Source of the DNA: Deltaproteobacteria bacterium | Lineage (GTDB): Bacteria > Desulfobacterota > Syntrophobacteria > Syntrophobacterales > Syntrophobacteraceae | NCBI GenBank assembly: GCA_012517315.1 | Contig: JAAYVE010000053.1 | Span: 62,001 to 126,000, forward strand | DNA: 64,000 nucleotides | Direction of reading: 5' to 3' | Shown: positions 1 through 64,000 of the stretch, piece by piece | Layout: each line of letters begins with the position of its first letter | How positions within the stretch are numbered: the stretch's first letter is position 1 | Position numbers and translations under genes: made by a program | The notes under the pieces: model-generated | What the model was told of the DNA's origin: nothing | Seen by the model: only the letters and a program-made list of their open reading frames with translations | Databases searched by the model: none

Positions 1-2
1 AG

Positions 3-371
3 GGACTACTTTTCGACTTTTTGGCGGTTGCCCTCTACCTGCTCGTGGGCGTCGTCTTCGCCGTGGTTCCCCTCATTCTCTCATCGCTCATTGTGAAAAG
101 GAGCATGGGGGCAAAGCGCGAGGAGACCTATGAAAGCGGGATGCAGACCATCGGGAGCGCCTGGATCCAGTTCACTGTGGCCTATTACATTTATGCCCTC
201 ATCTTTCTCGCTTTCGATGTGGATGTCCTTTACCTGTTCCCCGTCGCCCTGGTCTACGGAAGCTATCCCATGAGGGACCTGGTGGAGGTGCTGATTTTTG
301 TGGGCATTCTCTCTCTGGCCATCGTCTATGCGTGGTGCAAAGGAGTGTTCGAGTGGCAACATCAAAAGTAG
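3..371 (+). CDS. nuoA: NADH-quinone oxidoreductase subunit A, 5' end cut by window
   Basis: Small membrane subunit of complex I, which helps couple the hydrophilic arm to the proton-pumping arm. The reading frame is open to the window edge, so the true start lies upstream; a TTG at position 21 is an internal candidate but the hydrophobic first helix continues before it. The visible part has three hydrophobic stretches separated by the family loop ([11 protein letters not shown], then the [10 protein letters not shown] helix with conserved acidic residues). It ends in TAG at 369-371 and overlaps the start of nuoB by 19 bp, as expected for an operon. The first gene of a run nuoABCD-HIJKLMN. Confidence 0.93.
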
Positions 372-883
372 CTCCGGGAGAACCGGTCATCAAGTTCGCC
401 CTGTTGGATGACGTACTCAACCTGGCTCGGGCCAACTCCCTTTGGCCCATGACGTTCGGGCTCGCATGCTGTGCCATTGAAATGATGGCCGCTGGGGCCT
501 CCAGGTTTGATCTGGACCGCTTCGGAGCAGGCGTTTTTCGTCCGTCGCCAAGGCAGTCGGATCTCATGATCGTGGCAGGGACCATTTCCAGGAAAATGGC
601 TCCGGCCATTCAGATGTTATGGGACCAGATGCCCAACCCCAAGTGGTGTATCGCCATGGGGAACTGTGCCATTTCGGGAGGTCCGTTTGAATATGACGGG
701 CAGTACGCCATCGTGCCCGGAGCGGACCTCATCGTGCCCGTGGACATCTACGTGCCCGGTTGCCCCCCCCGCCCGGAAGGTCTCATCCAGGGTTTCCTGG
801 CATTGGAGGACAAGATCACCAAAGGGGAAAACCGCAATCTGCTTCGGCGGTTCCGTCGCACTGGGAGGAAGAGTGGATCATGA
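353..883 (+). CDS. nuoB: NADH-quinone oxidoreductase subunit B (cluster N2 subunit)
   Basis: Complex I subunit carrying the terminal [4Fe-4S] cluster N2, which reduces quinone. The four family cysteine ligands are visible: adjacent C39-C40, C105 (motif [10 protein letters not shown]) and C137 (VPGCPPRPE). I chose GTG at 353 because AAAGGAG at 339-345 lies 7 nt upstream; GTGs at 332 and 335 are also in frame but would place that ribosome binding site inside the gene. 176 residues, normal for a short bacterial NuoB. It overlaps nuoA at the start and nuoC (ATG at 880) by 4 bp at the end. A run of eight C (766-773) codes for the conserved Cys-Pro-Pro-Arg. Confidence 0.96.
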
Positions 884-1353
884 TGAAGAGAGACCTGATT
901 CTTCAAAAGCTTCGCAAACTGCTTCCCGAGGGCGCGGTGAGTGAGGACGAGGGCTACGAGTCTGGGGTGGCTTTTTCTGCACGGGTTCCTGTGGCCCGGA
1001 TCGTGGAGATCGCTTCAGCATGCGACCATGCAGGAGCTTATCTGGAATCCATGACGGGACTTGATTTCGAGGACACGGCGGAAATTGTCTACCATTTTCA
1101 TACTTATGAACCCAAGTCGAGGTTCTCCCTTCGAGTCCTGTTTCCCCACGAGGAGAAGATCCCGACCCTCAGCGGGATCTTCTCCTCGGCGGTGTGGCTG
1201 GAACGCGAAGTCCGGGAATTTTTCGGGTATGTCTTTGCGGATCATCCGGATCCGCGAAATTTGCTCCTTCCCGAAGATGCGGATTTTCATCCCCTGAGGA
1301 AGACCTTTGGCAAGATTGCAGCCTATCGGAAGAGAGAAGAGATCTATGCCTAA
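880..1353 (+). CDS. nuoC: NADH-quinone oxidoreductase subunit C
   Basis: Peripheral-arm subunit (30 kDa family) of complex I that binds NuoD. The C-terminal half carries the family signature region ([23 protein letters not shown]). 157 residues from ATG 880, which overlaps the nuoB stop; GGGAGG at 863-868 is a suitable ribosome binding site, and ATG 883 is the alternative. It is a separate gene, not a NuoCD fusion, and ends 8 bp inside nuoD. Confidence 0.94.
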
Positions 1354-2470
1354 ACCGATCACTCCCCCTGCCGTCGATCGCGTCTACACCCTGAACCTTG
1401 GCCCCCAGCATCCCAGCACTCACGGGGTATTGCGCGTGCTCCTCGACCTGGACGGGGAATTCATTGTGAAAGCCGATCCTGTCCTGGGATATGGCCATCG
1501 CGGTCATGAGAAGATGGGGGAGAATCGCACCTACAAACAGTTCATGCCCAACACGAGCCGGATGGACTACCTTTCCGGGTTGCTGTATAATCATGGTTTT
1601 GCCCTCGCCGTGGAGAAATTCGCCGGTATCGAGGTGCCCCTGCGGGCCAAGTACATCCGGACCATCTGTGCCGAGTTGAACCGCATCTCCAGCCATCTCC
1701 TCTGGTTCGGAACATACGTTATGGACCTTGGGGGGTTCACGCCTTTCCTGTATGCCTTCGATGACCGGGAAAACATCCTGGACATTCTGGACCGGGTGAG
1801 CGGTTCGCGCCTGACGTATTCCTACTGCCGCTTTGGAGGCGTGTGCCGGGATGTGGACGACACCTTCCTTGAGATGACCAGGGCTTTCATTGGAAGGCTG
1901 CGAAGCAGGTTTCCCGACTATCACAATCTGGTGACTAAGAACATCATCTTCATCCATCGCACCCGGAACGTGGGCGTGATCCATCCTGAACAGGCGAGGC
2001 AGTTCGGGGTGACCGGACCCAATCTCCGGGCGTGCGGGATACCCTTCGACATGCGCAAGGTGGAACCCTACGAGATCTATGACCAGTTTGACTTTGAGAT
2101 CCCCGTGGGCACCAACGGGGATGCCCTCGATCGATACAATGTGCGGCTGGAGGAAATGGAACAGAGTTGTCGCATCATCGAGCAGGCCCTGGACCGCATG
2201 CCGAAGGGGGGCCCCTATCTCAACAAGTCGGTTTCTTTTCGGCTCGCTCCCCCCAAGGGGGAGCTCTACTTCGCCTTTGAAAGCGCCCGCGGCCTGACTG
2301 CCTATTACCTGGTGAGCGATGGAAGCCCCTACCCTTACCGGTGCCACATCCGGGTGCCCAGTTTCAGTAACCTCCATGTGCTCACGGACGTGTTCTGCGG
2401 AACCATGGTGGCTGATGCCATCTCTATTCTGGGAAGCATCGACGTGGTGATTCCGGAAATCGATCGCTGA
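1346..2470 (+). CDS. nuoD: NADH-quinone oxidoreductase subunit D
   Basis: 49 kDa subunit of complex I, which forms the quinone pocket with NuoB and is related to [NiFe]-hydrogenase large subunits. Family motifs are clear: GPQHPSTHGVLR near the N-terminus, the HRGHEKMGENRTY region and RMDYLSGL. 374 residues, the usual size. The start ATG 1346 lies inside the last codons of nuoC, with a purine-rich AGAGAGAAGAG just upstream. The hydrogenase-type metal cysteines are absent, as in all complex I NuoD. A large hairpin follows in the gap to nuoH. Confidence 0.96.
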   Translation: MPKPITPPAVDRVYTLNLGPQHPSTHGVLRVLLDLDGEFIVKADPVLGYGHRGHEKMGENRTYKQFMPNTSRMDYLSGLLYNHGFALAVEKFAGIEVPLRAKYIRTICAELNRISSHLLWFGTYVMDLGGFTPFLYAFDDRENILDILDRVSGSRLTYSYCRFGGVCRDVDDTFLEMTRAFIGRLRSRFPDYHNLVTKNIIFIHRTRNVGVIHPEQARQFGVTGPNLRACGIPFDMRKVEPYEIYDQFDFEIPVGTNGDALDRYNVRLEEMEQSCRIIEQALDRMPKGGPYLNKSVSFRLAPPKGELYFAFESARGLTAYYLVSDGSPYPYRCHIRVPSFSNLHVLTDVFCGTMVADAISILGSIDVVIPEIDR

Positions 2471-2498
2471 GTTGAAGCTTCTCGGGTAGAGGGGGAGA

Positions 2499-2545
2499 GC
2501 CTTCCGGGGAGGAGGACAGCCTTTCCTCCTGGACCCACGGAAGGC
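2499..2545 (+). other. Large intercistronic hairpin between nuoD and nuoH
   Basis: The 132 bp gap between nuoD and nuoH holds a long imperfect inverted repeat. GCCTTCCG (2499-2506) pairs with CGGAAGGC (2538-2545), GGG (2507-2509) can pair with CCC (2534-2536), and AGGAGGA (2510-2516) pairs with TCCTCCT (2524-2530), leaving a 7 nt loop. No T-tract follows, so it does not look like an intrinsic terminator. It may act as an mRNA processing or stability element that sets different dosage of the nuoA-D and nuoH-N segments. The base pairing is seen in sequence; the role is inferred. Confidence 0.6.
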
Positions 2546-2602
2546 GGGCAGGGAGAAGACGACGGCTTCCGCCCTGGATCGTCTTGTTCAAGGGAGAGCA
2601 GA

Positions 2603-3586
2603 ATGATGGGATCTTTGGTGACTTCTGAATGGTTTCGGCTGGTGTTGGGGCTTGTGATCGTGCTGGCGTTCTCCCAACTCAACGCTCTGTTTCTCGTCTG
2701 GCTGGAGCGCAAAGTGGCGGGACACATTCAGCTTCGCATCGGGCCGAAGGAAGTGGGGCCTTTTGGCCTGCTGCAAACGATCGTGGATGGTCTCAAGTTG
2801 GTGGGCAAGGAGCTCATCACCCCGAGATCGGCAGACAGCAGGCTCTTCCCAATAGCACCAGTCCTTGTTTTCATGCCGGTTCTGGTGGGATTCCTGGTGC
2901 TCCCATTCGCCCCGAACCTCATCATCCGCGACATGAACGTCGGTGTGCTCCTGATCTTTGCTTTTTCCGCATTCACCGTCCTTGCGATCCTTGCGGGGGG
3001 GTGGGCGTCCAACAACAAGTATGCTCTTCTCGGGGCCATCCGGTCCGTCGCTCAGAACGTCGCCTATGAGATTCCTCTGCTCCTGGCTGTGCTGAGCGTG
3101 GTGCTCATGGTCAACTCCTTTCAGTTCTCCGAAATTGTGAAAGGGCAAGAAAGGGTCTGGTTTTTCCTCATCCAGCCGGTGGCCGCCCTCATCTACCTCA
3201 TTTGCGCCACGGCGGAAACCAACCGGGCTCCCTTCGACATCCCCGAAGCCGAATCCGAATTGGTGGCCGGATTCCACACGGAATTCAGCGGTATGCGGTT
3301 CGGGCTTTTCTTTCTGGCTGAATACACCAACATGTTCATTGTGAGCGCCGTGGCCACGAGCCTCTTTTTCGGCGGCTGGCACGGGCCGTTCGGCCTGGAT
3401 CTGGGTGTACCGGGCATCGTCTGGTTCCTTGCCAAGACATATGTGCTCATCTTCGTCATCATGTGGGTTCGATGGACTTTCCCGAGGCTGCGCTTCGATC
3501 AACTCATGAACCTGTCGTGGAAATTCATGATCCCACTGAGCCTTGCCAATCTGGTCGTGACGGCGATCGTTTTGAAGCTGGTGTAA
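2603..3586 (+). CDS. nuoH: NADH-quinone oxidoreductase subunit H
   Basis: Integral membrane subunit (ND1 family) that lines the quinone channel at the junction of the two arms of complex I. 327 residues with about eight hydrophobic helices. The family loop is intact: the [16 protein letters not shown] motif near the N-terminus and [18 protein letters not shown], whose acidic residues are implicated in proton/quinone coupling. ATG 2603 follows AGGGAGAG; ATG 2606 is equally possible. It comes after the intercistronic hairpin and is followed by nuoI. Confidence 0.96.
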
Positions 3587-3694
3587 CGTGAGAGGATCCC
3601 TTTTTCGCTTTCCCCGTGGGAGTTGAACAGGGAGTTGCCAACGGCTGAACCAAGAGGGAGAAACCAGCGCAATATATTGAAGGAAAGAGGCTGT

Positions 3695-4135
3695 ATGGGC
3701 TACTGGAAAGAAATCGTCGAAGGCGGATGGAGTCTGGTGGAGGGAATGCGGGTGACTGTTCGGCGGCTGTGTCGCCCTGTCGTGACCGTCCAATACCCCC
3801 GCAAGCAGTTGAATCTGTCGCCGGCCTATCGGGGCCACATCGAGTTCAAGCGATTTCCCGATACGGGGACCCACAAGTGCATCGCCTGCGGCGCCTGCCA
3901 GAGGGCCTGCCCATCCCACGTCATCAAGGTTCAGGGGGTCAAGGCGCATCTGAACAGCGCCAAGACGGCCACCCATTACTTCATAGATTTTTCGCGTTGC
4001 AGCCTCTGTGGTTTGTGCGTCGAGACATGTCCTACGAAAACCCTGCAGTATTCCAGGGAGTATGAATTGGAAGGGGAATCCCGGCTGGATTCAATCGTTG
4101 ACCTCATGGCCAGGCTCGAACAAAGAAATTCCTGA
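3695..4135 (+). CDS. nuoI: NADH-quinone oxidoreductase subunit I (two [4Fe-4S])
   Basis: 8Fe ferredoxin-like subunit (clusters N6a/N6b) that passes electrons toward NuoB. Two classical motifs are visible: CIACGACQRACP (C62, C65, C68, C72) and CSLCGLCVETCP (C102, C105, C108, C112). I chose ATG 3695 because AAGGAAAGAGG lies just upstream; the frame is open further 5' but that part is not ferredoxin-like. 146 residues, in the usual range. Confidence 0.95.
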   Translation: MGYWKEIVEGGWSLVEGMRVTVRRLCRPVVTVQYPRKQLNLSPAYRGHIEFKRFPDTGTHKCIACGACQRACPSHVIKVQGVKAHLNSAKTATHYFIDFSRCSLCGLCVETCPTKTLQYSREYELEGESRLDSIVDLMARLEQRNS

Positions 4136-4168
4136 GTCTCCACGAACGCTTCGCAGGAGGGGATTTTC

Positions 4169-4693
4169 ATGAACCCGTTTGCAACCGAAACTCTGGCACA
4201 GATGGCCTTCTGGGTGGTGGTGGGCCTGACGTTTGCCGGAGCCTCCATCGCCGTCTTTCCGCGCAATATTCTCTACAATGTCCTGGGCCTGGCCCTGGCC
4301 CTGGCCGGAGTGGCCGGTCTCTATCTCTACCTGGGAAGCTTTTTCATCGCACTCATGCAGTTGCTGATCTACGTGGGAGCCATCACCATCTCCATCGTTT
4401 TCGCCATCATGCTTTCCAGACCCCTGCATCTGGAAGTCCCCCGTCGTGAACTCCCCAAAGTGGCCATGGGACTTGGGGCAAGCGTCGTCTTCTTTGCAGG
4501 GGCGGTGGGTGTGTTTTCTACCACCCATTGGGTACCGGCTGCGGACCGGGGGATGGACTGGTCCATTGCGGCCATCGGGCACATGCTGCTCACCAAGTAC
4601 GACCTGGTTTTCGAGGTGATTTCCCTCGTGCTTCTGGTGGCGATCATCGGCGCCATCGTAACGGCAGGATTTACGCGGAGGTTGAGTTCGTGA
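4169..4693 (+). CDS. nuoJ: NADH-quinone oxidoreductase subunit J
   Basis: Membrane subunit (ND6 family) of the proton-translocating arm. 174 residues with five hydrophobic segments, including the family stretch LMQLLIYVGAITISIVFAIM. ATG 4169 follows CAGGAGGGGA. The stop overlaps the GTG start of nuoK. Confidence 0.94.
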   Translation: MNPFATETLAQMAFWVVVGLTFAGASIAVFPRNILYNVLGLALALAGVAGLYLYLGSFFIALMQLLIYVGAITISIVFAIMLSRPLHLEVPRRELPKVAMGLGASVVFFAGAVGVFSTTHWVPAADRGMDWSIAAIGHMLLTKYDLVFEVISLVLLVAIIGAIVTAGFTRRLSS

Positions 4694-4998
4694 ACAGCCT
4701 GAATGTCTATCTCACCATTGGTGCGGCCCTTTTCAGCATTGGCCTGCTGGGGGTGCTGCAGCGCCGGAATCTCATCGGCATGCTCATTGCGGTGGAATTG
4801 ATGCTCAACGGAGCCAACGTGAACTTCATGGCGTTTAACCGCTTTCTGGCTCCCGATCCGACCGTAGGGCAGATCATCACCTTGTTTGTCATGGGCCTGG
4901 CGGCAGCTGAAGCGGCCATCGGGCTGAGTATCATCCTAGCCCTGTTTCGCCGCCTTCATTCCATCAATATTGAGCGTGCACAACAACTGAGGGGATAA
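4690..4998 (+). CDS. nuoK: NADH-quinone oxidoreductase subunit K
   Basis: Smallest membrane subunit (ND4L family), three transmembrane helices, 102 residues. It carries the two membrane-embedded glutamates of the family, in VELMLNGANVN and AAAEAAIGL. The GTG at 4690 overlaps the nuoJ stop (GTGA) and is preceded by GGAGG at 4677-4681, which decides the start; an in-frame extension upstream inside nuoJ is not NuoK-like. Confidence 0.95.
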   Translation: MNSLNVYLTIGAALFSIGLLGVLQRRNLIGMLIAVELMLNGANVNFMAFNRFLAPDPTVGQIITLFVMGLAAAEAAIGLSIILALFRRLHSINIERAQQLRG

Positions 4999-5004
4999 TC
5001 GGTC

Positions 5005-6972
5005 ATGATGTCGCTCTTGAAGGATCCCGTTCTTCTGGCCGCAGCTTTGGGGACGAGCCTGCCGTTTCTCTCCATGGCGGTCATTCTCGTTTTCACCCGC
5101 CAGAACCAAAGGCTATCGGCAACGATTTCGGTGGGAAGCGTATCGGTGTCGCTCCTGAGCAGCCTGTACCTCCTCATCACTCTCTACGGCGCGGGAGCCC
5201 CTGTTCAATACGAGTTTCCCTGGCTTCTTGCGGATGATATCGTCATCCCCTTCGGATACCTTCTGGACCCGTTGAGCCTGCTGATGCTCACCATCGTCGC
5301 GGTGATCAGTTTCCTGGTGCAGGTTTACTCCATCGGGTACATGTCGGGTGATCCGGGTTTCAGCAGGTACTACGCCTTCCAGTCTCTTTTCGCTTGGGCC
5401 ATGATGAGCATGGTCATTGCGCCGAGCATGCTCCAGCTTTTCATCTTCTGGGAATTGGTGGGGCTCGCCTCCTATCTGCTGATCGGGTTCTATTACGAAA
5501 AATGGAGCGCTTCCCAGGCAGGAAAAAAGGCCTTCGTCATGACCCGCCTCGGGGACATCGGCTTTTTCCTGGGACTCATTATCCTGGTGCTTGGCTTTGG
5601 GGACCTGAGCATTGTCCGGATGAACGAGGCGGGGCAAGGGCATCAGATTCCCCAGTATCTCATCACCATCTCGGCTCTGCTCATTTTCGGCGGGGTCATG
5701 GGCAAAAGTGCCCAATTTCCGCTCCTCACATGGTTGCCCGATGCCATGGAAGGTCCCACTCCCGTCAGCGCGCTGCTGCACTCCGCCACCATGGTGGCTG
5801 CAGGCGTCTACATGTTCAGCCGCATTTTTCCTTTCTATTCCATGTCGCCTGAAGCTATGGCGCTGGCCCTCGCCATCGGGACGGTCACCATGCTCCTGTC
5901 TTCCACCATGGCCATGGCCACTTACGATCTCAAACAGGTTTGGGCTTATTCCACAGTGAGCCAACTGGGGTTCATGGTCATGGGGCTTGCTGCGGGCGGG
6001 TATTTTGCCGGCGTGTTTCACTTGACCACCCATGCGGGGTTTAAGGCGCTGCTTTTTCTGTGTTCGGGCATTTTCATCCACGAATACCACACGAACGATT
6101 TTCGCATCATCGGTCAACAGGGGGGGAGAAAACTGATGATCCCCATGGTTTGCATGACCGTGGGGGCCTTGGCCCTTTCAGGAATCTTCCCCTTTTCGGG
6201 TTTCTTCAGCAAGGAAGCGATTCTCGGGGTGCTCGCCAACCATCCCAACAAGCTTTGGCTGGGTGCAGGGTTGGTCGGCGCCCTCATGACCGCCTATTAT
6301 ACGTTTCGGCTCATTTTCTTCATGCTCTTCCCCAGGGGCGTTGCAGCGGCCCACGGAGTTCATGACGCAAAAGGTTCGGGACATGGCCATGATGATCACG
6401 AGGGGGAACACCACGGGTACATCTTCTGGACCATGGCGGTGCCTGTCATGATCCTGGCGGGGATTTCCGTCGTGCTCGGGTTTTCCCAGTCTTCCCTGGA
6501 AAGCTTTCTCATGGGACATGGGAGTGTGCCGGCTCAACTTGCGGCATCCGGGGGGGAAGGGCATGCTGCGGCCCATGACGGCCATGGGATCGGTCATTAC
6601 GCCCTGCTGATCGGTGCCGTAACCATGGCTTTGGGAGGCATTTTCTGGGCCTTCATGGAGTTTGGAAGAAAGGGGGCCACCCAGGAGGGGTTTCTCCGGG
6701 CTTTCCCCGTAGTGGAGAGACTCTTTGCGGCGCGGTGGTACATGGATGCGTTTCTGCGCGCCTTCCTGGATAAGGTGATCTACTCCGGCCTCACAAATGT
6801 CTTCACCCGCAACGATCGCAGGGTCATCGACGGAGGAATCGACGGGATCTGCTTTTTCACCGTTGCCGGAGGTCGGCTTTTGAGCTTTCTCCAGTCGGGC
6901 ATGCTTCAGTACAACCTGCTGGTAATGATCGTGGCCGTGGGTTTTGTGGTGCTCTACTTCCTTCTTGCCTAA
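5005..6972 (+). CDS. nuoL: NADH-quinone oxidoreductase subunit L (antiporter-like)
   Basis: Distal Mrp-antiporter-like subunit of complex I with the long lateral helix. 655 residues. Conserved parts include WELVGLASYLLIGFYY, WLPDAMEGPTPVSALLHSATMVAAGVYM and HAGFKALLFLCSG, with the lysine and glutamate residues of the proton path. Two His-rich loops near residues 448-470 and 519-531 are unusual and described separately. ATG 5005, seven bases after the nuoK stop. Confidence 0.96.
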   Translation: MMSLLKDPVLLAAALGTSLPFLSMAVILVFTRQNQRLSATISVGSVSVSLLSSLYLLITLYGAGAPVQYEFPWLLADDIVIPFGYLLDPLSLLMLTIVAVISFLVQVYSIGYMSGDPGFSRYYAFQSLFAWAMMSMVIAPSMLQLFIFWELVGLASYLLIGFYYEKWSASQAGKKAFVMTRLGDIGFFLGLIILVLGFGDLSIVRMNEAGQGHQIPQYLITISALLIFGGVMGKSAQFPLLTWLPDAMEGPTPVSALLHSATMVAAGVYMFSRIFPFYSMSPEAMALALAIGTVTMLLSSTMAMATYDLKQVWAYSTVSQLGFMVMGLAAGGYFAGVFHLTTHAGFKALLFLCSGIFIHEYHTNDFRIIGQQGGRKLMIPMVCMTVGALALSGIFPFSGFFSKEAILGVLANHPNKLWLGAGLVGALMTAYYTFRLIFFMLFPRGVAAAHGVHDAKGSGHGHDDHEGEHHGYIFWTMAVPVMILAGISVVLGFSQSSLESFLMGHGSVPAQLAASGGEGHAAAHDGHGIGHYALLIGAVTMALGGIFWAFMEFGRKGATQEGFLRAFPVVERLFAARWYMDAFLRAFLDKVIYSGLTNVFTRNDRRVIDGGIDGICFFTVAGGRLLSFLQSGMLQYNLLVMIVAVGFVVLYFLLA

Positions 6973-7090
6973 GGGAGATGGGATACGGGCCTCCCGGGGG
7001 GAGCACTTCGGGAAGCCTGCACCTGACGGCGAATGGGACGGAACGTTTTGGTGAGATCCAACAATTCAGACACCCTTTTTTGAATAACGG

Positions 7091-8584
7091 ATGGACCGGC
7101 TTATGACTCCGATGGAAATGGCTTCTTTTCCGATTCTCACCGCAATCTTGGCGTCCACCATCGTTGGCCTCCTGGTCATCGTTTTCATCCCCGACGGGCG
7201 TGACAAACTGATCAAACAGGTCAGCCTGGCATTTTCAGCCGTGGGGCTCGCCCTGAGCGTCTGGGTGTATCTGACCTACGACGTGCAAAAAGGGGGATTG
7301 CAGTTCGTGGAGCGGTACCTTTGGGTGAAGGGCCTCGGCATCTACTGGTTCAATGCGGTGGACGGCATCAACGCGCCCATGCTGCTCCTCACCGCCGTGG
7401 TGCTTTTCACGGGGGTCTTGACCATGTGGGAACTGGAGGTGCGCGTGAAAGAGTTTTTCGCCTTCATGTTCCTCCTGGTGGCGGGGGTTTATGGCGTCTT
7501 CATGTCCATGGACCTATTCTGGATTTTCGTCTGGTACGACGTTTCCCTATTCCCCATGTACCCGCTCATCGCCATCTGGGGAGGCACGCGCAAGGAATAC
7601 GGAGGCATGAAACTGACGCTCTATCTCCTTGCGGGCAGTGCCCTCATCTTGCCGGGTATCATTTACCTCTGGGTCCAGGGCGGTGCCGGGACTTTCGACC
7701 TGTTTGAGCTCCAGCGGATTGGGTTCACGCCTCAAGTGCAAAGAGTCGCTTTCATCATGCTCTACCTCGGCTTCGGTATCCTCGCCGGTGTCTGGCCGTT
7801 CCACACATGGTCGCCCGTAGGCCACGTAGCCGCGCCGACAGCGGTGAGCATGATCCACGCGGGGGTGCTCATGAAGCTGGGAGCATATGGGATCCTGCGG
7901 CTGGGTATGACCTTATGCCCCGAAGGACTGGGGTACTGGTCGGAACTCATGGCCCTTCTGGCGACGGTGGGGATCGTTTACGGCGCTTTTGTAGGACTTG
8001 CCCAGACGGACCTCAAGTACGTCATCGGCTATTCAAGTGTTTCACACATGGGCATTGTGGGCCTCGGCCTCTCCACCATGACGGTCAACGGTATCAATGG
8101 GGCGGTCTTCCAGATGTTTGCCCATGGGGTCATGACGGCCCTCCTCTTCTCCTCTGTCGGCTATATCTACGACAAGACGCACACGAAGATGATCCCTGAA
8201 CTGGGAGGTCTTTCCAGGACCATGCCGGTGGCTTCCGCCTTTTTCATCATTGCGGCTTTTGCGGGCATCGGTGTGCCATTCATGGCAAGCTTCTGGGCCG
8301 AACTCCTTGTATTCATCTCTGCGGTGAAGACTTATCCGGTGCGCGGCATCCTGGCAGTGAGCGGGTTGGTGGTCAGCGCCCTGTTCATGCTCCGGGTCGT
8401 TCAGAAGACGTTTTACGGCGAAAAGAACGAGAAGTGGGAACACATTCCCGACGTGCCCCTTTTCCTCGCCACCCCGAGAATCATCCTGGTGGGGACCATC
8501 CTGTTCTTCGGGATGTTTCCCCGGGTCATGCTGGATGTGATCCAGAGTGCAGTCATCCCATTTGTGGCAGGCCTGTCCGTTTAG
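7091..8584 (+). CDS. nuoM: NADH-quinone oxidoreductase subunit M (antiporter-like)
   Basis: ND4-family antiporter-like subunit. 497 residues and about 14 hydrophobic helices. The conserved helix WYDVSLFPMYPLIAIWGG and the signature FHTWSPVGHVAAPTAVSMIHAGVLMKLGAYGILR are both present. The start is uncertain: ATG 7091, 7103 and 7112 are all in frame and none has a strong ribosome binding site. A 118 bp GC-rich gap separates it from nuoL. Confidence 0.95.
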   Translation: MDRLMTPMEMASFPILTAILASTIVGLLVIVFIPDGRDKLIKQVSLAFSAVGLALSVWVYLTYDVQKGGLQFVERYLWVKGLGIYWFNAVDGINAPMLLLTAVVLFTGVLTMWELEVRVKEFFAFMFLLVAGVYGVFMSMDLFWIFVWYDVSLFPMYPLIAIWGGTRKEYGGMKLTLYLLAGSALILPGIIYLWVQGGAGTFDLFELQRIGFTPQVQRVAFIMLYLGFGILAGVWPFHTWSPVGHVAAPTAVSMIHAGVLMKLGAYGILRLGMTLCPEGLGYWSELMALLATVGIVYGAFVGLAQTDLKYVIGYSSVSHMGIVGLGLSTMTVNGINGAVFQMFAHGVMTALLFSSVGYIYDKTHTKMIPELGGLSRTMPVASAFFIIAAFAGIGVPFMASFWAELLVFISAVKTYPVRGILAVSGLVVSALFMLRVVQKTFYGEKNEKWEHIPDVPLFLATPRIILVGTILFFGMFPRVMLDVIQSAVIPFVAGLSV

Positions 8585-8602
8585 TGAAGGGAAGAAGCGA
8601 CA

Positions 8603-10024
8603 ATGATGCAATGGGTCCTTTTCGTTCCTGAGCTGTTTTACATTCTCATGGCGGCAGTGTTCTTCTGCGCGTCCCTCAGCAGAAGGCAGCAGCCTTCCCG
8701 CCTCTACATCTGGGCGCTCACCATTTCGGCGGTCGGTGTGGTCGTCACCGTTCTGTCGGCCAGGCAGGAGGGGATGCTCTTCTTCGACGCCTACCGGGTG
8801 GACCTTTACAGCCAGCTGTTTAAGCTGCTCATTGCCATGGGGACATTCTGGGTGGTCTTTTCGTGCAGTGAACTCAAGGGTGTCAGCGAAAGGCAGCACG
8901 CCGAATTCTACTTCTTTCTGTCCGTCTGCACCCTGGCCATGATGATGCTGGTGAGTTCTGTTGAGCTCCTCACCATTTACGTGGCCATCGAGCTGTCGTC
9001 TTACTCCCTTTACCTCCTTGTCCCCATGAGACAGAGGGCGGACGAATACGCGGAGACAGGCATCAAGTATTTCATGATCGGAGTCACGGCCTCCGCGTTC
9101 ATGCTTTTCGGCATCAGCCTTCTTTACGGTGTTGTGCAGAATACATACGTGACGGAGGTGATCCGGATCCTTCCCACGGTGATCCATGAACCTGCAGCGG
9201 TGGTAGGGCTCATCCTTGCTCTCTCCGGCTTCTTTTTCAAGCAGGCCCTTTTCCCCTTTCACATTTGGGCCCCCGACGTCTACCAGGGTGCTGCCAACCA
9301 AGTGACCACATACATTGGCACGGCCTCGAAGATGGCCGCGGCGGCCATGGTCATCCGTTTCGTGGGTTTTTCCAACGAAGCCAGTGAGCTCTTCGTCCAG
9401 TTGCTGGTGGTTCTTTCCATCCTCTCCATGACGTTTGGCAACCTGGTCGCCATCATCCAAAAAGACCTCAAGCGGCTTCTGGCATATTCCAGCATTGCCC
9501 ATGCCGGCTACATGATGATTGGAATCCTGAGCATGACGCAGCGCGGGTACGCCAGTGCCATCTACTATGCCATCGCTTATCTGGTCATGACTTATAGCTG
9601 CTTCATGGTGATCATGAGGGTCGCCGAAGACGGGCACAATCTCCAGATCAAGGAACTGGCCGGCTTGCACAAGCGATCTCCCCTCCTCGCCATGACGCTC
9701 ATGCTCGGGCTTTTCGGGCTGGCGGGCATTCCTCCCACCGTGGGATTCACGGGGAAGTTTCTCGTTTTTGCGGCCGCCCTCGAAAAAGGATATCTGGCCT
9801 TGGTCATCATTGGCATGGTCAACGCGACCATTTCTCTATACTATTATTTGATCGTCATCAAAGCGGCATACCTTCTGGAGCCGGTACATCCTTATCCCCC
9901 CGTACCGGTGGATTCCTGGACGCGAACCATGAGCATCGCACTGGTGATCCTGATGGTTTACCTCGGTGTTTTCCCCGACCAGTTCGTCGCATTGACGGAA
10001 GCCGCCGCTCGCAGCCTCTATTGA
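8603..10024 (+). CDS. nuoN: NADH-quinone oxidoreductase subunit N (antiporter-like)
   Basis: ND2-family antiporter-like subunit of complex I. 473 residues, polytopic. Conserved regions include the helix with [17 protein letters not shown] (membrane glutamate), [21 protein letters not shown], and the [14 protein letters not shown] segment. ATG 8603 follows GAAGGGAAGAAG; ATG 8606 is an alternative. This ends the set of 11 conserved core subunits. The next genes are not standard nuoE/F/G. Confidence 0.95.
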
Positions 10025-10079
10025 CGTGCACCCGCGAAGGAACCGGTTGGACTCACGCTTGACAGGAAAGAGAGCCACA

Positions 10080-10931
10080 ATGGGATTTTTCAAGGATCTG
10101 ACTCAGGAATTGAACAAGAAGCCGTGGGTTCCCTTCTTGAAAAAGGAGCCGGTGAACTCCGCGGAGACTCCGGCGGGAGAGGTGAGAAGGGATCGGAAGC
10201 CTGCAGCGTTCTGTCTTGAGGATTCGCCGCTGCCCTGCGTGACGGTTTGCACGCCGAAAGCCGGCTGTCCCTGCGGCTGCGAACAGTTGCGGGATGCACT
10301 GGAGGAGGAAATCGGCCGAGCCGGCCTGCAGATCCAGGTGGGCAACCTCAAGGTGGGGTGTGGTGGGTTCTGCGAAGCGGGGCCTTTCTTGGGTTTCCCC
10401 CACAAGGCCTTTTTCTACTTGAAAGTGCGGCGGGAACACGTGCATTACATTGTTCATGAAACCCTTCTCAAGGGGCGCATCCTCTTCGAGCTTCTCTCCA
10501 TCGACCCCGAAAGAACCTACCGGACCGACATATATTACGACAAGCGCTCGGGGCTCATTGCCACGATCCATGAGGGGATATGCATGGTGGAGGTGGCCAA
10601 GTACTTCCTCGATTTCGAGGAAAACGTCTCGTGCGGCAAGTGTGTTCCCTGCCGACTGGGAATGAAGAGAATGCATGAGAGCATGGAGAAGATCGTCACG
10701 GGGAGGGGAACCGAAAACGACCTACTCCAGATCCGGGAACTCTGCCACGCCATGATCGCCATTCCTCACTGTGAGTTCGCCATGACGAGCAGTCGACCGG
10801 TGCTCAGCGCAGTCACCCATTTTGAGGATGAGTTCAGAGCGCACATAGAGGAGAAAAGATGCCCCGCGGGGGTCTGCAAGGAACTCATGGAATACCAGAG
10901 AAAGCAGGCCATGAGACGCAGGAAGAAATGA
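10080..10931 (+). CDS. NuoE/NuoF-like chimera lacking the FMN/NADH domain
   Basis: 283 residues from ATG 10080, preceded by AGGAAAG. Residues about 50-115 look like a thioredoxin-fold [2Fe-2S] ferredoxin of the NuoE type, with C57/C63 (more Cys at 65 and 67) and C94/C98 in VGCGGFCEAG. Residues about 140-270 match the C-terminal part of NuoF: a degenerate SLBB-like linker, then SCGKCVPCR (C185, C188, C191) and C231 of the NADH_4Fe-4S domain (cluster N3), ending with CPAGVC as in NuoF/HydB proteins. The NuoF Rossmann domain that binds FMN and NADH (Gly-rich GAGFPTG region) is absent. It could pass electrons from another donor into the NuoG-like protein, but cannot be a classical NADH-oxidising subunit. 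The role is inferred. Confidence 0.82.
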   Translation: MGFFKDLTQELNKKPWVPFLKKEPVNSAETPAGEVRRDRKPAAFCLEDSPLPCVTVCTPKAGCPCGCEQLRDALEEEIGRAGLQIQVGNLKVGCGGFCEAGPFLGFPHKAFFYLKVRREHVHYIVHETLLKGRILFELLSIDPERTYRTDIYYDKRSGLIATIHEGICMVEVAKYFLDFEENVSCGKCVPCRLGMKRMHESMEKIVTGRGTENDLLQIRELCHAMIAIPHCEFAMTSSRPVLSAVTHFEDEFRAHIEEKRCPAGVCKELMEYQRKQAMRRRKK

Positions 10932-10997
10932 GGGTGAACCAAGGGACCGGGGTGCTTCAGTACCATCATCTAGAGACCGTCAAAGGGATAACTCGCT

Positions 10998-13313
10998 ATG
11001 GCAACGGGTACACTCAAGATCAACGGCCAGGAAGTGGAAGTGGAAAAGGGCTCAACGATACTCCAGGCGGCGGAGAAGGCCGGGATTTACGTTCCCGTCC
11101 TGTGCTATCATCCCTTGCTGCCGCTGGAAGAAGCTTGTCGCATCTGTGTCGTGGAGGATGTGCGTGGAGACTGGTCCACTCTCGTCGCCGCATGTGTATA
11201 CCCGGTGCGCAACGGAATGGTGATCCAAACCGATTCCCCCATGGTGATCGAAGCCCGCAAGACCATCATGGAGTTGCTCTTGTCCGACCATCCCAATGAT
11301 TGTATGACCTGCTATGCCACGGGCAGTTGTGAGTTGCAGGATCTGGCGCACATCTACCAGGTGAAGTCCACCAAGTACGAGGGAGCACGGCACAAATACA
11401 CCGTTGATTCGGACCCGAGTCCATACCTCTTCATCGACATGAACAAATGCATTTTGTGCCGGCGGTGTATCCGCGCTTGCCACGAAATACAGGGAGCGGA
11501 CATTTGGACGAAGGTCGGCCGGGGTTTCGACCAGCGGATTTCCACTGCCTTCGGCCTTCCCCTTGCGGAGGCTGGGTGCGAGGACTGCGGTCACTGCGCG
11601 GATTTCTGCCCGGTGGACGCCATCGGGTACCGGGTGGGGAGGGGTGAAGTGCGTTCCTGGCAGTTGAAGGGAACGGCGACCATTTGCCTCCACTGCCCTT
11701 CAGGCTGCAGGGCTCAGTACGATACTCTGAAAGACAAGGTGGTGCGGGTTGTGGGGAACGCCGAGTCCCCGTCGAACCGGGGAGCCCTGTGCAAGGCAGG
11801 CCGTTTTAATTTCAATTTCATCAATTCGCCCGACCGCCTGAGAACTGCTGCAATGCAAAATGCTCAGCGAGAGCTGGTTCCGTGTTCTACGGATGAGGCT
11901 CTCGATGCTGCGGCTGCAGCCCTTCAAAAGGTCCGGGATTCTCACGGGGTGAACTCCATTGCTGTGCTCTGTGGGAGCATGCTCACCAACGAGGAGTATT
12001 ACCTGGCTCAAAAACTCGCCCGTTGCGCCCTCTTCACCAATCACGTGGACAACGCCTCCGGAGCCTGGCAGCAGGCGATTCACGAGGCCATGTCGGCAAG
12101 CCTAGGGTTTGGGGCAATGCCCGGCAGCCTTCAGGACATCGAACGAGCCGGTGCAGTGCTCGTGATGGGATCCAATACCATCGAAAAGCATGCCATGGCG
12201 GCAATTCGAGCCCGGAAGGCTGCGCGTGGGGGAGCCCCTCTCATCGTGGTCCATCCTTCCCCAGTGCCAATGACCAAGACTGCGAACATGCATCTGGCCA
12301 TCAAAGCAGGGAGTGAATCGGCCCTGTTACAGGGTTTGATCAAGGTGATCCTCACGGAAGAGCTGTACGACAAGGCCTTCGTGGAGAAGTGCACGCAGGA
12401 TTTTGCGAAGTTGGAACGGAGCGTCCAGAAGATCAACCTGGGGGACGTCGCGGAAAAGACCGGCCTCTCTGAGGAGCAAATCCGGGATGCCGGCCGTCTC
12501 TACGCCAGCCGGAGGCCTGCCTGCCTCGTCCATGGGGCGGAACCGCTGGACAACACGGCCAATGAGAGCTTCTATCGGAATTGTGTGAACCTTCAATTGC
12601 TCCTAGGATCGGTGGGGGTGCCCGGTGGAACTCCCTGCCTCATGGGATTCGGCGGAAACGGGCAGGGTGCCGGCGATTTCGGAGCGCTTCCCAAGTACCT
12701 TCCCGGTTACCGTCCTGTCACGTCGAGCCCTGCCAGGAAGACCGCAGCCAAGGTATGGGGAGTTTCGCCTCCTGACAAGCCCGGTATGCACTGTTCGAAG
12801 GTCTTTGAAGCCATCGAGAGGGGCGAAATCAAGGGACTTTACCTGATCGGGCTCAATCCCTTAGAGCTCGTGCCCAATAAGAAACGGTTGGAAAGCGCCC
12901 TGGCAAGGCTGGATGTGCTGGTTGTCCAGGACTGCCTGAGTTCGGAACTGTGTGAGGCGGCGCAGGTCGTTCTTCCAGCGGTGACTTTTGTGGAGAAGCG
13001 GGGGACGGCCACCAATTGTGAACGGCGAATCCAGCGCTTGCAGCCGGTTTTGGCTTTGCAGGGCGATGTCCGCAGCGATTTCGACCTGATCAATGGTCTT
13101 TTGGGAAGGCTCGACGGTGAACTTCAGGCTGACTCCCTCGAATCGGCTTTTGCAGAAGCCGGCCAACTGATTTCCGATCTGAACGGTCTTTCCCATGAAA
13201 CCATTGCGCCCGAGGGCGTTCAGTGGCCGGTCGGTGACGGTCCTGCAGGGGCCGAGAGAATTGCGCTGCCGGAAGGAGAAAAGAGCAAGTTCAAGTTTGC
13301 CGCCGTGAAATGA
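10998..13313 (+). CDS. NuoG / formate dehydrogenase alpha-like iron-sulfur protein
   Basis: 771 residues. Order of clusters: [2Fe-2S] (C36, C47, C50, C66); the His-Cys [4Fe-4S] site typical of NuoG and Fe-hydrogenase (H98, C102, C105, C111); two ferredoxin [4Fe-4S] (C151/154/157/161 and C194/197/200/204); then a MopB [4Fe-4S] (C230, C233, C237, C265) and a molybdopterin-oxidoreductase-like domain to the end. Where formate dehydrogenases have the Mo-ligating Cys or Sec, the aligned stretch (about 351-360, DNASGAWQQA) has none, and the C-terminal dinucleotide-binding domain is not evident. It is therefore more likely an electron-transfer NuoG analogue than an active formate dehydrogenase. It follows the NuoE/F chimera closely. 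Confidence 0.85.
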   Translation: MATGTLKINGQEVEVEKGSTILQAAEKAGIYVPVLCYHPLLPLEEACRICVVEDVRGDWSTLVAACVYPVRNGMVIQTDSPMVIEARKTIMELLLSDHPNDCMTCYATGSCELQDLAHIYQVKSTKYEGARHKYTVDSDPSPYLFIDMNKCILCRRCIRACHEIQGADIWTKVGRGFDQRISTAFGLPLAEAGCEDCGHCADFCPVDAIGYRVGRGEVRSWQLKGTATICLHCPSGCRAQYDTLKDKVVRVVGNAESPSNRGALCKAGRFNFNFINSPDRLRTAAMQNAQRELVPCSTDEALDAAAAALQKVRDSHGVNSIAVLCGSMLTNEEYYLAQKLARCALFTNHVDNASGAWQQAIHEAMSASLGFGAMPGSLQDIERAGAVLVMGSNTIEKHAMAAIRARKAARGGAPLIVVHPSPVPMTKTANMHLAIKAGSESALLQGLIKVILTEELYDKAFVEKCTQDFAKLERSVQKINLGDVAEKTGLSEEQIRDAGRLYASRRPACLVHGAEPLDNTANESFYRNCVNLQLLLGSVGVPGGTPCLMGFGGNGQGAGDFGALPKYLPGYRPVTSSPARKTAAKVWGVSPPDKPGMHCSKVFEAIERGEIKGLYLIGLNPLELVPNKKRLESALARLDVLVVQDCLSSELCEAAQVVLPAVTFVEKRGTATNCERRIQRLQPVLALQGDVRSDFDLINGLLGRLDGELQADSLESAFAEAGQLISDLNGLSHETIAPEGVQWPVGDGPAGAERIALPEGEKSKFKFAAVK

Positions 13314-13330
13314 ACCCATCCGCCACCACC

Positions 13331-13354
13331 AGCTGAAGATTTGCACCTTCAGCT
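13331..13354 (+). terminator. Perfect 8 bp hairpin after the NuoG-like gene
   Basis: AGCTGAAG (13331-13338) pairs perfectly with CTTCAGCT (13347-13354) around an 8 nt loop, 17 bp after the stop of the NuoG-like gene. There is no T-tract, so intrinsic termination is uncertain. It may be a processing stem or a weak, Rho-assisted end of the nuo transcript. Confidence 0.4.
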
Positions 13355-13548
13355 CATGAAACCCGCCGGGAGGACTTTGGAGCATCTAAAAAAATGGATC
13401 GTCGCAGGGTGAGGATGTCAAACAGGAGAGGTCTCTCCCTGCGCCGTGAGGGGACGGACCCGGGCCCCCCTCCTGGGGCTTGGGCCTTGAAGTCTTCGAC
13501 CATTTCCCGGGGAAGAGGGCCGGGCAGCATCCATGTCCCGGTCGGGTT

Positions 13549-13764
13549 TTAGCGGATCATATCAAAGTCTTCGAAGTCCTGTAGGAAATCCTCTGACAGC
13601 CTGAAACCTGCCATGAGTACACCGCTCTCGGACTGATTGTGGAAGGTCAAAATAAGGCGGTTGGCGTGCTGGGAGTCATCCTCGATCTTGCCGATCTCGC
13701 TGAGCCTTTTTTTCAGGTTTTCCCTGTCGCAGTTTGCGCTGGGTTGAATCCACATCCTTTTCAT
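13549..13764 (-). CDS. Small acidic-tailed hypothetical protein
   Basis: 71 residues, not recognised. The ATG at 13764 is preceded by a very strong GGGGGAGGGG ribosome binding site (plus-strand 13773-13782 region), which is the main support. It begins with basic and polar residues (MKRMWIQPSANCDRENLKKR), continues with a hydrophobic beta-like stretch (RLILTFHN) and ends in an acidic tail (EDFLQDFEDFDMIR). No signal peptide or membrane segment. It stands alone on the minus strand between the NuoG-like gene and the histidine kinase gene. Real-gene status is probable, not certain. Confidence 0.55.
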   Translation of the reverse strand: MKRMWIQPSANCDRENLKKRLSEIGKIEDDSQHANRLILTFHNQSESGVLMAGFRLSEDFLQDFEDFDMIR

Positions 13765-14502
13765 GTTTGCAGCCCCTCCCCCTGTTGGTGTTCATCGTGC
13801 AGAGCCTTTTCCTGAGACCAGATCATTACCATGAACATTGAAAAATAACAAGGCGTTGAGATGCATTTCGGGGACGTGGCACAAGGCCGAATCGAGGAGG
13901 TCCCAGGCAAAAGGCGCGATCCCTCGCGACACCATGGAAGGTCGCAAGAGGGCAATTTTGCCGAGTTCCGGACGGCTCTTGCCAGGGGCTGAGGCAGAAG
14001 AGGGATGGGGGGGAGGATGCAATTGAACTCATGTCATGAAGGTGTGCAAAATCCGTTTGCCTCAAGCGAATTGCCGCTGGCGTCTGTCGGGTCTCGACAG
14101 CGTCGAAAGGCGCATGGCCCCGTCCCATCAATGGAAATGAACAAACGAACAACGAATTTGACCGGGAAACGATATCGTGCTTTAATCCCAGTGAGCAGAT
14201 CGATCATGAGGTCTCTTGCGCATGACTCTGTCGAGTGGAAGCCGCTCTTCTCTCCTCTGCCGCTTATCTCCCCCAAACTCCAGTTCTCAATGAACACCGC
14301 CTGTGCGGGGGGCTGGAGGAATTCTCTTCGGCCTGCATCATGATGACGCCTCCCCCGAGCCGTTCCTTTGCCGGTTTGATCGGCAATCCGTGAGAGTGGG
14401 GAGGGGGATGACGTGGGAAAAAATGGGGCAAGCTGGTCGCAGACACGCCTGGAATGCAATTGAGGGTGTGTTGCAACTTTTCCTTTCACGCGGGCCCGGA
14501 CC
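13765..14502. other. 738 bp intergenic region with one strong promoter
   Basis: No convincing gene is present; short frames here have no homology that I recognise and poor starts. The plus strand carries a good sigma-70 promoter at 14158-14186 (separate entry), leaving a leader of about 310 nt before the histidine kinase gene. The leader has small inverted repeats, for example CTCCAG near 14279 and CTGGAG near 14311, but no clear terminator or known riboswitch. Confidence 0.5.
14158..14186 (+). promoter_or_regulatory. Sigma-70 type promoter upstream of the histidine kinase
   Basis: TTGACC (14158-14163, 5 of 6 matches to the -35 consensus), a 17 bp spacer, and TTTAAT (14181-14186, 5 of 6 matches to the -10 consensus). 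It would start transcription near 14193, about 310 nt before the kinase gene, so it drives either a long leader or a separate small RNA. Confidence 0.55.
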
Positions 14503-16593
14503 ATGCAATTCATCAGCCGACTGAGCTTTCAGAACAAAATCATGCTGGTCACCTTGGCCATGCTGTTGTTTGTGGTGGTCACAGGGGCCGTTGCGATCGA
14601 AAGGCTGATCCTGCCGGCCATGGAAAAGGACCTGGAGTTCGAGGCGGGCAGGGTGAACAGGACTGTTCTCTCCCAAGTGGTGGAGTTGCCGCGGGAGGAT
14701 TTTGAATCGGAGGCGAAAAGAAGACTCTTCACCCTTTTTCAGGTGCGTCCCAAGCTTCTCTTCGTGGAACTGACGGATGCCGACAACCGGGTGATCTTTC
14801 AAATGGAAAAGGAGGCGCTCGGCGAGGGGATCGATCGATGGATCTCCGAGGGCGTTCAGCCTGGGAGCCTCTATTCCAGGGAAAAGACACCCCACGGGCC
14901 AATTTACGAGATGGTGACCCAGACGCGAGGTTCTCACGTTTCAAATGCACCGTTGACCGTTCGTGTGGGTTTTTCCACCAAGTCCCTGGACGATCTCGGC
15001 CGGCAGTTGTTCCAGGTGTTGATCACCACTGCCCTGGTTTTGCTCGTGGTGAGCTTTTTCGTCACGCGATGGTTCACCAGAATGATCGTCCTGCCGGTGA
15101 ACCGGCTTCTTGGCATGGCCCATTGCTTGGCCACGGGGCGGTTGGAGGATGTGGTGAAAGAGGTGAAAGCGAAATTTCCCTGCGCCAATTCTGATTTCGG
15201 AGGTGAAGGGGTTCTGGACAAGGGTCCAGGGGAGTTCACCCCCTACTGTTCCCGGTGTCCGCTTGCCCGCAACGGGGAGGTCATGGAAGCGCCCTTGCCG
15301 CCTCGGGACTCAGCCGATCCCTGCAGCCAATGCGCGGTTTACGCCCGTTCCGGCAAGGATGAACTTTCGAGGCTTTTTCTGGCATTCCAGTGCATGGCCG
15401 CAGGGATCCGATCCTACCAGGAGAGGCTGCGCCTGCGCTATGAGTTCGAACAGAGGCTCTTGGATGCGTGCCCCGACGGTATCATGGCAAACGATCGGGA
15501 AGGGCGCATCATTCTTTTCAACAAGGGCGCAGAGCGGCTTCTGGGATATGAATCAAAGGAAGTGCTGGAAACACGGTTCTCCGTGGAGCAAATTTACCCC
15601 CCAAGAGAGGCCCATGCGGTGAAGAAGGCCCTTCTCAGCGAGGAGTACGGGGGACCGGGCATTCTGGTGGATTACTCAACGGAGGTCATCCGTAAGGACG
15701 GTCGTTCCATTCCTATTCGGCTCTCTGCGGCGATCCTCTATAAGGGTTCGCAGGAGATCGCCGTCGTCGGGTTTTTTCATGATCTCTCCGAGCTGCGTGA
15801 GTATATGGACGCCATCATTCAGGCCAACAACAGCCTGGATGCTGCAAACAAGCGCCTTTCTCGACTGAATCGACATTACATGGAGATGCTGAGTTTCGTC
15901 ACTCATGAACTGAAGTCTCCTGTTTCCAACGCCTTCATGAGCGCCAATGCTCTGAAGCAGGGAATTTTCGGTTCACTGAGTCGGGACCAGGATTTCATGG
16001 TGGACGCCGTCTGCCGCAATCTGACGCAGTCAATGGAAATGATTCGGCATTACCTGGACTTGGCCAGGATTGAACGGGACGAATTCCCCGTTCAGAAACG
16101 CTGGACGCCGATTCTGGCTGAGATTGTGGAGCCGGTGCTCAAGGGGATGGGGAATGCCATACGGGAGCGAGGAGTGAAAGTGGAGGTGAACATCCCTGAC
16201 GATTTCTGTTGGAATCTGGATCCGGAGTTGTTCAGGGGGGTTTTCACCAATCTTGTGGGAAACGCCCTGAAGTATGGGGAAGAGTCGGGCAGAATCCGCA
16301 TCACGGTGCAGCGCGAAGACGGCGGGGTGAGGATGGAGGTGTGGAACAGTGGTGCAGGTGTTCGTGAAGGGGATCGACACCGGCTTTTCCAACGTTTTCA
16401 GAGGCTTCAAGGGCCCAGGGGGGGGGCCGTAAGGGGAACGGGGCTGGGTCTGTTTATAACCCGGACCATCGTGGAACGGCACGGAGGGACCATCCACAGC
16501 GAGGGGGAGGAAGGGTCCTGGATCAGTTTTGTCATTCGTTTGCCCTCCACTTCAGAGTCGCAGGGAGAGGAAGAGTGCCAGATGAATCAATAG
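14503..16593 (+). CDS. Membrane PAS sensor histidine kinase with Cys-cluster HAMP insert
   Basis: 696 residues. TM1 about 12-35, a periplasmic domain about 36-168, TM2 about 170-188, HAMP from about 190. The HAMP is split by an insert (about 225-283) with five cysteines: C227, C249, C252, C274, C277, spaced as two CxxC pairs plus a single Cys; the second HAMP helix resumes at GKDELSRL. A PAS domain follows (about 315-430), then HisKA with phospho-acceptor H468 in FVTHELKSP, and HATPase_c with N box NLVGNALKYG and G box GTGLGLFI. It probably phosphorylates the REC protein downstream. The Cys cluster suggests metal or Fe-S binding and hence redox sensing, which is inference. A G9 tract lies at 16418-16426. 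Confidence 0.9.
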   Translation: MQFISRLSFQNKIMLVTLAMLLFVVVTGAVAIERLILPAMEKDLEFEAGRVNRTVLSQVVELPREDFESEAKRRLFTLFQVRPKLLFVELTDADNRVIFQMEKEALGEGIDRWISEGVQPGSLYSREKTPHGPIYEMVTQTRGSHVSNAPLTVRVGFSTKSLDDLGRQLFQVLITTALVLLVVSFFVTRWFTRMIVLPVNRLLGMAHCLATGRLEDVVKEVKAKFPCANSDFGGEGVLDKGPGEFTPYCSRCPLARNGEVMEAPLPPRDSADPCSQCAVYARSGKDELSRLFLAFQCMAAGIRSYQERLRLRYEFEQRLLDACPDGIMANDREGRIILFNKGAERLLGYESKEVLETRFSVEQIYPPREAHAVKKALLSEEYGGPGILVDYSTEVIRKDGRSIPIRLSAAILYKGSQEIAVVGFFHDLSELREYMDAIIQANNSLDAANKRLSRLNRHYMEMLSFVTHELKSPVSNAFMSANALKQGIFGSLSRDQDFMVDAVCRNLTQSMEMIRHYLDLARIERDEFPVQKRWTPILAEIVEPVLKGMGNAIRERGVKVEVNIPDDFCWNLDPELFRGVFTNLVGNALKYGEESGRIRITVQREDGGVRMEVWNSGAGVREGDRHRLFQRFQRLQGPRGGAVRGTGLGLFITRTIVERHGGTIHSEGEEGSWISFVIRLPSTSESQGEEECQMNQ

Positions 16594-16689
16594 GCGCCGA
16601 TCCTAAAGCATCGAAAGGCACCAAGGGCTGAAGGCCGGCCGGACAGATTGGAAACCGTCATTCAACGCACTTCCATGGAGGTTTGTCTT

Positions 16690-17097
16690 ATGGCTGAGGA
16701 CAGAATTCTCATCATCGATGATGATCCCAGTTTCCTGGAGATCACAGGGGCCATCCTCAGGCGCTTTGGTTATGACGTGCTCACAGCGGACAACACAGTG
16801 GAGGGGTTGCGGTGCATTGAGACCGAGCAACCGGATCTCCTCATTCTGGACATCATGATGGCGACCATGGACGAAGGACTCCGATTTGCCGTGAAGCTGA
16901 GACAGAACGAGAAACTGCGGCGCCTTCCCATCATCATCATCTCCGCCCAGCCTGACACGGAGAAGGGCTATTCGCGGGATCTGGACGAGGACATGGACTG
17001 GATCGCAGCGGATATTTTCATGGAGAAACCTGTGGATCCACAAGCCTTGAAAGAGAACATACAACTGCTTCTCTCAAGGGAACAGTCACCACGGTGA
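16690..17097 (+). CDS. Single-domain response regulator (REC only)
   Basis: 135 residues from ATG 16690, chosen because GGAGG (16677-16681) sits 8 nt upstream. A complete receiver domain: acidic pair in LIIDDDPSF, phospho-acceptor Asp in LLILDIMM, a conserved Ser in IIISAQ and Lys in MEKPVDP. No output domain, so it acts by protein contact or phosphorelay. It lies 96 bp after the Cys-insert histidine kinase, its likely partner. Confidence 0.92.
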   Translation: MAEDRILIIDDDPSFLEITGAILRRFGYDVLTADNTVEGLRCIETEQPDLLILDIMMATMDEGLRFAVKLRQNEKLRRLPIIIISAQPDTEKGYSRDLDEDMDWIAADIFMEKPVDPQALKENIQLLLSREQSPR

Positions 17098-17334
17098 AGA
17101 TCTCTTTCTTTTGAGATTCCGCCAATTCCTGTTTCCCGTGAACTCTCTGCACGATCGGCACCAGGCCGAGTGTCCGTTCCCTCTCCCTTCGCGGATCGCC
17201 GCTGTGATCGCCCTGAATTCCCGCACCCTTGCCGACCGCACTCCACCAGCAGTCTTCTGAGTGCCTGAAGGTCTTGTGATCGCTTGACACAAACCCAAAA
17301 CCATTTTCTGTCCAAAGCATATTGGGAGGAAAGA

Positions 17335-20300
17335 ATGAGCAAGCGTGTGAGAATTTGCCTGAACGGAAAGGTGGTTGAGGCTCCAGAAGGTGCGACCATT
17401 CTCGAGGCTGCCCGTGAGGAAGGGATCTACATCCCCACCTTATGCCACAGCCCCCTGTTGCGCCCCCTTGAAAACTGTCGCCTTTGCGTGGTGCAGGTGA
17501 TGGGAGAGAGGCAGTACAAGGCGGCCTGCAGCACGCCTGTTGCCGAAGGGATGGAGATCGTGACGGACAGCGAGGAACTTCGCAGAACCCGGAAGCTTCT
17601 GCTGGAACTTCTCCTGGATACGCATTACGGGGACTGCGTGGCACCTTGCACCGTGGCATGCCCGGCCAATGTGGACATACAGGGCTACTTGGCTCTCATC
17701 CGCAGAGGGGAGTACCTGGAAGCGGTGCGTCTCATCAAGGAAAAAATCCCGATGCCTGCGGTCATCGGCCGCGTCTGCCCCCACCCCTGTGAGGCGGCCT
17801 GCCGAAGACATCTGGTGGATGAAGCAGTCAATATCAATCCTTGCAAAAGGTTTGCCGCCGATTACGAAATTCGATCCGGCCGGCGTGTCCTTCCGGAGGT
17901 TCCGGGGAATTCGGGCCATTATGTCGCGGTCATCGGGGGAGGGCCTGCCGGATTGAGTGCAGCCTATTATCTCAGGTGCCTCGGACATGGCGTGACCATC
18001 TACGAGGAAAGGGAAAAGCTGGGGGGAATGCTGCGCTACGGCATTCCCGAATACCGACTGCCCAAAGTCATCCTCGACTGGGAGATCGAGGGGATTCTCA
18101 GCCTCGGGGTCGGGGTCCGGACAGGAGTTCGCTGGGGTAAGGACTTCACCCTGGACGATCTCCACAGGGACGGTCACGAGGTGGTTTTCCTCGCTATCGG
18201 TGCCTGGGCTGCTCGGAAATTGGGCGTAGTGGGAGAGGATCTGAAGGGGGTTACGGAAGGGGTTGGTTTCCTGGAGCGCATTGCAAGAGAAGGGGTGATC
18301 GAGACGGTGAGGGGGAAGCGGTTGGCTGTCATCGGGGGTGGGAATGTCGCCATCGATGCCGCTCGGTCTGCACTGCGGATGGGCGCCAAGGAGGTATCCA
18401 TTCTCTACCGACGCTCGCGGAACGAGATGCCGGCGAGCCATGAGGAGATCGAGGCGGCTGAAAAGGAGGGTGTGAACATCCAGTATCTCCTTGCGCCCAC
18501 CAAGATTTCTGATGGAAACGGCTCCAGAATCAAACTGGAGTGTATTCGGATGGAACTGGGAAAGCCGGACGCCAGCGGGCGAAGGCGCCCCATTCCGGTG
18601 GAAGGGTCTGAAACCACGGTGGAAGTGGACGAGATCATCAGTGCCATTGGTCAATACTCGGAAATCCCCAATCCGGATTCAGACATCGCCATGGCTGAGT
18701 TGCCAGTCACCCGCTGGAACACCATCGGCGGCGATCCCCGGAGCATGCACACGGGGATCAAGATGGTCTTTGTGGGCGGAGACCTTTTCAGGGGACCCGC
18801 TACGGTTGTTGCCGCTCTGGCCGACGGTCGCAAGGCCGCATACTCCATAGACAGGTACTTCCGGAGCAGCCGTGTGGAACCTGAGCCCCTCCATTTCAAC
18901 ATCAGCAAGGGCGACCTGGAAAGCATCGACCGGGAACCTTTCAGTGTCATGAAGACGATTTCCCGTGAGACCATGCCGGAGCTGGGGACGAAGGAACGCA
19001 TCCAAGGATTCCAGGAAGTGGAACTGGGTTTCGGGGAGGATCAGGCCAGGAGGGAGGCGGCACGATGCCTGGTGTGCGGCTGCTCCGCTGCGTTTGACTG
19101 CCGCCTTAGAGACCTGATGAATGAGTTCCAGGTGGATTGGCGTGATCAGCCGAGCAAAAAGATTCATTACCAACGGGTGGCGGCCGTCGATGTCCACCCG
19201 AACATCACCCTCGATCCCAACAAGTGCATTCGCTGTGAACGTTGCAATGTGGCCTGTGCGGAGTTCCAATGCTCGAACGCCATTGTCCTCAAGGAGTATC
19301 CCCGTTTCAACGACCGCTGCGTGGAGTGCGGGCTTTGCATCGACCTGTGTCCCACGGGTGCACTCATGGAACGCAGGGAAGGTCGGGCGGTGGAGCGTCT
19401 CCAGTGGACGAGCGTGGCGACTCACTGCATTCATTGCGGATGCGGTTGTCGCATCGACCTCAAGGTGAAGGGGACAAAGCTCGTGTGGATCAGCGACGGG
19501 CATGAGGGTCCACCCAATTGGGCTTCCACGTGCCGGAGAGGGCGTTTCGACACTTATGATCGTCTCTGGTTCGGTGAAAGGCTCACCAGCCCAATGATCC
19601 GCAAGAAAGGCCGCCTGAAGGAAGTCAGCTGGGATGAAGCCCTGGCGGCAGTCCATGAAGAGTTCACCAGGATTTCGGGACGTCATGGACCTCAGTCCGT
19701 CGCAGCACTTGCTTCTCCTTCAGCCACTAGTGAAGCCCTCTATCTGCTTCAACGGTGGATGCGGTCCGCTTGGAAATCCAACAACATGGACTTTCGAGGT
19801 CGCCGGTCTTTGGAACAACTGTGGGGTCTCCTTGAGGGATACAGGAATCTCGGGGGAAAAACGCTGAAACTTGGGGATCTTGCCCGAGCGGATGGTTTTT
19901 TCATTCTGGGCGATGACCTGGAGACCACCGCCCCCATAGTGGCCACCATGGTGCGGCGGGCGGCCCGGCGCGAGGTTCCTGTGTGGCTGATAGGCGGGGG
20001 CGTCGGCCTGCAACAGTATTGCCGAGTCACCATCGAGGCCCCCTCGCCGCTGTGGAATGCCCTTGTTTGGGGCATCTTCCAGGAATCGGCGAAGGACCTG
20101 GAGCTCTCTGAATCGGGCCTGGAAGGGGGCGCTGGAAACCCCCCGGGCTTAGGGGCAGCTCTTCGGGATTTGAGCGACCATGTGCAAGAACAGCTGGCGG
20201 CTGTGGGAAAAGGATTGAGGCAGTGTCGGTCCCCTGTTTTCCTACTGTGCGATTCTGTTATGGAATCGGAGGACAGAATCCAGGCAGCGGAGGCCTGCTT

Positions 20301-20904
20301 GAAGATTGCCACCGTTGCCGGTCGTTCCGGAGGCGGGGAAGAGGGTGGTGTCTTGCTTCTCTCGCGTCACATCAACAGCGCCGGTGCCCTGTTCACCGGA
20401 TTGAGCCCGGTGCGGCAGACGGGGTTTCTGCCTCTGTCCGACGATGAGGGAAGTCGGCGCTGTGCAGAGGCGTGGGGCATCGATTCCCTTACGCAGAAAC
20501 AAGGCCTGGAAATGGATGAATTCCTGAAATCCAAGAAAACGAAGGCACTGTTTGTGCAAAATCCCGGGGCCCTGACGGCGGAAGACTCGCTGCAGTGGAA
20601 GAAAAAGCTGAAGAGCATCGAATTCTTGGTGGTGCAGGACACCGTGCCGGGTGTGGCCATGGAAGTGGCGCAGGTGGTGCTCCCCGTGGCGGGTTTCGGT
20701 GAGCAGCAAGGCAGCGTGTTCAATCTTGAACAGTCTTTCCTTCAGCTCGGGGAAGCCATTCCGCCGGCCGGACAGGCGTTGGCCGACTGGGAGATCATGA
20801 GAAGACTGTTAAACATGGCGGGAGCAGATGTGCCTGGAGACCCGGCGGGCATCCGCAGGGAGATCTGCAGGGTGGCACCTCACTTGGCGGAACGCTTCAG
20901 CTAG
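17335..20904 (+). CDS. Giant fusion: [2Fe-2S] - GltD-like FAD/NAD(P) reductase - 2x[4Fe-4S] - MopB-like
   Basis: 1189 residues from ATG 17335 after GGGAGGAAAG. Order: NuoG-type [2Fe-2S] (C37, C48, C51, C65); GltD N-terminal cluster region (C101, C105, C109, C148, C152, C156); FAD motif GGGPAG at 201-206; NAD(P)H motif GGGNVA at 334-339; second FAD contact near 479-501; Cys-rich bridge CLVCGC at 578-583; two ferredoxin clusters (C631/634/637/641, C662/665/668/672); MopB-type [4Fe-4S] (C698, C701, C705, C733); then a diverged molybdopterin-oxidoreductase-like domain without a visible Mo ligand. It resembles a glutamate synthase small subunit fused to a NuoG/FdhA chain. Beside a complex I without NuoF, it is a candidate NAD(P)H input module. 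That role is inferred. Confidence 0.88.
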   Translation: MSKRVRICLNGKVVEAPEGATILEAAREEGIYIPTLCHSPLLRPLENCRLCVVQVMGERQYKAACSTPVAEGMEIVTDSEELRRTRKLLLELLLDTHYGDCVAPCTVACPANVDIQGYLALIRRGEYLEAVRLIKEKIPMPAVIGRVCPHPCEAACRRHLVDEAVNINPCKRFAADYEIRSGRRVLPEVPGNSGHYVAVIGGGPAGLSAAYYLRCLGHGVTIYEEREKLGGMLRYGIPEYRLPKVILDWEIEGILSLGVGVRTGVRWGKDFTLDDLHRDGHEVVFLAIGAWAARKLGVVGEDLKGVTEGVGFLERIAREGVIETVRGKRLAVIGGGNVAIDAARSALRMGAKEVSILYRRSRNEMPASHEEIEAAEKEGVNIQYLLAPTKISDGNGSRIKLECIRMELGKPDASGRRRPIPVEGSETTVEVDEIISAIGQYSEIPNPDSDIAMAELPVTRWNTIGGDPRSMHTGIKMVFVGGDLFRGPATVVAALADGRKAAYSIDRYFRSSRVEPEPLHFNISKGDLESIDREPFSVMKTISRETMPELGTKERIQGFQEVELGFGEDQARREAARCLVCGCSAAFDCRLRDLMNEFQVDWRDQPSKKIHYQRVAAVDVHPNITLDPNKCIRCERCNVACAEFQCSNAIVLKEYPRFNDRCVECGLCIDLCPTGALMERREGRAVERLQWTSVATHCIHCGCGCRIDLKVKGTKLVWISDGHEGPPNWASTCRRGRFDTYDRLWFGERLTSPMIRKKGRLKEVSWDEALAAVHEEFTRISGRHGPQSVAALASPSATSEALYLLQRWMRSAWKSNNMDFRGRRSLEQLWGLLEGYRNLGGKTLKLGDLARADGFFILGDDLETTAPIVATMVRRAARREVPVWLIGGGVGLQQYCRVTIEAPSPLWNALVWGIFQESAKDLELSESGLEGGAGNPPGLGAALRDLSDHVQEQLAAVGKGLRQCRSPVFLLCDSVMESEDRIQAAEACLKIATVAGRSGGGEEGGVLLLSRHINSAGALFTGLSPVRQTGFLPLSDDEGSRRCAEAWGIDSLTQKQGLEMDEFLKSKKTKALFVQNPGALTAEDSLQWKKKLKSIEFLVVQDTVPGVAMEVAQVVLPVAGFGEQQGSVFNLEQSFLQLGEAIPPAGQALADWEIMRRLLNMAGADVPGDPAGIRREICRVAPHLAERFS

Positions 20905-21034
20905 GTCCTCCGGAAATTGTCCTCCATGACTCAACTTCCTTCGGAACCGTTCGTGCCGAAAAAAATCTTGAGGGCACGGACGGCTTTTCTGGGGGCGGTC
21001 CCGGCGTCGGCGTTCATGTCTGCGAGGCAGCCAT

Positions 21035-21628
21035 TCAGAAGAGGTAGAACATGTCCTTTTCCATACTGACCTGCATCCTCTTCAGCATGATAACCAGGTC
21101 TCGCACTTCTCCTTTGCGCGTCATGTAACAGCCGTCCAGCGTGACCTTGGCCTCGAAACCGAGTTGGCGAAAAGCCTTGATGGCAAGAGGGTTGTCGGTG
21201 AGGATCTCCGCTTTCAGAAAGTGGAGCCCCAGTTGATCGCCGATTTCAATGAGTTCCTTTATGAGGGCTGATCCCAGCCCCAGCTTGCGGTATTCGACCC
21301 CGACCACGATGCGGATGTCGGCAATGTGCCGGTACACCCCGTTTGTGAAATGCAGAGTCGCCACTCCTGCAATGTGTTCTGTGCTTTCACTCCACGCAAC
21401 CACGGGCAGGACCCTTGAGTAGTCGAGGGAATCCACCCAGGCGGAAATGACCGCCGGGCTTCGCACATCACTTCTCAGGAGGTCTGCTTCCTTTTCAGGG
21501 ATCTTTGAGAAAAAGGTCTCCAGGGCGGGGCCGTCCGATTTTCGCAGGAGTCGGAAAATGACCGCATCCCCATTGATGAGCACACTGGTTTTGGGCGTAT
21601 AATCCGAATCGCTGGCGAATCGCTTCAT
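21035..21628 (-). CDS. GNAT family N-acetyltransferase
   Basis: 197 residues. The GNAT core is visible: beta4 with ADIRIVVGVEYRKLGLGSALIKEL contains the acetyl-CoA pyrophosphate-binding loop (consensus Q/RxxGxG/A, here RKLGLGS), followed by NPLAIKAFRQLGFE, the typical last motif. The ATG at 21628 is preceded by GAGGGG on the minus strand. Substrate unknown. It is divergent from proC and convergent with the fusion gene. Confidence 0.85.
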   Translation of the reverse strand: MKRFASDSDYTPKTSVLINGDAVIFRLLRKSDGPALETFFSKIPEKEADLLRSDVRSPAVISAWVDSLDYSRVLPVVAWSESTEHIAGVATLHFTNGVYRHIADIRIVVGVEYRKLGLGSALIKELIEIGDQLGLHFLKAEILTDNPLAIKAFRQLGFEAKVTLDGCYMTRKGEVRDLVIMLKRMQVSMEKDMFYLF

Positions 21629-21708
21629 TTCATCCCCTCAAGTGGTCCTCAGCCCGTGGGTGAACGCCTTCGCCACGGAACTTTACCAAAGCTTTCTTCG
21701 GAAAATCC

Positions 21709-21737
21709 TTGAAAAAAACCACTGACGAATTCATAAC
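21709..21737 (+). promoter_or_regulatory. Probable sigma-70 promoter of proC
   Basis: TTGAAA (21709-21714, 5 of 6), 17 bp spacer, CATAAC (21732-21737, 4 of 6). It lies in the divergent gap between the acetyltransferase gene and proC, about 140 bp before the proC start. Confidence 0.45.
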
Positions 21738-21877
21738 GAAACGCATGGCATCTGTCAACGGAGGATGCATCGGGGAAAAAGCAGAGGAGAGGCTGAGCCG
21801 TTGATTCGGCAGGTCCCTGCGCATGGGGCCTCCTCTGCGGGTCCAACGGACAAATGAAAACCATGGAGGTTCACTGC

Positions 21878-22693
21878 ATGCTGGAAGATTCACACATTGG
21901 TTTCATCGGTGGAGGCAACATGGGAGAGGCCCTCATCAAGGGATTGCTGAACGCGTCCCTCCTCACGAGCGATCGTCTGCATGTTTTCGACGTGGTTGCC
22001 TCCCGGATGGAGTACCTCGCGGGGAAGTACCAGGTGCAGACGGCGACGAACATCGGCCAACTCGCCGGTTCCTGCCACATGATCGTTCTTGCCGTGAAAC
22101 CTCAAAACATGGCGTCGGTGCTTGCGGAGCTGAAGCTGCACCTATCTCACAAGCCGGTTGTCCTTTCCATTGCGGCAGGGGTTCCTCTCTCCACCCTCAC
22201 GAGCGGCCTCGGTGAAGGGATACCCATCATCCGGGTGATGCCCAATACACCGGCAATCGTTCTGGAGGCGGCTTCCGCCCTCGCCCGGGGACCCCACGTG
22301 ACAGATGGGCAAATGCTCGAAGGTCTTGCGCTGTTCCGGGCCGTGGGCAAGGCGGTGGAGGTGGAGGAGAAGTGGATGGACGCCGTGACGGGCCTCAGTG
22401 GCAGTGGACCCGCCTACCTCTTGCTTGTTATGGAGAGCCTCATCGACGGGGGGGTGCTCATGGGGCTCCCCCGCCAGGTGGCGAGGGACCTGGTGGTGCA
22501 GACCATGCTCGGAACAGCCAAAATGGTTCAGGAAACGGGGAACCACCCGGCTGAACTCAAAGATCTCATCACCTCTCCAGGGGGCACCACCATCTGCGGG
22601 CTCCAGGCGCTGGAAGCGGGAAGTATCCGGGGAAGTCTCATTCGCGCTGTGGAAGCGGCCACCCTGCGATCCCGGGAACTGGGAAAGGAGTGA
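21878..22693 (+). CDS. proC: Pyrroline-5-carboxylate reductase
   Basis: Last step of proline synthesis: NAD(P)H-dependent reduction of 1-pyrroline-5-carboxylate. 271 residues, the usual length. The Rossmann motif GFIGGGNMG is at the N-terminus; also VLAVKPQ, IRVMPNTPA and the C-terminal signature with GSGPAYL and SPGGTTI. I chose ATG 21878 because GGAGG (21865-21869) lies 8 nt upstream; ATG 21854 is in frame but has no such site. Confidence 0.95.
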   Translation: MLEDSHIGFIGGGNMGEALIKGLLNASLLTSDRLHVFDVVASRMEYLAGKYQVQTATNIGQLAGSCHMIVLAVKPQNMASVLAELKLHLSHKPVVLSIAAGVPLSTLTSGLGEGIPIIRVMPNTPAIVLEAASALARGPHVTDGQMLEGLALFRAVGKAVEVEEKWMDAVTGLSGSGPAYLLLVMESLIDGGVLMGLPRQVARDLVVQTMLGTAKMVQETGNHPAELKDLITSPGGTTICGLQALEAGSIRGSLIRAVEAATLRSRELGKE

Positions 22694-22831
22694 ATCCAGG
22701 GAGGATGGAATCTCCCGGATAAAACCGCCCACGGCCGTACGGATGCCCCAACGCATTCAGGGGCCTGACAGAAGAGGGAATTGTGGGATGTCCACGTTTG
22801 ACCGACCTGGATCAGGCATCTCGAGGCAGGG

Positions 22832-23293
22832 TCAGGCACGGGACAGCAGAAATTCGTTGAGGGTTTTTTCCCAGTATTCCATGAAATGCACGAAGAGTTC
22901 CTCCGTGTACTCGTGGACGAACTGGATCCCCTGTTCGGCTAGAGCGGTGTATCGGTAAGTGACGGTAGCCTCCGTTTCGTCGGCACCACTTTCCTTGAGC
23001 CGGATCTCGATTCTTGCCACGGTCATTCCAGGGGTCACCTTGACCATTTCCAGGAGGAACCGCGAAGGATCCCTCACGGTGATGACCCACACGGATTGTC
23101 CTGCCTGGTCCTCGGTGACGAATACACAGTCTGGTTCTGCATAACCCGATTCGGAAAACACAACCAGAGGATCCCACCCTTCCACCCACTCCGATTCCCT
23201 CACGGGGCAGAGGAGTGGAAAGACCTCTTCAGGCTTTGCACAGAACCTCTGGTTGTACGTGTGTTCAACTCGGACCGGCTTGATGATCTGCAT
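22832..23293 (-). CDS. SRPBCC-fold protein of unknown function
   Basis: 153 residues from ATG 23293, preceded by AAAGGAATT. The pattern of alternating beta strands and a long C-terminal amphipathic helix (FVHFMEYWEKTLNEFLL) fits the START/Bet v1-like SRPBCC superfamily, which binds hydrophobic ligands. No catalytic residues can be assigned. It lies 91 bp downstream of serA on the same strand and is convergent with proC; the link to serine synthesis is positional only. Confidence 0.7.
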   Translation of the reverse strand: MQIIKPVRVEHTYNQRFCAKPEEVFPLLCPVRESEWVEGWDPLVVFSESGYAEPDCVFVTEDQAGQSVWVITVRDPSRFLLEMVKVTPGMTVARIEIRLKESGADETEATVTYRYTALAEQGIQFVHEYTEELFVHFMEYWEKTLNEFLLSRA

Positions 23294-23384
23294 GGGGGAA
23301 TTCCTTTGTCGATTGGCGGTCTGCCCGGCGGAGCGATCAGCCCGATGACGGGACGGGTTATTGAAAGCCCCATGTCGAGGACTT

Positions 23385-24980
23385 TCATTGCGCGCCCGCA
23401 TTCAGCTTGAACTGCTCGACCGAAACGATGTTGGGGTGTGTGCGCAGGGCGTCCAAGGCCTCCTGCGGCGCTTCCTCGTCGATGCGGATGATGGCGATGG
23501 CCCTGTCCCTCTGCGGTGTTCGGCTCAGGTGCATGTTGGCAATGTTGACGTTGAAGTTCCCTAGAGTGGTCCCGATGAACCCGATGGTTCCGGGCTTGTC
23601 GAGGTTTTGGACGATGAGATTGATTCCCTCCAGCTCTGCCTCCAGGCGATAATTGTTGAGGCGAACCAGACGCAGTTCTCCTCCCGGAAAGACGGTCCCC
23701 GCTGCCGACGACTCCCCTTTTTTTCCCCTCACGCGCACCGTGATCATGCCCGTGTAACCTGGGGCCTCGGAGGTGCTGGAGGCGAGGAGTTCGATCTGGC
23801 GCTCCCGCAACAGGAGGGGTGCGTTCACAAGATTGACTTTCTCCGCTAGGACCGGGTCCAGCAGTCCCTTGATGACGGTTTGGGTGAGGGGCTGAAGCGG
23901 AAGCGTCTCCAGTTCGGAGCCGCTGTATTCGATCTCCAGGCGCTGCACCGGCGAGCAGATCTGTCCCTGCAGACTGCCGAGGCGTTCGGCCAGGACAAGA
24001 TAGGGTCGGATTTTTTCATAATCCTTTGGGTTGATGGAGGGGAAGTTGACGGCATTGCGGATGATCCCATAGAGAAGGTAGTCGGCGATCTGGGATGCGA
24101 TGGTGCGGGACACGTTCGCCTGTGCCTGAATGCTCGAAGCCCCCAGGTGAGGGGTGAGGACGACATTGTCGAGTTTGAGGAGAGGGCTGCCTTTGGGAGG
24201 TTCCTGAGCGAAGACATCCAGAGCCGCCCCGGCCACATGCCCGCTCCTGAGGAATTCATGCAGGGCATCCTCATCCACCAGGTCCCCCCGCGCGCAGTTG
24301 ATGATGCGCACCCCTGGTTTTGTCTTGGCGAGGTTTTCCCTGTTGATGATGCGCCGGGTTTCGGCGGTTGAAGGGGTGTGCAGCGTGATGAAGTCGGAGC
24401 GGGCAAGGAGTTCGTCGAGGCTCACCGATTCCACACCCAGGATGGCGGCGGCTTCGGGAAGGATGTGAGGATCGTAGGCGATCACGTCCATTTTCATGGC
24501 AATGGCCCGGTCGGCCACGATGGAACCGATCTTTCCAAGCCCGATGATTCCCAGTGTCTGGTGAAAGAGTTCCGTTCCCACAAAGCGTTTCTTTTCCCAG
24601 CGCCCTTCCTTCATGGACTGGGTTGCCTGGGGGACGTGCCGGGCGAGGGAGAGGATCATGGCCAGGGTGTGCTCCGCGGCAGCCATGGCGTTGGCGCCTG
24701 GGGTGTTCATCACCAGGATGCCTCTGGCGCTTGCCGCCTGAACATCGATGTTGTCCACCCCCGTTCCCGCACGCCCGATCACTTTCAGGCGACAGGCTTC
24801 CCGGAGCACCTCCGCCGTGATCCGAGTGCGGCTTCTCACCACGACAGCGTCGTACTGTGAGATCCTCTCCTTCACTTCCAGGGGGGAAATCTGCTCGGGA
24901 ACGTCCACCTGCAGTTCACGGAACCCCTGCAAAATGGCCAGCCCGCTCTCATGCATCCCGTCACAAACGAGGATCTTCAA
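23385..24980 (-). CDS. serA: D-3-phosphoglycerate dehydrogenase
   Basis: First step of phosphorylated serine synthesis: NAD-dependent oxidation of 3-phosphoglycerate. 531 residues, the long three-domain type. Catalytic residues lie in NCARGDLVDE (Arg), FAQEPP (Glu) and LTPHLGAS (His); the NAD motif is GLGKIGSIVA; then the allosteric substrate-binding domain and a C-terminal ACT domain (serine feedback in the family). I chose TTG 24980 because it follows AAAGGAAG by 7-8 nt and gives the standard N-terminus (KILVCDGM); the frame extends upstream without a plausible start. Confidence 0.95.
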   Translation of the reverse strand: MKILVCDGMHESGLAILQGFRELQVDVPEQISPLEVKERISQYDAVVVRSRTRITAEVLREACRLKVIGRAGTGVDNIDVQAASARGILVMNTPGANAMAAAEHTLAMILSLARHVPQATQSMKEGRWEKKRFVGTELFHQTLGIIGLGKIGSIVADRAIAMKMDVIAYDPHILPEAAAILGVESVSLDELLARSDFITLHTPSTAETRRIINRENLAKTKPGVRIINCARGDLVDEDALHEFLRSGHVAGAALDVFAQEPPKGSPLLKLDNVVLTPHLGASSIQAQANVSRTIASQIADYLLYGIIRNAVNFPSINPKDYEKIRPYLVLAERLGSLQGQICSPVQRLEIEYSGSELETLPLQPLTQTVIKGLLDPVLAEKVNLVNAPLLLRERQIELLASSTSEAPGYTGMITVRVRGKKGESSAAGTVFPGGELRLVRLNNYRLEAELEGINLIVQNLDKPGTIGFIGTTLGNFNVNIANMHLSRTPQRDRAIAIIRIDEEAPQEALDALRTHPNIVSVEQFKLNAGAQ

Positions 24981-25082
24981 GGCTTTTCTTCCTTTGGCCC
25001 GCAAAAAGATCCAGACCCCACAGCGAACAAACGGCCACTGGATGCCGCCCGCCCGCACAGAGTGAGGGCTTTTCAAGAAACT

Positions 25083-25112
25083 ATTATTCCCACGTTTCGG
25101 AAAGTCAGGCAA
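25083..25112 (-). promoter_or_regulatory. Probable sigma-70 promoter of serA
   Basis: On the minus strand: TTGCCT (25112-25107, 4 of 6), 18 bp spacer, AATAAT (25088-25083, 5 of 6). About 100 bp upstream of the serA TTG start. Confidence 0.45.
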
Positions 25113-25226
25113 GCACGGATAGATTTCTGGCAACGATTCCTCCCACATGTGCTGGGGATGCGAGCCCTATTCCCATTCTCTACGGTTGCCTGATTTTGTT
25201 CCGATATTTGATGCTCAGCCTCAGAT

Positions 25227-25243
25227 TTGGCTTGAAATGTGCT
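25227..25243 (+). promoter_or_regulatory. Sigma-54-like promoter ahead of the exopolysaccharide operon
   Basis: TTGGC at 25227-25231 and TGCT at 25240-25243 place GG and GC 10 bp apart, the -24/-12 spacing of RpoN promoters. By eye 14 of the 17 consensus positions agree; the A, C after TGGC and one T before TGC differ. The site lies about 170 bp before the first gene. A sigma-54 activator is encoded at 51827-53221. No activator-binding repeats were identified. Confidence 0.45.
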
Positions 25244-25300
25244 TTTTTTGCTGACAATGATAGTACTTAACGAACCCGTCCACAGGAGTGAGTGAGACAG

Positions 25301-25326
25301 TCCTGGGGTGTTTTTCCCAGGATTTT
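25301..25326 (+). terminator. Terminator-like hairpin in the exopolysaccharide leader
   Basis: TCCTGGG (25301-25307) pairs perfectly with CCCAGGA (25316-25322) around an 8 nt loop and is followed by TTTT. It lies between the putative sigma-54 site and the first gene of the operon, so it could act as an attenuator, or as the end of a short transcript. Confidence 0.5.
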
Positions 25327-25414
25327 CATGTTGGGACGGGATGATTTGAGGGGCGTTCGACAAATATCCTCCCCATGGTCTCTGAGGGATCACCGACGAA
25401 TGGAGAAGGCGTGC

Positions 25415-26143
25415 ATGGGAGAGTCAATGGAGCACGGACCCAGGGAAATGGACGACATTCCGCGTCTGGAGATGTTTACATCACCCGAAGCGGACAGGGT
25501 TTTTGGGGGAATGTACGAGAATCTCGTCGCCGCCGTCGGCGAAAGATCGCCTTCGGCTGTTCTGGTTTGTTGTCCCAGCAAAGGGGAAGGAGCCACAACG
25601 GTGGCAGTGGGGCTCGCACTCGCTGCGTCGCAGCGTCAGAATGGTGACGTGCTGCTCATGGACTTCAACGTCCATAACCCGTGTGTTCTCAGGGTTTTTG
25701 GAGCAGGCGAGGGAAGACTCCCTGTCCCTCTTTCACCACGGGAGAAGGAAAAGCTGATCCATGAGGCGACCGAGAAATATGGATGCAGTGGGAGTGTCAT
25801 TTCCGGTACATCCCATGCAAATTTGACGCTGGTCAGCGCACAGGGGCTCGACAGGAAGCACCTGCAATGTCTTGAGTCTTCGAGTTTTCGGGGTTTACTC
25901 GAAGAATTCTCGAAGGTTTTCCGGCTGACCGTCATCGATGGACCTCCGGTGAATCTGTATCCGGAATCCGCACTCCTCAGTTCCGCGGTGGATGGGGTGC
26001 TGCTCGTTCTCCATGCGGGATCCACGCGGGCCCCTGTCGCTGCCAAAGCGGTGGAACGCCTGTCATTCGGGGGGTGTGCACTGCAGGTGATCCTGAACCG
26101 GAGGCAATTCCCCATTCCTCCATCCGTCTATCGGAGACTGTAA
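25415..26143 (+). CDS. BY-kinase/ParA-like ATPase of the exopolysaccharide cluster, degenerate P-loop
   Basis: 242 residues from ATG 25415 (GGAGAAGG just upstream; ATG 25400 and 25427 are alternatives). It resembles the cytoplasmic ATPase domain of CpsD/Wzc tyrosine autokinases: P-loop region VLVCCPSKGEGATT (about 49-62), Walker A' LLMDFNVHNP (D83), Walker B-like LTVIDGPP. The usual P-loop Lys of GEGKST is Ala (A60), although a Lys precedes the Gly (K56), and no Tyr-rich tail is present. It may bind nucleotide poorly or act as a structural partner of the chain-length protein at 29855. First gene of the operon. Confidence 0.75.
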   Translation: MGESMEHGPREMDDIPRLEMFTSPEADRVFGGMYENLVAAVGERSPSAVLVCCPSKGEGATTVAVGLALAASQRQNGDVLLMDFNVHNPCVLRVFGAGEGRLPVPLSPREKEKLIHEATEKYGCSGSVISGTSHANLTLVSAQGLDRKHLQCLESSSFRGLLEEFSKVFRLTVIDGPPVNLYPESALLSSAVDGVLLVLHAGSTRAPVAAKAVERLSFGGCALQVILNRRQFPIPPSVYRRL

Positions 26144-26148
26144 CACCC

Positions 26149-27948
26149 ATGCCTCAGACCGCCGTCATCCTCTCCCACGGACCGACTGTTTTCAACGATT
26201 TGAAGGTTTCACAACTGCCGAAGATTCTGCTGCCTGTCGGGGGAAGAACCCTTCTGGAGTTTCAATCGGCGCTCATGGCCTCTGTCGGGGTCAAGCACGT
26301 GATTGTCTGCGTCCATAGCGAAGACGAGGGTGTGGGCAGGATCGTCGAGCGTATTCTCGGCCCATACCCGTTTCGTTCTCGATGTGTGGTTCAGAAAAAC
26401 CCGCGGGGGACGGGAGGCACTCTCAAGGACCTCGAGCAATGGATTGACGACCGATTCTGGCTCCTGAGCGGCGACCTTTTTCTTTTTGCGGACCTGGCTG
26501 AAATGCTTTACCACCACAGGGAAAGCGGCTCCTGTGCAACGGCTGGTGTGGTCCCTGTGGAGGAGAGCGGGTGGGAGATGGAGAGGCTGGAGGTGGGCCC
26601 GGACAAGGGGATCCGGGCCATTCACAGGATTCATCCGGCGTACGATCGAAGGAGCCGTTTGCGCCCGGTAGGCATCTATCTCTTTGAGCGATTCGTCCTC
26701 GATCATGTGCGTCCTCAGGGGTATTTCGACGTGAAGGAGCAGTTGTTCGAGGAACTGCACAGAGGAGGTTTTCCCACGAGGGCGTGGGAAATATGTGGAT
26801 ACAGCAAGAACCTCTGGGGGCTGGACAAGTACTTCGAACTGCAGGAGGACCTGCTTCTCAACCGCGGCGGTCTTTCCGGAATCGAACCATGGCTTGCCCC
26901 GGTGGCGGTGGAAGGTTCGGCGCACGTATCGTCGGGGGCCACCATCCTGGATCCCGTGGTTCTGGGAAAGAACAGCCGTATCGAAGAAGGGGCGATCGTG
27001 ACGGGCCCAACGATCATTGGCGGCAACTGCATCATTGGAAAGGGTGCCGTAGTGGCGGAGTGTATCCTTTTTGACGGTTGCAGTGTGGGCCCCTCCGCCC
27101 ACATCCGCAAGTGCCTCCTGGGCGATGGGGCACAAGTCCCCGAGGGAGGGCGCATGCACGACTTCATCGTGCTCAAGGATTCCCATTCCGGACGGCAATC
27201 CGCTGCGCCTCTTCCATGGAGTTTTTACGGTTCCCCGTCCCCCGGCTTCCAGTGCGCAGCCAAAATGCGTTGTGCTCTGAACCACCTGAACAGGAAATAC
27301 TTACGTCGCAAGCGCATCCTGGATGAGGTTTTCTCCGCCCTGGTGTTGCTTTTCAGCCTTCCCCTGATGCTGGTCATCGCGGCAGCCATCAAACTGGATT
27401 CCCCCGGGAAGGTGCTCTTCCGGCAAAAGCGATGCGGGTTCGGCGGCAAGGAGTTCACCATGCTCAAGTTTCGATCCATGGTGGATGAGGCGGAGGATCT
27501 GAAGCGGCAGTTAATGGATCTCAACGAAGTGGACGGACCGATGTTCAAAATCTCCAGAGACCCGAGAACGACGAGGGTCGGTTCCTTTCTTCGGGCCACG
27601 AATCTGGACGAACTGCCTCAGTTCTGGAACGTTCTGCGGGGAGACATGACCCTGGTGGGTCCACGCCCTCTTGCGTGGGATGAGATGCGCTACAACCCGC
27701 AATGGAGAGACACAAGGCTCCTGGTGAAGCCTGGATTGGTCGGGATCTGGCAGGTCGAGTCGCATGACAAGACTTCTTTTGCCGACTGGGTTGTGCTCGA
27801 CACCTATTACGTCCATCACTGTTCCATGTGGCTCGATGTAAAGATCATTTTCAAGGCATGCTGGGTGGTGCTGCGCACCAGTTTCATGGGTGTTTTCGGA
27901 ATGTTCGCAAGAAGAGGGGGCCACCGTGCAGTATCCCAAGAGCTATAG
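26149..27948 (+). CDS. Fusion: nucleotidyltransferase-like + left-handed beta-helix + initiating sugar transferase
   Basis: 599 residues. About 1-235: sugar nucleotidyltransferase fold with QLPKILLPVGGRTLLEF and LLSGDLF, but the canonical GGxGTRL loop at the N-terminus is replaced (ILSHGPTVFNDLK). About 250-335: hexapeptide repeats of a left-handed beta-helix. About 388-585: polyprenyl-phosphate sugar-1-phosphate transferase (PF02397 type), with one membrane helix (about 395-413), FRQKRCGFGGKEFTMLKFRSM, and the DE pair in NLDELPQFWNVLRGDMTLVGPRP. The C-terminal part should start repeat-unit assembly on undecaprenyl phosphate at the inner membrane. The N-terminal part may sense or supply a nucleotide sugar. 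Follows the ATPase by 5 bp. Confidence 0.85.
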   Translation: MPQTAVILSHGPTVFNDLKVSQLPKILLPVGGRTLLEFQSALMASVGVKHVIVCVHSEDEGVGRIVERILGPYPFRSRCVVQKNPRGTGGTLKDLEQWIDDRFWLLSGDLFLFADLAEMLYHHRESGSCATAGVVPVEESGWEMERLEVGPDKGIRAIHRIHPAYDRRSRLRPVGIYLFERFVLDHVRPQGYFDVKEQLFEELHRGGFPTRAWEICGYSKNLWGLDKYFELQEDLLLNRGGLSGIEPWLAPVAVEGSAHVSSGATILDPVVLGKNSRIEEGAIVTGPTIIGGNCIIGKGAVVAECILFDGCSVGPSAHIRKCLLGDGAQVPEGGRMHDFIVLKDSHSGRQSAAPLPWSFYGSPSPGFQCAAKMRCALNHLNRKYLRRKRILDEVFSALVLLFSLPLMLVIAAAIKLDSPGKVLFRQKRCGFGGKEFTMLKFRSMVDEAEDLKRQLMDLNEVDGPMFKISRDPRTTRVGSFLRATNLDELPQFWNVLRGDMTLVGPRPLAWDEMRYNPQWRDTRLLVKPGLVGIWQVESHDKTSFADWVVLDTYYVHHCSMWLDVKIIFKACWVVLRTSFMGVFGMFARRGGHRAVSQEL

Positions 27949-29047
27949 AAAGATGCTATGGAGGCAGCCCGGCGGCTGCTTGGGCCGAGCAATGGTTCTG
28001 ATGTTGGTGACTTACTGTCTAGGGCAGTTTTCGGGATGCACGATTGCATCTCAGGCTCCATGGAAATTCCACGCCGGGGCAAGGGGATCGGAAGGCGATC
28101 CGCAGGTGCCAGCGGTTGCGGTGAACAACGCATCAGCGCCTTCACAGTCTTCTCGGCCCCCGGTCGATCCTCTCGGCCCTCGGCAGGATGTATCGTACAG
28201 ACTGAGAGCGGGGGATTCCATCGCCGTCCGTTTCATCCACAACCCGGAACTCAACGCCGACGTGACGGTGCGGCCCGATGGAAAAGTCTCCCTTCCCCTC
28301 GTGGGCGACGTCCAGGTGGGAGGAATGAGCGTGCCCGAGATGCACCAAGCCGTCAGCGAAAATTACCGGGCGTTCATCAGGGACACCGGTTACGGGGACC
28401 TGATTAAGGAAGGGGACTACCTGGAGTTTCGTTTCGTTTATAACCCGGAACTGAACATTGGAGTGCGCGTCCGTTCAGACGGAAAGATTTCCCTGCCGAT
28501 TCTCGGGGACATCCGGGCGGCGGGCGTGCGTCCCGAAACGTTGAGGAAGAACCTCGTGGCACGCTATGCCGCCCACATCAAAAACCCGGATGTGGCCCTA
28601 CTGGTGGGGGAGACAACGGCCAAGAAAGTCTTTGCCGAACCCGAATACATCACGGTGGCTCTCCTCCAGCACGCAGACCATGAAATTTTTGTGGGCGGGG
28701 AAGTTCAGGCGCCCAAGGTGGTCAAGTATGAGGGACAGATCACTGCACTTCAAGCCATCATGAAGGCCGGGGGAGTGAAAGACACGGGTGATCTCTCCAA
28801 GGTGGTGGTTCTCCGGCGGGGCCAATTCGAGCAGCCTGATTGGATTCGCCTGAACCTCTCCAAGCCGCTGTCCGGCGAAAGCATTCACAACGACATCCCA
28901 CTCAAGAACGGGGACGTTCTCGTGGTGCCCATGACGGGCATCGCGAAGGTGGACCTTTTTGTGAGGCAGTACATCCGTGAAGTTCTGCCTATCCAAAGTT
29001 TCTTCAACGTTTCAGTGATACCCCTGGATGCAGGGGGGGGACTGTGA
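27926..29047 (+). CDS. Polysaccharide export outer-membrane lipoprotein (Wza-like) with duplicated PES domain
   Basis: 373 residues from GTG 27926 (AGAGGGGG just upstream, overlapping the previous gene by 23 bp); ATG 27956 is an alternative. The N-terminus looks like a lipoprotein signal with a hydrophobic run ending in FSGC. Two tandem export domains follow: each has YxLRxGD/IKEGD, an NPELN motif, RxDGKxSLP and GD (first about 79-150, second about 155-230). A SLBB-like domain comes next (EIFVGGEVQAPKVVKY) and a C-terminal helix region that may span the outer membrane. It would form the export channel for the polymer. Confidence 0.88.
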   Translation: MQYPKSYRKMLWRQPGGCLGRAMVLMLVTYCLGQFSGCTIASQAPWKFHAGARGSEGDPQVPAVAVNNASAPSQSSRPPVDPLGPRQDVSYRLRAGDSIAVRFIHNPELNADVTVRPDGKVSLPLVGDVQVGGMSVPEMHQAVSENYRAFIRDTGYGDLIKEGDYLEFRFVYNPELNIGVRVRSDGKISLPILGDIRAAGVRPETLRKNLVARYAAHIKNPDVALLVGETTAKKVFAEPEYITVALLQHADHEIFVGGEVQAPKVVKYEGQITALQAIMKAGGVKDTGDLSKVVVLRRGQFEQPDWIRLNLSKPLSGESIHNDIPLKNGDVLVVPMTGIAKVDLFVRQYIREVLPIQSFFNVSVIPLDAGGGL

Positions 29048-29054
29048 TCCCATC

Positions 29055-29720
29055 ATGTCTGTGGAAATGCACTCACCCAACTCTCTACGCAACTCTCCAG
29101 ACCCGGTAGGTTGCTGGCTTGTCTTCATCGACCCTTGGGGCTGGATATGCTTTACCTGCACGACCATTGCCATTCTGGCCTTGGGCTTCGCTGCCGTTGC
29201 CGGTTATGCCATGGCGGCGGAAAACCTGCCGGCAGGGGTCGTCAACGTGGCCCGACCGGACTTCGGGACTCGTATTGGGGGCGGATTTGACTACGGACTG
29301 GCCAATGAAAGGCCAATAGAACTATTGGGGGACCCTTCGAAAGCCCCTGAGGTGCGCGTTGTCAGGACGCCTTTCGAATTGCGGCTTTCCAGGAGAAATG
29401 AGGCGCGGTTTCAAGTGAAGCTCGGGGACATCAGCCTGGTCTATTTCTGGATGGAGGCTCCCCGTGTCCACGGGCAATGGCATGTCACACTCACGACGGT
29501 TTATCCCGATGGGCACCGGAAGGTCATTTTCTCACGGAACGTCCAGAACAGGGTGACCAACTTTGCATACGTCGATGGCAGAACTCATCTCGAGGTGAAG
29601 GTCACCTCGGTGGAACAGACCTTCAAAGTCAGCAAGCGTTTTCATTTTGTCGTCGCACCGGAGAGATTCTGGACCTGGCCGGACTATTTCCCCACTCCTC
29701 ACCGGAGTCTCTGGGACTGA
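29055..29720 (+). CDS. Hypothetical exported or membrane-anchored protein of the exopolysaccharide cluster
   Basis: 221 residues from ATG 29055; ATG 29028 and 29067 are in frame and no start has a strong ribosome binding site. Residues about 28-55 form one hydrophobic segment (FTCTTIAILALGFAAVAGYAMA) that ends like a signal peptide (AMAAEN). The rest is polar and beta-rich (KLGDISLVYFWMEAP, HVTLTTVYPDGH, HLEVKVTS). I do not recognise the family. Its place between the export and chain-length genes suggests a periplasmic role in assembly or export. Confidence 0.7.
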   Translation: MSVEMHSPNSLRNSPDPVGCWLVFIDPWGWICFTCTTIAILALGFAAVAGYAMAAENLPAGVVNVARPDFGTRIGGGFDYGLANERPIELLGDPSKAPEVRVVRTPFELRLSRRNEARFQVKLGDISLVYFWMEAPRVHGQWHVTLTTVYPDGHRKVIFSRNVQNRVTNFAYVDGRTHLEVKVTSVEQTFKVSKRFHFVVAPERFWTWPDYFPTPHRSLWD

Positions 29721-29854
29721 CCGGTTGTGTCCACGAAAAGTCGCGGGACCATGATGCGGGCAAGTCATGGAGGAATAGGACCTCAGGGGGGCGGAGGCGC
29801 TGCGTGCGCCTTTTGGGTTCCGTTTCTTCGCAGCCTCACGCAAACGGATGAATC

Positions 29855-31366
29855 ATGATGGCAAGCACTCAAGAACGGCAGGCGGGCAGGACGGAAATGA
29901 AAATTCGACGGACAGGCAGAATCCTGGTCTATGGGCTGTTCAAGCGCAAGAAAATGATCATCGGCTTGAATGTGGGTATTCTTGGCACCATTCTTTTGGG
30001 AAGCCTGCTTTGGCCCCCGTCATATGAGGCCGAGAGCACCATCATCGTACGAGGGCGAAACTATGAGACTCCGCTGTTTCAGGGGCCTCAAAGGGAGGGT
30101 CCATGGACCGTTCTCATGAATGCGAAGGACGAAATCAACTCGGAGATCGAGGTCATCCGCAGCAGACCTGTTCTGGAGCGCACGGTCCTGGCACTTGAAC
30201 TCCACAAGCCCAGAACATATGAAGACAAGGGGTTTTTCGGCGCCATACGCGGCCGGTTGCGTGATGTCTGGAAGTCTGTGGTCTACTCCCTGGAAGGGTT
30301 AGGGTTGGTGAAAGAACCTTCAGGGCATGAATCCGTGGAGAAAGCGGTGGAGAGCCTGGAGAGGCGCCTGAAGACGGAGCCCACCATCGAGTCCCAGATC
30401 ATTCGGATTCGCTATCGGGAGGTGGATCCCGTCATGGCGAGCCGGGTGGTCAACCGGGTGGTGACCGAGTATCTGCAGCAGCATCTCAACATCAATGTGA
30501 ACCGGGCCGAGAGCAGCTTCTACGCCGAACAGATCAAGACACTGGAAAAGGAACTGGATGACGTCCAGGCCCAGTTGGTGGATCTCAAGACCCGCACCGG
30601 CATTGTCTCCTTCGAGGATCAAACCAAGTCCCTCCTTGAAAAATTGAATACTTTCGACGTGGCCCGGACAACGATACAAAAAGAGTTGATCAGCAGACGT
30701 TCCAAGGTGGAGAAGATCCGCCACCTCCGGGAGATGAACCCGTCCCTGCTCATTCCACTTCCGGAAATCGGCGAAGACATTCAGATTCAGGATCTGGAGA
30801 ACAAGCTCATCAACCTGCGCTATGAAATGGAGACCGTTTCCGATCGCTATACGGAGAGCAGTCGGCAGGTCGTGACGGTCCGCAGGCAGGTGGACGAACT
30901 AGAGCGCCAGATCAAGAACCACGTGACGGTGCTTCTCGAGCGGGACATGGCGGAATTGAGCAAACTCGAAGCCGAGGAGCAGGCCCTCACCCAGACCATC
31001 GAGGCTTTGAAACACGAACTGGAAACCCTTCCCCTGAAGGAGATGGCCATCGTCAACCTGACGCAAAAAGTGAAGGCGAAAGAAGATGTGCTCAGTGTCA
31101 TGCGCCGGAAGTACCAGGAGAGTCTCGTGGCCCAAGCGAGCGACTACAGGGTCCAGAATGCAAAGGTGGTGAGCGAAGCATCCGCACCTCTGAAGCCGGT
31201 CGTTCCCAATCTCCCTCTCAACCTTGTCCTGGGGCTCTTTCTCTCCATTATCACGAGCATGAGCCTGGCTTTCCTCCTCGACTACTGGGACGATTCTCTG
31301 CGAATGCCTGAGGATGTGGAACAGGCTCTCGGACTGCGAGTCCTTTTTTCCGTGCCGGAACTGTGA
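29855..31366 (+). CDS. Chain-length determinant / GNVR-domain protein (Wzz-like)
   Basis: 503 residues. TM1 about 35-52 and TM2 near 447-467, with a large periplasmic part between. Long coiled coils are visible about 225-265, 305-350 and 355-410. The C-terminal stretch (SEASAPLKPVVPNLPLNL before TM2) is the GNVR-type motif of Wzz proteins, with a conserved Pro-rich start of TM2. The cytoplasmic tail is short, without a kinase domain; the separate ATPase at 25415 would be its partner. It should control polymer length. Start ATG 29855; ATG 29897 is possible. Confidence 0.88.
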   Translation: MMASTQERQAGRTEMKIRRTGRILVYGLFKRKKMIIGLNVGILGTILLGSLLWPPSYEAESTIIVRGRNYETPLFQGPQREGPWTVLMNAKDEINSEIEVIRSRPVLERTVLALELHKPRTYEDKGFFGAIRGRLRDVWKSVVYSLEGLGLVKEPSGHESVEKAVESLERRLKTEPTIESQIIRIRYREVDPVMASRVVNRVVTEYLQQHLNINVNRAESSFYAEQIKTLEKELDDVQAQLVDLKTRTGIVSFEDQTKSLLEKLNTFDVARTTIQKELISRRSKVEKIRHLREMNPSLLIPLPEIGEDIQIQDLENKLINLRYEMETVSDRYTESSRQVVTVRRQVDELERQIKNHVTVLLERDMAELSKLEAEEQALTQTIEALKHELETLPLKEMAIVNLTQKVKAKEDVLSVMRRKYQESLVAQASDYRVQNAKVVSEASAPLKPVVPNLPLNLVLGLFLSIITSMSLAFLLDYWDDSLRMPEDVEQALGLRVLFSVPEL

Positions 31367-31369
31367 GCC

Positions 31370-32839
31370 ATGGAAGTGAATTCCACCTCCAGAATGCACC
31401 TTTCCTCCCATGCGGAATGGGTTAGCATGATCCCTTGGATCATGGCGGGAATACCGGCGGGGTTGCTCTTTCTCCTGGCGAGTGTGCTGGAAGCGCGCTG
31501 GTTTTACCTTCTCACCGCCGGAGCCGCCATCGTTCTCGTTTCCTTTTTCTTTCAGGACAGAAAGTTCTTCTATCTTCTGGTTTTTTCAGCAACGATTTCC
31601 ATCGGCCTGGTTCTCCACCTGGGTTTGAAACCCAGTTCCGTGTATCGATCCACCCATGCGTACCTCATTTACCTGTGTCACCTGCCCCTCACGGTCCTGA
31701 TCCCAGTCCACATGGTGCGTTCCCTGCGGGAGGGGGGATCCTTCTTCACAACCCCGGCCGCATTGGCCGCCTCGGTGTCACTCTTGACCGTATCGGCCCT
31801 GGCTGTGGTGTTCGGCGATGCGTCACCCTATGGCTGGTTCGATCTTTTCGCCTTGAGCACCTCACTGGTTGTCTTTCTGGCAGCGGCCAACGTGATTGGA
31901 GAAAAGAGGGAGCTGGAGGGTGTCCTGGTCGTGATCCTGCTTTCCGTTGCGCTTCAGGGGATCATCGCTTCCGCTCAGTATCTCACCCGCTCCAGTCTGG
32001 GGCTGGAACTGTTCGGTGCTCCCAAGATCCTTTCGAGCTATGCGGGGCTGTCCAAGGTGAGTCGTTCCGGCGGGACACTGGGACACCCCAACAACCTGGC
32101 CCTTTACCTGGATCTCTTTCTCCCATTGGGGCTGAGCCTTTTCTTGTGCCCCACTCTGAGTAGGAGGCGACCGCTTGTGGGTTTGGCGGTCTTTCTGGGG
32201 CTGATGGGGCTTGCATCGACTCTTTCGAGGGGAGGATTGCTGGCGATGGGTGTGGTCGTGGTCGCGATTCTCCTTGTTCATTGGAGGAAGCACATTGGCC
32301 TTCTGCGGGCAGGCTTCGCCGTGCTGGCACTGATCTCCCTCGCCGGAATCCTCCTTCTCACCACTCCCAATCCGATACAGAAGCGATTCTCCAAGTATGA
32401 TTACGGCGCAGGATATGGGCGATATAGCCTCGCTCTGGTCTCCATGAACGTGATCAGAGAAAACCCGCTCCTCGGAACAGGGCTGAACCGCTTCACGGAA
32501 GCAGCGTGGTTGGTGGACAACACGCCGGAGGGCATCGTCTCCCTCTGGAATGCTCCGGTCCATAATCTTCTGCTTTTCATCACGAGTGAGACGGGTGTCC
32601 TGGGTCTGGTGGCTTTCCTTTGGGTTCTCGGTCTGGTCCTTTTCGCCCTCAAGGCTCCTCTGCATTCATCGGATCCTGTCATCGCCTACACCGGGCTTGG
32701 GACCATCATGGGCTTCGTCGCTTTCCTCATTCACTGCCAAGTGGATTACGTCCACTGGACCCACTTCAACCCATTTTGGTTCCTCGCGGGGATTGCCATC
32801 TCCCTGAGGAGAATAGCCCGTTTGCTGCCCACCGGATGA
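31370..32839 (+). CDS. O-antigen ligase/polymerase family membrane protein (Wzy-like)
   Basis: 489 residues with about 12 hydrophobic helices. The region about 220-245 (GGTLGHPNNLALYLDLFLPLGL) and the large periplasmic loop about 330-400 (NPIQKRF, GYGRYSLALVSMNVIRENPLLGTGLNRF, VHNLLLFI) match the Wzy_C/O-antigen ligase family (PF04932). It likely polymerises flipped repeat units at the periplasmic face. ATG 31370 is 3 bp after the chain-length gene. Confidence 0.87.
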   Translation: MEVNSTSRMHLSSHAEWVSMIPWIMAGIPAGLLFLLASVLEARWFYLLTAGAAIVLVSFFFQDRKFFYLLVFSATISIGLVLHLGLKPSSVYRSTHAYLIYLCHLPLTVLIPVHMVRSLREGGSFFTTPAALAASVSLLTVSALAVVFGDASPYGWFDLFALSTSLVVFLAAANVIGEKRELEGVLVVILLSVALQGIIASAQYLTRSSLGLELFGAPKILSSYAGLSKVSRSGGTLGHPNNLALYLDLFLPLGLSLFLCPTLSRRRPLVGLAVFLGLMGLASTLSRGGLLAMGVVVVAILLVHWRKHIGLLRAGFAVLALISLAGILLLTTPNPIQKRFSKYDYGAGYGRYSLALVSMNVIRENPLLGTGLNRFTEAAWLVDNTPEGIVSLWNAPVHNLLLFITSETGVLGLVAFLWVLGLVLFALKAPLHSSDPVIAYTGLGTIMGFVAFLIHCQVDYVHWTHFNPFWFLAGIAISLRRIARLLPTG

Positions 32840-32843
32840 TGCG

Positions 32844-34295
32844 ATGCAGTTGCGCCATAGCCCGGCGTCCCCTCACCCCCTGATCCGAAACAGCGCCATG
32901 CTGGTGGGGGTTGAACTTCTGTCCAAAGTCCTGGGCTTGATGTTCTTTATTGTGATGGCCCGCTATCTTGGAGCAGAAGAGTTGGGTATCTACGCGTTCG
33001 CCTTGACGCTTGCCAATTTTTTCGCCATTGGTCCACGGTTTGGTTTCGAAAAACTGGTGCAGCGGGAAGTGGGAAAAACAGGGCAGCTGTTGAGGGGGAC
33101 CCTCCTGGAATTGACGGCGGTGAAAGGAATTCTTTCACTGGTGGCGATGAGCGCTCTTTTCCTGACTCTGCGGCTGGTTCTTCCCATGCACACCCTGTCA
33201 GGGATGCTGATTTCCTCCTTCGTTTTTGCATATGCATACCTCGAGTTCCTCAATGCCATCTTTAGAGGTCTTCAGCGTCCGGAATACGAGGTCGTCTCAC
33301 GGTCCCTCTTTTCAAGTGTGAATCTTGCGGTCGGCCTGGTAGCCCTTGTGGCCGGCGGCAGGCTGGCAGCCATTGCACTGGGGCAGGTGGGCAGTGTGAC
33401 AGTAGCGGTGACGGCTTCTCTCCTCATTCTCAGAGAGTATTGCCAAGAGTCCATCCCCAATTACGGTTGGAAGCGTTTGCAGGACCACGTGAAAAAAGCG
33501 GCTCCACTGGGAGGGGTGCTTGTGGCCCTTTACTTCAGCAACCAAATGGGGATCCTGGTTCTAGGGACCATTGCAGGGGAGTGGGAAGCCGGGTATTTCG
33601 CTGCCGCCATGAGGGTTTTCGACAACCTCACCCTGGTTGCGGCTGCGGTGATGGGGGCCTTCCTTCCCCGGGCAAGCAATTTGTACCAAGGGCCCCCCGA
33701 GGTTTTCTCGAGGGCCTGTGAATGCGTCACGGGACAGATCTTCGCCCTGGCACTGCCCATGGGCTTGGGGCTTGCCATTCTGGCCGAACCCATCGTTGAT
33801 CTTCTTTATGGGCCGGCATTTTCGCCCTCGGTTGGGAGCATGCGGGTTTTGGGGTTGACGCTCTGCTTCAGCTACTGGAACTACCTGGCCGACAGCCTGC
33901 TCATCGCCACGGACCGGGAGGGGCTGCTTTTCCGGCTCACTTGCATTGCGGCGGCTGTCCACGTCGTTTCCAACGTGGTTTTGGTCTCTCTCTACATACA
34001 ATTGGGTGCGGCCCTGGCGGTGGCGGTGACGCAGGTCTCATACTGCATTTTGCTCACTTTCCACATTCGTGACTGTCTGAGTCTGAATCGCCTTGGGGAG
34101 TTGCTGTGGCGGCCTGCCCTGTGCACCCTCGGGATGGCGGGGGGGGTCTATTGGATGCAAGATATTCACGTCCTGTACCGTGTTTTTCTGGGCGCCGCGT
34201 TCTATGGGGGAGGCATGTTTCTGACGGGGGCTTTCCCTGTGGGGGATTGGTTGACAGCGTGGAAGACCTGGACAGAAAAGAGCTCCGAAAAGTGA
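32844..34295 (+). CDS. Polysaccharide biosynthesis flippase (Wzx/MVF-like)
   Basis: 483 residues with about 12-14 hydrophobic helices. The N-terminal region (LIRNSAMLVGVELLSKVLGLMFFIVMARYLGAEELGIYAFALT) is typical of Wzx/RfbX transporters of the MOP superfamily. It would flip lipid-linked repeat units across the inner membrane. An 8-G tract lies at 34139-34146 near the 3' end. Starts 5 bp after the polymerase gene. Confidence 0.9.
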   Translation: MQLRHSPASPHPLIRNSAMLVGVELLSKVLGLMFFIVMARYLGAEELGIYAFALTLANFFAIGPRFGFEKLVQREVGKTGQLLRGTLLELTAVKGILSLVAMSALFLTLRLVLPMHTLSGMLISSFVFAYAYLEFLNAIFRGLQRPEYEVVSRSLFSSVNLAVGLVALVAGGRLAAIALGQVGSVTVAVTASLLILREYCQESIPNYGWKRLQDHVKKAAPLGGVLVALYFSNQMGILVLGTIAGEWEAGYFAAAMRVFDNLTLVAAAVMGAFLPRASNLYQGPPEVFSRACECVTGQIFALALPMGLGLAILAEPIVDLLYGPAFSPSVGSMRVLGLTLCFSYWNYLADSLLIATDREGLLFRLTCIAAAVHVVSNVVLVSLYIQLGAALAVAVTQVSYCILLTFHIRDCLSLNRLGELLWRPALCTLGMAGGVYWMQDIHVLYRVFLGAAFYGGGMFLTGAFPVGDWLTAWKTWTEKSSEK

Positions 34296-34350
34296 GCTGT
34301 CCCCAGCGGGCAGAGATTCCATTCCAATGCCTCGGCAATGGGGGGAAGCG

Positions 34351-36243
34351 ATGAGATGGGGCCTTTTCTGGGTGGCTTGTGTCAGTTGGATTGGGGTGGT
34401 CGTGTCAGCGTGGGCGGACGTCTCGCCTCAGCTTTCCCTAGACGGTGAGCAAGCCGTCGTGGAGGTGGACTGCTCCCAAAGCGCAGCAAGGGCCAATCGC
34501 CTGCTCCTGGGACAGAACCTTCCCGTGAGCATATCAGGAATATGGAATTCGGGCGCCAATGGAATCAACGAGGCATGTGAGATCCTGGTGCGAGGAATCG
34601 CGCCATCCGTCATCCGTTTTCCTGGCGGGGGTTTCTCCGACCTCTACATCTGGGAGGACGGCCTTTCCGTGGAGCTTGGCGAAGCTGCAGGGCCGCAGGA
34701 TCGCACTCTTACCCTTTCCGCTGCACCGTCGTGGAAGAGGGGAGGGATGGCGCGGTTTCTGGGGCCTTTGGGGGGGGGGCATGGTGCACCGTTCCGCTTC
34801 CTGGGGACGGAAAAAAATGTCCTGGTGGGGCTGGAGAAGTTGAGCAGGACCTATCCTGCGGGTACTCCCATCAGGATCGACGCCAGGCCTGGACAGCCGA
34901 GATGGTTTCAGAATGCCTTTGGTGTTGCTGAATTGATCCGGGTGAGCGAAATGCTCGGCGCTCAACTGATTCTCACGGTCAATTTTTCGACGGGGATCGA
35001 CCGGCTGGGAAACGTCTCCACCATGGCCTCCCTGGATCAAAGGGTCAAGAGGGCGATGGCGTGGCTGGCGTTCATGAACGGGGATGTCTCGGACCATCGG
35101 TCCCTCGGAAGTGATGCGGAAGGCAACGACTGGAAGACGGTGGGATACTGGGCCGGCAGGAGAGTCGCATCAGGCAGGGCCGAGCCGCTGCGCGTGGTTT
35201 ATTGGGAGGTGGGCAATGAGCTGTTCTTCAAATCGGAAGTGGGGAACACGACCGCAGATCAATACGCGAGAGGCTTTGTGCGGTTTTCGAAAGCCATGAA
35301 GCACATCGACCCCGGCATCAAGCTGGGGGCCTGCGGGATGACCGACCCTTTCGCCTTGGGAGACAATGATCGGCGGAGGCAGTGGAACCGAACCCTGCTT
35401 GAGATAGCCGGGGAGGAAATGGATTTCATGGCGGTGCATCCTTACGATCCCTCTGCATTGAGTTCCCAGGTGTCGTTCCATAGCGAATCGTGGTTCAAAG
35501 GGGTCATGACCGGTGCGAGTCAGGCTTTGGATCGCCTGGAAAAGAATGTTGTCTTGATGCGAGAGTGTGGACCGGTAGGGAAGCAGCTGGAGATCGTCGT
35601 TTCCGAATACGGAATCTGGCCTGCCGATTCCCGGAATCCCAGGGATTTTTCCAACATCGCCAGGGCTGTTCATGATGCGGACCTCCTCATGCATCTTCTG
35701 AAGGAGGGCTGGAGGCTGAGGGTGACCATGGCGACGGGGTGGAATCTCCAAAGCACCACCGAAACAGCGCTCATCCGCCACGATTGGTCCACCGGGAGTT
35801 GTATTTCGCGACCACAATATCATTCGTTCAGAATGGTGCGTCAATTGGCCGAGGGTCGTCAGGTACCGGTCACAGTCCATTGTTCTCCCCTGGATTCATC
35901 CAGATTTGGAAAGCCCGAGGCCGGGAGGGATATCCCGGTACTAGCCGGGGCGGCTTTTCTCGGAGAAGGGGATCTTCTCCGGTTGATGGTGATCAACCGA
36001 CATCTTTCCAAAACGGTTTACGTAAAGCTTTTTCTGAAGAACTGGAAGCCAATGGGAAAGGCGGTGGCCACAGTCTTGTCGGGCCCTTCAGCTTCCGCCC
36101 ACAACGAAGACCTATCGTCTGCGGTGGAACCGACAGTTCAAGAGGTCCATATCCGTCAGGACCCCATCGTCCACTCATTTCCACCCCATTCGGTGACTCT
36201 GATGGAGTTTGAGGCAGAAAGCCGGAGGGAAAACGTCCCATGA
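34351..36243 (+). CDS. Secreted GH51-like glycoside hydrolase (alpha-L-arabinofuranosidase fold)
   Basis: 630 residues from ATG 34351, after a G-rich stretch; ATG 34327 is in frame. A signal peptide is visible (MRWGLFWVACVSWIGVVVSAWA). Clan GH-A features: RFPGGGFSDLYIWEDG, acid/base YWEVGNE (E290) and nucleophile VVSEYG (E419), then a beta-sandwich C-terminus. It probably trims or degrades a polysaccharide in the periplasm or outside, perhaps the one made here. A run of 10 G (34770-34779) inside the gene could allow frame slippage. The substrate is not known. Confidence 0.8.
   Translation: MRWGLFWVACVSWIGVVVSAWADVSPQLSLDGEQAVVEVDCSQSAARANRLLLGQNLPVSISGIWNSGANGINEACEILVRGIAPSVIRFPGGGFSDLYIWEDGLSVELGEAAGPQDRTLTLSAAPSWKRGGMARFLGPLGGGHGAPFRFLGTEKNVLVGLEKLSRTYPAGTPIRIDARPGQPRWFQNAFGVAELIRVSEMLGAQLILTVNFSTGIDRLGNVSTMASLDQRVKRAMAWLAFMNGDVSDHRSLGSDAEGNDWKTVGYWAGRRVASGRAEPLRVVYWEVGNELFFKSEVGNTTADQYARGFVRFSKAMKHIDPGIKLGACGMTDPFALGDNDRRRQWNRTLLEIAGEEMDFMAVHPYDPSALSSQVSFHSESWFKGVMTGASQALDRLEKNVVLMRECGPVGKQLEIVVSEYGIWPADSRNPRDFSNIARAVHDADLLMHLLKEGWRLRVTMATGWNLQSTTETALIRHDWSTGSCISRPQYHSFRMVRQLAEGRQVPVTVHCSPLDSSRFGKPEAGRDIPVLAGAAFLGEGDLLRLMVINRHLSKTVYVKLFLKNWKPMGKAVATVLSGPSASAHNEDLSSAVEPTVQEVHIRQDPIVHSFPPHSVTLMEFEAESRRENVP
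34770..34779 (+). repeat. G10 homopolymer inside the GH51-like gene
   Basis: Ten consecutive G encode Leu-Gly-Gly-Gly in frame. One base gained or lost would truncate the protein early, so this is a possible phase-variation site. Shorter G8 tracts occur at 29033-29040, 34139-34146, 36875-36882 and 43449-43456 in neighbouring genes. Confidence 0.6.
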
Positions 36244-37520
36244 AGAGACACGCAGGGGATGGTAACGGCGGCCAGAGGGCTGCTCAAGCAATTCCCTCGA
36301 ACCTTCGCGTTGGGTACCTGGGCCGCGTCCTCCCCGTTTTGACCGAGACTTTCGTCATCAGAGAAGCCGCAGCCCTGAAACGTCTAGGCCTTTCCATCGA
36401 ACTGTTCAGCATCTACCCTCCGGATCCGGCCTGCCGCCACCCTGAAATGCCCCAGGCAGCCAGTTTGGCCCACACGATTTTTCAGCCGGGCTCCATTCCT
36501 TTCTGGGCAGCCCACCTCAGATTTCTTAGAGACAATCCGGCTGGTTACGCAGAAATCCTCCGTGGGTTTGTCCTACGGTCCCGGGAGTGTGGGGCACGCC
36601 GATGGAGAACTGCGGCTCATTTTGTCATGGCTCCTCACGCTGCCTGGTTATTGAAAAAGCATGCCGTGACACACGTCCATGCCCATTTCGCCAACGTGGC
36701 GGCCAGCGTCGCCATGATGGCAGCCCGTCTGGCGAGCATTTCCTTCAGTTTCACCGTTCACGCCTACGACCTCTTCGTGGACGATCTCCTCATGAACGAG
36801 AAGCTTCGAAATGCCAAGTTCGTGGTCACGTGCAGTCGCTTCAACGCTGAATACCTGAGGGAGGGTTATCCGGCGGGGGGGGCGGCAAATATTGCGGTCG
36901 TCCACTATGGGATCGATCCTGATCGATTTCCCGTCCCCAGGAGGTGTCCATCGCCTCCCCACATCGTTTTGGCCGTTGGGCGGCTTGTGGAAACCAAAGG
37001 GTTTCATACCCTGATCGAAGCCTGCGCCATTCTCAAGGAACGGAATTTCCCCATTCGGTGTGTTCTGGTAGGGGGTGGGGAGAAAGAGTCTTGCCTTCGA
37101 TCCCTTGCTGCGAAAAGGGGAGTTGAACCGGAAGTGGTTTTCACCGGGGCGTTGGAACCCACCGAGATGCTCGAAGAGTATCACCGGGCGCACTGCTTGG
37201 TCATGCCCTCGTGTGTCCGCGGAAATGACCGGGACGGCATGCCCAATGTCCTCATAGAGGCCATGGCCACCGGGCTTCCCGTCATTGCCACCCGGGTTTC
37301 GGGAATTCCGGAACTGGTGAGAGACGGAGAGACAGGTCTCATGGTAGAACCCGACGACCCGGCATCCCTGGCGCAAACCATGGAAAGGCTGTTGCGGGAC
37401 GCGCCCCTCATGGAACGACTGGGGCAAGCCGGGCGAGAACTGGTGTTGGCGGAGTTCCACATCGAGGGGAGTGCCAGGCGTCTCATGGAACTCTTTGCCG
37501 TGTCGAAAAGAAGGCGGTAG
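36240..37520 (+). CDS. Glycosyltransferase family 4 (GT-B)
   Basis: 426 residues. Retaining GT4 features: C-terminal Glycos_transf_1 region with VGRLVETKGF, and the EX7E-type motif around NVLIEAMATGLPVIAT followed by SGIPELV. The N-terminal half is acceptor-side and starts with LRVGYLGRVLPVLTETFV. Adds a sugar to the lipid-linked repeat unit; substrates unknown. ATG 36240 overlaps the stop of the previous gene. A G8 tract lies at 36875-36882. Confidence 0.9.
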   Translation: MKRHAGDGNGGQRAAQAIPSNLRVGYLGRVLPVLTETFVIREAAALKRLGLSIELFSIYPPDPACRHPEMPQAASLAHTIFQPGSIPFWAAHLRFLRDNPAGYAEILRGFVLRSRECGARRWRTAAHFVMAPHAAWLLKKHAVTHVHAHFANVAASVAMMAARLASISFSFTVHAYDLFVDDLLMNEKLRNAKFVVTCSRFNAEYLREGYPAGGAANIAVVHYGIDPDRFPVPRRCPSPPHIVLAVGRLVETKGFHTLIEACAILKERNFPIRCVLVGGGEKESCLRSLAAKRGVEPEVVFTGALEPTEMLEEYHRAHCLVMPSCVRGNDRDGMPNVLIEAMATGLPVIATRVSGIPELVRDGETGLMVEPDDPASLAQTMERLLRDAPLMERLGQAGRELVLAEFHIEGSARRLMELFAVSKRRR

Positions 37521-37532
37521 GGGATTGGGATC

Positions 37533-39434
37533 GTGTGCGGCATCTGTGGCATTATCCGATGGGATGGGGAGCCTGTGGATGAGGGTTGCGTCCGGCAAAT
37601 GACCAGTCTGCTGTTCCACAGGGGACCCGACGACGAAGGTTTCCACATCTCCGGCGAAGTGGGTCTCGGGTTCCGGAGACTCAGCATCATCGACCTGTCG
37701 GGGGGCCGTCAGCCCATGACCAACGAGGACGGCACGGTCCATGTGGTATTCAACGGGGAAATCTATAATTTCAAGAACCTGAGGGATCAGTTGGAACGGA
37801 GGGGTCACGCGTTTCGCACCGTATCCGACACGGAGTCCCTTCTACACGGGTATGAAGAGTGGGGAGAAGATGTGGTGCATCGGCTGCAGGGCATGTTTGC
37901 TTTTGCGGTTTGGGATGCACGGCGAAGGAGACTCTTCATGGCAAGGGATCGGTTGGGCATCAAACCGCTCTTCTACGCCCCTTTGCCGGGCGCCATCGCC
38001 TTTGCTTCGGAAATCAAGTGTCTCCTGAAGGTTCCCGGAGTCGACCGCGCATTGAACACAAGGGCCGTGCTCGACTACTTTTCCCTCCTTTACATCCCCA
38101 CCCGCCGACGAATCTACGAGGGCATCGAGCAGCTCATGCCGGGAGAATTCCTGACGGCGGCCGATGGAAGGGTACGGGTGAGCCTCTATTGGCAGCCACA
38201 ATGGCGGCCCCAGGCGGCATTGACCGGTGAGGATTGGTGCAGAGCCCTGCAGGAACAGCTTCACCGGTCCGTGGAGGCTCACCTGGTCGCCGATGTGCCG
38301 GTGGGTATCTGGCTTTCAGGGGGGATCGATTCCAGCGCCGTCGCAGCAGCCATGCGGCATGTCCTGTCGGGGGAAGTCCTGAGTTTCAGCGCGGGATTCG
38401 ATGTGCCCGGCTACGATGAGACCGCCCATGCCCTGGCCGTGAGCCGTCATCTGGGGACGAGGCACGAGATGCTTCCCATGGATGCTTCCACCCTTGATCG
38501 GCTTCCACAACTACTTTGGTTCCTGGATGAACCGTTTGCGGATCCGACGATTTTGCCTACGTATCTCCTTTCTCGACGCACCCGGGAGAGGGTGAAAGTC
38601 GTATTGAGCGGTGAAGGGGGAGATGAACTCTTCGGCGGTTACACCCACTACCAGGGGATGCAGTTGAACCGCATCCTGGGCTCCATCCCGTCTTGCATCC
38701 GAAAGGAGGCTGTCAGGCTCTGCAGGAAGCTGCGTCTCCGCGAGAACGGCGTTTCCGGGTATCGGCTCCATCGCCTGGAACGTGTCTTGGAAAGTTCTCT
38801 CCACCCTCCCTTTGAAGATTTCCTTCAGAAAATCGGGGTGTTCAGCGGAGACGAGATGAGGAGCCTATTCACGGGCGATTTCCTGGGTGATCTGGAAGAC
38901 TTCGCGCTCATGGAGCCGATGCGGGAGGGCGGGGACCTCCAAACGGAAAAGGATCCCATCGCTCGAGCGCTCATGGCCGACCTCCGTGTGTACTTGCCCG
39001 GGGACATGCTGACCAAGGTAGATCGGATGAGCATGGCTTGCTCACTGGAAGTGCGCGTCCCCCTGCTGGATCATGCCCTTGTGGAGTTGGCTCTTTCCAT
39101 TCCCATGACTTGGAAGATTCGAGGGATGCAGACCAAATACATCCTGCGCCGTACCGTATGGCCTTGGCTGCCGCGTCACATCGTACGGAGGCCGAAAAGA
39201 GGATTCAATCCGCCCCTTCAATTTTGGCTCCGGGCGAATCTATGGGAATATGCACGGGAGTGCCGCATGGTGGAAACCTTAGGAGGCACGGGCATGTTCC
39301 ATGCTGATTACATCCGGAGACTCATGGCTGAGCACATTGGGAAGCAAAGCGACCATGGGCGAAAACTATGGTCTTTGCTTGTCTTTTCCGTCTGGTGGCA
39401 AAGGGTGCGCGATGGAAGGGGGGAGACGACGTGA
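37533..39434 (+). CDS. Asparagine synthase-like glutamine amidotransferase
   Basis: 633 residues. The GTG start directly gives MCGICG, with Cys2 as the glutaminase nucleophile after Met removal; this fixes the start. N-terminal Ntn-hydrolase domain (RGPDDEG, NGEIYNF), then the ATP-pyrophosphatase domain with LSGGIDSS and GEGGDELFGGY. Members within surface polysaccharide clusters often amidate a sugar acid rather than make asparagine, which is a reasonable inference here. Confidence 0.9.
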   Translation: MCGICGIIRWDGEPVDEGCVRQMTSLLFHRGPDDEGFHISGEVGLGFRRLSIIDLSGGRQPMTNEDGTVHVVFNGEIYNFKNLRDQLERRGHAFRTVSDTESLLHGYEEWGEDVVHRLQGMFAFAVWDARRRRLFMARDRLGIKPLFYAPLPGAIAFASEIKCLLKVPGVDRALNTRAVLDYFSLLYIPTRRRIYEGIEQLMPGEFLTAADGRVRVSLYWQPQWRPQAALTGEDWCRALQEQLHRSVEAHLVADVPVGIWLSGGIDSSAVAAAMRHVLSGEVLSFSAGFDVPGYDETAHALAVSRHLGTRHEMLPMDASTLDRLPQLLWFLDEPFADPTILPTYLLSRRTRERVKVVLSGEGGDELFGGYTHYQGMQLNRILGSIPSCIRKEAVRLCRKLRLRENGVSGYRLHRLERVLESSLHPPFEDFLQKIGVFSGDEMRSLFTGDFLGDLEDFALMEPMREGGDLQTEKDPIARALMADLRVYLPGDMLTKVDRMSMACSLEVRVPLLDHALVELALSIPMTWKIRGMQTKYILRRTVWPWLPRHIVRRPKRGFNPPLQFWLRANLWEYARECRMVETLGGTGMFHADYIRRLMAEHIGKQSDHGRKLWSLLVFSVWWQRVRDGRGETT

Positions 39435-40297
39435 AGCACAGGCTCGTTGTGATTACGCCATGCCGTGATGAATCCGCTTACCTCCCGGCGATCCTGCGAT
39501 CCATAACGTTCCAGACTTCACCCCCGCACCGATGGATCATTGTGGATGACGGCAGCAAAGATGGCAGTGCCGAAATCATTTCTCGATGGATGCAGGAGTA
39601 TCCCTGGATCGAACTGCTGAACAGGGACAATCGCGGCCCCAGGCAGCTGGGCCCGGGGGTTGTGGCTGCGTTTCGGGATGGTTTGAGACATCTCGGAAAG
39701 GATCCTTTCGATATCGTCGCCAAGGTGGATGCCGATCTCGAATTTGCACCCGACACCTTCTCGAGGATTCTCGCCCATTTCCAAAACCCGACGGTGGGCA
39801 TGGCGAGTGGCACCACTTATCTCAAAACGAAAGGTGGCCTCGTTTCAGAGCGCCACGCCCCCTATTTCGTGCCCGGCCAAGCCAAGTTCTACCGGAGGGC
39901 ATGCTTCGAGCAGATTGGAGGGCTTCGCTCCGTCTACGGATGGGACATCATCGATCAGATCGACGCCAGGAGACATGGATGGGTCACTTTGCGCGACCCG
40001 GATATACCGATCATTCACCATCGTCTCCAGGGGTCCACCTTCGGTCCCGTCAAAGGCAGGGTCATCTGGGGATGGGGTGCCAGTGCCATTGGAAGCCATC
40101 CCCTTTTCGCCGTCTGCCGAGGTCTTTATAGGATGGTGGAGAGGCCATGGTTCATCGGTGGGTTGGCTTTTCTGTGGGGCTACTTTTCAGGATGCCTTGA
40201 CCGAAAACTGGAACGCGTGCGAGACCCGGAATTGATCCGTTATGTCAGGAGAGAACAAGTCCATCGACTGCTCCACGGCAATCGCCTCCCCGACTGA
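39431..40297 (+). CDS. Glycosyltransferase family 2
   Basis: 288 residues from GTG 39431, which overlaps the previous stop (GTGA) and follows GGGGGGAG. GT-A fold: VVITPCRDESAYLPAIL, WIIVDDGSKDGS and the DXD-type VAKVDADLEF. A C-terminal hydrophobic segment (PWFIGGLAFLWGYFSGCL) suggests peripheral membrane anchoring. An inverting transferase with unknown donor. Confidence 0.88.
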   Translation: MKHRLVVITPCRDESAYLPAILRSITFQTSPPHRWIIVDDGSKDGSAEIISRWMQEYPWIELLNRDNRGPRQLGPGVVAAFRDGLRHLGKDPFDIVAKVDADLEFAPDTFSRILAHFQNPTVGMASGTTYLKTKGGLVSERHAPYFVPGQAKFYRRACFEQIGGLRSVYGWDIIDQIDARRHGWVTLRDPDIPIIHHRLQGSTFGPVKGRVIWGWGASAIGSHPLFAVCRGLYRMVERPWFIGGLAFLWGYFSGCLDRKLERVRDPELIRYVRREQVHRLLHGNRLPD

Positions 40298-40309
40298 GGA
40301 TGATGATCC

Positions 40310-41059
40310 ATGATTCCAGCAAGGAGAGTGGATGTTCTTGGACTACCCATCCATGCCCTGACAAGGGCGGCTTTTCTCGGACTGCTTGACGAAAGCCTTG
40401 CGGCTGGGTCCGGGAGGACATTCATCGGTGTCAACGCCCATTCCCTTCGCTTGGCCCTCGACGATTCCCTCTACTTCAGGATCCTTCAGGAAGCGGATAT
40501 CCTCTACGCTGAAGGAGCTTCCATCGTTTTTGCGTCGTGCCTCCTCGGAGGAATTCTTCCCGCCAAGCTCACTACCACCGACCTTTGGCCCCTTTGCTGC
40601 GAACTCGCCGTCGAGAGAGGATACGCCATGTTTCTGCTGGGAGGGGAGCCAGGACTGGCGCAGGAGGCGGCTGCAGCCACCCGACGAAGGTGGCCGGGCA
40701 TCCGGATTGCCGGAACATTCCATGGCTATTTCCACGGGGAGGACGAAGAGGTCGTCCGGGCCGTCAATCAGGCACGCCCCGACCTCTTATGGGTGGGGAT
40801 GGGGGAACCTCGCCAGGCTATCTGGGCTCAATCCCACAAGAAAATGCTGCACGTGGGAGCGATCCTCACCTGCGGCGGGATGTTCCGCCTCATCGCGGGG
40901 ACCCAGCGGCGCCCCGCATCCCTCCTTCATGCGACTGGTTTCGAATGGCTGGGCAGGATCATGCAGGAACCGGCTGTGTGGCGCCGGTACGCAAGGGATT
41001 TTCCATTCCTTGGTTTTAGACTCTTTCGGGAGTTGCTTTTCCGCGGTTGGTCCCGTTGA
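40310..41059 (+). CDS. WecG/TagA/CpsF family glycosyltransferase
   Basis: 249 residues. Family features: VLGLPIHALTRAAFL at the start, FIGVNAHSLRLALDD, AEGASIVFASCLLGG, LLGGEPGLAQEAA, DLLWVGMGEPRQAIW and the CGGMFRLIAGTQRRP block near the end. GT26 enzymes add ManNAc-type sugars to polyprenyl-diphospho-GlcNAc as the second step of assembly. Here it likely acts after the initiating transferase at 26149. Confidence 0.9.
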   Translation: MIPARRVDVLGLPIHALTRAAFLGLLDESLAAGSGRTFIGVNAHSLRLALDDSLYFRILQEADILYAEGASIVFASCLLGGILPAKLTTTDLWPLCCELAVERGYAMFLLGGEPGLAQEAAAATRRRWPGIRIAGTFHGYFHGEDEEVVRAVNQARPDLLWVGMGEPRQAIWAQSHKKMLHVGAILTCGGMFRLIAGTQRRPASLLHATGFEWLGRIMQEPAVWRRYARDFPFLGFRLFRELLFRGWSR

Positions 41060-41083
41060 AGTTTTTCCGAAGGGGGAACGCTC

Positions 41084-42274
41084 ATGCGGGTTGCGTTCTT
41101 CAATTACCACCACGACATCACAGGCAGCGCCCGGGGGGCTGCGGCGCAACTGCGTTCCCTCACCCGTGCACTGGAGCGCAGAGGGCACAGGGTCGACCTG
41201 CTCTTTCGATCGGCCGCGAAGGAGCGCCTTGACCCTGCACAAATGAGTGGTTTGAAGCAGCGGAGGCATCCTCTTGTCCGCCGTTTTGCACACGTTCCCA
41301 GACTTTTGATGCGCAACGTCGTCTTCCTGTACGAAGAGCTTCAGATCCTCGAAAGCTTGCGTCCTGACGTCGTCCTCGCCGTCCACCAGTACTGTAACAT
41401 CGCTCCCCTGTTGGCCTCGCGGAGAAAGGGGATCCCTTTTGTCCTGTTCGTGGAGACGCCGATGGTTTACGAGTATTCCCTGTTCTACAGGCAGTATCAC
41501 GCGTACCCGGCAATCGGCGGGCGAATGGAACGCTATGTTGTGGACTATGCGGATGCGGTGGTTTGTATCTCGGAAATCCTCAAAGGCTATCTCGTCGGGG
41601 GCGGTGCCTCTGCTGTAAGGATTCACGTGATTCCAAACGGGGTCGACGCCACGTGTTTCCGCCCTCAGCCTCCGGATGCGGGTGTTGTGAACCGCCTCCG
41701 GCTTTGGGGAAAAATGGTGGTGGGCTTTGTGGGAACGTTCCAATTCTTCCCTCCTGTCGGCTGGTTCGTGGACGTGGCGGAAACCGTGTTTAGAAGGGTT
41801 CCACAGGTGGTATTCCTGATGGTGGGTTCGGGTGAACCGGCAGAATGCATTCGAAGGGAGGCCTTGCGAAGGGGAGTGGAAAGACAGTTCCGTTTCACCG
41901 GGCCCTTGGATCATGCGGAAATCCCCGCACATCTCAGTGTCATGCACGTGACTGTCTGTCCGTATCGGGGGGATTATCTTTTTTACGGTTCCGCCCTCAA
42001 ACCTCTTGAGTATATGGCTGCAGGCAGGGCCCTGGTTGCGCCCCGCCTTGGCCAGATCAAGGAACTGGTGCACCACGGCACCAATGGGATTCTCTACGAC
42101 TGGGACGATGGCCGTGCCATGAGCACCGCCATCATTGCTCTTTTGGAAGACGCCGATCTGAGAGACCGCCTGGGCCGCAACGCCCGCAGGGCCATTGAGC
42201 AGGGTTGGACATGGGACATTCAGGCCGCTCGCCTGGAGACGGTTCTGAAGGAAGCCGCGCAGAGAAGGCGCTGA
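41084..42274 (+). CDS. Glycosyltransferase family 4 (GT-B)
   Basis: 396 residues. N-terminal acceptor domain (MRVAFFNYHHDITGSARGAAAQL), then the Glycos_transf_1 domain with VGFVGTFQFFPPVGWFV, RFTGPLDHAEIPAHLS and KPLEYMAAGRALVAPRLG, carrying the EX7E-type glutamate. ATG 41084 follows GGGGGAA. Donor and acceptor unknown. Confidence 0.88.
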   Translation: MRVAFFNYHHDITGSARGAAAQLRSLTRALERRGHRVDLLFRSAAKERLDPAQMSGLKQRRHPLVRRFAHVPRLLMRNVVFLYEELQILESLRPDVVLAVHQYCNIAPLLASRRKGIPFVLFVETPMVYEYSLFYRQYHAYPAIGGRMERYVVDYADAVVCISEILKGYLVGGGASAVRIHVIPNGVDATCFRPQPPDAGVVNRLRLWGKMVVGFVGTFQFFPPVGWFVDVAETVFRRVPQVVFLMVGSGEPAECIRREALRRGVERQFRFTGPLDHAEIPAHLSVMHVTVCPYRGDYLFYGSALKPLEYMAAGRALVAPRLGQIKELVHHGTNGILYDWDDGRAMSTAIIALLEDADLRDRLGRNARRAIEQGWTWDIQAARLETVLKEAAQRRR

Positions 42275-44406
42275 GCTCCCTTCGCCGCCTCCTCGCCAAT
42301 CCGCATAGGGGTCGGGCTCTCTTGCGCCGCCTCCTGGGAAACCTGGAACGCGCCTTGCTTACCCGCCGCCTCGTGACGTTGGTGAAAAGGCCCCTGGAGG
42401 AATTGATCCCTGTAGGAGTGCCTATCCCGGTTCATTTCAGGGATCGCCAGACGCCCTCTTTCTTCTTTACTTGGGATCGGCTCAGGGGCCTCCTGAGGCA
42501 ATCGGCGCCCGCCGAAGTTCTTTCCTTAATCCAGAAAGGTGAAGATTTCCGCAGACTGGTCTTTTCGTTTCGAAGCCGCCCCCCGGTCACTTTTTCCAAT
42601 GGGGTCGACTGGACGCTCAACGCATTGGAAGACCCAGACTGGAACGCAGATCTTCACCGTCTCGAGTGGATGGTGACCCTCGTTCTGGCTGCCCACGTCT
42701 CCGGCGAGGCCCGTTACGCTCGGGAGGCAGCTCGATGGCTCTGCGACTGGAGTTTTCAAAACCCACCCGGGACTGCCCCCTGGAGTGATCCCTTTGAAGT
42801 GGCTCAAAGGGCCAATACCCTTTGCTGGTTGCTCTTTCTGGGGCGGGAACACCGGGACTTCACCGATGAGGCCGTGGAAGCGTGCATCCGCGTCCTTGTG
42901 CTTTCCGCCTTCTGGATCCATGGCACCCTGGAGTACGGGACCCCTAACAATCATCTTTTCATTGAGACAATCAGGCTGGCACAAATCGGCTTGCTCTTCC
43001 CGGAGTTTCCCAGGGCTGGGGAATGGTTCAGAAAGGGGATGTCTCTCCTGGAACGGGAGGTGCTCAGGCAGGTGACCACCGACGGGGTGCACCGGGAACG
43101 TTCTTCGTTTTACCAGCGAATGACCGTGGAGGCCCTTCTTGAACTGTTTTTCCTCTGCAGGGCGAATAGCCTGAGGTTTCCCGAGGTACTGTCCTGGCGC
43201 CTGGAGGCAATGCTCCTTTTTGTCATGGGTATTTTCAGGCCTGACGACGAGTTTCCCATCCTGGGAGACGGTTTCCGCTCAGACATTTTGCTGCGCTACG
43301 ATCTGCCATCCCTGGGGGGCGGCATTTTCCCGCCGTCGTCACTGGAAAAGAGGCAGAGCAGTCTTTACACCCGTCTTCTGACGAACGGTGGGAACAATGC
43401 AGTCCTCGGCAGCCAGGTACCCATGCCCCCTGTTCAGGTGTGGAAAGAGGGGGGGGTTGCTGTTTTTCGCAGTGGGGATGCTCATGCCGGGAACATGCTC
43501 TTGATGGATTTCGGTCCATTGGGGATGGAGGAAGCCCCCGGCCACGGGCATGCGGACTGCCTGAGCCTCGAGTTGACGGTGGAAGGCCGTCCCGTCGTCG
43601 TGGACCCCGGTTCTTATTCCTGGCGGCGGGCTCCGGCCCTGCGCAGGGCTTTCAGGGGAACCCTCGCCCACAACACGCTGGTGGTGGACGGCAAAGATCA
43701 GACGCCCCTTCACGGTTTTTTCGGGGCAGGGTCCTTTGCGCGCCCTCGCCTTCGCCGTCTTGAAGGGGGAACAGGGATCCGCTGCCTTGATGCCTCTCAT
43801 GACGGCTACAGGCGGCTGGCCTCACCCGTCGTGCATCGGCGTGTGGTCATCGAAACCGGGTCTGACGGATGGATTATCGTGGACATGGCTGAAGGGAGCG
43901 GCAGCCACTGGTTCCAACTGGCCTGGCACTTCCATCCGCGGTTGGCCCTGCAGCTCAATAAAGAGAGCGCCACGCTTCTGGAGGGGGAATCTGTAGCGCT
44001 GCGGTTGCTGTCGAGCGCCAAATGGCCTGTGGAGGTGGCGAGGTATCGGGGATGCCGGGACCCATTTCTGGGATGGGTGTCATGGGAATCGGGCCAATTG
44101 GAGGCTGCGGACGTTCTCATCTTGAGCGGGAACTGCACAGCGCCCTGCTGGCTGGTGTCAGCCTTCGTGCCGTCCGGGTCGGGTCGGGACAGACCTGTCC
44201 TCGAGTGCGATTCAGATGAAAAGGGGTTGGTGCTCTCCTTCAGGACTGATTTTGGGCTGACGAGCGCTTTTATTGCCTGGAGCGGCTCCAGAGGAGGCAG
44301 TTTTGGGACGTGGGAAACGGATGGCACTCTTGCGGTTGTCCGGGAAGGGGCCGACCCGGAAATCCTGTCATGGGACGGGAGTGTTCGGTGCTTTCAGCCC
44401 AGGTAG
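42211..44406 (+). CDS. Heparinase II/III-like polysaccharide lyase/hydrolase family protein
   Basis: 731 residues from ATG 42211; TTG 42205 is close, and both lie inside the previous gene (64 bp overlap), so the start is uncertain. An alpha/alpha toroid N-terminal half (about 80-380, with WFRKGMSLLEREVLRQVTTDGVHRERSSFYQRM) and a C-terminal Hepar_II_III beta-sandwich with GHGHADCLSLELTVEGRPVVVDPGSYSW. No signal peptide is evident. Such proteins are common in exopolysaccharide clusters and may cleave or edit the polymer. A G8 tract lies at 43449-43456. The last 13 bp overlap the livF 3' end on the other strand. Confidence 0.87.
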   Translation: MGHSGRSPGDGSEGSRAEKALSSLRRLLANPHRGRALLRRLLGNLERALLTRRLVTLVKRPLEELIPVGVPIPVHFRDRQTPSFFFTWDRLRGLLRQSAPAEVLSLIQKGEDFRRLVFSFRSRPPVTFSNGVDWTLNALEDPDWNADLHRLEWMVTLVLAAHVSGEARYAREAARWLCDWSFQNPPGTAPWSDPFEVAQRANTLCWLLFLGREHRDFTDEAVEACIRVLVLSAFWIHGTLEYGTPNNHLFIETIRLAQIGLLFPEFPRAGEWFRKGMSLLEREVLRQVTTDGVHRERSSFYQRMTVEALLELFFLCRANSLRFPEVLSWRLEAMLLFVMGIFRPDDEFPILGDGFRSDILLRYDLPSLGGGIFPPSSLEKRQSSLYTRLLTNGGNNAVLGSQVPMPPVQVWKEGGVAVFRSGDAHAGNMLLMDFGPLGMEEAPGHGHADCLSLELTVEGRPVVVDPGSYSWRRAPALRRAFRGTLAHNTLVVDGKDQTPLHGFFGAGSFARPRLRRLEGGTGIRCLDASHDGYRRLASPVVHRRVVIETGSDGWIIVDMAEGSGSHWFQLAWHFHPRLALQLNKESATLLEGESVALRLLSSAKWPVEVARYRGCRDPFLGWVSWESGQLEAADVLILSGNCTAPCWLVSAFVPSGSGRDRPVLECDSDEKGLVLSFRTDFGLTSAFIAWSGSRGGSFGTWETDGTLAVVREGADPEILSWDGSVRCFQPR

Positions 44407-45113
44407 GCTTTCCGGATTTCCGGGTTGCTGGCGAGTTCAGCAGCTGAGCCCTCCATGACGATCTGACCCGCTTCCAGCACATAGGCACGGTGAGCGTGCT
44501 TCAGGGCGATACGCGCATTCTGCTCCACCACGAGGATGGTGGTTCCTGCCGCGTTCAGTTCGCTGAGCACCCGGAAGAGCTCCTGCATGAGGAGCGGAGC
44601 AAGGCCCATGGACGGTTCATCCAGGAGAATGCAATTGACCCCGCTCATGAAGGCCCGGCCCATGGCGAGCATCTGCTGTTCGCCGCCGCTCAGGGTGTCC
44701 CCTCTCTGGTGTTTTCGGTCCGCGAGTCTGGGGAAAAGGGTGAAGACCCGCTCATAATCCTTGGCGATCTGCTCCTGGTCTTTCCTCGCATACGTGGCGA
44801 TTTTCAGGTTTTCAAAAACGGTCAGGTTCCCAAAAATGTGTCTTCCTTCAGGGACCAGCCCGATGCCATGGACAGCCACCACGTCGTGCGGGGAGGCCGA
44901 CAGGAGATTCACTCCGTTGTATGTGATGCTGCCGCGGGTGACGACAGGACCTTCCGGAGGCGGCAATCGCATGATGCTCATGAGGGTTGTGGACTTGCCG
45001 GCGCCGTTGGCCCCCAGCAAGGCCACCATTTCCCCCTGATTCACGTGGAAGGAGACGCCTTGCAAAGCTTCAATGTTGCCGTACTTCACATGAAGGTCGC
45101 GTATGTCAAGCAT
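44394..45113 (-). CDS. livF: Branched-chain amino acid ABC transporter ATPase LivF
   Basis: 239 residues. Walker A GANGAGKST, signature LSGGEQQ, Walker B CILLDEPS, and the LivF-type ending (ELASNPEIRKAYLG). ATG 45113 overlaps the livG stop by 8 bp; an upstream TTG (45134) is less likely. It forms the cytoplasmic ATPase pair with LivG. Last gene of the liv operon, convergent with the lyase gene. Confidence 0.94.
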   Translation of the reverse strand: MLDIRDLHVKYGNIEALQGVSFHVNQGEMVALLGANGAGKSTTLMSIMRLPPPEGPVVTRGSITYNGVNLLSASPHDVVAVHGIGLVPEGRHIFGNLTVFENLKIATYARKDQEQIAKDYERVFTLFPRLADRKHQRGDTLSGGEQQMLAMGRAFMSGVNCILLDEPSMGLAPLLMQELFRVLSELNAAGTTILVVEQNARIALKHAHRAYVLEAGQIVMEGSAAELASNPEIRKAYLG

Positions 45114-45882
45114 GTGCGGGTTCTTCTTCTCCAAGGTAGGCGTGAATCACCCTCGGATTTTTTTTCACTTCATGGGGGCTGCCCTCGGCGATGGTCTCGC
45201 CGAAATCGAGGACCTTGATCCACTCGCAGACGTTCATGACCACCCGCATGTGATGTTCGATGAGCCAGATGGTCAACTGGAATTCGCTGCGGATCCACCG
45301 GATGAGTTCGATGAGTTCCTCGATCTCCCCGGGATTCATCCCCGCAGCCGGTTCATCCAGCAGGAGCAGGCTGGGGCGTATGGAGAGGGCTCGACCGATT
45401 TCCACGCGACGCTGAAGCCCGTAAGGAAGATTCTTGGGGTACTCCATGGCGTAGTGTCGGAGTCCCAGGATCTCCAGGAGTTCTTCAGCCGTGTTTCGAA
45501 CCCGGCGTTCGTTCTCACGGTATCTTCCCGTGCGCCACACGGCGTCCCAAAGCCCGTATCCCAAGCGATAATGTTGGGATATGCAAAGGTTCTCAAACAC
45601 CGTGAGGCTGTTCCAGAGGCGGATGCTCTGGAAGGTGCGTGCCATTCCCAGGGAGGTCACCTCATGGGGTTTGAGGCCGATGATTCGCTTCCCCCGAAAG
45701 ACGACCTCCCCTTCCGTGGGCCGATAAAACCCGCAAACCATGTTGAAGACGGTCGTCTTGCCCGCCCCGTTTGGCCCGATGAGGCCGACAAGTTCTCCTC
45801 CTCCCAGTTTCATGTTGAAGTTGTAAACCGCCCGCAGTCCGCCGAAGAAAAGGGTCATATGGGAGATTTCAAGGAGGGCCAT
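45106..45882 (-). CDS. livG: Branched-chain amino acid ABC transporter ATPase LivG
   Basis: 258 residues. Walker A GPNGAGKTT, the LivG-type signature (LPYGLQRRVEIGRAL), and Walker B LLLLDEPAAGMNP. The extra loop after Walker A with the FQSIRLWNSLTVFENL Q-loop is normal for LivG. Separated from livM by no bases. Confidence 0.94.
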   Translation of the reverse strand: MALLEISHMTLFFGGLRAVYNFNMKLGGGELVGLIGPNGAGKTTVFNMVCGFYRPTEGEVVFRGKRIIGLKPHEVTSLGMARTFQSIRLWNSLTVFENLCISQHYRLGYGLWDAVWRTGRYRENERRVRNTAEELLEILGLRHYAMEYPKNLPYGLQRRVEIGRALSIRPSLLLLDEPAAGMNPGEIEELIELIRWIRSEFQLTIWLIEHHMRVVMNVCEWIKVLDFGETIAEGSPHEVKKNPRVIHAYLGEEEPAHA

Positions 45883-46908
45883 CTATTCCTCCTTTCCCTT
45901 GGGCGAAAACAGACGACGGAGCCTGGGGAAGATGTCGGTGAACTCCCGGTGCCCCATGATGCCCTCAGGCCTGAAGAGCATGAGCAGAATCAGCAGGAGA
46001 GGCACCACAACCCATTTGGCCACCTGGAGCGGCCTGAAGAATTCAAGGACAAGGGTGAGGCTCACCGCGCTCAACACGGAACCGCTCAGGGACCCCATTC
46101 CGCCCAGGTAGACCATCACGAGGACTTCCGTGGACTTCATGATGGTGAAAGTGCCCGGGTTGATGTATCCGAGGATATGGGCGAAAAGCCCCCCCGCCAC
46201 CCCGGCGAGGCCCGATGAGAGCATGAAGGCGATCATTTTCATGCGAGGGGTGTTCACACTCATGATCTCTGCGGCGATTTCATCGTCCCGGATGGCAACG
46301 ATGCCCTTGCCGTAGGTGGAGTTCACGAAGCGGTGGATCACCCAAACGGTGAACCCCACGCAAACGAGGACCCAAATGAGGATCCACGGCAGGTTCACTG
46401 CTTCGTGCATGGCGTTGACGATTCCCGACATCCCCATGAATCCACGTGCTCCGCCAATCACCTGCATGTTCTCGATGGAACTCTTGACGATGTAATTGAC
46501 CGCAAGGGTGATGATGGCCAGATAATCCCCGCGGGTGCGGAATGAGGGAATGGCGACCAGCAAGCCCGCCAGCGCCGCGCCGATGCCTCCAAGGAGCAAA
46601 GTGGCCGGAAAGAGGTAAACGGCGGTGGAGGGGTCCAATACGGCTGGTCCGAAGACCTTTGTGGTGCTGAAAAGCCAGACGTTGAGAACCGACGTGACGT
46701 AAGCCCCTACAGCCATGAAACCGGCATGCCCCACCGAGAACTCCCCCATGTACCCGTTGACGAGGTTGAGGGAAGCGCTGAGGATCACGTTGATCCCGAC
46801 GAACATGGCGATCTGCAGGATGTATGGATTGACCCACCTGCCCTGGGCCGCGGCGACCACGACGACGCAAAAGAAACCATAAAGGATGAGGGAAGTGAAA
46901 CGGCCCAT
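45883..46908 (-). CDS. livM: Branched-chain amino acid ABC transporter permease LivM
   Basis: 341 residues from ATG 46908, chosen because AGGA lies 8-9 nt upstream; TTG 46923 is in frame. About 9-10 hydrophobic helices. The permease motif region is NLVNGYMGEFSVGHAGFMAVGAYVTS and GDYLAIITLAVNYIVK. Pairs with LivH to form the membrane channel. Confidence 0.93.
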   Translation of the reverse strand: MGRFTSLILYGFFCVVVVAAAQGRWVNPYILQIAMFVGINVILSASLNLVNGYMGEFSVGHAGFMAVGAYVTSVLNVWLFSTTKVFGPAVLDPSTAVYLFPATLLLGGIGAALAGLLVAIPSFRTRGDYLAIITLAVNYIVKSSIENMQVIGGARGFMGMSGIVNAMHEAVNLPWILIWVLVCVGFTVWVIHRFVNSTYGKGIVAIRDDEIAAEIMSVNTPRMKMIAFMLSSGLAGVAGGLFAHILGYINPGTFTIMKSTEVLVMVYLGGMGSLSGSVLSAVSLTLVLEFFRPLQVAKWVVVPLLLILLMLFRPEGIMGHREFTDIFPRLRRLFSPKGKEE

Positions 46909-46925
46909 GGGAGAGTCCTGCAAGG

Positions 46926-47855
46926 CTAAATCTTAGTGGCTCTGGCAATTCCGAAGATGCCCGTCGGCTTGATGCTCAAGAAGATCAGGAGGATGCTGAA
47001 TGCGATGAGGTCCCTGAGGGTGGACGGAAAATAGGCGGCCACGAAAATTTCTACGAAACCCAGGAGGAAACCGCCCAGAAAGGCTCCCCGTATCTCTCCG
47101 ATCCCTCCAATGACGGCGGCGATGAAGGCCTTCCAGCCCACCAGTGCACCCATGTAGGGCTCCAGGACGGGATATGCGATGGCGAAGAGGACCCCGGCCA
47201 GGGCAGCCAGGGAGGAACCGAGTACGAACGTGAAAACAATGACCGTGTCCAATGGAATGCCCATGAGGGGAACCGCCATGCGATCGTAAGAGATGGCTCT
47301 CATGGCCATGCCCAGCTTCGTCTTGCGCACGATGGTTTCAAGGAGAACAAAGACGAGCAGCGTGGCGATGATCACGACGATCTTCACATTACTGACGTTC
47401 ATTCCCCCAATGGAATAGACGGTACCGGGGAGAAGCTCGGGAAAACTACGCCTGTTGGCTCCCAGAAAGAGCAAATTGCCGTTTTCCAGGATCAGACCGC
47501 ACATGAGAGCGGTGATGACCACGTACAGGCGGGAAGCTCCTTTCCTCCGTAACGGGCGGTAAGCCACCCTTTCGATGGCCACTCCCACACACGCCGTGAG
47601 GGCCATCGTCAGAACAACTGTGATCCCGAAAACCATCAGGGGAGGAAGAGCGAAGGGAAAGGCGAACGCATATTGGCCAAGGAGAAAAGTGGCAAGGAAA
47701 AAAGCGATGTAGGCGCCCACCATGAAAATGTCCCCGTGAGCGAAATTGATGAGGAGGAGTACGCCGTAGACGAGGCTGTAGCCCAAGGCGATCAACGCAT
47801 AGAAGCTGCCCCATTGGAGGGCGTTGAGAAAGTTCTGCATGAAGCTCTGGAGCAT
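46926..47855 (-). CDS. livH: Branched-chain amino acid ABC transporter permease LivH
   Basis: 309 residues, about eight hydrophobic helices. Typical LivH N-terminus (NALQWGSFYALIALGYSLVYGVLLLINFAHGDIFMVGAY) and the conserved central loop (MRAISYDRMAVPLMGIPLDTVIVFTFVLGSSLA). ATG 47855 or 47840 could be the start. Confidence 0.93.
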   Translation of the reverse strand: MLQSFMQNFLNALQWGSFYALIALGYSLVYGVLLLINFAHGDIFMVGAYIAFFLATFLLGQYAFAFPFALPPLMVFGITVVLTMALTACVGVAIERVAYRPLRRKGASRLYVVITALMCGLILENGNLLFLGANRRSFPELLPGTVYSIGGMNVSNVKIVVIIATLLVFVLLETIVRKTKLGMAMRAISYDRMAVPLMGIPLDTVIVFTFVLGSSLAALAGVLFAIAYPVLEPYMGALVGWKAFIAAVIGGIGEIRGAFLGGFLLGFVEIFVAAYFPSTLRDLIAFSILLIFLSIKPTGIFGIARATKI

Positions 47856-48181
47856 CAGTGGAATGGACTCCCCCTCAAGGAAATGAGGCTATGGGTTTGG
47901 TTGCACCGGGCATGAGTGCGCAAAACGGGATTCTGTGCCTTGCCCGGCAAGGTCCGGCAAAAGAGCACGACTCGGCGCAAACCGAACAGGGTGCCGCCGG
48001 CGAATCCTTGCTGTAGCCGGGATCGACCGACGTCGGCTGTTTTTCATTCGTTCCCAAGTCTAATGCTGACTCAGAGACCGCCCCTCCCGCCGGGCCGCGT
48101 TATACGATGGTTTCCAACGGTACCCGGCGAGCTTGACGAGCATAACAGCCGTTGACGGCGGGAGAGTCTCGACGGTCGCAC
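47856..48181. other. 326 bp gap between livJ and livH
   Basis: No gene. Contains a perfect 10 bp palindrome CCGACGTCGG (48027-48036) followed by GCTGTTTTT, which resembles a weak terminator on the + strand, though no + gene precedes it. On the minus strand, GCCG/CGGC stems near 48148 are short. The binding-protein gene often ends in a partial terminator or processing site to raise its dosage relative to the permease genes; nothing here proves that. Confidence 0.4.
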
Positions 48182-49348
48182 TTACGGGCACGCCGATTTG
48201 TAGAACTCAAACTCGCCCTTGTCGCTGATCTTCACCACGACGGCACACTTGACGGGGTCCCCATGGGAAGCGAAAGTCATCTTGCCGGTGATTCCCTCGA
48301 AATTCTTGATGCTTGCCAACTGCGCCCGAACGGCTTCCCTGTCTTTCACGATGTCACCGCTCAAGGCCCCCGTGTTCTTCACCGCCGTGAGCAGCAGTCC
48401 GATGGCGTCCCAGGTGAGCGCCGCCACGTCGTCGGGAACGTATCCATACTTTGCATTGTACTTGTCGATGAATTCCTTGGTGGCCCCTTTAGCTCCGGCG
48501 GCAGCATAGTGGGTGCTGAAGAAGAGGCCCTTGCAGGCATCGCCGCACAGCTTCATGAGTTCCGCCGAACCCCAGCTGTCGCTCCCCATGATGGGTTTTT
48601 TCCAGCCAAGGCCCTTGGCCTGTTTCACGATGAGGGGCACTTCATCGTAGTATTGGGGAGTGAACAGCACATCGGCCCCTGACCCGACGATTTTTGTCAG
48701 CTGGGCGCTGAAATCTTTGTCCTTGGTGGTGAAAGTTTCAAAAGCCACCACCGAGCCTGGTCCGTGGATCTTTTCAAAGGCTTCCTTGAAGTATTCCGCC
48801 AGTCCCTTGGGGTAGTCGCTGGCGATGTCGTAGAGAACCGCCGCCTTCTTGGCCCCGAACTCCTCTGTGACGAACTTGGCGGCGACCGGACCCTGGAACG
48901 GATCCAGGAAACAGGCGCGGAAGACATAGGGGCGCCCCTCAGTGGTTTTGGGGTTGGTGGACCACGGAGAGATCATGGGAGTCTTGTTGGCGTTGGCCAC
49001 CTCCCCGGCAGGGATCGCCTGCTTGCTCGCCTGGGGTCCGATCATGGCAAGGACCTGGTCCTGCGTGATGAGCTTCAGGGCAGCGGGAGTGGCGGATTCG
49101 GCTTTCGATTCGTTGTCCTCGTAAATGAACTCGAGCTTGTAGGTCTTGTCACCCACTTTCACACCGCCCGCCTTGTTTACCTCCTCCTTGTAAATCTCGG
49201 CGGCGAACTTGGAGCTTTCTCCCACCTTGGGGATGTCGCCGGTCAAAGGAATGTTGAAGCCCACCTTAATGGTTTGAGCCGCGGCCGTTGAGCAAAGAAA
49301 CAATCCTGCAACACAACCCACTGCAATGACAAAGGAAACCCTTCGCAT
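48182..49348 (-). CDS. livJ: Branched-chain amino acid ABC transporter substrate-binding protein
   Basis: 388 residues with a signal peptide ending about residue 24 (LCSTAAAQT). The mature part is a type I periplasmic binding protein (Peripla_BP_6): IKVGFNIPLTGDIPKVGESSKF at the N-terminus, GPQASKQAIPAGEVANANKTPMISPWST, and the DKDFSAQLTKIVGSGADVLF hinge region. Binds leucine/isoleucine/valine or a related ligand, such as an amide or aromatic acid. The first gene of the liv operon, preceded by a strong promoter. Confidence 0.93.
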   Translation of the reverse strand: MRRVSFVIAVGCVAGLFLCSTAAAQTIKVGFNIPLTGDIPKVGESSKFAAEIYKEEVNKAGGVKVGDKTYKLEFIYEDNESKAESATPAALKLITQDQVLAMIGPQASKQAIPAGEVANANKTPMISPWSTNPKTTEGRPYVFRACFLDPFQGPVAAKFVTEEFGAKKAAVLYDIASDYPKGLAEYFKEAFEKIHGPGSVVAFETFTTKDKDFSAQLTKIVGSGADVLFTPQYYDEVPLIVKQAKGLGWKKPIMGSDSWGSAELMKLCGDACKGLFFSTHYAAAGAKGATKEFIDKYNAKYGYVPDDVAALTWDAIGLLLTAVKNTGALSGDIVKDREAVRAQLASIKNFEGITGKMTFASHGDPVKCAVVVKISDKGEFEFYKSACP

Positions 49349-49653
49349 GACTGCCCTCCTATCCGGAAATGGCCATTAGTGGTGCTGTTGAACAAATACG
49401 TGCGATTTTTAGGATGGAATAGCCAGTTCTTACAACACAAAAAGGAATTCATGTCAACGTGTTTCGCCTGGGCGAACAGGCCTGGATGTGAGGCAGTGCG
49501 CCCAGCTCGGAATTCTTGTCAATTGTGTACCGGTTGTGTTGAAAATCGGGTATAAAGCTTGGGAAAATTGAGCGGAGGGCGGTGGGGAGAGGTTTTCCAG
49601 AAACCGCTCCATCCCGGCCTTTGATGACATCCCCCTTTCGGTAGTCGTTTTGC
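49349..49653. other. 305 bp divergent regulatory region between livJ and the histidine kinase
   Basis: Holds the liv promoter on the minus strand (separate entry). On the + strand I see TATAAA at 49551-49556 but no well-spaced -35 box. No gene, terminator or structured RNA is evident. Confidence 0.45.
49429..49457 (-). promoter_or_regulatory. Sigma-70 promoter of the liv operon
   Basis: On the minus strand: perfect TTGACA (49457-49452), 17 bp spacer, TGTAAG (49434-49429, 4 of 6). It lies about 80 bp before the livJ start. The AT-rich spacer (CTTTTT) fits a strong promoter. Confidence 0.6.
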
Positions 49654-51120
49654 ATGAAGATCAGATCCGGAATCATGATCAAGCTCTTGATCTGGTACTT
49701 TGCCCTGATCTTCATCTTTTACGGGACCATGGTGGTGTTGTTTGTTCACATCCAACAGATCATGGATATCTCGGGAAAGGTGGTGAACCGGAACTTCAAG
49801 GTGTCGTCCGCATCCAAGAAGATGGTGGAAAGCCTGCTCTGGATGGCAGAAAATGAGAACAAGTATCACCTGCTCCAGAAGGAGGAGTACCGTTTCTATT
49901 TCATGGACGGTCAGAGGCAGTATGAGGCGAGCCTGTCCGAAATCCTGCGGATCGACCCTGGTCCCAGCCAGGATAACGGGCCGTGGAGGGAACTCTTTGC
50001 GGAGTATGTGGGGCTGCTTCCCGCCGGTCTGGAAGGTCCCATGGAGCCGGAGCAGCCCAGAGACTTCTGGATCGGGGAATCGGTCATCAACGACTGGGTT
50101 CACAGAATCTCCAAGGCCCGTTCTGAAAATGAACAGGAAATCGAGGCTGGGATGCGGACACTCAACCGGCGCGGCGAGATGGCCGAGAGGTGGGGTTTCG
50201 TGGGCCTTGGATTCTCGGTTTTCCTGGCACTGCTGGGCATGGTCTTCCTCTCACGTTCCATCAACAGGCCCCTGCGGGAATTGCGCCGAGGCATCCGTTC
50301 CGTTTCCCAGGACGGCCTCGCCGAGCCCATTCACATTCACTCCAAGGATGAATTTGGCGAGCTTGCCGCCGCCTTCAATGACATGACCGAAAGGCTGAGG
50401 GAGGAGGAACGGATGCGTTCGGACTTCATTTCCATGCTCAGCCACGAAATCCGAACTCCCCTCACCTCCATTCGCGAGTCCGTCAATCTCATCGAGGAAG
50501 AGTTGATGGGCCCTGTAAACGCTCAGCAGCGGCGATTTCTCCAGATTGCGAGCCGGGAAATAGACCGCATTACGGACCTTCTCAAGCATCTCCTCCAGGT
50601 TTCACGGTTGGAAGCCGGCGCCGTAAAGCTGGAGCTCCACCTTCTCGATCCCTCCGTCTTCGTTTTCGGGAGCATCGAGCGGGTAATGCCTGCAGCCGAG
50701 GGAAAAGGGATCCGCATCGTGACGGATGTTCCATCACAACTTCCTGAGATCAGGGGAGATTCTGGAAATCTGCAGCAGGTTCTCCTGAATCTGTTGGGAA
50801 ATGCCATCAAGTTTTCGCCGCCGGGTTCCGACGTTGTTGTCCGCGTGGCCCCCGATGTGTCGGGAGTGGTGAAGGGACTGGCGTTCTCCGTGTCGGACAG
50901 GGGACCGGGAATCCCCGAGCAGGAGCTTTCTATGGTCTTTCACAAGTATTATCGTGCTTCGGGAGTTCGCAACGAAGTGGACGGAGTCGGCCTGGGTTTG
51001 AGCATTTCCAAGCACATTGTGGAAGCTCACGGGGGGGTGATTTGGGTGAAGAGCGCGTTGGGAAGGGGCAGCACGTTCGGTTTTACTCTTCCCCTGCAGA
51101 CCGAGGAAGTGGCATCATGA
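49654..51120 (+). CDS. HAMP sensor histidine kinase (GlrK/QseE-like by context)
   Basis: 488 residues. TM1 about 8-31, periplasmic domain about 32-180, TM2 about 183-202, HAMP about 203-255, HisKA with H264 in MLSHEIRTPLTS, and HATPase_c with NLLGNAIKFSPPG and GVGLGLSI. Followed by a lipoprotein gene (overlap of 4 bp) and a sigma-54 activator, which is the gene order of glrK-qseG-glrR in enterobacteria. The signal is unknown. Confidence 0.9.
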   Translation: MKIRSGIMIKLLIWYFALIFIFYGTMVVLFVHIQQIMDISGKVVNRNFKVSSASKKMVESLLWMAENENKYHLLQKEEYRFYFMDGQRQYEASLSEILRIDPGPSQDNGPWRELFAEYVGLLPAGLEGPMEPEQPRDFWIGESVINDWVHRISKARSENEQEIEAGMRTLNRRGEMAERWGFVGLGFSVFLALLGMVFLSRSINRPLRELRRGIRSVSQDGLAEPIHIHSKDEFGELAAAFNDMTERLREEERMRSDFISMLSHEIRTPLTSIRESVNLIEEELMGPVNAQQRRFLQIASREIDRITDLLKHLLQVSRLEAGAVKLELHLLDPSVFVFGSIERVMPAAEGKGIRIVTDVPSQLPEIRGDSGNLQQVLLNLLGNAIKFSPPGSDVVVRVAPDVSGVVKGLAFSVSDRGPGIPEQELSMVFHKYYRASGVRNEVDGVGLGLSISKHIVEAHGGVIWVKSALGRGSTFGFTLPLQTEEVAS

Positions 51121-51779
51121 TGTTTCGAGGGCATGTCGGCAGGAGGTGGGTTGTATGGGGAAACTATTTCGCAGTGGGCCTCCTGCTTTTGGGGAGTGGG
51201 GCTTGTGTGCGGCCGGTTTCCACGGAGTCGGCCGCGTTGGCCGCGCTGGACACAGGAAACCCTGATTTGCGGTTGTGGAGTGAGGGAAAGGAGCTTTTTT
51301 TCAGGGGCGATTATGAGGGAGCAATGGCCCTTTTTTTCGCATTGAGCGAGAGTGCACGGGACCCGGCCATGAGCCGCAAGGGGCTCTTCGGTCTTGCAGC
51401 CGCCCGATTGGCTTTGGCCAAGAGCGCGTCAGAGCTTGACGAAGCCATGATGCTTCTCGACTGCTGGAGTGAAATCGCACCGGTGGAAATGGAGTCTGAG
51501 GACCCACGATTTCTCCTGCCGGCCTTGGATCGTTTTTCGGGCTTCGGCCTGCGCGAGGGGTCCCAGCCCCAAAGGCAGCGATCCAAGAAGGATTTTCTGT
51601 ACGGCAGTCTTCAGGCCTGCAAGAATGCCCTGAAGCTTAAGGAAAAGGAAATGGACAGGATGAAATCCAGACTGGACTCCAAGGACAGGGAAATCAGGAA
51701 GCTCAGGAGCCAGATCGAGTCTTTGGAGGCCATCGACCGAAAGTTCCAGGAAAAGAAGCGGGAGGCCGCAAATCCCTGA
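51117..51779 (+). CDS. Lipoprotein with C-terminal coiled coil (QseG-like by position)
   Basis: 220 residues from ATG 51117, overlapping the kinase stop; ATG 51120 is possible. Lipobox near residue 30 (LLGSGAC). The middle part looks alpha-helical, TPR-like, and the C-terminus (about 170-215) is a highly charged coiled coil (KLKEKEMDRMKSRL...). In enterobacteria the lipoprotein between GlrK and GlrR controls kinase activity; the same job is likely here by position only, as I see no clear sequence motif. Confidence 0.78.
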   Translation: MMFRGHVGRRWVVWGNYFAVGLLLLGSGACVRPVSTESAALAALDTGNPDLRLWSEGKELFFRGDYEGAMALFFALSESARDPAMSRKGLFGLAAARLALAKSASELDEAMMLLDCWSEIAPVEMESEDPRFLLPALDRFSGFGLREGSQPQRQRSKKDFLYGSLQACKNALKLKEKEMDRMKSRLDSKDREIRKLRSQIESLEAIDRKFQEKKREAANP

Positions 51780-51826
51780 AGGGTCTTGTTGTGCAGCAGG
51801 GGAACGGTCATGAGCTTCGGAGAGGG

Positions 51827-53221
51827 ATGTTGAACAGCAAACAGATCATTCTGGCAGTGGACGATGATTCTTCCATCCTCCAGGTTCTGGAGGCGCGTCT
51901 TTCGTCCGTTGATTTCCGGGTGCTCACCGCAAACAGCGGTCAGGAGGCCCTGGATATCGTCAAGAGCCGTCCGGTGGATCTGCTCATTTCGGATGTGCGC
52001 ATGCCCGGAATGGGAGGGATGGACCTGCTCACGGCGGTTCGGGCCATCCGCCCTGAGCTTCCCGTGATCTTCCTCACAGCCTACGGAACCATTCCAGACG
52101 CCGTGCAAGCCGTGAAGGCGGGTGCTGCGGATTACCTCACGAAGCCCTTTGACGGTCGGGAATTGCTCCAAAAGGTGCGGGACACCCTGGCGAGAAGGGT
52201 CAGAGAACCCAGGCTGGAATCGCTGCCACCACTGGAAGAGGAGATGTCGGGCGGGAAGAGCCCGGCCATGAGAGAGCTTTTTGATCTCATCGACCGCATT
52301 GCCCCGAGCGACGTGAACATTCTCATCCTGGGCGAGAGCGGCGTGGGAAAGGAGAGAGTGGCGCGGCTGATCCACCAGCGGGGACATCGCAGAGAGCACC
52401 CGTTCGTGGTCGTCGATTGTGGTTCTACCCCAACGGGCCTCCTGGAAAGCGAGCTTTTCGGACACGTTCGTGGGGCGTTCACGCACGCCATCCGGGACAA
52501 GAAGGGGCTTATCGAAGCGGCCGACCACGGGACCCTTTTTCTGGATGAAATCGGGAACATTTCCCCGGAGATGCAGGTGCGGCTTTTGAGATTCCTGGAA
52601 GACCGCAAGATCCGCAGGATCGGGGATTTGAAGGAAATCCCCGTCGATTGCAGGGTCATTTCAGCTACCAACGCGGATCTGCCCGAGGAGGTGGAAAACG
52701 GTAGTTTTCGCGAAGACCTCTACTATCGCCTTCGGGTCGTGACACTGAAAATCCCCCCCCTGCGGGAGCGCAGGGAGGACATTCCCCTTCTGGTGCGGCA
52801 TTTCGTGCGGTTGTTCTGCCAAGCCCAGAAGACTCCCTTGGTAGAAGTCCCGGACGAAACCATGAAATGGTTGTGCGAATATCCTTGGCCGGGAAATGTC
52901 CGGGAGCTCAAGAACGCCCTGGAGGCGGGTGTCGTTCTATGCCGCAGCGGGGTGCTTCGAGAGAGCGACCTTCAGCTCACGGGGCTTCCGCAACCCCACC
53001 CCCCCCCACTCCGATCCCCATCGACGGGAACCGATGCCCTGTCCCTGGAGGAAAGCGAGCGAAACGCCATTATTCGAGCCCTCCAGCAGGCTGGCTGGGT
53101 GCAGAAGGATGCGGCCCAGATCCTGGGCATCAGCCGAAGGGCCATCCATTACAAGATCAGGAAGTACGGCATTGACGTGGCCGGCAAGCGGTCTCCGGCG
53201 GATGAGAGCATGGCTGATTAG
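51827..53221 (+). CDS. Sigma-54-dependent response regulator (NtrC/GlrR family)
   Basis: 464 residues. REC domain with D56, K106 region YLTKPF; AAA+ domain with Walker A GESGVGKE (169-176), Walker B GTLFLDE (235-241), R finger region FREDLYYRL; Fis-type HTH at the C-terminus (VQKDAAQILGISRRAIHYKIRKYG). The sigma-54 contact loop GAFTGA reads GAFTHA (216-221). ATG 51827 has GGAG 4 nt upstream; a GTG at 51791 and TTG at 51830 are other options. Should activate RpoN promoters; a candidate target lies at 25227. A C9 tract is at 52999-53007 in the linker. Confidence 0.92.
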   Translation: MLNSKQIILAVDDDSSILQVLEARLSSVDFRVLTANSGQEALDIVKSRPVDLLISDVRMPGMGGMDLLTAVRAIRPELPVIFLTAYGTIPDAVQAVKAGAADYLTKPFDGRELLQKVRDTLARRVREPRLESLPPLEEEMSGGKSPAMRELFDLIDRIAPSDVNILILGESGVGKERVARLIHQRGHRREHPFVVVDCGSTPTGLLESELFGHVRGAFTHAIRDKKGLIEAADHGTLFLDEIGNISPEMQVRLLRFLEDRKIRRIGDLKEIPVDCRVISATNADLPEEVENGSFREDLYYRLRVVTLKIPPLRERREDIPLLVRHFVRLFCQAQKTPLVEVPDETMKWLCEYPWPGNVRELKNALEAGVVLCRSGVLRESDLQLTGLPQPHPPPLRSPSTGTDALSLEESERNAIIRALQQAGWVQKDAAQILGISRRAIHYKIRKYGIDVAGKRSPADESMAD

Positions 53222-53339
53222 AGTGTCGGGCAAGCTGCTAAGGCGGACACGCCTCCATTCATCCCGACAACCTTTCCTTGACTCCCGACCGCGACGCTGA
53301 TAGCAATACACGCTTCCCATGGAGCGGCAAAGGGGCGGG

Positions 53340-54209
53340 GTGAAAACGCTCATCATCAATGCAGACGATTTGGGATACACGGAAGGGATCAACGCCGGAA
53401 TCGCCCGTTGTTTCCAGGAAGGCTTGGTCCGAAGCGCCACGCTCATGGCGACCGGTGAGGCCTTCGAGAATGCAGTGCAGACGGCGAAGAAAAACCGGGG
53501 GCTTGGGCTGGGGGTGCACTTGGTGCTCACGGAAATGAAGCCACTGGCAGGGGAATCGGACATTCCAGGACTCATCGATGAAAACGGGTGTCTGCCTCCG
53601 ACCCCCATTGACCTGTTAGGGCGTCTTCTGTCGGGTCGCCTTGCCAGGGAATCCCTATGGAAAGAACTGAACCTGCAGGTGAGCAGGGTTCTGGACGCGG
53701 GGTTTGTACCCACTCACCTGGACAGTCACAAGCATGTTCATCTGCTGCCTCAGGTTCTGGAAGTGGTCCTTGAAATCTGTGCCAGATATTCGATCAGATG
53801 GATCCGTTATCCCTTCGAATCCCTGGGACTGCGAAAGATGCTCTCCAGGGTCGACCCTGAGCACCGGGGGGTCCTGGTGAAGCAATACGCCGAGAGTCTC
53901 CCGACCGGTTCCCTTCGGGGTTGGTTCAAGAGGAAGGTGGCCAGGGCGGGAGTCCGCACACCGGACCATTTTTTCGGCTTGGTGTTGACAGGCATCTGGA
54001 ATGAGGCCGCCGCAGCCTATGTCATGGAAACGCTGCCCCCCGGAGTGAGCGAATGGATGGTCCACCCGGGGTATTGTGACGGCGTCCTGGTTTCCAGGTC
54101 GACCCGCCTGAAAGAGCAGCGGGAGAGGGAAAAAAACATTGTTTGCGCGTCGTTCCTCAAGAAGATCGCAGAGAGGAAAGGGGTGCGCCTCAGCCCATTT
54201 GGCGGGTGA
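53340..54209 (+). CDS. YdjC/HpnK/NaxD-like carbohydrate deacetylase
   Basis: 289 residues from GTG 53340, giving the family start MKTLIINADDLGYTEGINAGI; AAGGGG lies just upstream, and ATG 53319 is an alternative. Metal-binding Asp-Asp of the N-terminal motif, His in HLVLTEMKPL and the HLDSHKHVHLLP block are all present. Members remove N-acetyl groups from sugar lipids: HpnK in hopanoid clusters, NaxD on undecaprenyl-phosphate sugars. The neighbouring ArnC-like transferase favours a lipid-linked sugar. Confidence 0.85.
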   Translation: MKTLIINADDLGYTEGINAGIARCFQEGLVRSATLMATGEAFENAVQTAKKNRGLGLGVHLVLTEMKPLAGESDIPGLIDENGCLPPTPIDLLGRLLSGRLARESLWKELNLQVSRVLDAGFVPTHLDSHKHVHLLPQVLEVVLEICARYSIRWIRYPFESLGLRKMLSRVDPEHRGVLVKQYAESLPTGSLRGWFKRKVARAGVRTPDHFFGLVLTGIWNEAAAAYVMETLPPGVSEWMVHPGYCDGVLVSRSTRLKEQREREKNIVCASFLKKIAERKGVRLSPFGG

Positions 54210-54214
54210 ACCGG

Positions 54215-55288
54215 ATGAATCATTCTTTCTCAAAACCGGGGGGAGTGCCGTCATCGGACACTGACCACAATGGTCCCAGGGTCTCCGTGGTCATCCCACT
54301 GCACAACGAAGCGGAGACGCTGCGGGAACTCTACGGATCCGTCCGGAGGACCATGGAGAGAACCGGATCGAGCTGGGAGCTTGTGCTGGTCAATGACGGG
54401 AGCGCCGATGATACCCCGCGAATCCTCGATAGACTCCATGCGGAGGATCCCCGCGTCGTTGTGGTGCATCTGCGCCGCAACTATGGGCAAACACCCGCGC
54501 TGATGGCTGGTTTCGACCATGCCCAGGGAGAACTGGTGGTCGCCATGGATGGGGACCTGCAGCACGATCCCGCGGAGATTCCAAAGTTTCTGGAAAAGAT
54601 TCAGGAAGGCTATGATCTGGTCTCGGGATGGCGTGTATCCCGATCCGACGCCTTCCTCACCCGAACCCTTCCCTCTAGGATCGCCAACTGGCTCATGGCC
54701 AAAGCATCCGGCGTACCACTTCATGACTTTGGGACCACTTACAAGGCGTATCGCAGGGAAATCCTGGAAGACCTGCATCTCTACGGGGAACTCCACCGCT
54801 TTGTCCCCGCCCTGACCACCCTCAACGGCGCGCGTATCGCAGAGATTCCCATCAGGGACATGGGAAGGAACCGGGGCAAGTCTCACTACGGTCTCTCGCG
54901 AACCTTCAGGGTCCTTTTCGACCTGATGACGGTGCGCTTTATTCTGCGTTACATGACGCGCCCCCTTCATTTCTTCGGAAAGCTGTTCTTGGGCTGCATG
55001 GGACTCTCGGGGGCGATCGGCCTTTTTCTTGCCTATCGCAAGCTTATTGGGGGCATCCACATCTTCCAGGAACACGGGCCCCTAAGCCTTCTTGCGGCGG
55101 CGCTGATGCTGGCGGCTGTGCAGTTTCTGGCCATCGGACTCATCGGAGAGGTCCTCGTGCGCATTTATTACGAATCGCAGGACAAGAAGATATACGCCGT
55201 GAAGCGACTTCAAAGGCGAACATGGAACGAGGGGGATTTGGAAGGGTCAATGGGTGGACAGGACGGGATACACTGGGGCGGTGCATGA
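54215..55288 (+). CDS. ArnC/DPM-like membrane glycosyltransferase (GT2)
   Basis: 357 residues from ATG 54215; GTG 54206, overlapping the previous stop, is also possible. GT-A domain with VSVVIPLHNEAETL, LVNDGSADDT, the DXD VVAMDGDLQHDP, and the RDMGRNRGKSHYGLSRTFRVLFDL membrane-associated motif, then two C-terminal helices (about 260-285 and 295-325). Transfers a sugar from a nucleotide to undecaprenyl phosphate. Works with the deacetylase upstream and probably the LAB_N protein. Confidence 0.9.
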   Translation: MNHSFSKPGGVPSSDTDHNGPRVSVVIPLHNEAETLRELYGSVRRTMERTGSSWELVLVNDGSADDTPRILDRLHAEDPRVVVVHLRRNYGQTPALMAGFDHAQGELVVAMDGDLQHDPAEIPKFLEKIQEGYDLVSGWRVSRSDAFLTRTLPSRIANWLMAKASGVPLHDFGTTYKAYRREILEDLHLYGELHRFVPALTTLNGARIAEIPIRDMGRNRGKSHYGLSRTFRVLFDLMTVRFILRYMTRPLHFFGKLFLGCMGLSGAIGLFLAYRKLIGGIHIFQEHGPLSLLAAALMLAAVQFLAIGLIGEVLVRIYYESQDKKIYAVKRLQRRTWNEGDLEGSMGGQDGIHWGGA

Positions 55289-55394
55289 TGGTATCCCTGG
55301 GCGACATCCCTGGGCAAGGCGGGCAACCCCTCCACTGGGAGAGGCAGGGGCGAAGGGGACGAATGATCCCTCCCATACCGTGAACCCGGAAAGG

Positions 55395-55697
55395 TCATGG
55401 AGTGCCAGGGCCGCCTTCCTGCGGAGGCATATCCTTTTGTCTCCTCCTTTCCTGATAGATCAGGTAGAGGTTCCTGCTGTAGATAACCAATCCCGAAGCC
55501 TGTCCCAGAATGAAAACAGGGTCCCTGCGCAGGAGGGCATAAACGAGAAGCAGTGTTCCGCCGCCAACGCTCAGGAACCAGAATGAAATGGGGACAACAC
55601 TCCGCTTGGCTTTCTCGCTCGCAATCCATTGAACGAGGAACCTGGCGGCAAATAGCCCCTGAGCGGCAAACCCTAGGGCGAGCATCCATGTTTCCAC
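55395..55697 (-). CDS. Lipid-A biosynthesis N-terminal domain (LAB_N) membrane protein
   Basis: 100 residues from GTG 55697, preceded by AAGGAG 5 nt upstream; ATG 55685 is an alternative. Three hydrophobic helices (LALGFAAQGLFAARFLVQWI, SFWFLSVGGGTLLLVYALL, FILGQASGLVIYSRNLYLI), with the RFLVQW and SxGG signatures of the LAB_N domain (PF07578). Stand-alone LAB_N proteins are found beside ArnC-like transferases and are thought to help flip or transfer lipid-linked sugars. Convergent with that gene here. Confidence 0.85.
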   Translation of the reverse strand: METWMLALGFAAQGLFAARFLVQWIASEKAKRSVVPISFWFLSVGGGTLLLVYALLRRDPVFILGQASGLVIYSRNLYLIYQERRRQKDMPPQEGGPGTP

Positions 55698-56036
55698 CGA
55701 TTCTCCTTCGGCGATTCAATGGCCTGGTTCATAGGATCATTTCAGTATGCGGACAAAAGGCCCGCCCACTTTCTAACCGTATCCGAGAAGAAATTCAAAT
55801 TTTTATCCGTTGTGCTATGATCCCTGTCCAGTGAATGGATGCCGCCCGGGCCCACTGTGCCGGGACGAAGGGATCCGCACATGGGGTGGAGGTGGAATGG
55901 GAAAGGGATCTTCCTTGCCCACGTGTTGTCGGCGATAGGAGCAAGGGTGGAATCCCGTCCTGCTTCCATCCGGCAGGTGTGAGCGAACCGCTCCTTTCCG
56001 GGCGATTTCCGGTCTTGCAAGGAGGAAACTGGAAAC
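55698..56036. other. 339 bp divergent gap before rfbB
   Basis: No gene. Contains an extended -10 promoter on the + strand (55794-55821) and a strong ribosome binding site AAGGAGG (56019-56025). About 200 nt of leader separates promoter and rfbB, without a clear terminator. Confidence 0.5.
55794..55821 (+). promoter_or_regulatory. Extended -10 promoter of the rfb (dTDP-rhamnose) operon
   Basis: TTCAAA (55794-55799, 4 of 6), 16 bp spacer, TATGAT (55816-55821, 5 of 6) with TGC directly before it, forming an extended -10 element. AT-rich surroundings in a GC-rich region support it. Confidence 0.55.
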
Positions 56037-57110
56037 GTGGAAATGCCAACTTACCTGGTGACTGGAGGGGCCGGCTTCATCGGCAGCAGTTTTGTCCTGG
56101 GCTTGGTGGGGCAAAAAGGGGTGCGGGTGATCAACGTGGACGCCCTGACTTATGCCGGAAACCTCATGAGCATCGAGCCCATCCTGGAGGACCCTCATCA
56201 CACGTTTGTTCGGGGAGACATCCGGGATGCGGAAATGCTGGCAGGTCTCTTCAGGGAACACAAACCGCATGCCGTGGTGAATTTCGCCGCCGAATCGCAT
56301 GTGGACCGTTCCATCGTGGCCCCTGACGCCTTCGTTCAAACCAATGTGCTGGGGACGTTCACCCTTTTGCAGGAGGCGCGATCCTACTGGAGTGAGCTTC
56401 CGGAGGACGGGAAGCGTTCGTTTCGCTTCCTGCATGTTTCCACCGACGAGGTCTACGGTTCCCTGGAACCGGGCGAACCCGCGTTCCGTGAAACGAACCC
56501 TTATACTCCCAACAGCCCCTATTCTGCGTCCAAAGCCGCCGCCGATCACCTCGTGAGAGCCTACCACCACACGTACGGGTTGCCCACTCTGACGACCAAC
56601 TGCTCCAATAACTACGGCCCGAGGCAGTTTCCCGAGAAACTGATCCCGCTCATGATCCTCAACGCCCTCGAAGGCAAGCCTTTGCCCATTTACGGTGACG
56701 GCATGAACGTGCGCGACTGGCTGTTCGTGGACGATCACTGTGCCGCCATCAGCACGGTCCTCCGCCGAGGGCGCCCCGGCGAGACCTACAACATCGGGGC
56801 CCGGTGCGAAAAAACCAACCTGGAAGTAGTGAAAACCGTCTGTCGCATCCTGGATGAACTCGTGCCTCAGTCAAGGTTCCGCCCCCACGAATCCCTTATG
56901 GTTTTCGTGAAGGACCGCCCAGGGCACGACCGGAGATACGCCATGGATTCTTCCAAGATCGAGACGGAGTTGGGGTGGAAACCGGCGGAGAGCTTCGAGA
57001 GCGGCTTGCGCCGAACGATCCTCTGGTACCTGGAGCATCCCCGGTGGGTGGAATCTGTGCGTTCCGGGGCGTATCGAGACTGGATGAAGAGCCATTACGG
57101 CATTGCATGA
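56037..57110 (+). CDS. rfbB: dTDP-glucose 4,6-dehydratase
   Basis: 357 residues. Second step of dTDP-L-rhamnose synthesis. NAD motif GGAGFIGSS near the N-terminus, STDEVYGS, and the catalytic YSASK ([14 protein letters not shown]) of short-chain dehydrogenases; DWLFVDDHC and [14 protein letters not shown] near the C-terminus. GTG 56037 is the assumed start with AAGGAGG 11 nt upstream; ATG 56043 is the other choice. First gene of rfbBACD. Confidence 0.96.
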
Positions 57111-57160
57111 AGCCCCGGGTTCGTGGAAACGGGACGGTGGCGATGCGAGGAGAACGGACA

Positions 57161-58105
57161 ATGACCCCCAAGACGGTGCCCCAGGATTCGATCAAGGATG
57201 GTCGGAAGCCTCACGAGGCTTTGGGATGGAAGGGAATTATCCTCGCCGGCGGTGCCGGCACGAGGCTTTACCCCATAACCCTGGCGGTGAGCAAGCAGCT
57301 TCTTCCCGTCTACGACAAGCCGATGATCTACTACCCGCTGTCGGTTCTCATGCTGGCAGGTATCCGGGACATCCTGATCATCTCCACCCCCGAAGATCTG
57401 CCCCGGTTCAAACTCCTTCTCGGCGACGGCAGCCAGTGGGGGCTTCGCTTCTCCTACCGGGAACAGCCGCGCCCGGAGGGACTTGCCCAAGCCTTTCTCA
57501 TTGGGAAGGAGTTCATCGGAGGCGACCGGGTTTGTCTCATTCTGGGGGACAACATCTTTTACGGCCACGGTTTTCAGCAACTGCTCCGGAAAGCTTGTGC
57601 TCTGGAGACGGGTGGCTTTGTATTCGGGTATTATGTCAAGGATCCGGAACGCTATGGGATCGTGGAGTTCGACGAGACGGGAAAGGTGCTGAGCATCGAG
57701 GAGAAGCCCAAAGCCCCCAAGTCCAATTACGCTGTCCCGGGATTGTATTTCTACGACAATGAGGTGATCGCGATTGCCGAACAACTGAAACCCTCCGCGA
57801 GAGGGGAACTGGAGATCACCGATGTGAACAGGGTCTACATGGAACGGGGGGCTCTCCGGCTGGAACTCCTCGGCCGCGGATTCGCCTGGCTCGACACGGG
57901 CACTCACGATGCACTCATCGAGGCGAGCAGCTTCATCGAGACTATCGAAAAACGCCAGGGACTCAAGATTTCATGTGTGGAAGAAGTGGCCTACCGCATG
58001 GGATATATCGATGCCCGCCAACTGAGGAAACTTGCGGAACCGTTCAAGAAGAACGGATATGGCCAGTACCTTACGCGGATTCTTCGAGAGCGGGTGAAGA
58101 CATGA
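57161..58105 (+). CDS. rfbA: Glucose-1-phosphate thymidylyltransferase
   Basis: 314 residues from ATG 57161, chosen for AGGAG 9 nt upstream; ATG 57107 overlaps the rfbB stop and ATG 57143 is also in frame. Makes dTDP-glucose. Motifs: [61 protein letters not shown] 20-residue N-terminal extension before the core is slightly longer than usual. Confidence 0.95.
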
Positions 58106-58659
58106 GAGTGACGGAGGCGGATCTGCCGGGCGTGTTTCTCATTGAGCCGAGGCTGTTTCCCGATGAACGGGGCCTTTTCCTGGAGACTTACCATGCCGAG
58201 AGGTATGGGATCAGCGGTTTGGCTGATCTGTTTGTTCAGGACAATCTCTCCTTTTCCAGGAAAGGTGTCCTGAGAGGTCTTCACTACCAGATCCACAGAG
58301 CCCAAGGGAAACTGGTCACGGCGGTCCAGGGAAAGATCTTCGACGTGGCGGTGGACATCAGGAGAGGGTCTCCCACCTTCGGGCATTGGTTCGGTGCCGT
58401 TCTCTCGTCGGATAATTTTCGACAGATGTTTGTTCCGAAGGGATACGCTCATGGCTTTTGTGTCTTGAGCGACACAGCGACGGTTTGCTACAAGTGCACG
58501 GATTTCTACTCCCCTTCGGGGGAAAGGGGGTTGCGGTGGGATGACCCGCGATTGGCCATCCAGTGGCCGGTTGAGGAACCGATAATTTCGGACAAGGATC
58601 GAATGTATCCCACCCTGGAAACCATTTCTGAAGATGATTTGCCGTCATTTGAGGGGTAG
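58102..58659 (+). CDS. rfbC: dTDP-4-dehydrorhamnose 3,5-epimerase
   Basis: 185 residues, cupin fold. Third step of dTDP-L-rhamnose synthesis. Motifs: [25 protein letters not shown] with the catalytic His, [13 protein letters not shown], and [13 protein letters not shown] 58102 overlaps the rfbA stop by 4 bp. Confidence 0.96.
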
Positions 58660-58662
58660 AGA

Positions 58663-59598
58663 ATGAGCCTGAACGACCATGGCCGTCCTCACGGTTCGAC
58701 CGATTCGCATGTTTTGGTGATCGGGCATCTGGGGATGCTCGGCCGAGACCTCATGAAGCAGCTGGAACGAAATGGACTGAAGGGGCTGGGGCTTGATCTG
58801 CCGGACGTGGACATCACCAATGGCGACCAAGTCCGACGGATTCTTGTGGATCGCCGACCTGCCGTCGTCGTGAACTGTGCGGGATATACGGCGGTGGACA
58901 AAGCAGAGTCCGAACCGGGTCCGGCCTTTGCCATCAATCGGGATGGCCCCGGGAATCTTGCGGATGCATGCCGGTCCGCGGGGGCCTCTCTCATCCACAT
59001 CTCCACGGATTACGTCTTCGATGGGCGGGCCGACCGCCCTTACGTGGAGGAGGATCCGGTGAACCCTCTTGGGGTCTATGCCAGGAGCAAGTGGGAGGGA
59101 GAAGAGATCGTGAGGAAGCGGCTCCCTGAGCACCTCATCGTGCGCACGGCATGGATGTTTGGTGTCCAGGGCGGCAATTTTGTCAAGACGATCCTGAGAC
59201 TCTCCGAGGAACGGGAGGAACTCAAGGTGGTGTGCGACCAGGTGGGATGCCCGACTTGGTCCATGGATCTTGCCGGGGCATTGGTGGCTCTCGCAACCAG
59301 GATTCTCAAGGGATACACGCCGATCGCCTGGGGGACGTACCACTTTTGTGGCGCCGGGAAGGTCAGCTGGCATGGTTTCGCCCGGGAAATCGTTGAGGAG
59401 GGAAGACGGCACAGAGCATTGAAGGTGAAGAACATCCTGCCCATCCCCACCACAGATTATCCCACGCCGGCGGCGAGACCCCTCTGGTCCGTCCTCGACT
59501 GCCGTAAGATCGCGGGAACCTTCGGCATCGTCCCTCCCTCTTGGAGGATAGGGCTGGAAAAGGTGGTGCGCGGGATCTACCTGGGAGAGGAAGTCTGA
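58663..59598 (+). CDS. rfbD: dTDP-4-dehydrorhamnose reductase
   Basis: 311 residues. Last step of dTDP-L-rhamnose synthesis. NAD(P) motif GHLGMLGRDL (a shifted GxxGxxG), VDKAESEP, STDYVFDG and the YARSKWEGE catalytic Tyr/Lys. About 15 polar residues precede the Rossmann fold, so a later start is possible. Starts 3 bp after rfbC. Confidence 0.95.
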   Translation: MSLNDHGRPHGSTDSHVLVIGHLGMLGRDLMKQLERNGLKGLGLDLPDVDITNGDQVRRILVDRRPAVVVNCAGYTAVDKAESEPGPAFAINRDGPGNLADACRSAGASLIHISTDYVFDGRADRPYVEEDPVNPLGVYARSKWEGEEIVRKRLPEHLIVRTAWMFGVQGGNFVKTILRLSEEREELKVVCDQVGCPTWSMDLAGALVALATRILKGYTPIAWGTYHFCGAGKVSWHGFAREIVEEGRRHRALKVKNILPIPTTDYPTPAARPLWSVLDCRKIAGTFGIVPPSWRIGLEKVVRGIYLGEEV

Positions 59599-59673
59599 TG
59601 GCGCTGTGCCATGCCCTCGACCTCTTTCGGGCCGTTCCGTTTCGTTGGTTTCCTTCTCGGGGGAAAAAACTCC

Positions 59674-59703
59674 TTGACTTTCCAAATCCGGCTCTGTTAG
59701 GAA
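59674..59703 (+). promoter_or_regulatory. Candidate promoter of the trp operon
   Basis: TTGACT (59674-59679, 5 of 6), 18 bp spacer, TAGGAA (59698-59703, 3 of 6). The -35 box is strong and the -10 box weak, but the position, about 30 bp before the leader peptide start, is right for a trp leader transcript. Confidence 0.4.
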
Positions 59704-59732
59704 TCGTGTAACTTGAATTTGCGGAGCTTGCG

Positions 59733-59816
59733 ATGTTGAGTCGTTCATCCAATTTCGAAGGTTTTTGGTTCTGGTGGCGCAAAGGCGGCGGGGACGGGTG
59801 TGCCTTGATGGTCTGA
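59733..59816 (+). CDS. trpL: trp operon leader peptide
   Basis: 27 codons (MLSRSSNFEGFWFWWRKG and nine more residues), ending in TGA at 59814-59816. Three Trp codons (12, 14, 15; bases 59766-59768, 59772-59777) are interleaved with Phe codons 8, 11 and 13. A ribosome binding site GGAG (59723-59726) lies 6 nt before the ATG. It is followed within 25 nt by a strong intrinsic terminator and then by DAHP synthase and trpEGD, the layout of a classical attenuator. Confidence 0.85.
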   Translation: MLSRSSNFEGFWFWWRKGGGDGCALMV

Positions 59817-59840
59817 GCCATCGAATCGAGTGAAGGATGA

Positions 59841-59878
59841 AGGACCGTGGGCCACCCGGCTCACGGTCCTTTTGTTTT
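59841..59878 (+). terminator. trp attenuator terminator
   Basis: A 13 bp stem with one G-T wobble: the left arm 59841-59853 pairs with the right arm 59858-59870, loop ACCC, followed by TTTGTTTT. By hand, ATGGTCT (59808-59814) can pair with GGACCGT (59842-59848), two pairs being wobbles, which would block the terminator. GGTGGC over the Trp codons (59773-59778) can pair with GCCATC (59817-59822). These alternative pairings fit ribosome-stalling attenuation but were not folded by computer. Confidence 0.85.
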
Positions 59879-59999
59879 GGAAAGGGACCGTGGGATGTTT
59901 CCCCCCGGTCCCTTTCCCTGTTTTGAGAGCTGGTCAGCGAGCAGGCAGGGAGGCCTTGGCGGGGACAATCCCGGCAGTTGCATGAAAAGGAGAGGAATC

Positions 60000-61064
60000 A
60001 TGCTTGTGGTTATGGACAGGAAGGCGACGCAGGAGGAAGTTGATGGTGTGGTGGAGGCCATCGAAAGGCGCGGTTATGTGGCGCGGCCCATTCCCGGAGG
60101 GGAGCGGGTGGCCATCTGTGTCCTGCACAACCAGGGCCCCGTGGACGCTTCTTATTTCCTGGGACTTCCCGGGGTAAAGGAGGCCATTCCCGTCACTCAC
60201 CCTTACAAGCTGGTGAGCCGTGAGTCTCAGCCGGAGGACACGGTGGTTCACATTGGAGATCTTTGCCTCGGAAATGGGACCCTGACCATCATCGCTGGTC
60301 CTTGTGCCATTGAGAGTGAAGAACAGGCCGTCACCATCGCGCGTCATGTCAAAAGAGCCGGGGCACACATTTTTCGGGGAGGCGCTTTCAAGCCTCGCAC
60401 ATCACCTTACGCATTCCAGGGACTCGGAGAAGAAGGGCTCAGGATCCTCGCCAAAGTCCGCGAGGAGACAGGGATGCCCGTCGTGACGGAGGCTGTCGAC
60501 CGGGAAGTGTTTGATCTTGTCGAGACTCATGCGGACATGGTGCAAATCGGCGCCCGCAACATGCAGAATTTCAGCCTACTCAAACGGGCGGGGCGTTCCC
60601 ACAAGCCGGTCGTCCTCAAGCGCGGGCTCTCCGCCACCGTTCAGGAATGGCTCATGGCGGCGGAGTACATCATGGAAGGTGGCAACACCCAGGTCATCCT
60701 CTGCGAACGGGGAGTTCGCACGTTTGCCGACCACAGCCGGAACACTCTCGATCTGTCCTCCGTTCCCGTCGTCCAGAAGGAAAGCCACCTTCCCGTCATC
60801 GTGGATCCCAGCCATGCGGCGGGCCGCCGCGATCAGGTGATCCCACTCAGCCGGGCCGCCGTCGCCGTTGGAGCCCACGGCCTGATGGTGGAAGTGCACC
60901 ATGCTCCTGAATCCGCCTTGAGCGATGGGGCCCAATCCTTGTACCCCCAGCAGTTTGAAAGCCTATGCCGGGAAATCGATCCCATATTCAGGGTGGTCCG
61001 GCCACAGAGGGGACTTGGGCTGAATAAGCTTCCCAAAGTGGCGGGGAGAGGGCTGGGACGATGA
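60000..61064 (+). CDS. aroF: 3-deoxy-7-phosphoheptulonate synthase (DAHP synthase, type I beta)
   Basis: 354 residues from ATG 60000, preceded by AAGGAGAGG; ATG 59982 is possible. First step of the shikimate pathway: condenses PEP with erythrose 4-phosphate. An N-terminal ferredoxin-like regulatory domain (about 1-80) precedes the barrel, as in the Thermotoga-type enzymes. Barrel motifs: IAGPCAIES, RGGAFKPRTSPYAFQGLG, GARNMQNFSLLK, VVLKRGLSATVQEWL, CERGVRTF and VDPSHAAGRRD. It is the first structural gene of the trp operon, so its supply is tied to Trp attenuation. Confidence 0.95.
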   Translation: MLVVMDRKATQEEVDGVVEAIERRGYVARPIPGGERVAICVLHNQGPVDASYFLGLPGVKEAIPVTHPYKLVSRESQPEDTVVHIGDLCLGNGTLTIIAGPCAIESEEQAVTIARHVKRAGAHIFRGGAFKPRTSPYAFQGLGEEGLRILAKVREETGMPVVTEAVDREVFDLVETHADMVQIGARNMQNFSLLKRAGRSHKPVVLKRGLSATVQEWLMAAEYIMEGGNTQVILCERGVRTFADHSRNTLDLSSVPVVQKESHLPVIVDPSHAAGRRDQVIPLSRAAVAVGAHGLMVEVHHAPESALSDGAQSLYPQQFESLCREIDPIFRVVRPQRGLGLNKLPKVAGRGLGR

Positions 61065-62557
61065 AGTTGAGACTCTTCCCGGAAAAAGAGGAATTTTTGA
61101 AGCTCACCCGGCGGGGTAATCTCATCCCTGTTTGCCTGGAAATCCTCGCAGACACGGAGACTCCCCTCTCCGCCCTTGCCAAGGTGTACCGGAGAAACGG
61201 CCCCGCATTTCTCCTGGAGAGCATCGAGGGAGGAGAACGCTGGGGGAGATACAGCTTCCTGGGGTCTTCGGCATACAGCAGCATTAGGGTCTTTGCCGAC
61301 AGGGTGGAATTGGAAAACGGAGAATCGAGGAAGGTGATTGCCCACGGTGGGGATCCTCTCTCCACGCTGAGGTCCATTATGGCGGCTTTCGAGCCGGTGT
61401 CCCTTCCGGACCTGCCCAGGTTTTGGGGGGGATTGGTGGGGTATCTCACCTACGAGGCGGTTTCCTTCTTCGAATCCATTCCCAACAGGTGTGACCCGGA
61501 TTTCCTCATGGCCCAATTTGTCATTCCCGACCGCCTGTTCATTTTCGACAACATCCGGCACACGTTGACCTTGGTCGCCTATGCTTTCCTTGAGGGAAAG
61601 GCTCCGGAGTCCGCTTACGAGGAGGCCTTGACTTCCCTGGACGAGATGGAGAAGGCACTGGGTCAGTCCATGCCGGAGGTGCCTCTGGAGGCTGGTGCCG
61701 CCGGCTACACCCTTTCGCCCGTGCTGACCCCTGAGGCCTTTCAGGACCAAGTGAGAAAGATAAAGGAATACATCAGGGCAGGGGACGTCATTCAGACCGT
61801 CATTTCCCAGCCGTTCGTCTGTTCCCCTTCCCCTGATCCCTGGTGGCTGTATCGGGCACAGCGCTATATCAATCCGTCCCCTTACCTTTTCTTTCTGCAC
61901 CTGGGAGACACGGTCCTCGTGGGATCCTCCCCCGAAACGATGGTTCGCCTGGAAAACGGGGTGGCAACGCTGCGTCCCATCGCCGGCACCCGTCCCAGGG
62001 GAAACACGGAGCAGGAAGATCGGCAGTTGGCCGATGAACTGCTGAAGGACCCCAAGGAACGTGCCGAGCACCTCATGCTTGTGGATTTGGGCAGAAACGA
62101 TCTGGGCCGGGTCGCGGAAGTGGGAACTGTTCAGGTGACGGATCTTATGGTGGTGGAGCGTTACTCCCACGTGATGCATCTTGTTTCCAACATCTCCTGC
62201 GATCTGAGAAGGGGATGCGATGCCTGGGACCTCCTGCGGGCGAGTTTTCCGGCGGGGACTCTCACGGGTGCGCCCAAGGTGCGGGCCATGGAAATCATCG
62301 CCGAACTGGAAAGTCAGCCCCGTGGAGCTTATGGGGGAGCGATCGGGTACGTGTCCTTCACAGGGAACATGGACCTCGCCATCACGATACGAACGGCCTG
62401 CATCCAAGACGGCATGCTCACCCTCCGCGCCGGGGCGGGCATCGTGGCCGACTCGGATCCGGAGAGGGAGCGGGTTGAAACGGTCAACAAGGCGGGAGCC
62501 ATTCAGAGAGCGCTGCAGTTGATCGCCCGAGCAGACGCTGTGGGGAGAAGACCATGA
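61061..62557 (+). CDS. trpE: Anthranilate synthase component I
   Basis: 498 residues. Makes anthranilate from chorismate with ammonia from TrpG. The N-terminal Trp feedback motif LLESIEGGERWGRYSF is intact; the catalytic C-terminal domain has LRPIAGTRPRG, DLGRNDLGRV, HVMHLVSN and FPAGTLTGAPKVRAMEII. ATG 61061 overlaps the DAHP synthase stop by 4 bp. Confidence 0.97.
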   Translation: MKLRLFPEKEEFLKLTRRGNLIPVCLEILADTETPLSALAKVYRRNGPAFLLESIEGGERWGRYSFLGSSAYSSIRVFADRVELENGESRKVIAHGGDPLSTLRSIMAAFEPVSLPDLPRFWGGLVGYLTYEAVSFFESIPNRCDPDFLMAQFVIPDRLFIFDNIRHTLTLVAYAFLEGKAPESAYEEALTSLDEMEKALGQSMPEVPLEAGAAGYTLSPVLTPEAFQDQVRKIKEYIRAGDVIQTVISQPFVCSPSPDPWWLYRAQRYINPSPYLFFLHLGDTVLVGSSPETMVRLENGVATLRPIAGTRPRGNTEQEDRQLADELLKDPKERAEHLMLVDLGRNDLGRVAEVGTVQVTDLMVVERYSHVMHLVSNISCDLRRGCDAWDLLRASFPAGTLTGAPKVRAMEIIAELESQPRGAYGGAIGYVSFTGNMDLAITIRTACIQDGMLTLRAGAGIVADSDPERERVETVNKAGAIQRALQLIARADAVGRRP

Positions 62558-63147
62558 TAGTGATGATAGACAACTACGATTCCTTCACATACAACCTGGT
62601 CCAGTATCTTCTGATGCTCGGGGCGGAAGTGAAGGTGTTCCGGAACGATGAAATCGACGTGGAGGGGGTGGGGGCGCTGCGCCCGGAAGGGATCGTCATC
62701 TCTCCCGGCCCATGCAGACCGGAAACGGCAGGGATCTCTGTTTCCCTCATTCAGAAGTATTCAGGGAAAATCCCCATCCTGGGCGTTTGCTTGGGTCACC
62801 AGGCCATCGCGGCAGCCTTCGGGGGACTGGTGATTTCCGCCCGTCAACTCATGCACGGCAAGACTTCCATGATACAGAGCGATGGGAGGAACCTGTTCAA
62901 GGGAATCTCTGGGCCCTTCCAGGCAATGCGGTACCATTCCCTCGCCGTATCCCGGGAACACCTCCCCCAATGCCTGGAAGTCACCGCAGAGGCAGAGGAC
63001 GGTGAGATCATGGGTATTCGGCACCGGGATCACCCCACCGAAGGGATTCAGTTCCATCCCGAATCCATCATGACCCCCGTGGGCAAGCGACTGCTGAGGA
63101 ATTTTCTCGAAGGCATGAACAGAGAAGGCAAAGGAGAAAGGGAATGA
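62554..63147 (+). CDS. trpG: Anthranilate synthase component II (glutamine amidotransferase)
   Basis: 197 residues, class I glutaminase. Starts MIVMIDNYDSFTYNLVQYL; nucleophile Cys in GVCLGHQAI and His/Glu of the triad in GIQFHPES. Separate from trpD here, not fused. ATG overlaps the trpE stop by 4 bp. Confidence 0.97.
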   Translation: MIVMIDNYDSFTYNLVQYLLMLGAEVKVFRNDEIDVEGVGALRPEGIVISPGPCRPETAGISVSLIQKYSGKIPILGVCLGHQAIAAAFGGLVISARQLMHGKTSMIQSDGRNLFKGISGPFQAMRYHSLAVSREHLPQCLEVTAEAEDGEIMGIRHRDHPTEGIQFHPESIMTPVGKRLLRNFLEGMNREGKGERE

Positions 63148-64000
63148 TCCAGGAGTGCCTCGGTAAAATCATTGGGAGAAAGGACCTGGAGGAAGAAGAA
63201 ATGGCGGACCTGATGCACCACATCATGTCCGGCAACGCCACGGATGCGCAGATCGGGGCTTTTATGGGAGCCCTGGCCACAAAGGGGGAGACTTTCTCGG
63301 AGTTGGCCGGCGCCGCGAGGGCCATGAGACGAAAAGCGACACGCATCCAGACGACTGCGGACACGGTGGTGGATACCTGTGGGACGGGAGGGGACCGAAG
63401 CGGCACGTTCAATATTTCCACCACGGCTGCTTTCGTGGTTGCTGGCTGCGGTGTGACGGTCGCCAAGCACGGCAACCGTTCCGTTTCCAGTAAATCGGGA
63501 AGCGCGGACCTCCTGGAAGCTCTGGGTCTGCCCCTCGATGTGCAACCGGAAGTGGTGGAGCAGGCCATCGAGGAAATCGGAATCGGGTTCCTTTTCGCTC
63601 CCCTCTTCCACGGGGCGATGCGCCATGCGGCCAGGGCCAGAAAGGAAGTGGGGGTGCGGTCCATTTTCAACATGCTGGGCCCCCTCACCAATCCCGCCGG
63701 TGCCAACTGCCAGCTTCTGGGTGTTTTTGCCCCCCAGCTCACGGAGATGTTTGCGCAGGCCCTGCGACTCCTAGGAGCCAGAAGGGCGTTTGTGGTTCAC
63801 GGTCACGACGGCCTGGACGAAATCTCCGTGTGCGCTCCCACCCGTATTTCGGAACTGAAGGACGGACTCATCCGGACCTATGACGTCTCTCCTGAACAGC
63901 TTTTGGGCAGAACGGCGGAGCCCGATGCTCTCAAAGGGGGGGATGCCACTGTCAACGCGTCCATCACCCGGAAGATCCTCAGGGGGGAGCAGGGAGCCCC
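63144..64000 (+). CDS. trpD: Anthranilate phosphoribosyltransferase, 3' end beyond window
   Basis: Second step of Trp synthesis: anthranilate + PRPP. The visible 285 codons carry the PRPP-binding DTCGTGGD loop, the STTAAFVVAGCGV strand and KHGNRSVSSKSGSADLLEALG, then NMLGPLTNPA. ATG 63144 overlaps the trpG stop. The gene is open at the window end; the family has about 340 residues, so some 50-60 residues are missing. Confidence 0.96.
   Translation, partial: MIQECLGKIIGRKDLEEEEMADLMHHIMSGNATDAQIGAFMGALATKGETFSELAGAARAMRRKATRIQTTADTVVDTCGTGGDRSGTFNISTTAAFVVAGCGVTVAKHGNRSVSSKSGSADLLEALGLPLDVQPEVVEQAIEEIGIGFLFAPLFHGAMRHAARARKEVGVRSIFNMLGPLTNPAGANCQLLGVFAPQLTEMFAQALRLLGARRAFVVHGHDGLDEISVCAPTRISELKDGLIRTYDVSPEQLLGRTAEPDALKGGDATVNASITRKILRGEQGA

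Follow-up and report, generated by a model that had tools for sequence, protein, structure and literature searches.

A conserved flavin-less NuoF/HydB-like protein beside complex I genes in Desulfobacterota, with a possible role in electron input

Introduction

One published account (PMC11238625) treats the source of electrons for complex I cores without NuoEFG as an open question. The window analysed here, a 64,000-nucleotide stretch of a Syntrophobacteraceae genome, appeared to hold such a case. A preliminary description of the window had found 11 core subunits but no nuoE, nuoF or nuoG, and had proposed a distinct complex I with a replaced electron-input head made of three iron-sulfur proteins, called P1, P2 and P3 here (Table 1). 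This raises the question of whether the NADH module is really replaced at this locus, and of what P1, which has no flavin domain, contributes to the complex. The genes and their domains, how far they are conserved and linked, and the trees of their families were observed directly and are given as such below.

Results and discussion

The host operon has its own NADH head

The 11 core subunits were confirmed as one gene run, and the subunits of relatives align in order with them. The missing NADH module was an effect of the window edge. Base 1 of the window is C22:62001, which lies 22 bp into nuoA, and nuoE and a full nuoF are located directly upstream, with intergenic gaps of 10 bp (nuoE-nuoF) and 2 bp (nuoF-nuoA). 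The operon has the gene order nuoE-F-A-B-C-D-H-I-J-K-L-M-N-P1-P2, and absence of nuoEF from the genome was rejected. The upstream nuoF encodes Trx, FMN, N3 and two Fer4 domains; SLBB matched weakly and did not reach its cut-off. It is of the HydB type, with an N-terminal Trx and C-terminal 2x4Fe-4S domains, features that PMC10482914 gives as hallmarks of the bifurcation module. A second complex I is encoded in the same genome on contig C40. A scan for terminators and promoters gave no excess over shuffled sequence, and Rfam gave no matches within positions 1-30000 of the window.

Table 1. Genes of the nuo locus and its flank; positions are those of the window unless a contig is named
Feature	Position	Strand	Remarks
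nuoE	C22:59642-60112 (L008:7642-8112)		outside window, upstream; PF01257, E 5.4e-46
nuoF, full	C22:60123-61976 (L008:8123-9976)		outside window, upstream; PF01512, PF10589
nuoA	1..371	+	first 22 bp upstream of window; name by sequence reading
nuoB	332..883	+	start codon uncertain; name by sequence reading
nuoC	880..1353	+	start and name by sequence reading
nuoD	1346..2470	+	PF00346 at C22:63724-64467; start by sequence reading
nuoH	2603..3586	+	name by sequence reading
nuoI	3695..4135	+	start and name by sequence reading
nuoJ	4169..4693	+	name by sequence reading
nuoK	4687..4998	+	start approximate, ORF opens at 4528; name by sequence reading
nuoL	5005..6972	+	name by sequence reading
nuoM	7091..8584	+	name by sequence reading
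nuoN	8603..10024	+	name by sequence reading
P1	10080..10931	+	283 aa; flavin-less NuoF/HydB-like subunit
P2	10998..13313	+	771 aa; FdhA-like NuoG without Mo ligand
PAS histidine kinase (HK)	14503..16593	+	part of conserved HK-RR-P3 unit
response regulator (RR)	16693..17097	+	receiver domain alone found; part of HK-RR-P3 unit
P3	17335..20904	+	1189 aa; StnC/NfnABC-large-subunit homologue

P2 is the NuoG/FdhA-like multi-cluster protein of the preliminary description, with five Fe-S sites by ligand motifs. It matched the NuoG model TIGR01973 with 354.8 bits over residues 6-699 (curated cut-off 470) and the Fdh-alpha model TIGR01591 with 383.9 bits (cut-off 666), and is thus below the cut-off of both. 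Where the FdhA encoded by the same genome has Sec360, P2 has a tryptophan, and the C-terminal Mo-cofactor domain PF01568 had no match in P2, whose C-terminal stretch is absent. An active formate dehydrogenase was rejected on these two grounds. The N-terminal domains, the lost Mo ligand and the position in the operon suggest that P2 is the NuoG of this complex. Because nuoEF sit upstream of nuoA and P2 appears to fill the NuoG slot, replacement of the NADH module is refuted for the host genome, and since NuoEF is present, P1 is no replacement there. At the host locus an anaerobic-type complex I carries its own NADH head, made up of NuoE, the HydB-type NuoF and P2 as the probable NuoG, and has P1 in addition. 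It shares with the 14-subunit bacterial complex I (NuoA-N) the 11 core subunits, NuoE, NuoF, a NuoG-like chain and the arrangement in one gene run, but its NuoF belongs to the longer HydB type, its NuoG is FdhA-like, and P1 is additional.

P1 is a conserved subunit lacking the flavin block

P1 consists of a Trx-like 2Fe-2S region and the NuoF 4Fe-4S (N3) domain PF10589 (E 1.7e-24), and a domain search found no FMN/NADH domain (PF01512) in it, in keeping with the short NuoE/NuoF-like chimera described earlier. Two Fe-S sites can be read from its ligand motifs. The same two parts are matched by the HydB/NuoF family, to which the beta subunits of [FeFe] and [NiFe] hydrogenases of the bifurcating kind belong (PDB 7t2r, 7q4v, 8a6t), whereas P1 lacks their FMN-SLBB block of about 316 residues and their terminal ferredoxin domain. 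In 52 of 78 HydB-type ORFs the sequence matches P1 on either side of the missing block, which has a median length of 316 aa in these 52 (range 303-322). P1 also resembles StnB-type chains over the N3 part, again without the FMN block.

The P1 tree separated 27 P1 rows from 30 FMN-bearing rows (9 nuo-operon NuoF and 21 HydB-type, with StnB rows not included) by a 100/100 branch; G003 was left out because its ORF was not found. P1 is thus one conserved family. Its separation from all 30 FMN-bearing rows led us to reject the idea that P1 arose recently by truncation of the nuoF in its own operon. A decaying remnant was likewise rejected, since the N3 ligands are kept in 27/27 rows and identity to the window's P1 is 42-60%. 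In a scan of genome contigs with the P1 alignment, the matches listed (80 loci out of 586 stretches) were all general NuoF/HydB proteins, because one pattern chosen for the scan is common; they served as comparison rows. The wider P1 count is at least 16 of 395, since the P1s of G141 and G221 escaped the cut-off of that search.

All four N3 cysteines are conserved in every P1 row, and C94, C98, C185, C188, C191 and C231 in 27/27. C57 is present in 24 rows and C63 in 22, so that the 2Fe-2S part varies more among lineages than N3 does. Three rows from family f21 have no alignment counterpart of C57, and C63 is missing from four f15 rows and from G030. From reading of the sequences, other cysteines could serve instead in the f15 and f21 rows. 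The H255/C261/C266 motif, which follows the N3-type domain as in HydB/NuoF, is mostly kept and has been lost from G008 and G015.

A protein without flavin might be a structural or assembly plug, or a placeholder at the NuoF site, with no part in electron transport. The partly variable 2Fe-2S motif would fit such a role, as would the occurrence of P1 without nearby P2 and P3. The AlphaFold model shows two domains with a low-confidence linker between them, which makes a conducting path between the two clusters only putative. However, six cysteines invariant in 27/27 rows, together with the counts for C57 and C63, represent conservation beyond what a plug would need, and we consider this explanation unlikely.

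P1 is a constant partner of the core, and P3 is not obligatory

Of 31 mapped genomes, 29 have P1 immediately after nuoN, regardless of whether nuoEFG is present, and the other two have it between nuoF and P2. This map leaves out G012 (P1 under an overlapping ORF), G001 (nuoN on another contig) and unfetched P1 loci. Within the order, the region upstream of nuoA could be read in 15 mapped genomes, host included, and 12 of them have nuoEF there. The three exceptions (G006, G008 and G015) are near-complete genomes that have P1, no nuoEFG upstream of nuoA and no P3 match, so P3 is not an obligatory partner of P1. In these three, in family f5 and in G063 the core is present and nuoEFG was not seen at its locus. 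In this they resemble Desulfitobacterium, Dehalococcoides and the cyanobacterial NDH-1, but here the core has a constant partner in P1 after nuoN.

P1 and P3 occur together in 24 of 58 relatives, and P3 without P1 in one (counts that ignore relatedness). In this scoring G010 counts as P1-negative, although the start of its P2 lies at the end of a contig, and G033 and G056 were not scored as P3, their matches spanning the GltD part alone. Several of the scored P3 matches are partial, for example those of G036, G039, G041, G044, G052, G053 and G054.

P3 resembles the NADPH-oxidising subunit of Stn-type transhydrogenases

P3 carries a GltD-type FAD/NAD(P)H domain inserted in a NuoG/FdhA-like chain, in addition to a 2Fe-2S domain, and so agrees with the GltD-type reductase fusion proposed earlier. 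Ligand motifs gave 14 Fe-S sites for the three proteins (two in P1, five in P2 and seven in P3), not the approximately 12 given earlier. The large subunits of known Stn/NfnABC transhydrogenases all match P3, namely Caldicellulosiruptor NfnABC (9bov; 627 bits, best stretch 4-812 of 1189), Sporomusa ovata StnABC (8oh5; 576 bits, 4-807) and Thermococcus NfnABC (9n5u; 541 bits, 2-772). Domain order and cluster number are shared with StnC as described in PMC10482914. Each of the 26 cluster cysteines in P3 is conserved in 29/29 rows (five divergent 'other' rows were uncounted), and the second nucleotide motif and the FAD motif are found in 34/34 and 33/34 rows, respectively. According to that paper, StnC hands electrons from NADPH along a series of clusters to StnB. 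Since P3 is a homologue of StnC, electron entry through this GltD fusion is plausible; onward transfer to complex I is a prediction.

The genetic setting of P3 differs among lineages. In the window, HK, RR and a 1.2 kb gap separate it from P2, and in 9/9 order relatives with readable flanks the HK-RR-P3 unit is away from nuo. In family f5, P3 adjoins nuoA divergently in 9/9 genomes with readable P3 flanks. P1 is at the far nuo end of the same contig in five of these (G040, G042, G047, G048 and G050) and was not seen on the P3 stretch in the other four; the two nuo ends lie apart in the assemblies of G044 and G046, the stretch of G049 ends within nuo, and G054 gave no P1 match. In f21 the order is nuoN-P1-P3 in 3/3 genomes. 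No nuoEFG was seen at the locus in the nuo-P3 stretches of f5 and f21. G045 has P3 without any nuo gene within 19 kb, and the flanks of P3 in G041 and G039 are limited to one visible side or a short contig. The comparison of neighbourhoods thus upheld one part of the proposed head-replaced complex I, with P3 beside the core in f5 and f21 and P1 with an 11-subunit core in relatives where nuoEFG was unseen, and contradicted the other, that the host itself has it. An enzyme of this kind probably exists in relatives, not in the host genome.

The resemblance to StnC suggests an alternative, in which the window's P3 is a Stn-type transhydrogenase that borrows the operon's NuoE and NuoF; complex I would then be an ordinary NADH enzyme, with P1 as an accessory. 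The StnC-like stretch of P3, the bifurcation-module hallmarks of the operon's HydB-type NuoF, and the lack of StnA or StnB beside P3 in the window and in 9/9 readable order relatives are all consistent with borrowing. However, where the phylum has Stn-type operons, NuoF stays immediately in front of P3 (10 of 20 loci, 6 of these 10 with a visible NuoE), and the P3 loci of f5 and f21 show nuo genes with no NuoEF seen. In the P3 tree, which drew long-branch warnings and composition warnings that include all three f21 rows, and from which G273 was left out because its ORF was not found, a 100/99 branch separates the P3s of the window, f5 and f21 from nine P3s of Stn-type operons. We regard borrowing as improbable.

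The chance arrival beside nuo in the host genus of an independent NADPH-oxidising HK-RR-P3 unit would fit its location elsewhere in the order relatives and the genes and gap before P3, but it is quite improbable, because other lineages have P3 next to nuo in two further arrangements and the tree unites those P3s with the window's.

A possible route for electrons

The reading we favour, to which we give nearly an even chance, is that P1 at the NuoF/StnB place lets NADPH (via P3), or perhaps ferredoxin, feed the complex I core. P1 would occupy this place on the outside of either P2 or P3 as the NuoG-type subunit. Electrons from NADPH would enter at the FAD of P3, instead of from NADH at FMN, or a small carrier such as ferredoxin would deliver them at the P1 clusters. 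They would then pass through P2 or P3, reach NuoI and finally reduce the quinone. The docking of P1, the direction of flow and the donors are the parts that we infer. As a more doubtful extension, P1 may be an adaptor for exchangeable heads on one core, with a bifurcation-type NuoEF and P2 for NADH, P3 with P1 in the NuoF seat for NADPH, and possibly P1 itself for ferredoxin; lineages with nuo, P1 and P3 would then have an NADPH-driven complex I without an NADH module.

P1 gives the NuoEFG-less cores a concrete constant partner in one class and two further families of the phylum, and nuo loci that also hold P3 make NADPH a candidate donor. If this is true, complex I heads are swapped with more freedom than a view centred on NADH would suggest. 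Proton pumping could then be powered directly by NADPH, or NADPH be formed by reverse electron flow. No published P1-like or P3-complex I system was recognised among the titles and opening lines of abstracts in the literature. Most P1s also differ from HydB/NuoF in having three extra cysteines, C45, C53 and C65.

The nuo operon of the source genome includes nuoE and nuoF. The preliminary description had proposed a complex I without nuoE, nuoF, and nuoG, with its electron-input module replaced by three other proteins. A domain search of the source genome (4.43 Mb in 61 contigs, 99.36% complete) found seven copies of PF01512, the FMN domain of NuoF; one lies immediately outside the window, on its upstream side. 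The window (C22:62001-126000) opens inside nuoA, which starts 22 bp upstream of the first window base, and is directly preceded by nuoE (156 aa, PF01257) and then by a full-length nuoF, with gaps of 10 bp (nuoE to nuoF) and 2 bp (nuoF to nuoA). The apparent lack of NuoE/F was thus an effect of the window edge, and the main point of the proposal is refuted for this genome, while the three proteins themselves, here called P1, P2, and P3, had been correctly seen. The 617-aa NuoF contains a thioredoxin (Trx)-like 2Fe-2S domain, the FMN domain, an N3 domain, and two 4Fe-4S domains, with an SLBB match just under the cut-off. These domain features make it a NuoF of the bifurcation-module type, following hallmarks given in PMC10482914. 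A response regulator and a sensor kinase are encoded upstream of nuoE (L008:5768-6223 and 6410-7552 on the same contig, C22), as in several relatives, and possibly control the operon.

Features of the window encoding the three proteins
Feature	Window position	Description
P1	10080-10931	Flavin-less NuoF/HydB-like protein
P2	10998-13313	NuoG/FdhA-like protein
P3	17335-20904	StnC homologue

P2 most likely represents NuoG in this complex I, judging from its N1b- and N5-type motifs (PF13510 and PF10588) and operon position. Its best PDB matches were formate dehydrogenase alpha chains (408 bits), and its NCBIfam scores were under the curated cut-offs for both NuoG and Fdh-alpha. A tryptophan occupies the position of the catalytic selenocysteine in the genome's own FdhA, and P2 has no C-terminal Mo-cofactor domain, as judged by domain search and comparison with that FdhA.

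A second complex I is encoded on contig C40, with nuoE, nuoF (429 aa, in which no Trx domain was found), and nuoG (837 aa). One reading frame carries NuoB, NuoC, and NuoD domains (Pfam); nuoA and nuoH-N were named from our reading of the sequence. In this set (L071:1-20000), nuoF (1321-2610) and nuoG (6449-8962) are split by ORFs whose sequence starts resemble an SbcC/Rad50-type ATPase, a nuclease-like protein, and a coiled-coil protein.

P1 is a conserved flavin-less relative of NuoF and HydB. Residues from about 54 to 150 correspond to the Trx-like N-terminus of HydB/NuoF and residues 157-273 to the N3 4Fe-4S region. Both segments were matched in order by 52 of 78 HydB-type ORFs, and in these the intervening block absent from P1 has a median of 316 residues (range 303-322). 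Unlike HydB, P1 also lacks a C-terminal ferredoxin domain. An AlphaFold model, for which the input alignment included HydB proteins, had a mean pLDDT of 72 and two domains joined by a low-confidence linker; its top Foldseek matches were HydB, StnB, and NfnABC chains, mostly over ~110 columns. A 100/100 branch set 27 P1 rows apart from 30 FMN-bearing rows (9 NuoF and 21 HydB-type, no StnB) in a tree whose root is not known and in which one P1 (G221) forms a long branch, and this split rules out that P1 arose recently by truncation of the nuoF in the operon.

All 27 P1 rows retain the N3 ligands and C94/C98. C57 has no counterpart in three rows of family f21, nor C63 in four rows of family f15 and in G030; by our reading, other cysteines lie nearby in these f15 and f21 rows. 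H255, C261, and C266, which may correspond to the zinc-linker site of StnB (PMC10482914), are invariant across the 30 NuoF/HydB rows and kept in 24, 25, and 22 of the P1 rows, respectively. C45, C53, and C65, which flank the 2Fe-2S motif, are present in 23, 20, and 24 P1 rows and in 0, 1, and 0 NuoF/HydB rows; they possibly form a further metal site.

P1 accompanies nuo in several gene arrangements. Within the class, 35 of 55 genomes, the source genome counted, have P1; for the phylum sample the figure is at least 16 of 395 (E ≤ 1e-37). Of 31 mapped genomes, 29 have P1 immediately after nuoN. In the source order (type A) the arrangement is nuoE-F-A...N-P1-P2, and nuoEF precede nuoA in 12 of the 15 mapped members of the order whose upstream stretch could be read, again counting the source genome. 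Across the mapped genomes, P1 is followed by P2 in 15, which include G024 (nuoE-F-P1-P2 on a 10-kb contig with no core genes) and G192 of another family (nuoN-E-F-P1-P2). In type A, most P1s have a short basic tail at the C-terminus. Type B, in five genomes of the source family (G002, G003, G006, G008, and G015), consists of the core and a P1 with a long C-terminal extension, and none has P2 next to P1 or P3 nearby; no nuoEF was found upstream of nuo in G006, G008, or G015, and the contigs of G002 and G003 start inside nuo. In the four aligned cases (all but G006) the extension is Glu/Ala-rich and ends in a Lys-rich tail. Family f15 (G063, G100, and G135) has the core and P1, with no nuoEFG seen; of the three, only G063 has a readable upstream side.

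The remaining arrangements include P3. In type C (family f5), P3 is divergent from nuoA, followed by the core and then P1. P3 adjoins nuoA in all nine f5 genomes with readable P3 flanks, and P1 lies at the far end of nuo on the same contig in five (G040, G042, G047, G048, and G050); the two nuo ends are apart in the G044 and G046 assemblies, and G049 ends within nuo. Family f21 (G141, G169, and G221, whose stretch opens at nuoH) has nuoN-P1-P3 in one direction. In a partial check of f5 and f21 for a nuoEFG set elsewhere acting for this complex, G042 and G044 had NuoE-NuoF pairs ~40 kb off, each followed by a different protein. Among 58 relatives, 24 have P1 and P3, 10 P1 only, 1 P3 only, and 23 neither (Fisher p 3.6e-7, ignoring relatedness). 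The sole P3-only genome, G054 of f5 (62% complete, no P1 match), has nuoAB adjoining its P3.

In the window, P2 is followed by a unit of a histidine kinase-response regulator pair and P3 (HK-RR-P3). This unit is away from nuo in nine of nine readable relatives of the order, and the second genome of the genus has P1-P2-HK-RR to a contig end and P3 opening another contig, so the adjacency is a genus-level arrangement as far as contig ends allow. Just past P3 lies proC (21854-22693), a homologue of which is just upstream of nuo on the opposite strand in G006, G008, and G015, suggesting a single shared neighbourhood.

P3 resembles StnC and may feed a P1-containing complex I. Its best PDB matches were NfnABC/StnABC large subunits (9bov, 627 bits; 8oh5, 576; 9n5u, 541). 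In complex I, electrons pass from the N3 cluster of NuoF through NuoG to NuoI. According to PMC10482914, StnC (1172 aa) fuses GltD and NuoG parts and carries six 4Fe-4S clusters, a single 2Fe-2S cluster, an FAD/NADPH site, and an FdhF-like domain that is inactive. It has lost bifurcation and hands NADPH electrons to StnB: they travel from NADPH-FAD along the clusters of StnC to B1, a cluster of StnB, and from there to FMN. By homology, B1 would be an N3-type cluster; in StnB it is followed by FMN, whereas P1 retains the N3-type cluster and lacks FMN. The simplest reading would seat P1 on P2 or P3, at the site otherwise taken by NuoF or StnB. If that partner is P3, electrons from NADPH could join the chain to NuoI, and the two clusters of P1 could serve as an additional entry point of ferredoxin type. 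Type A complexes may combine the use of NADH and ferredoxin, since the operon's NuoF is of the bifurcation-module type. In other lineages, the P1 and P3 arrangement may replace the NADH module.

P3 has 26 cluster cysteines, all retained in 29 of 29 rows (10 HK-RR-P3, 1 from family f6, 6 divergent from nuo, 3 nuo-P1-P3, and 9 Stn-operon) and variable in five other rows. A lysine that we align with the cluster-ligand lysine of StnC is present in all 34. Just ahead of it, Cys 170 occurs in all 10 P3s of the source order and in 0 of 24 others, and may alter ligation of the cluster near FAD. The P3 tree drew program warnings about long branches and, for a set of rows including all three of nuo-P1-P3, about unusual composition. 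In this tree a 100/99 branch has on one side the source order, the divergent f5 rows, the nuo-P1-P3 rows, a single row from f6, and G392 and G410, both unlinked, with the nine Stn-operon rows outside. At 20 further P3 loci in the phylum, NuoF directly precedes P3 in 10 (NuoE visible in 6 of them), nuo-P1-P3 occurs in 2, NuoE-NuoF follow P3 in 1 and lie several kb off in 2, and 5 have neither. Phylum genomes (e.g., L299-L307) also contained many P3-like frames, about 1360-1400 aa long and with a single in-frame TGA; these probably encode formate dehydrogenases that contain selenocysteine and are fused to a GltD domain. In an f6 genome (G045, L259), P3 lies near genes that we read as CooS-like (carbon monoxide dehydrogenase) and ferredoxin-like.
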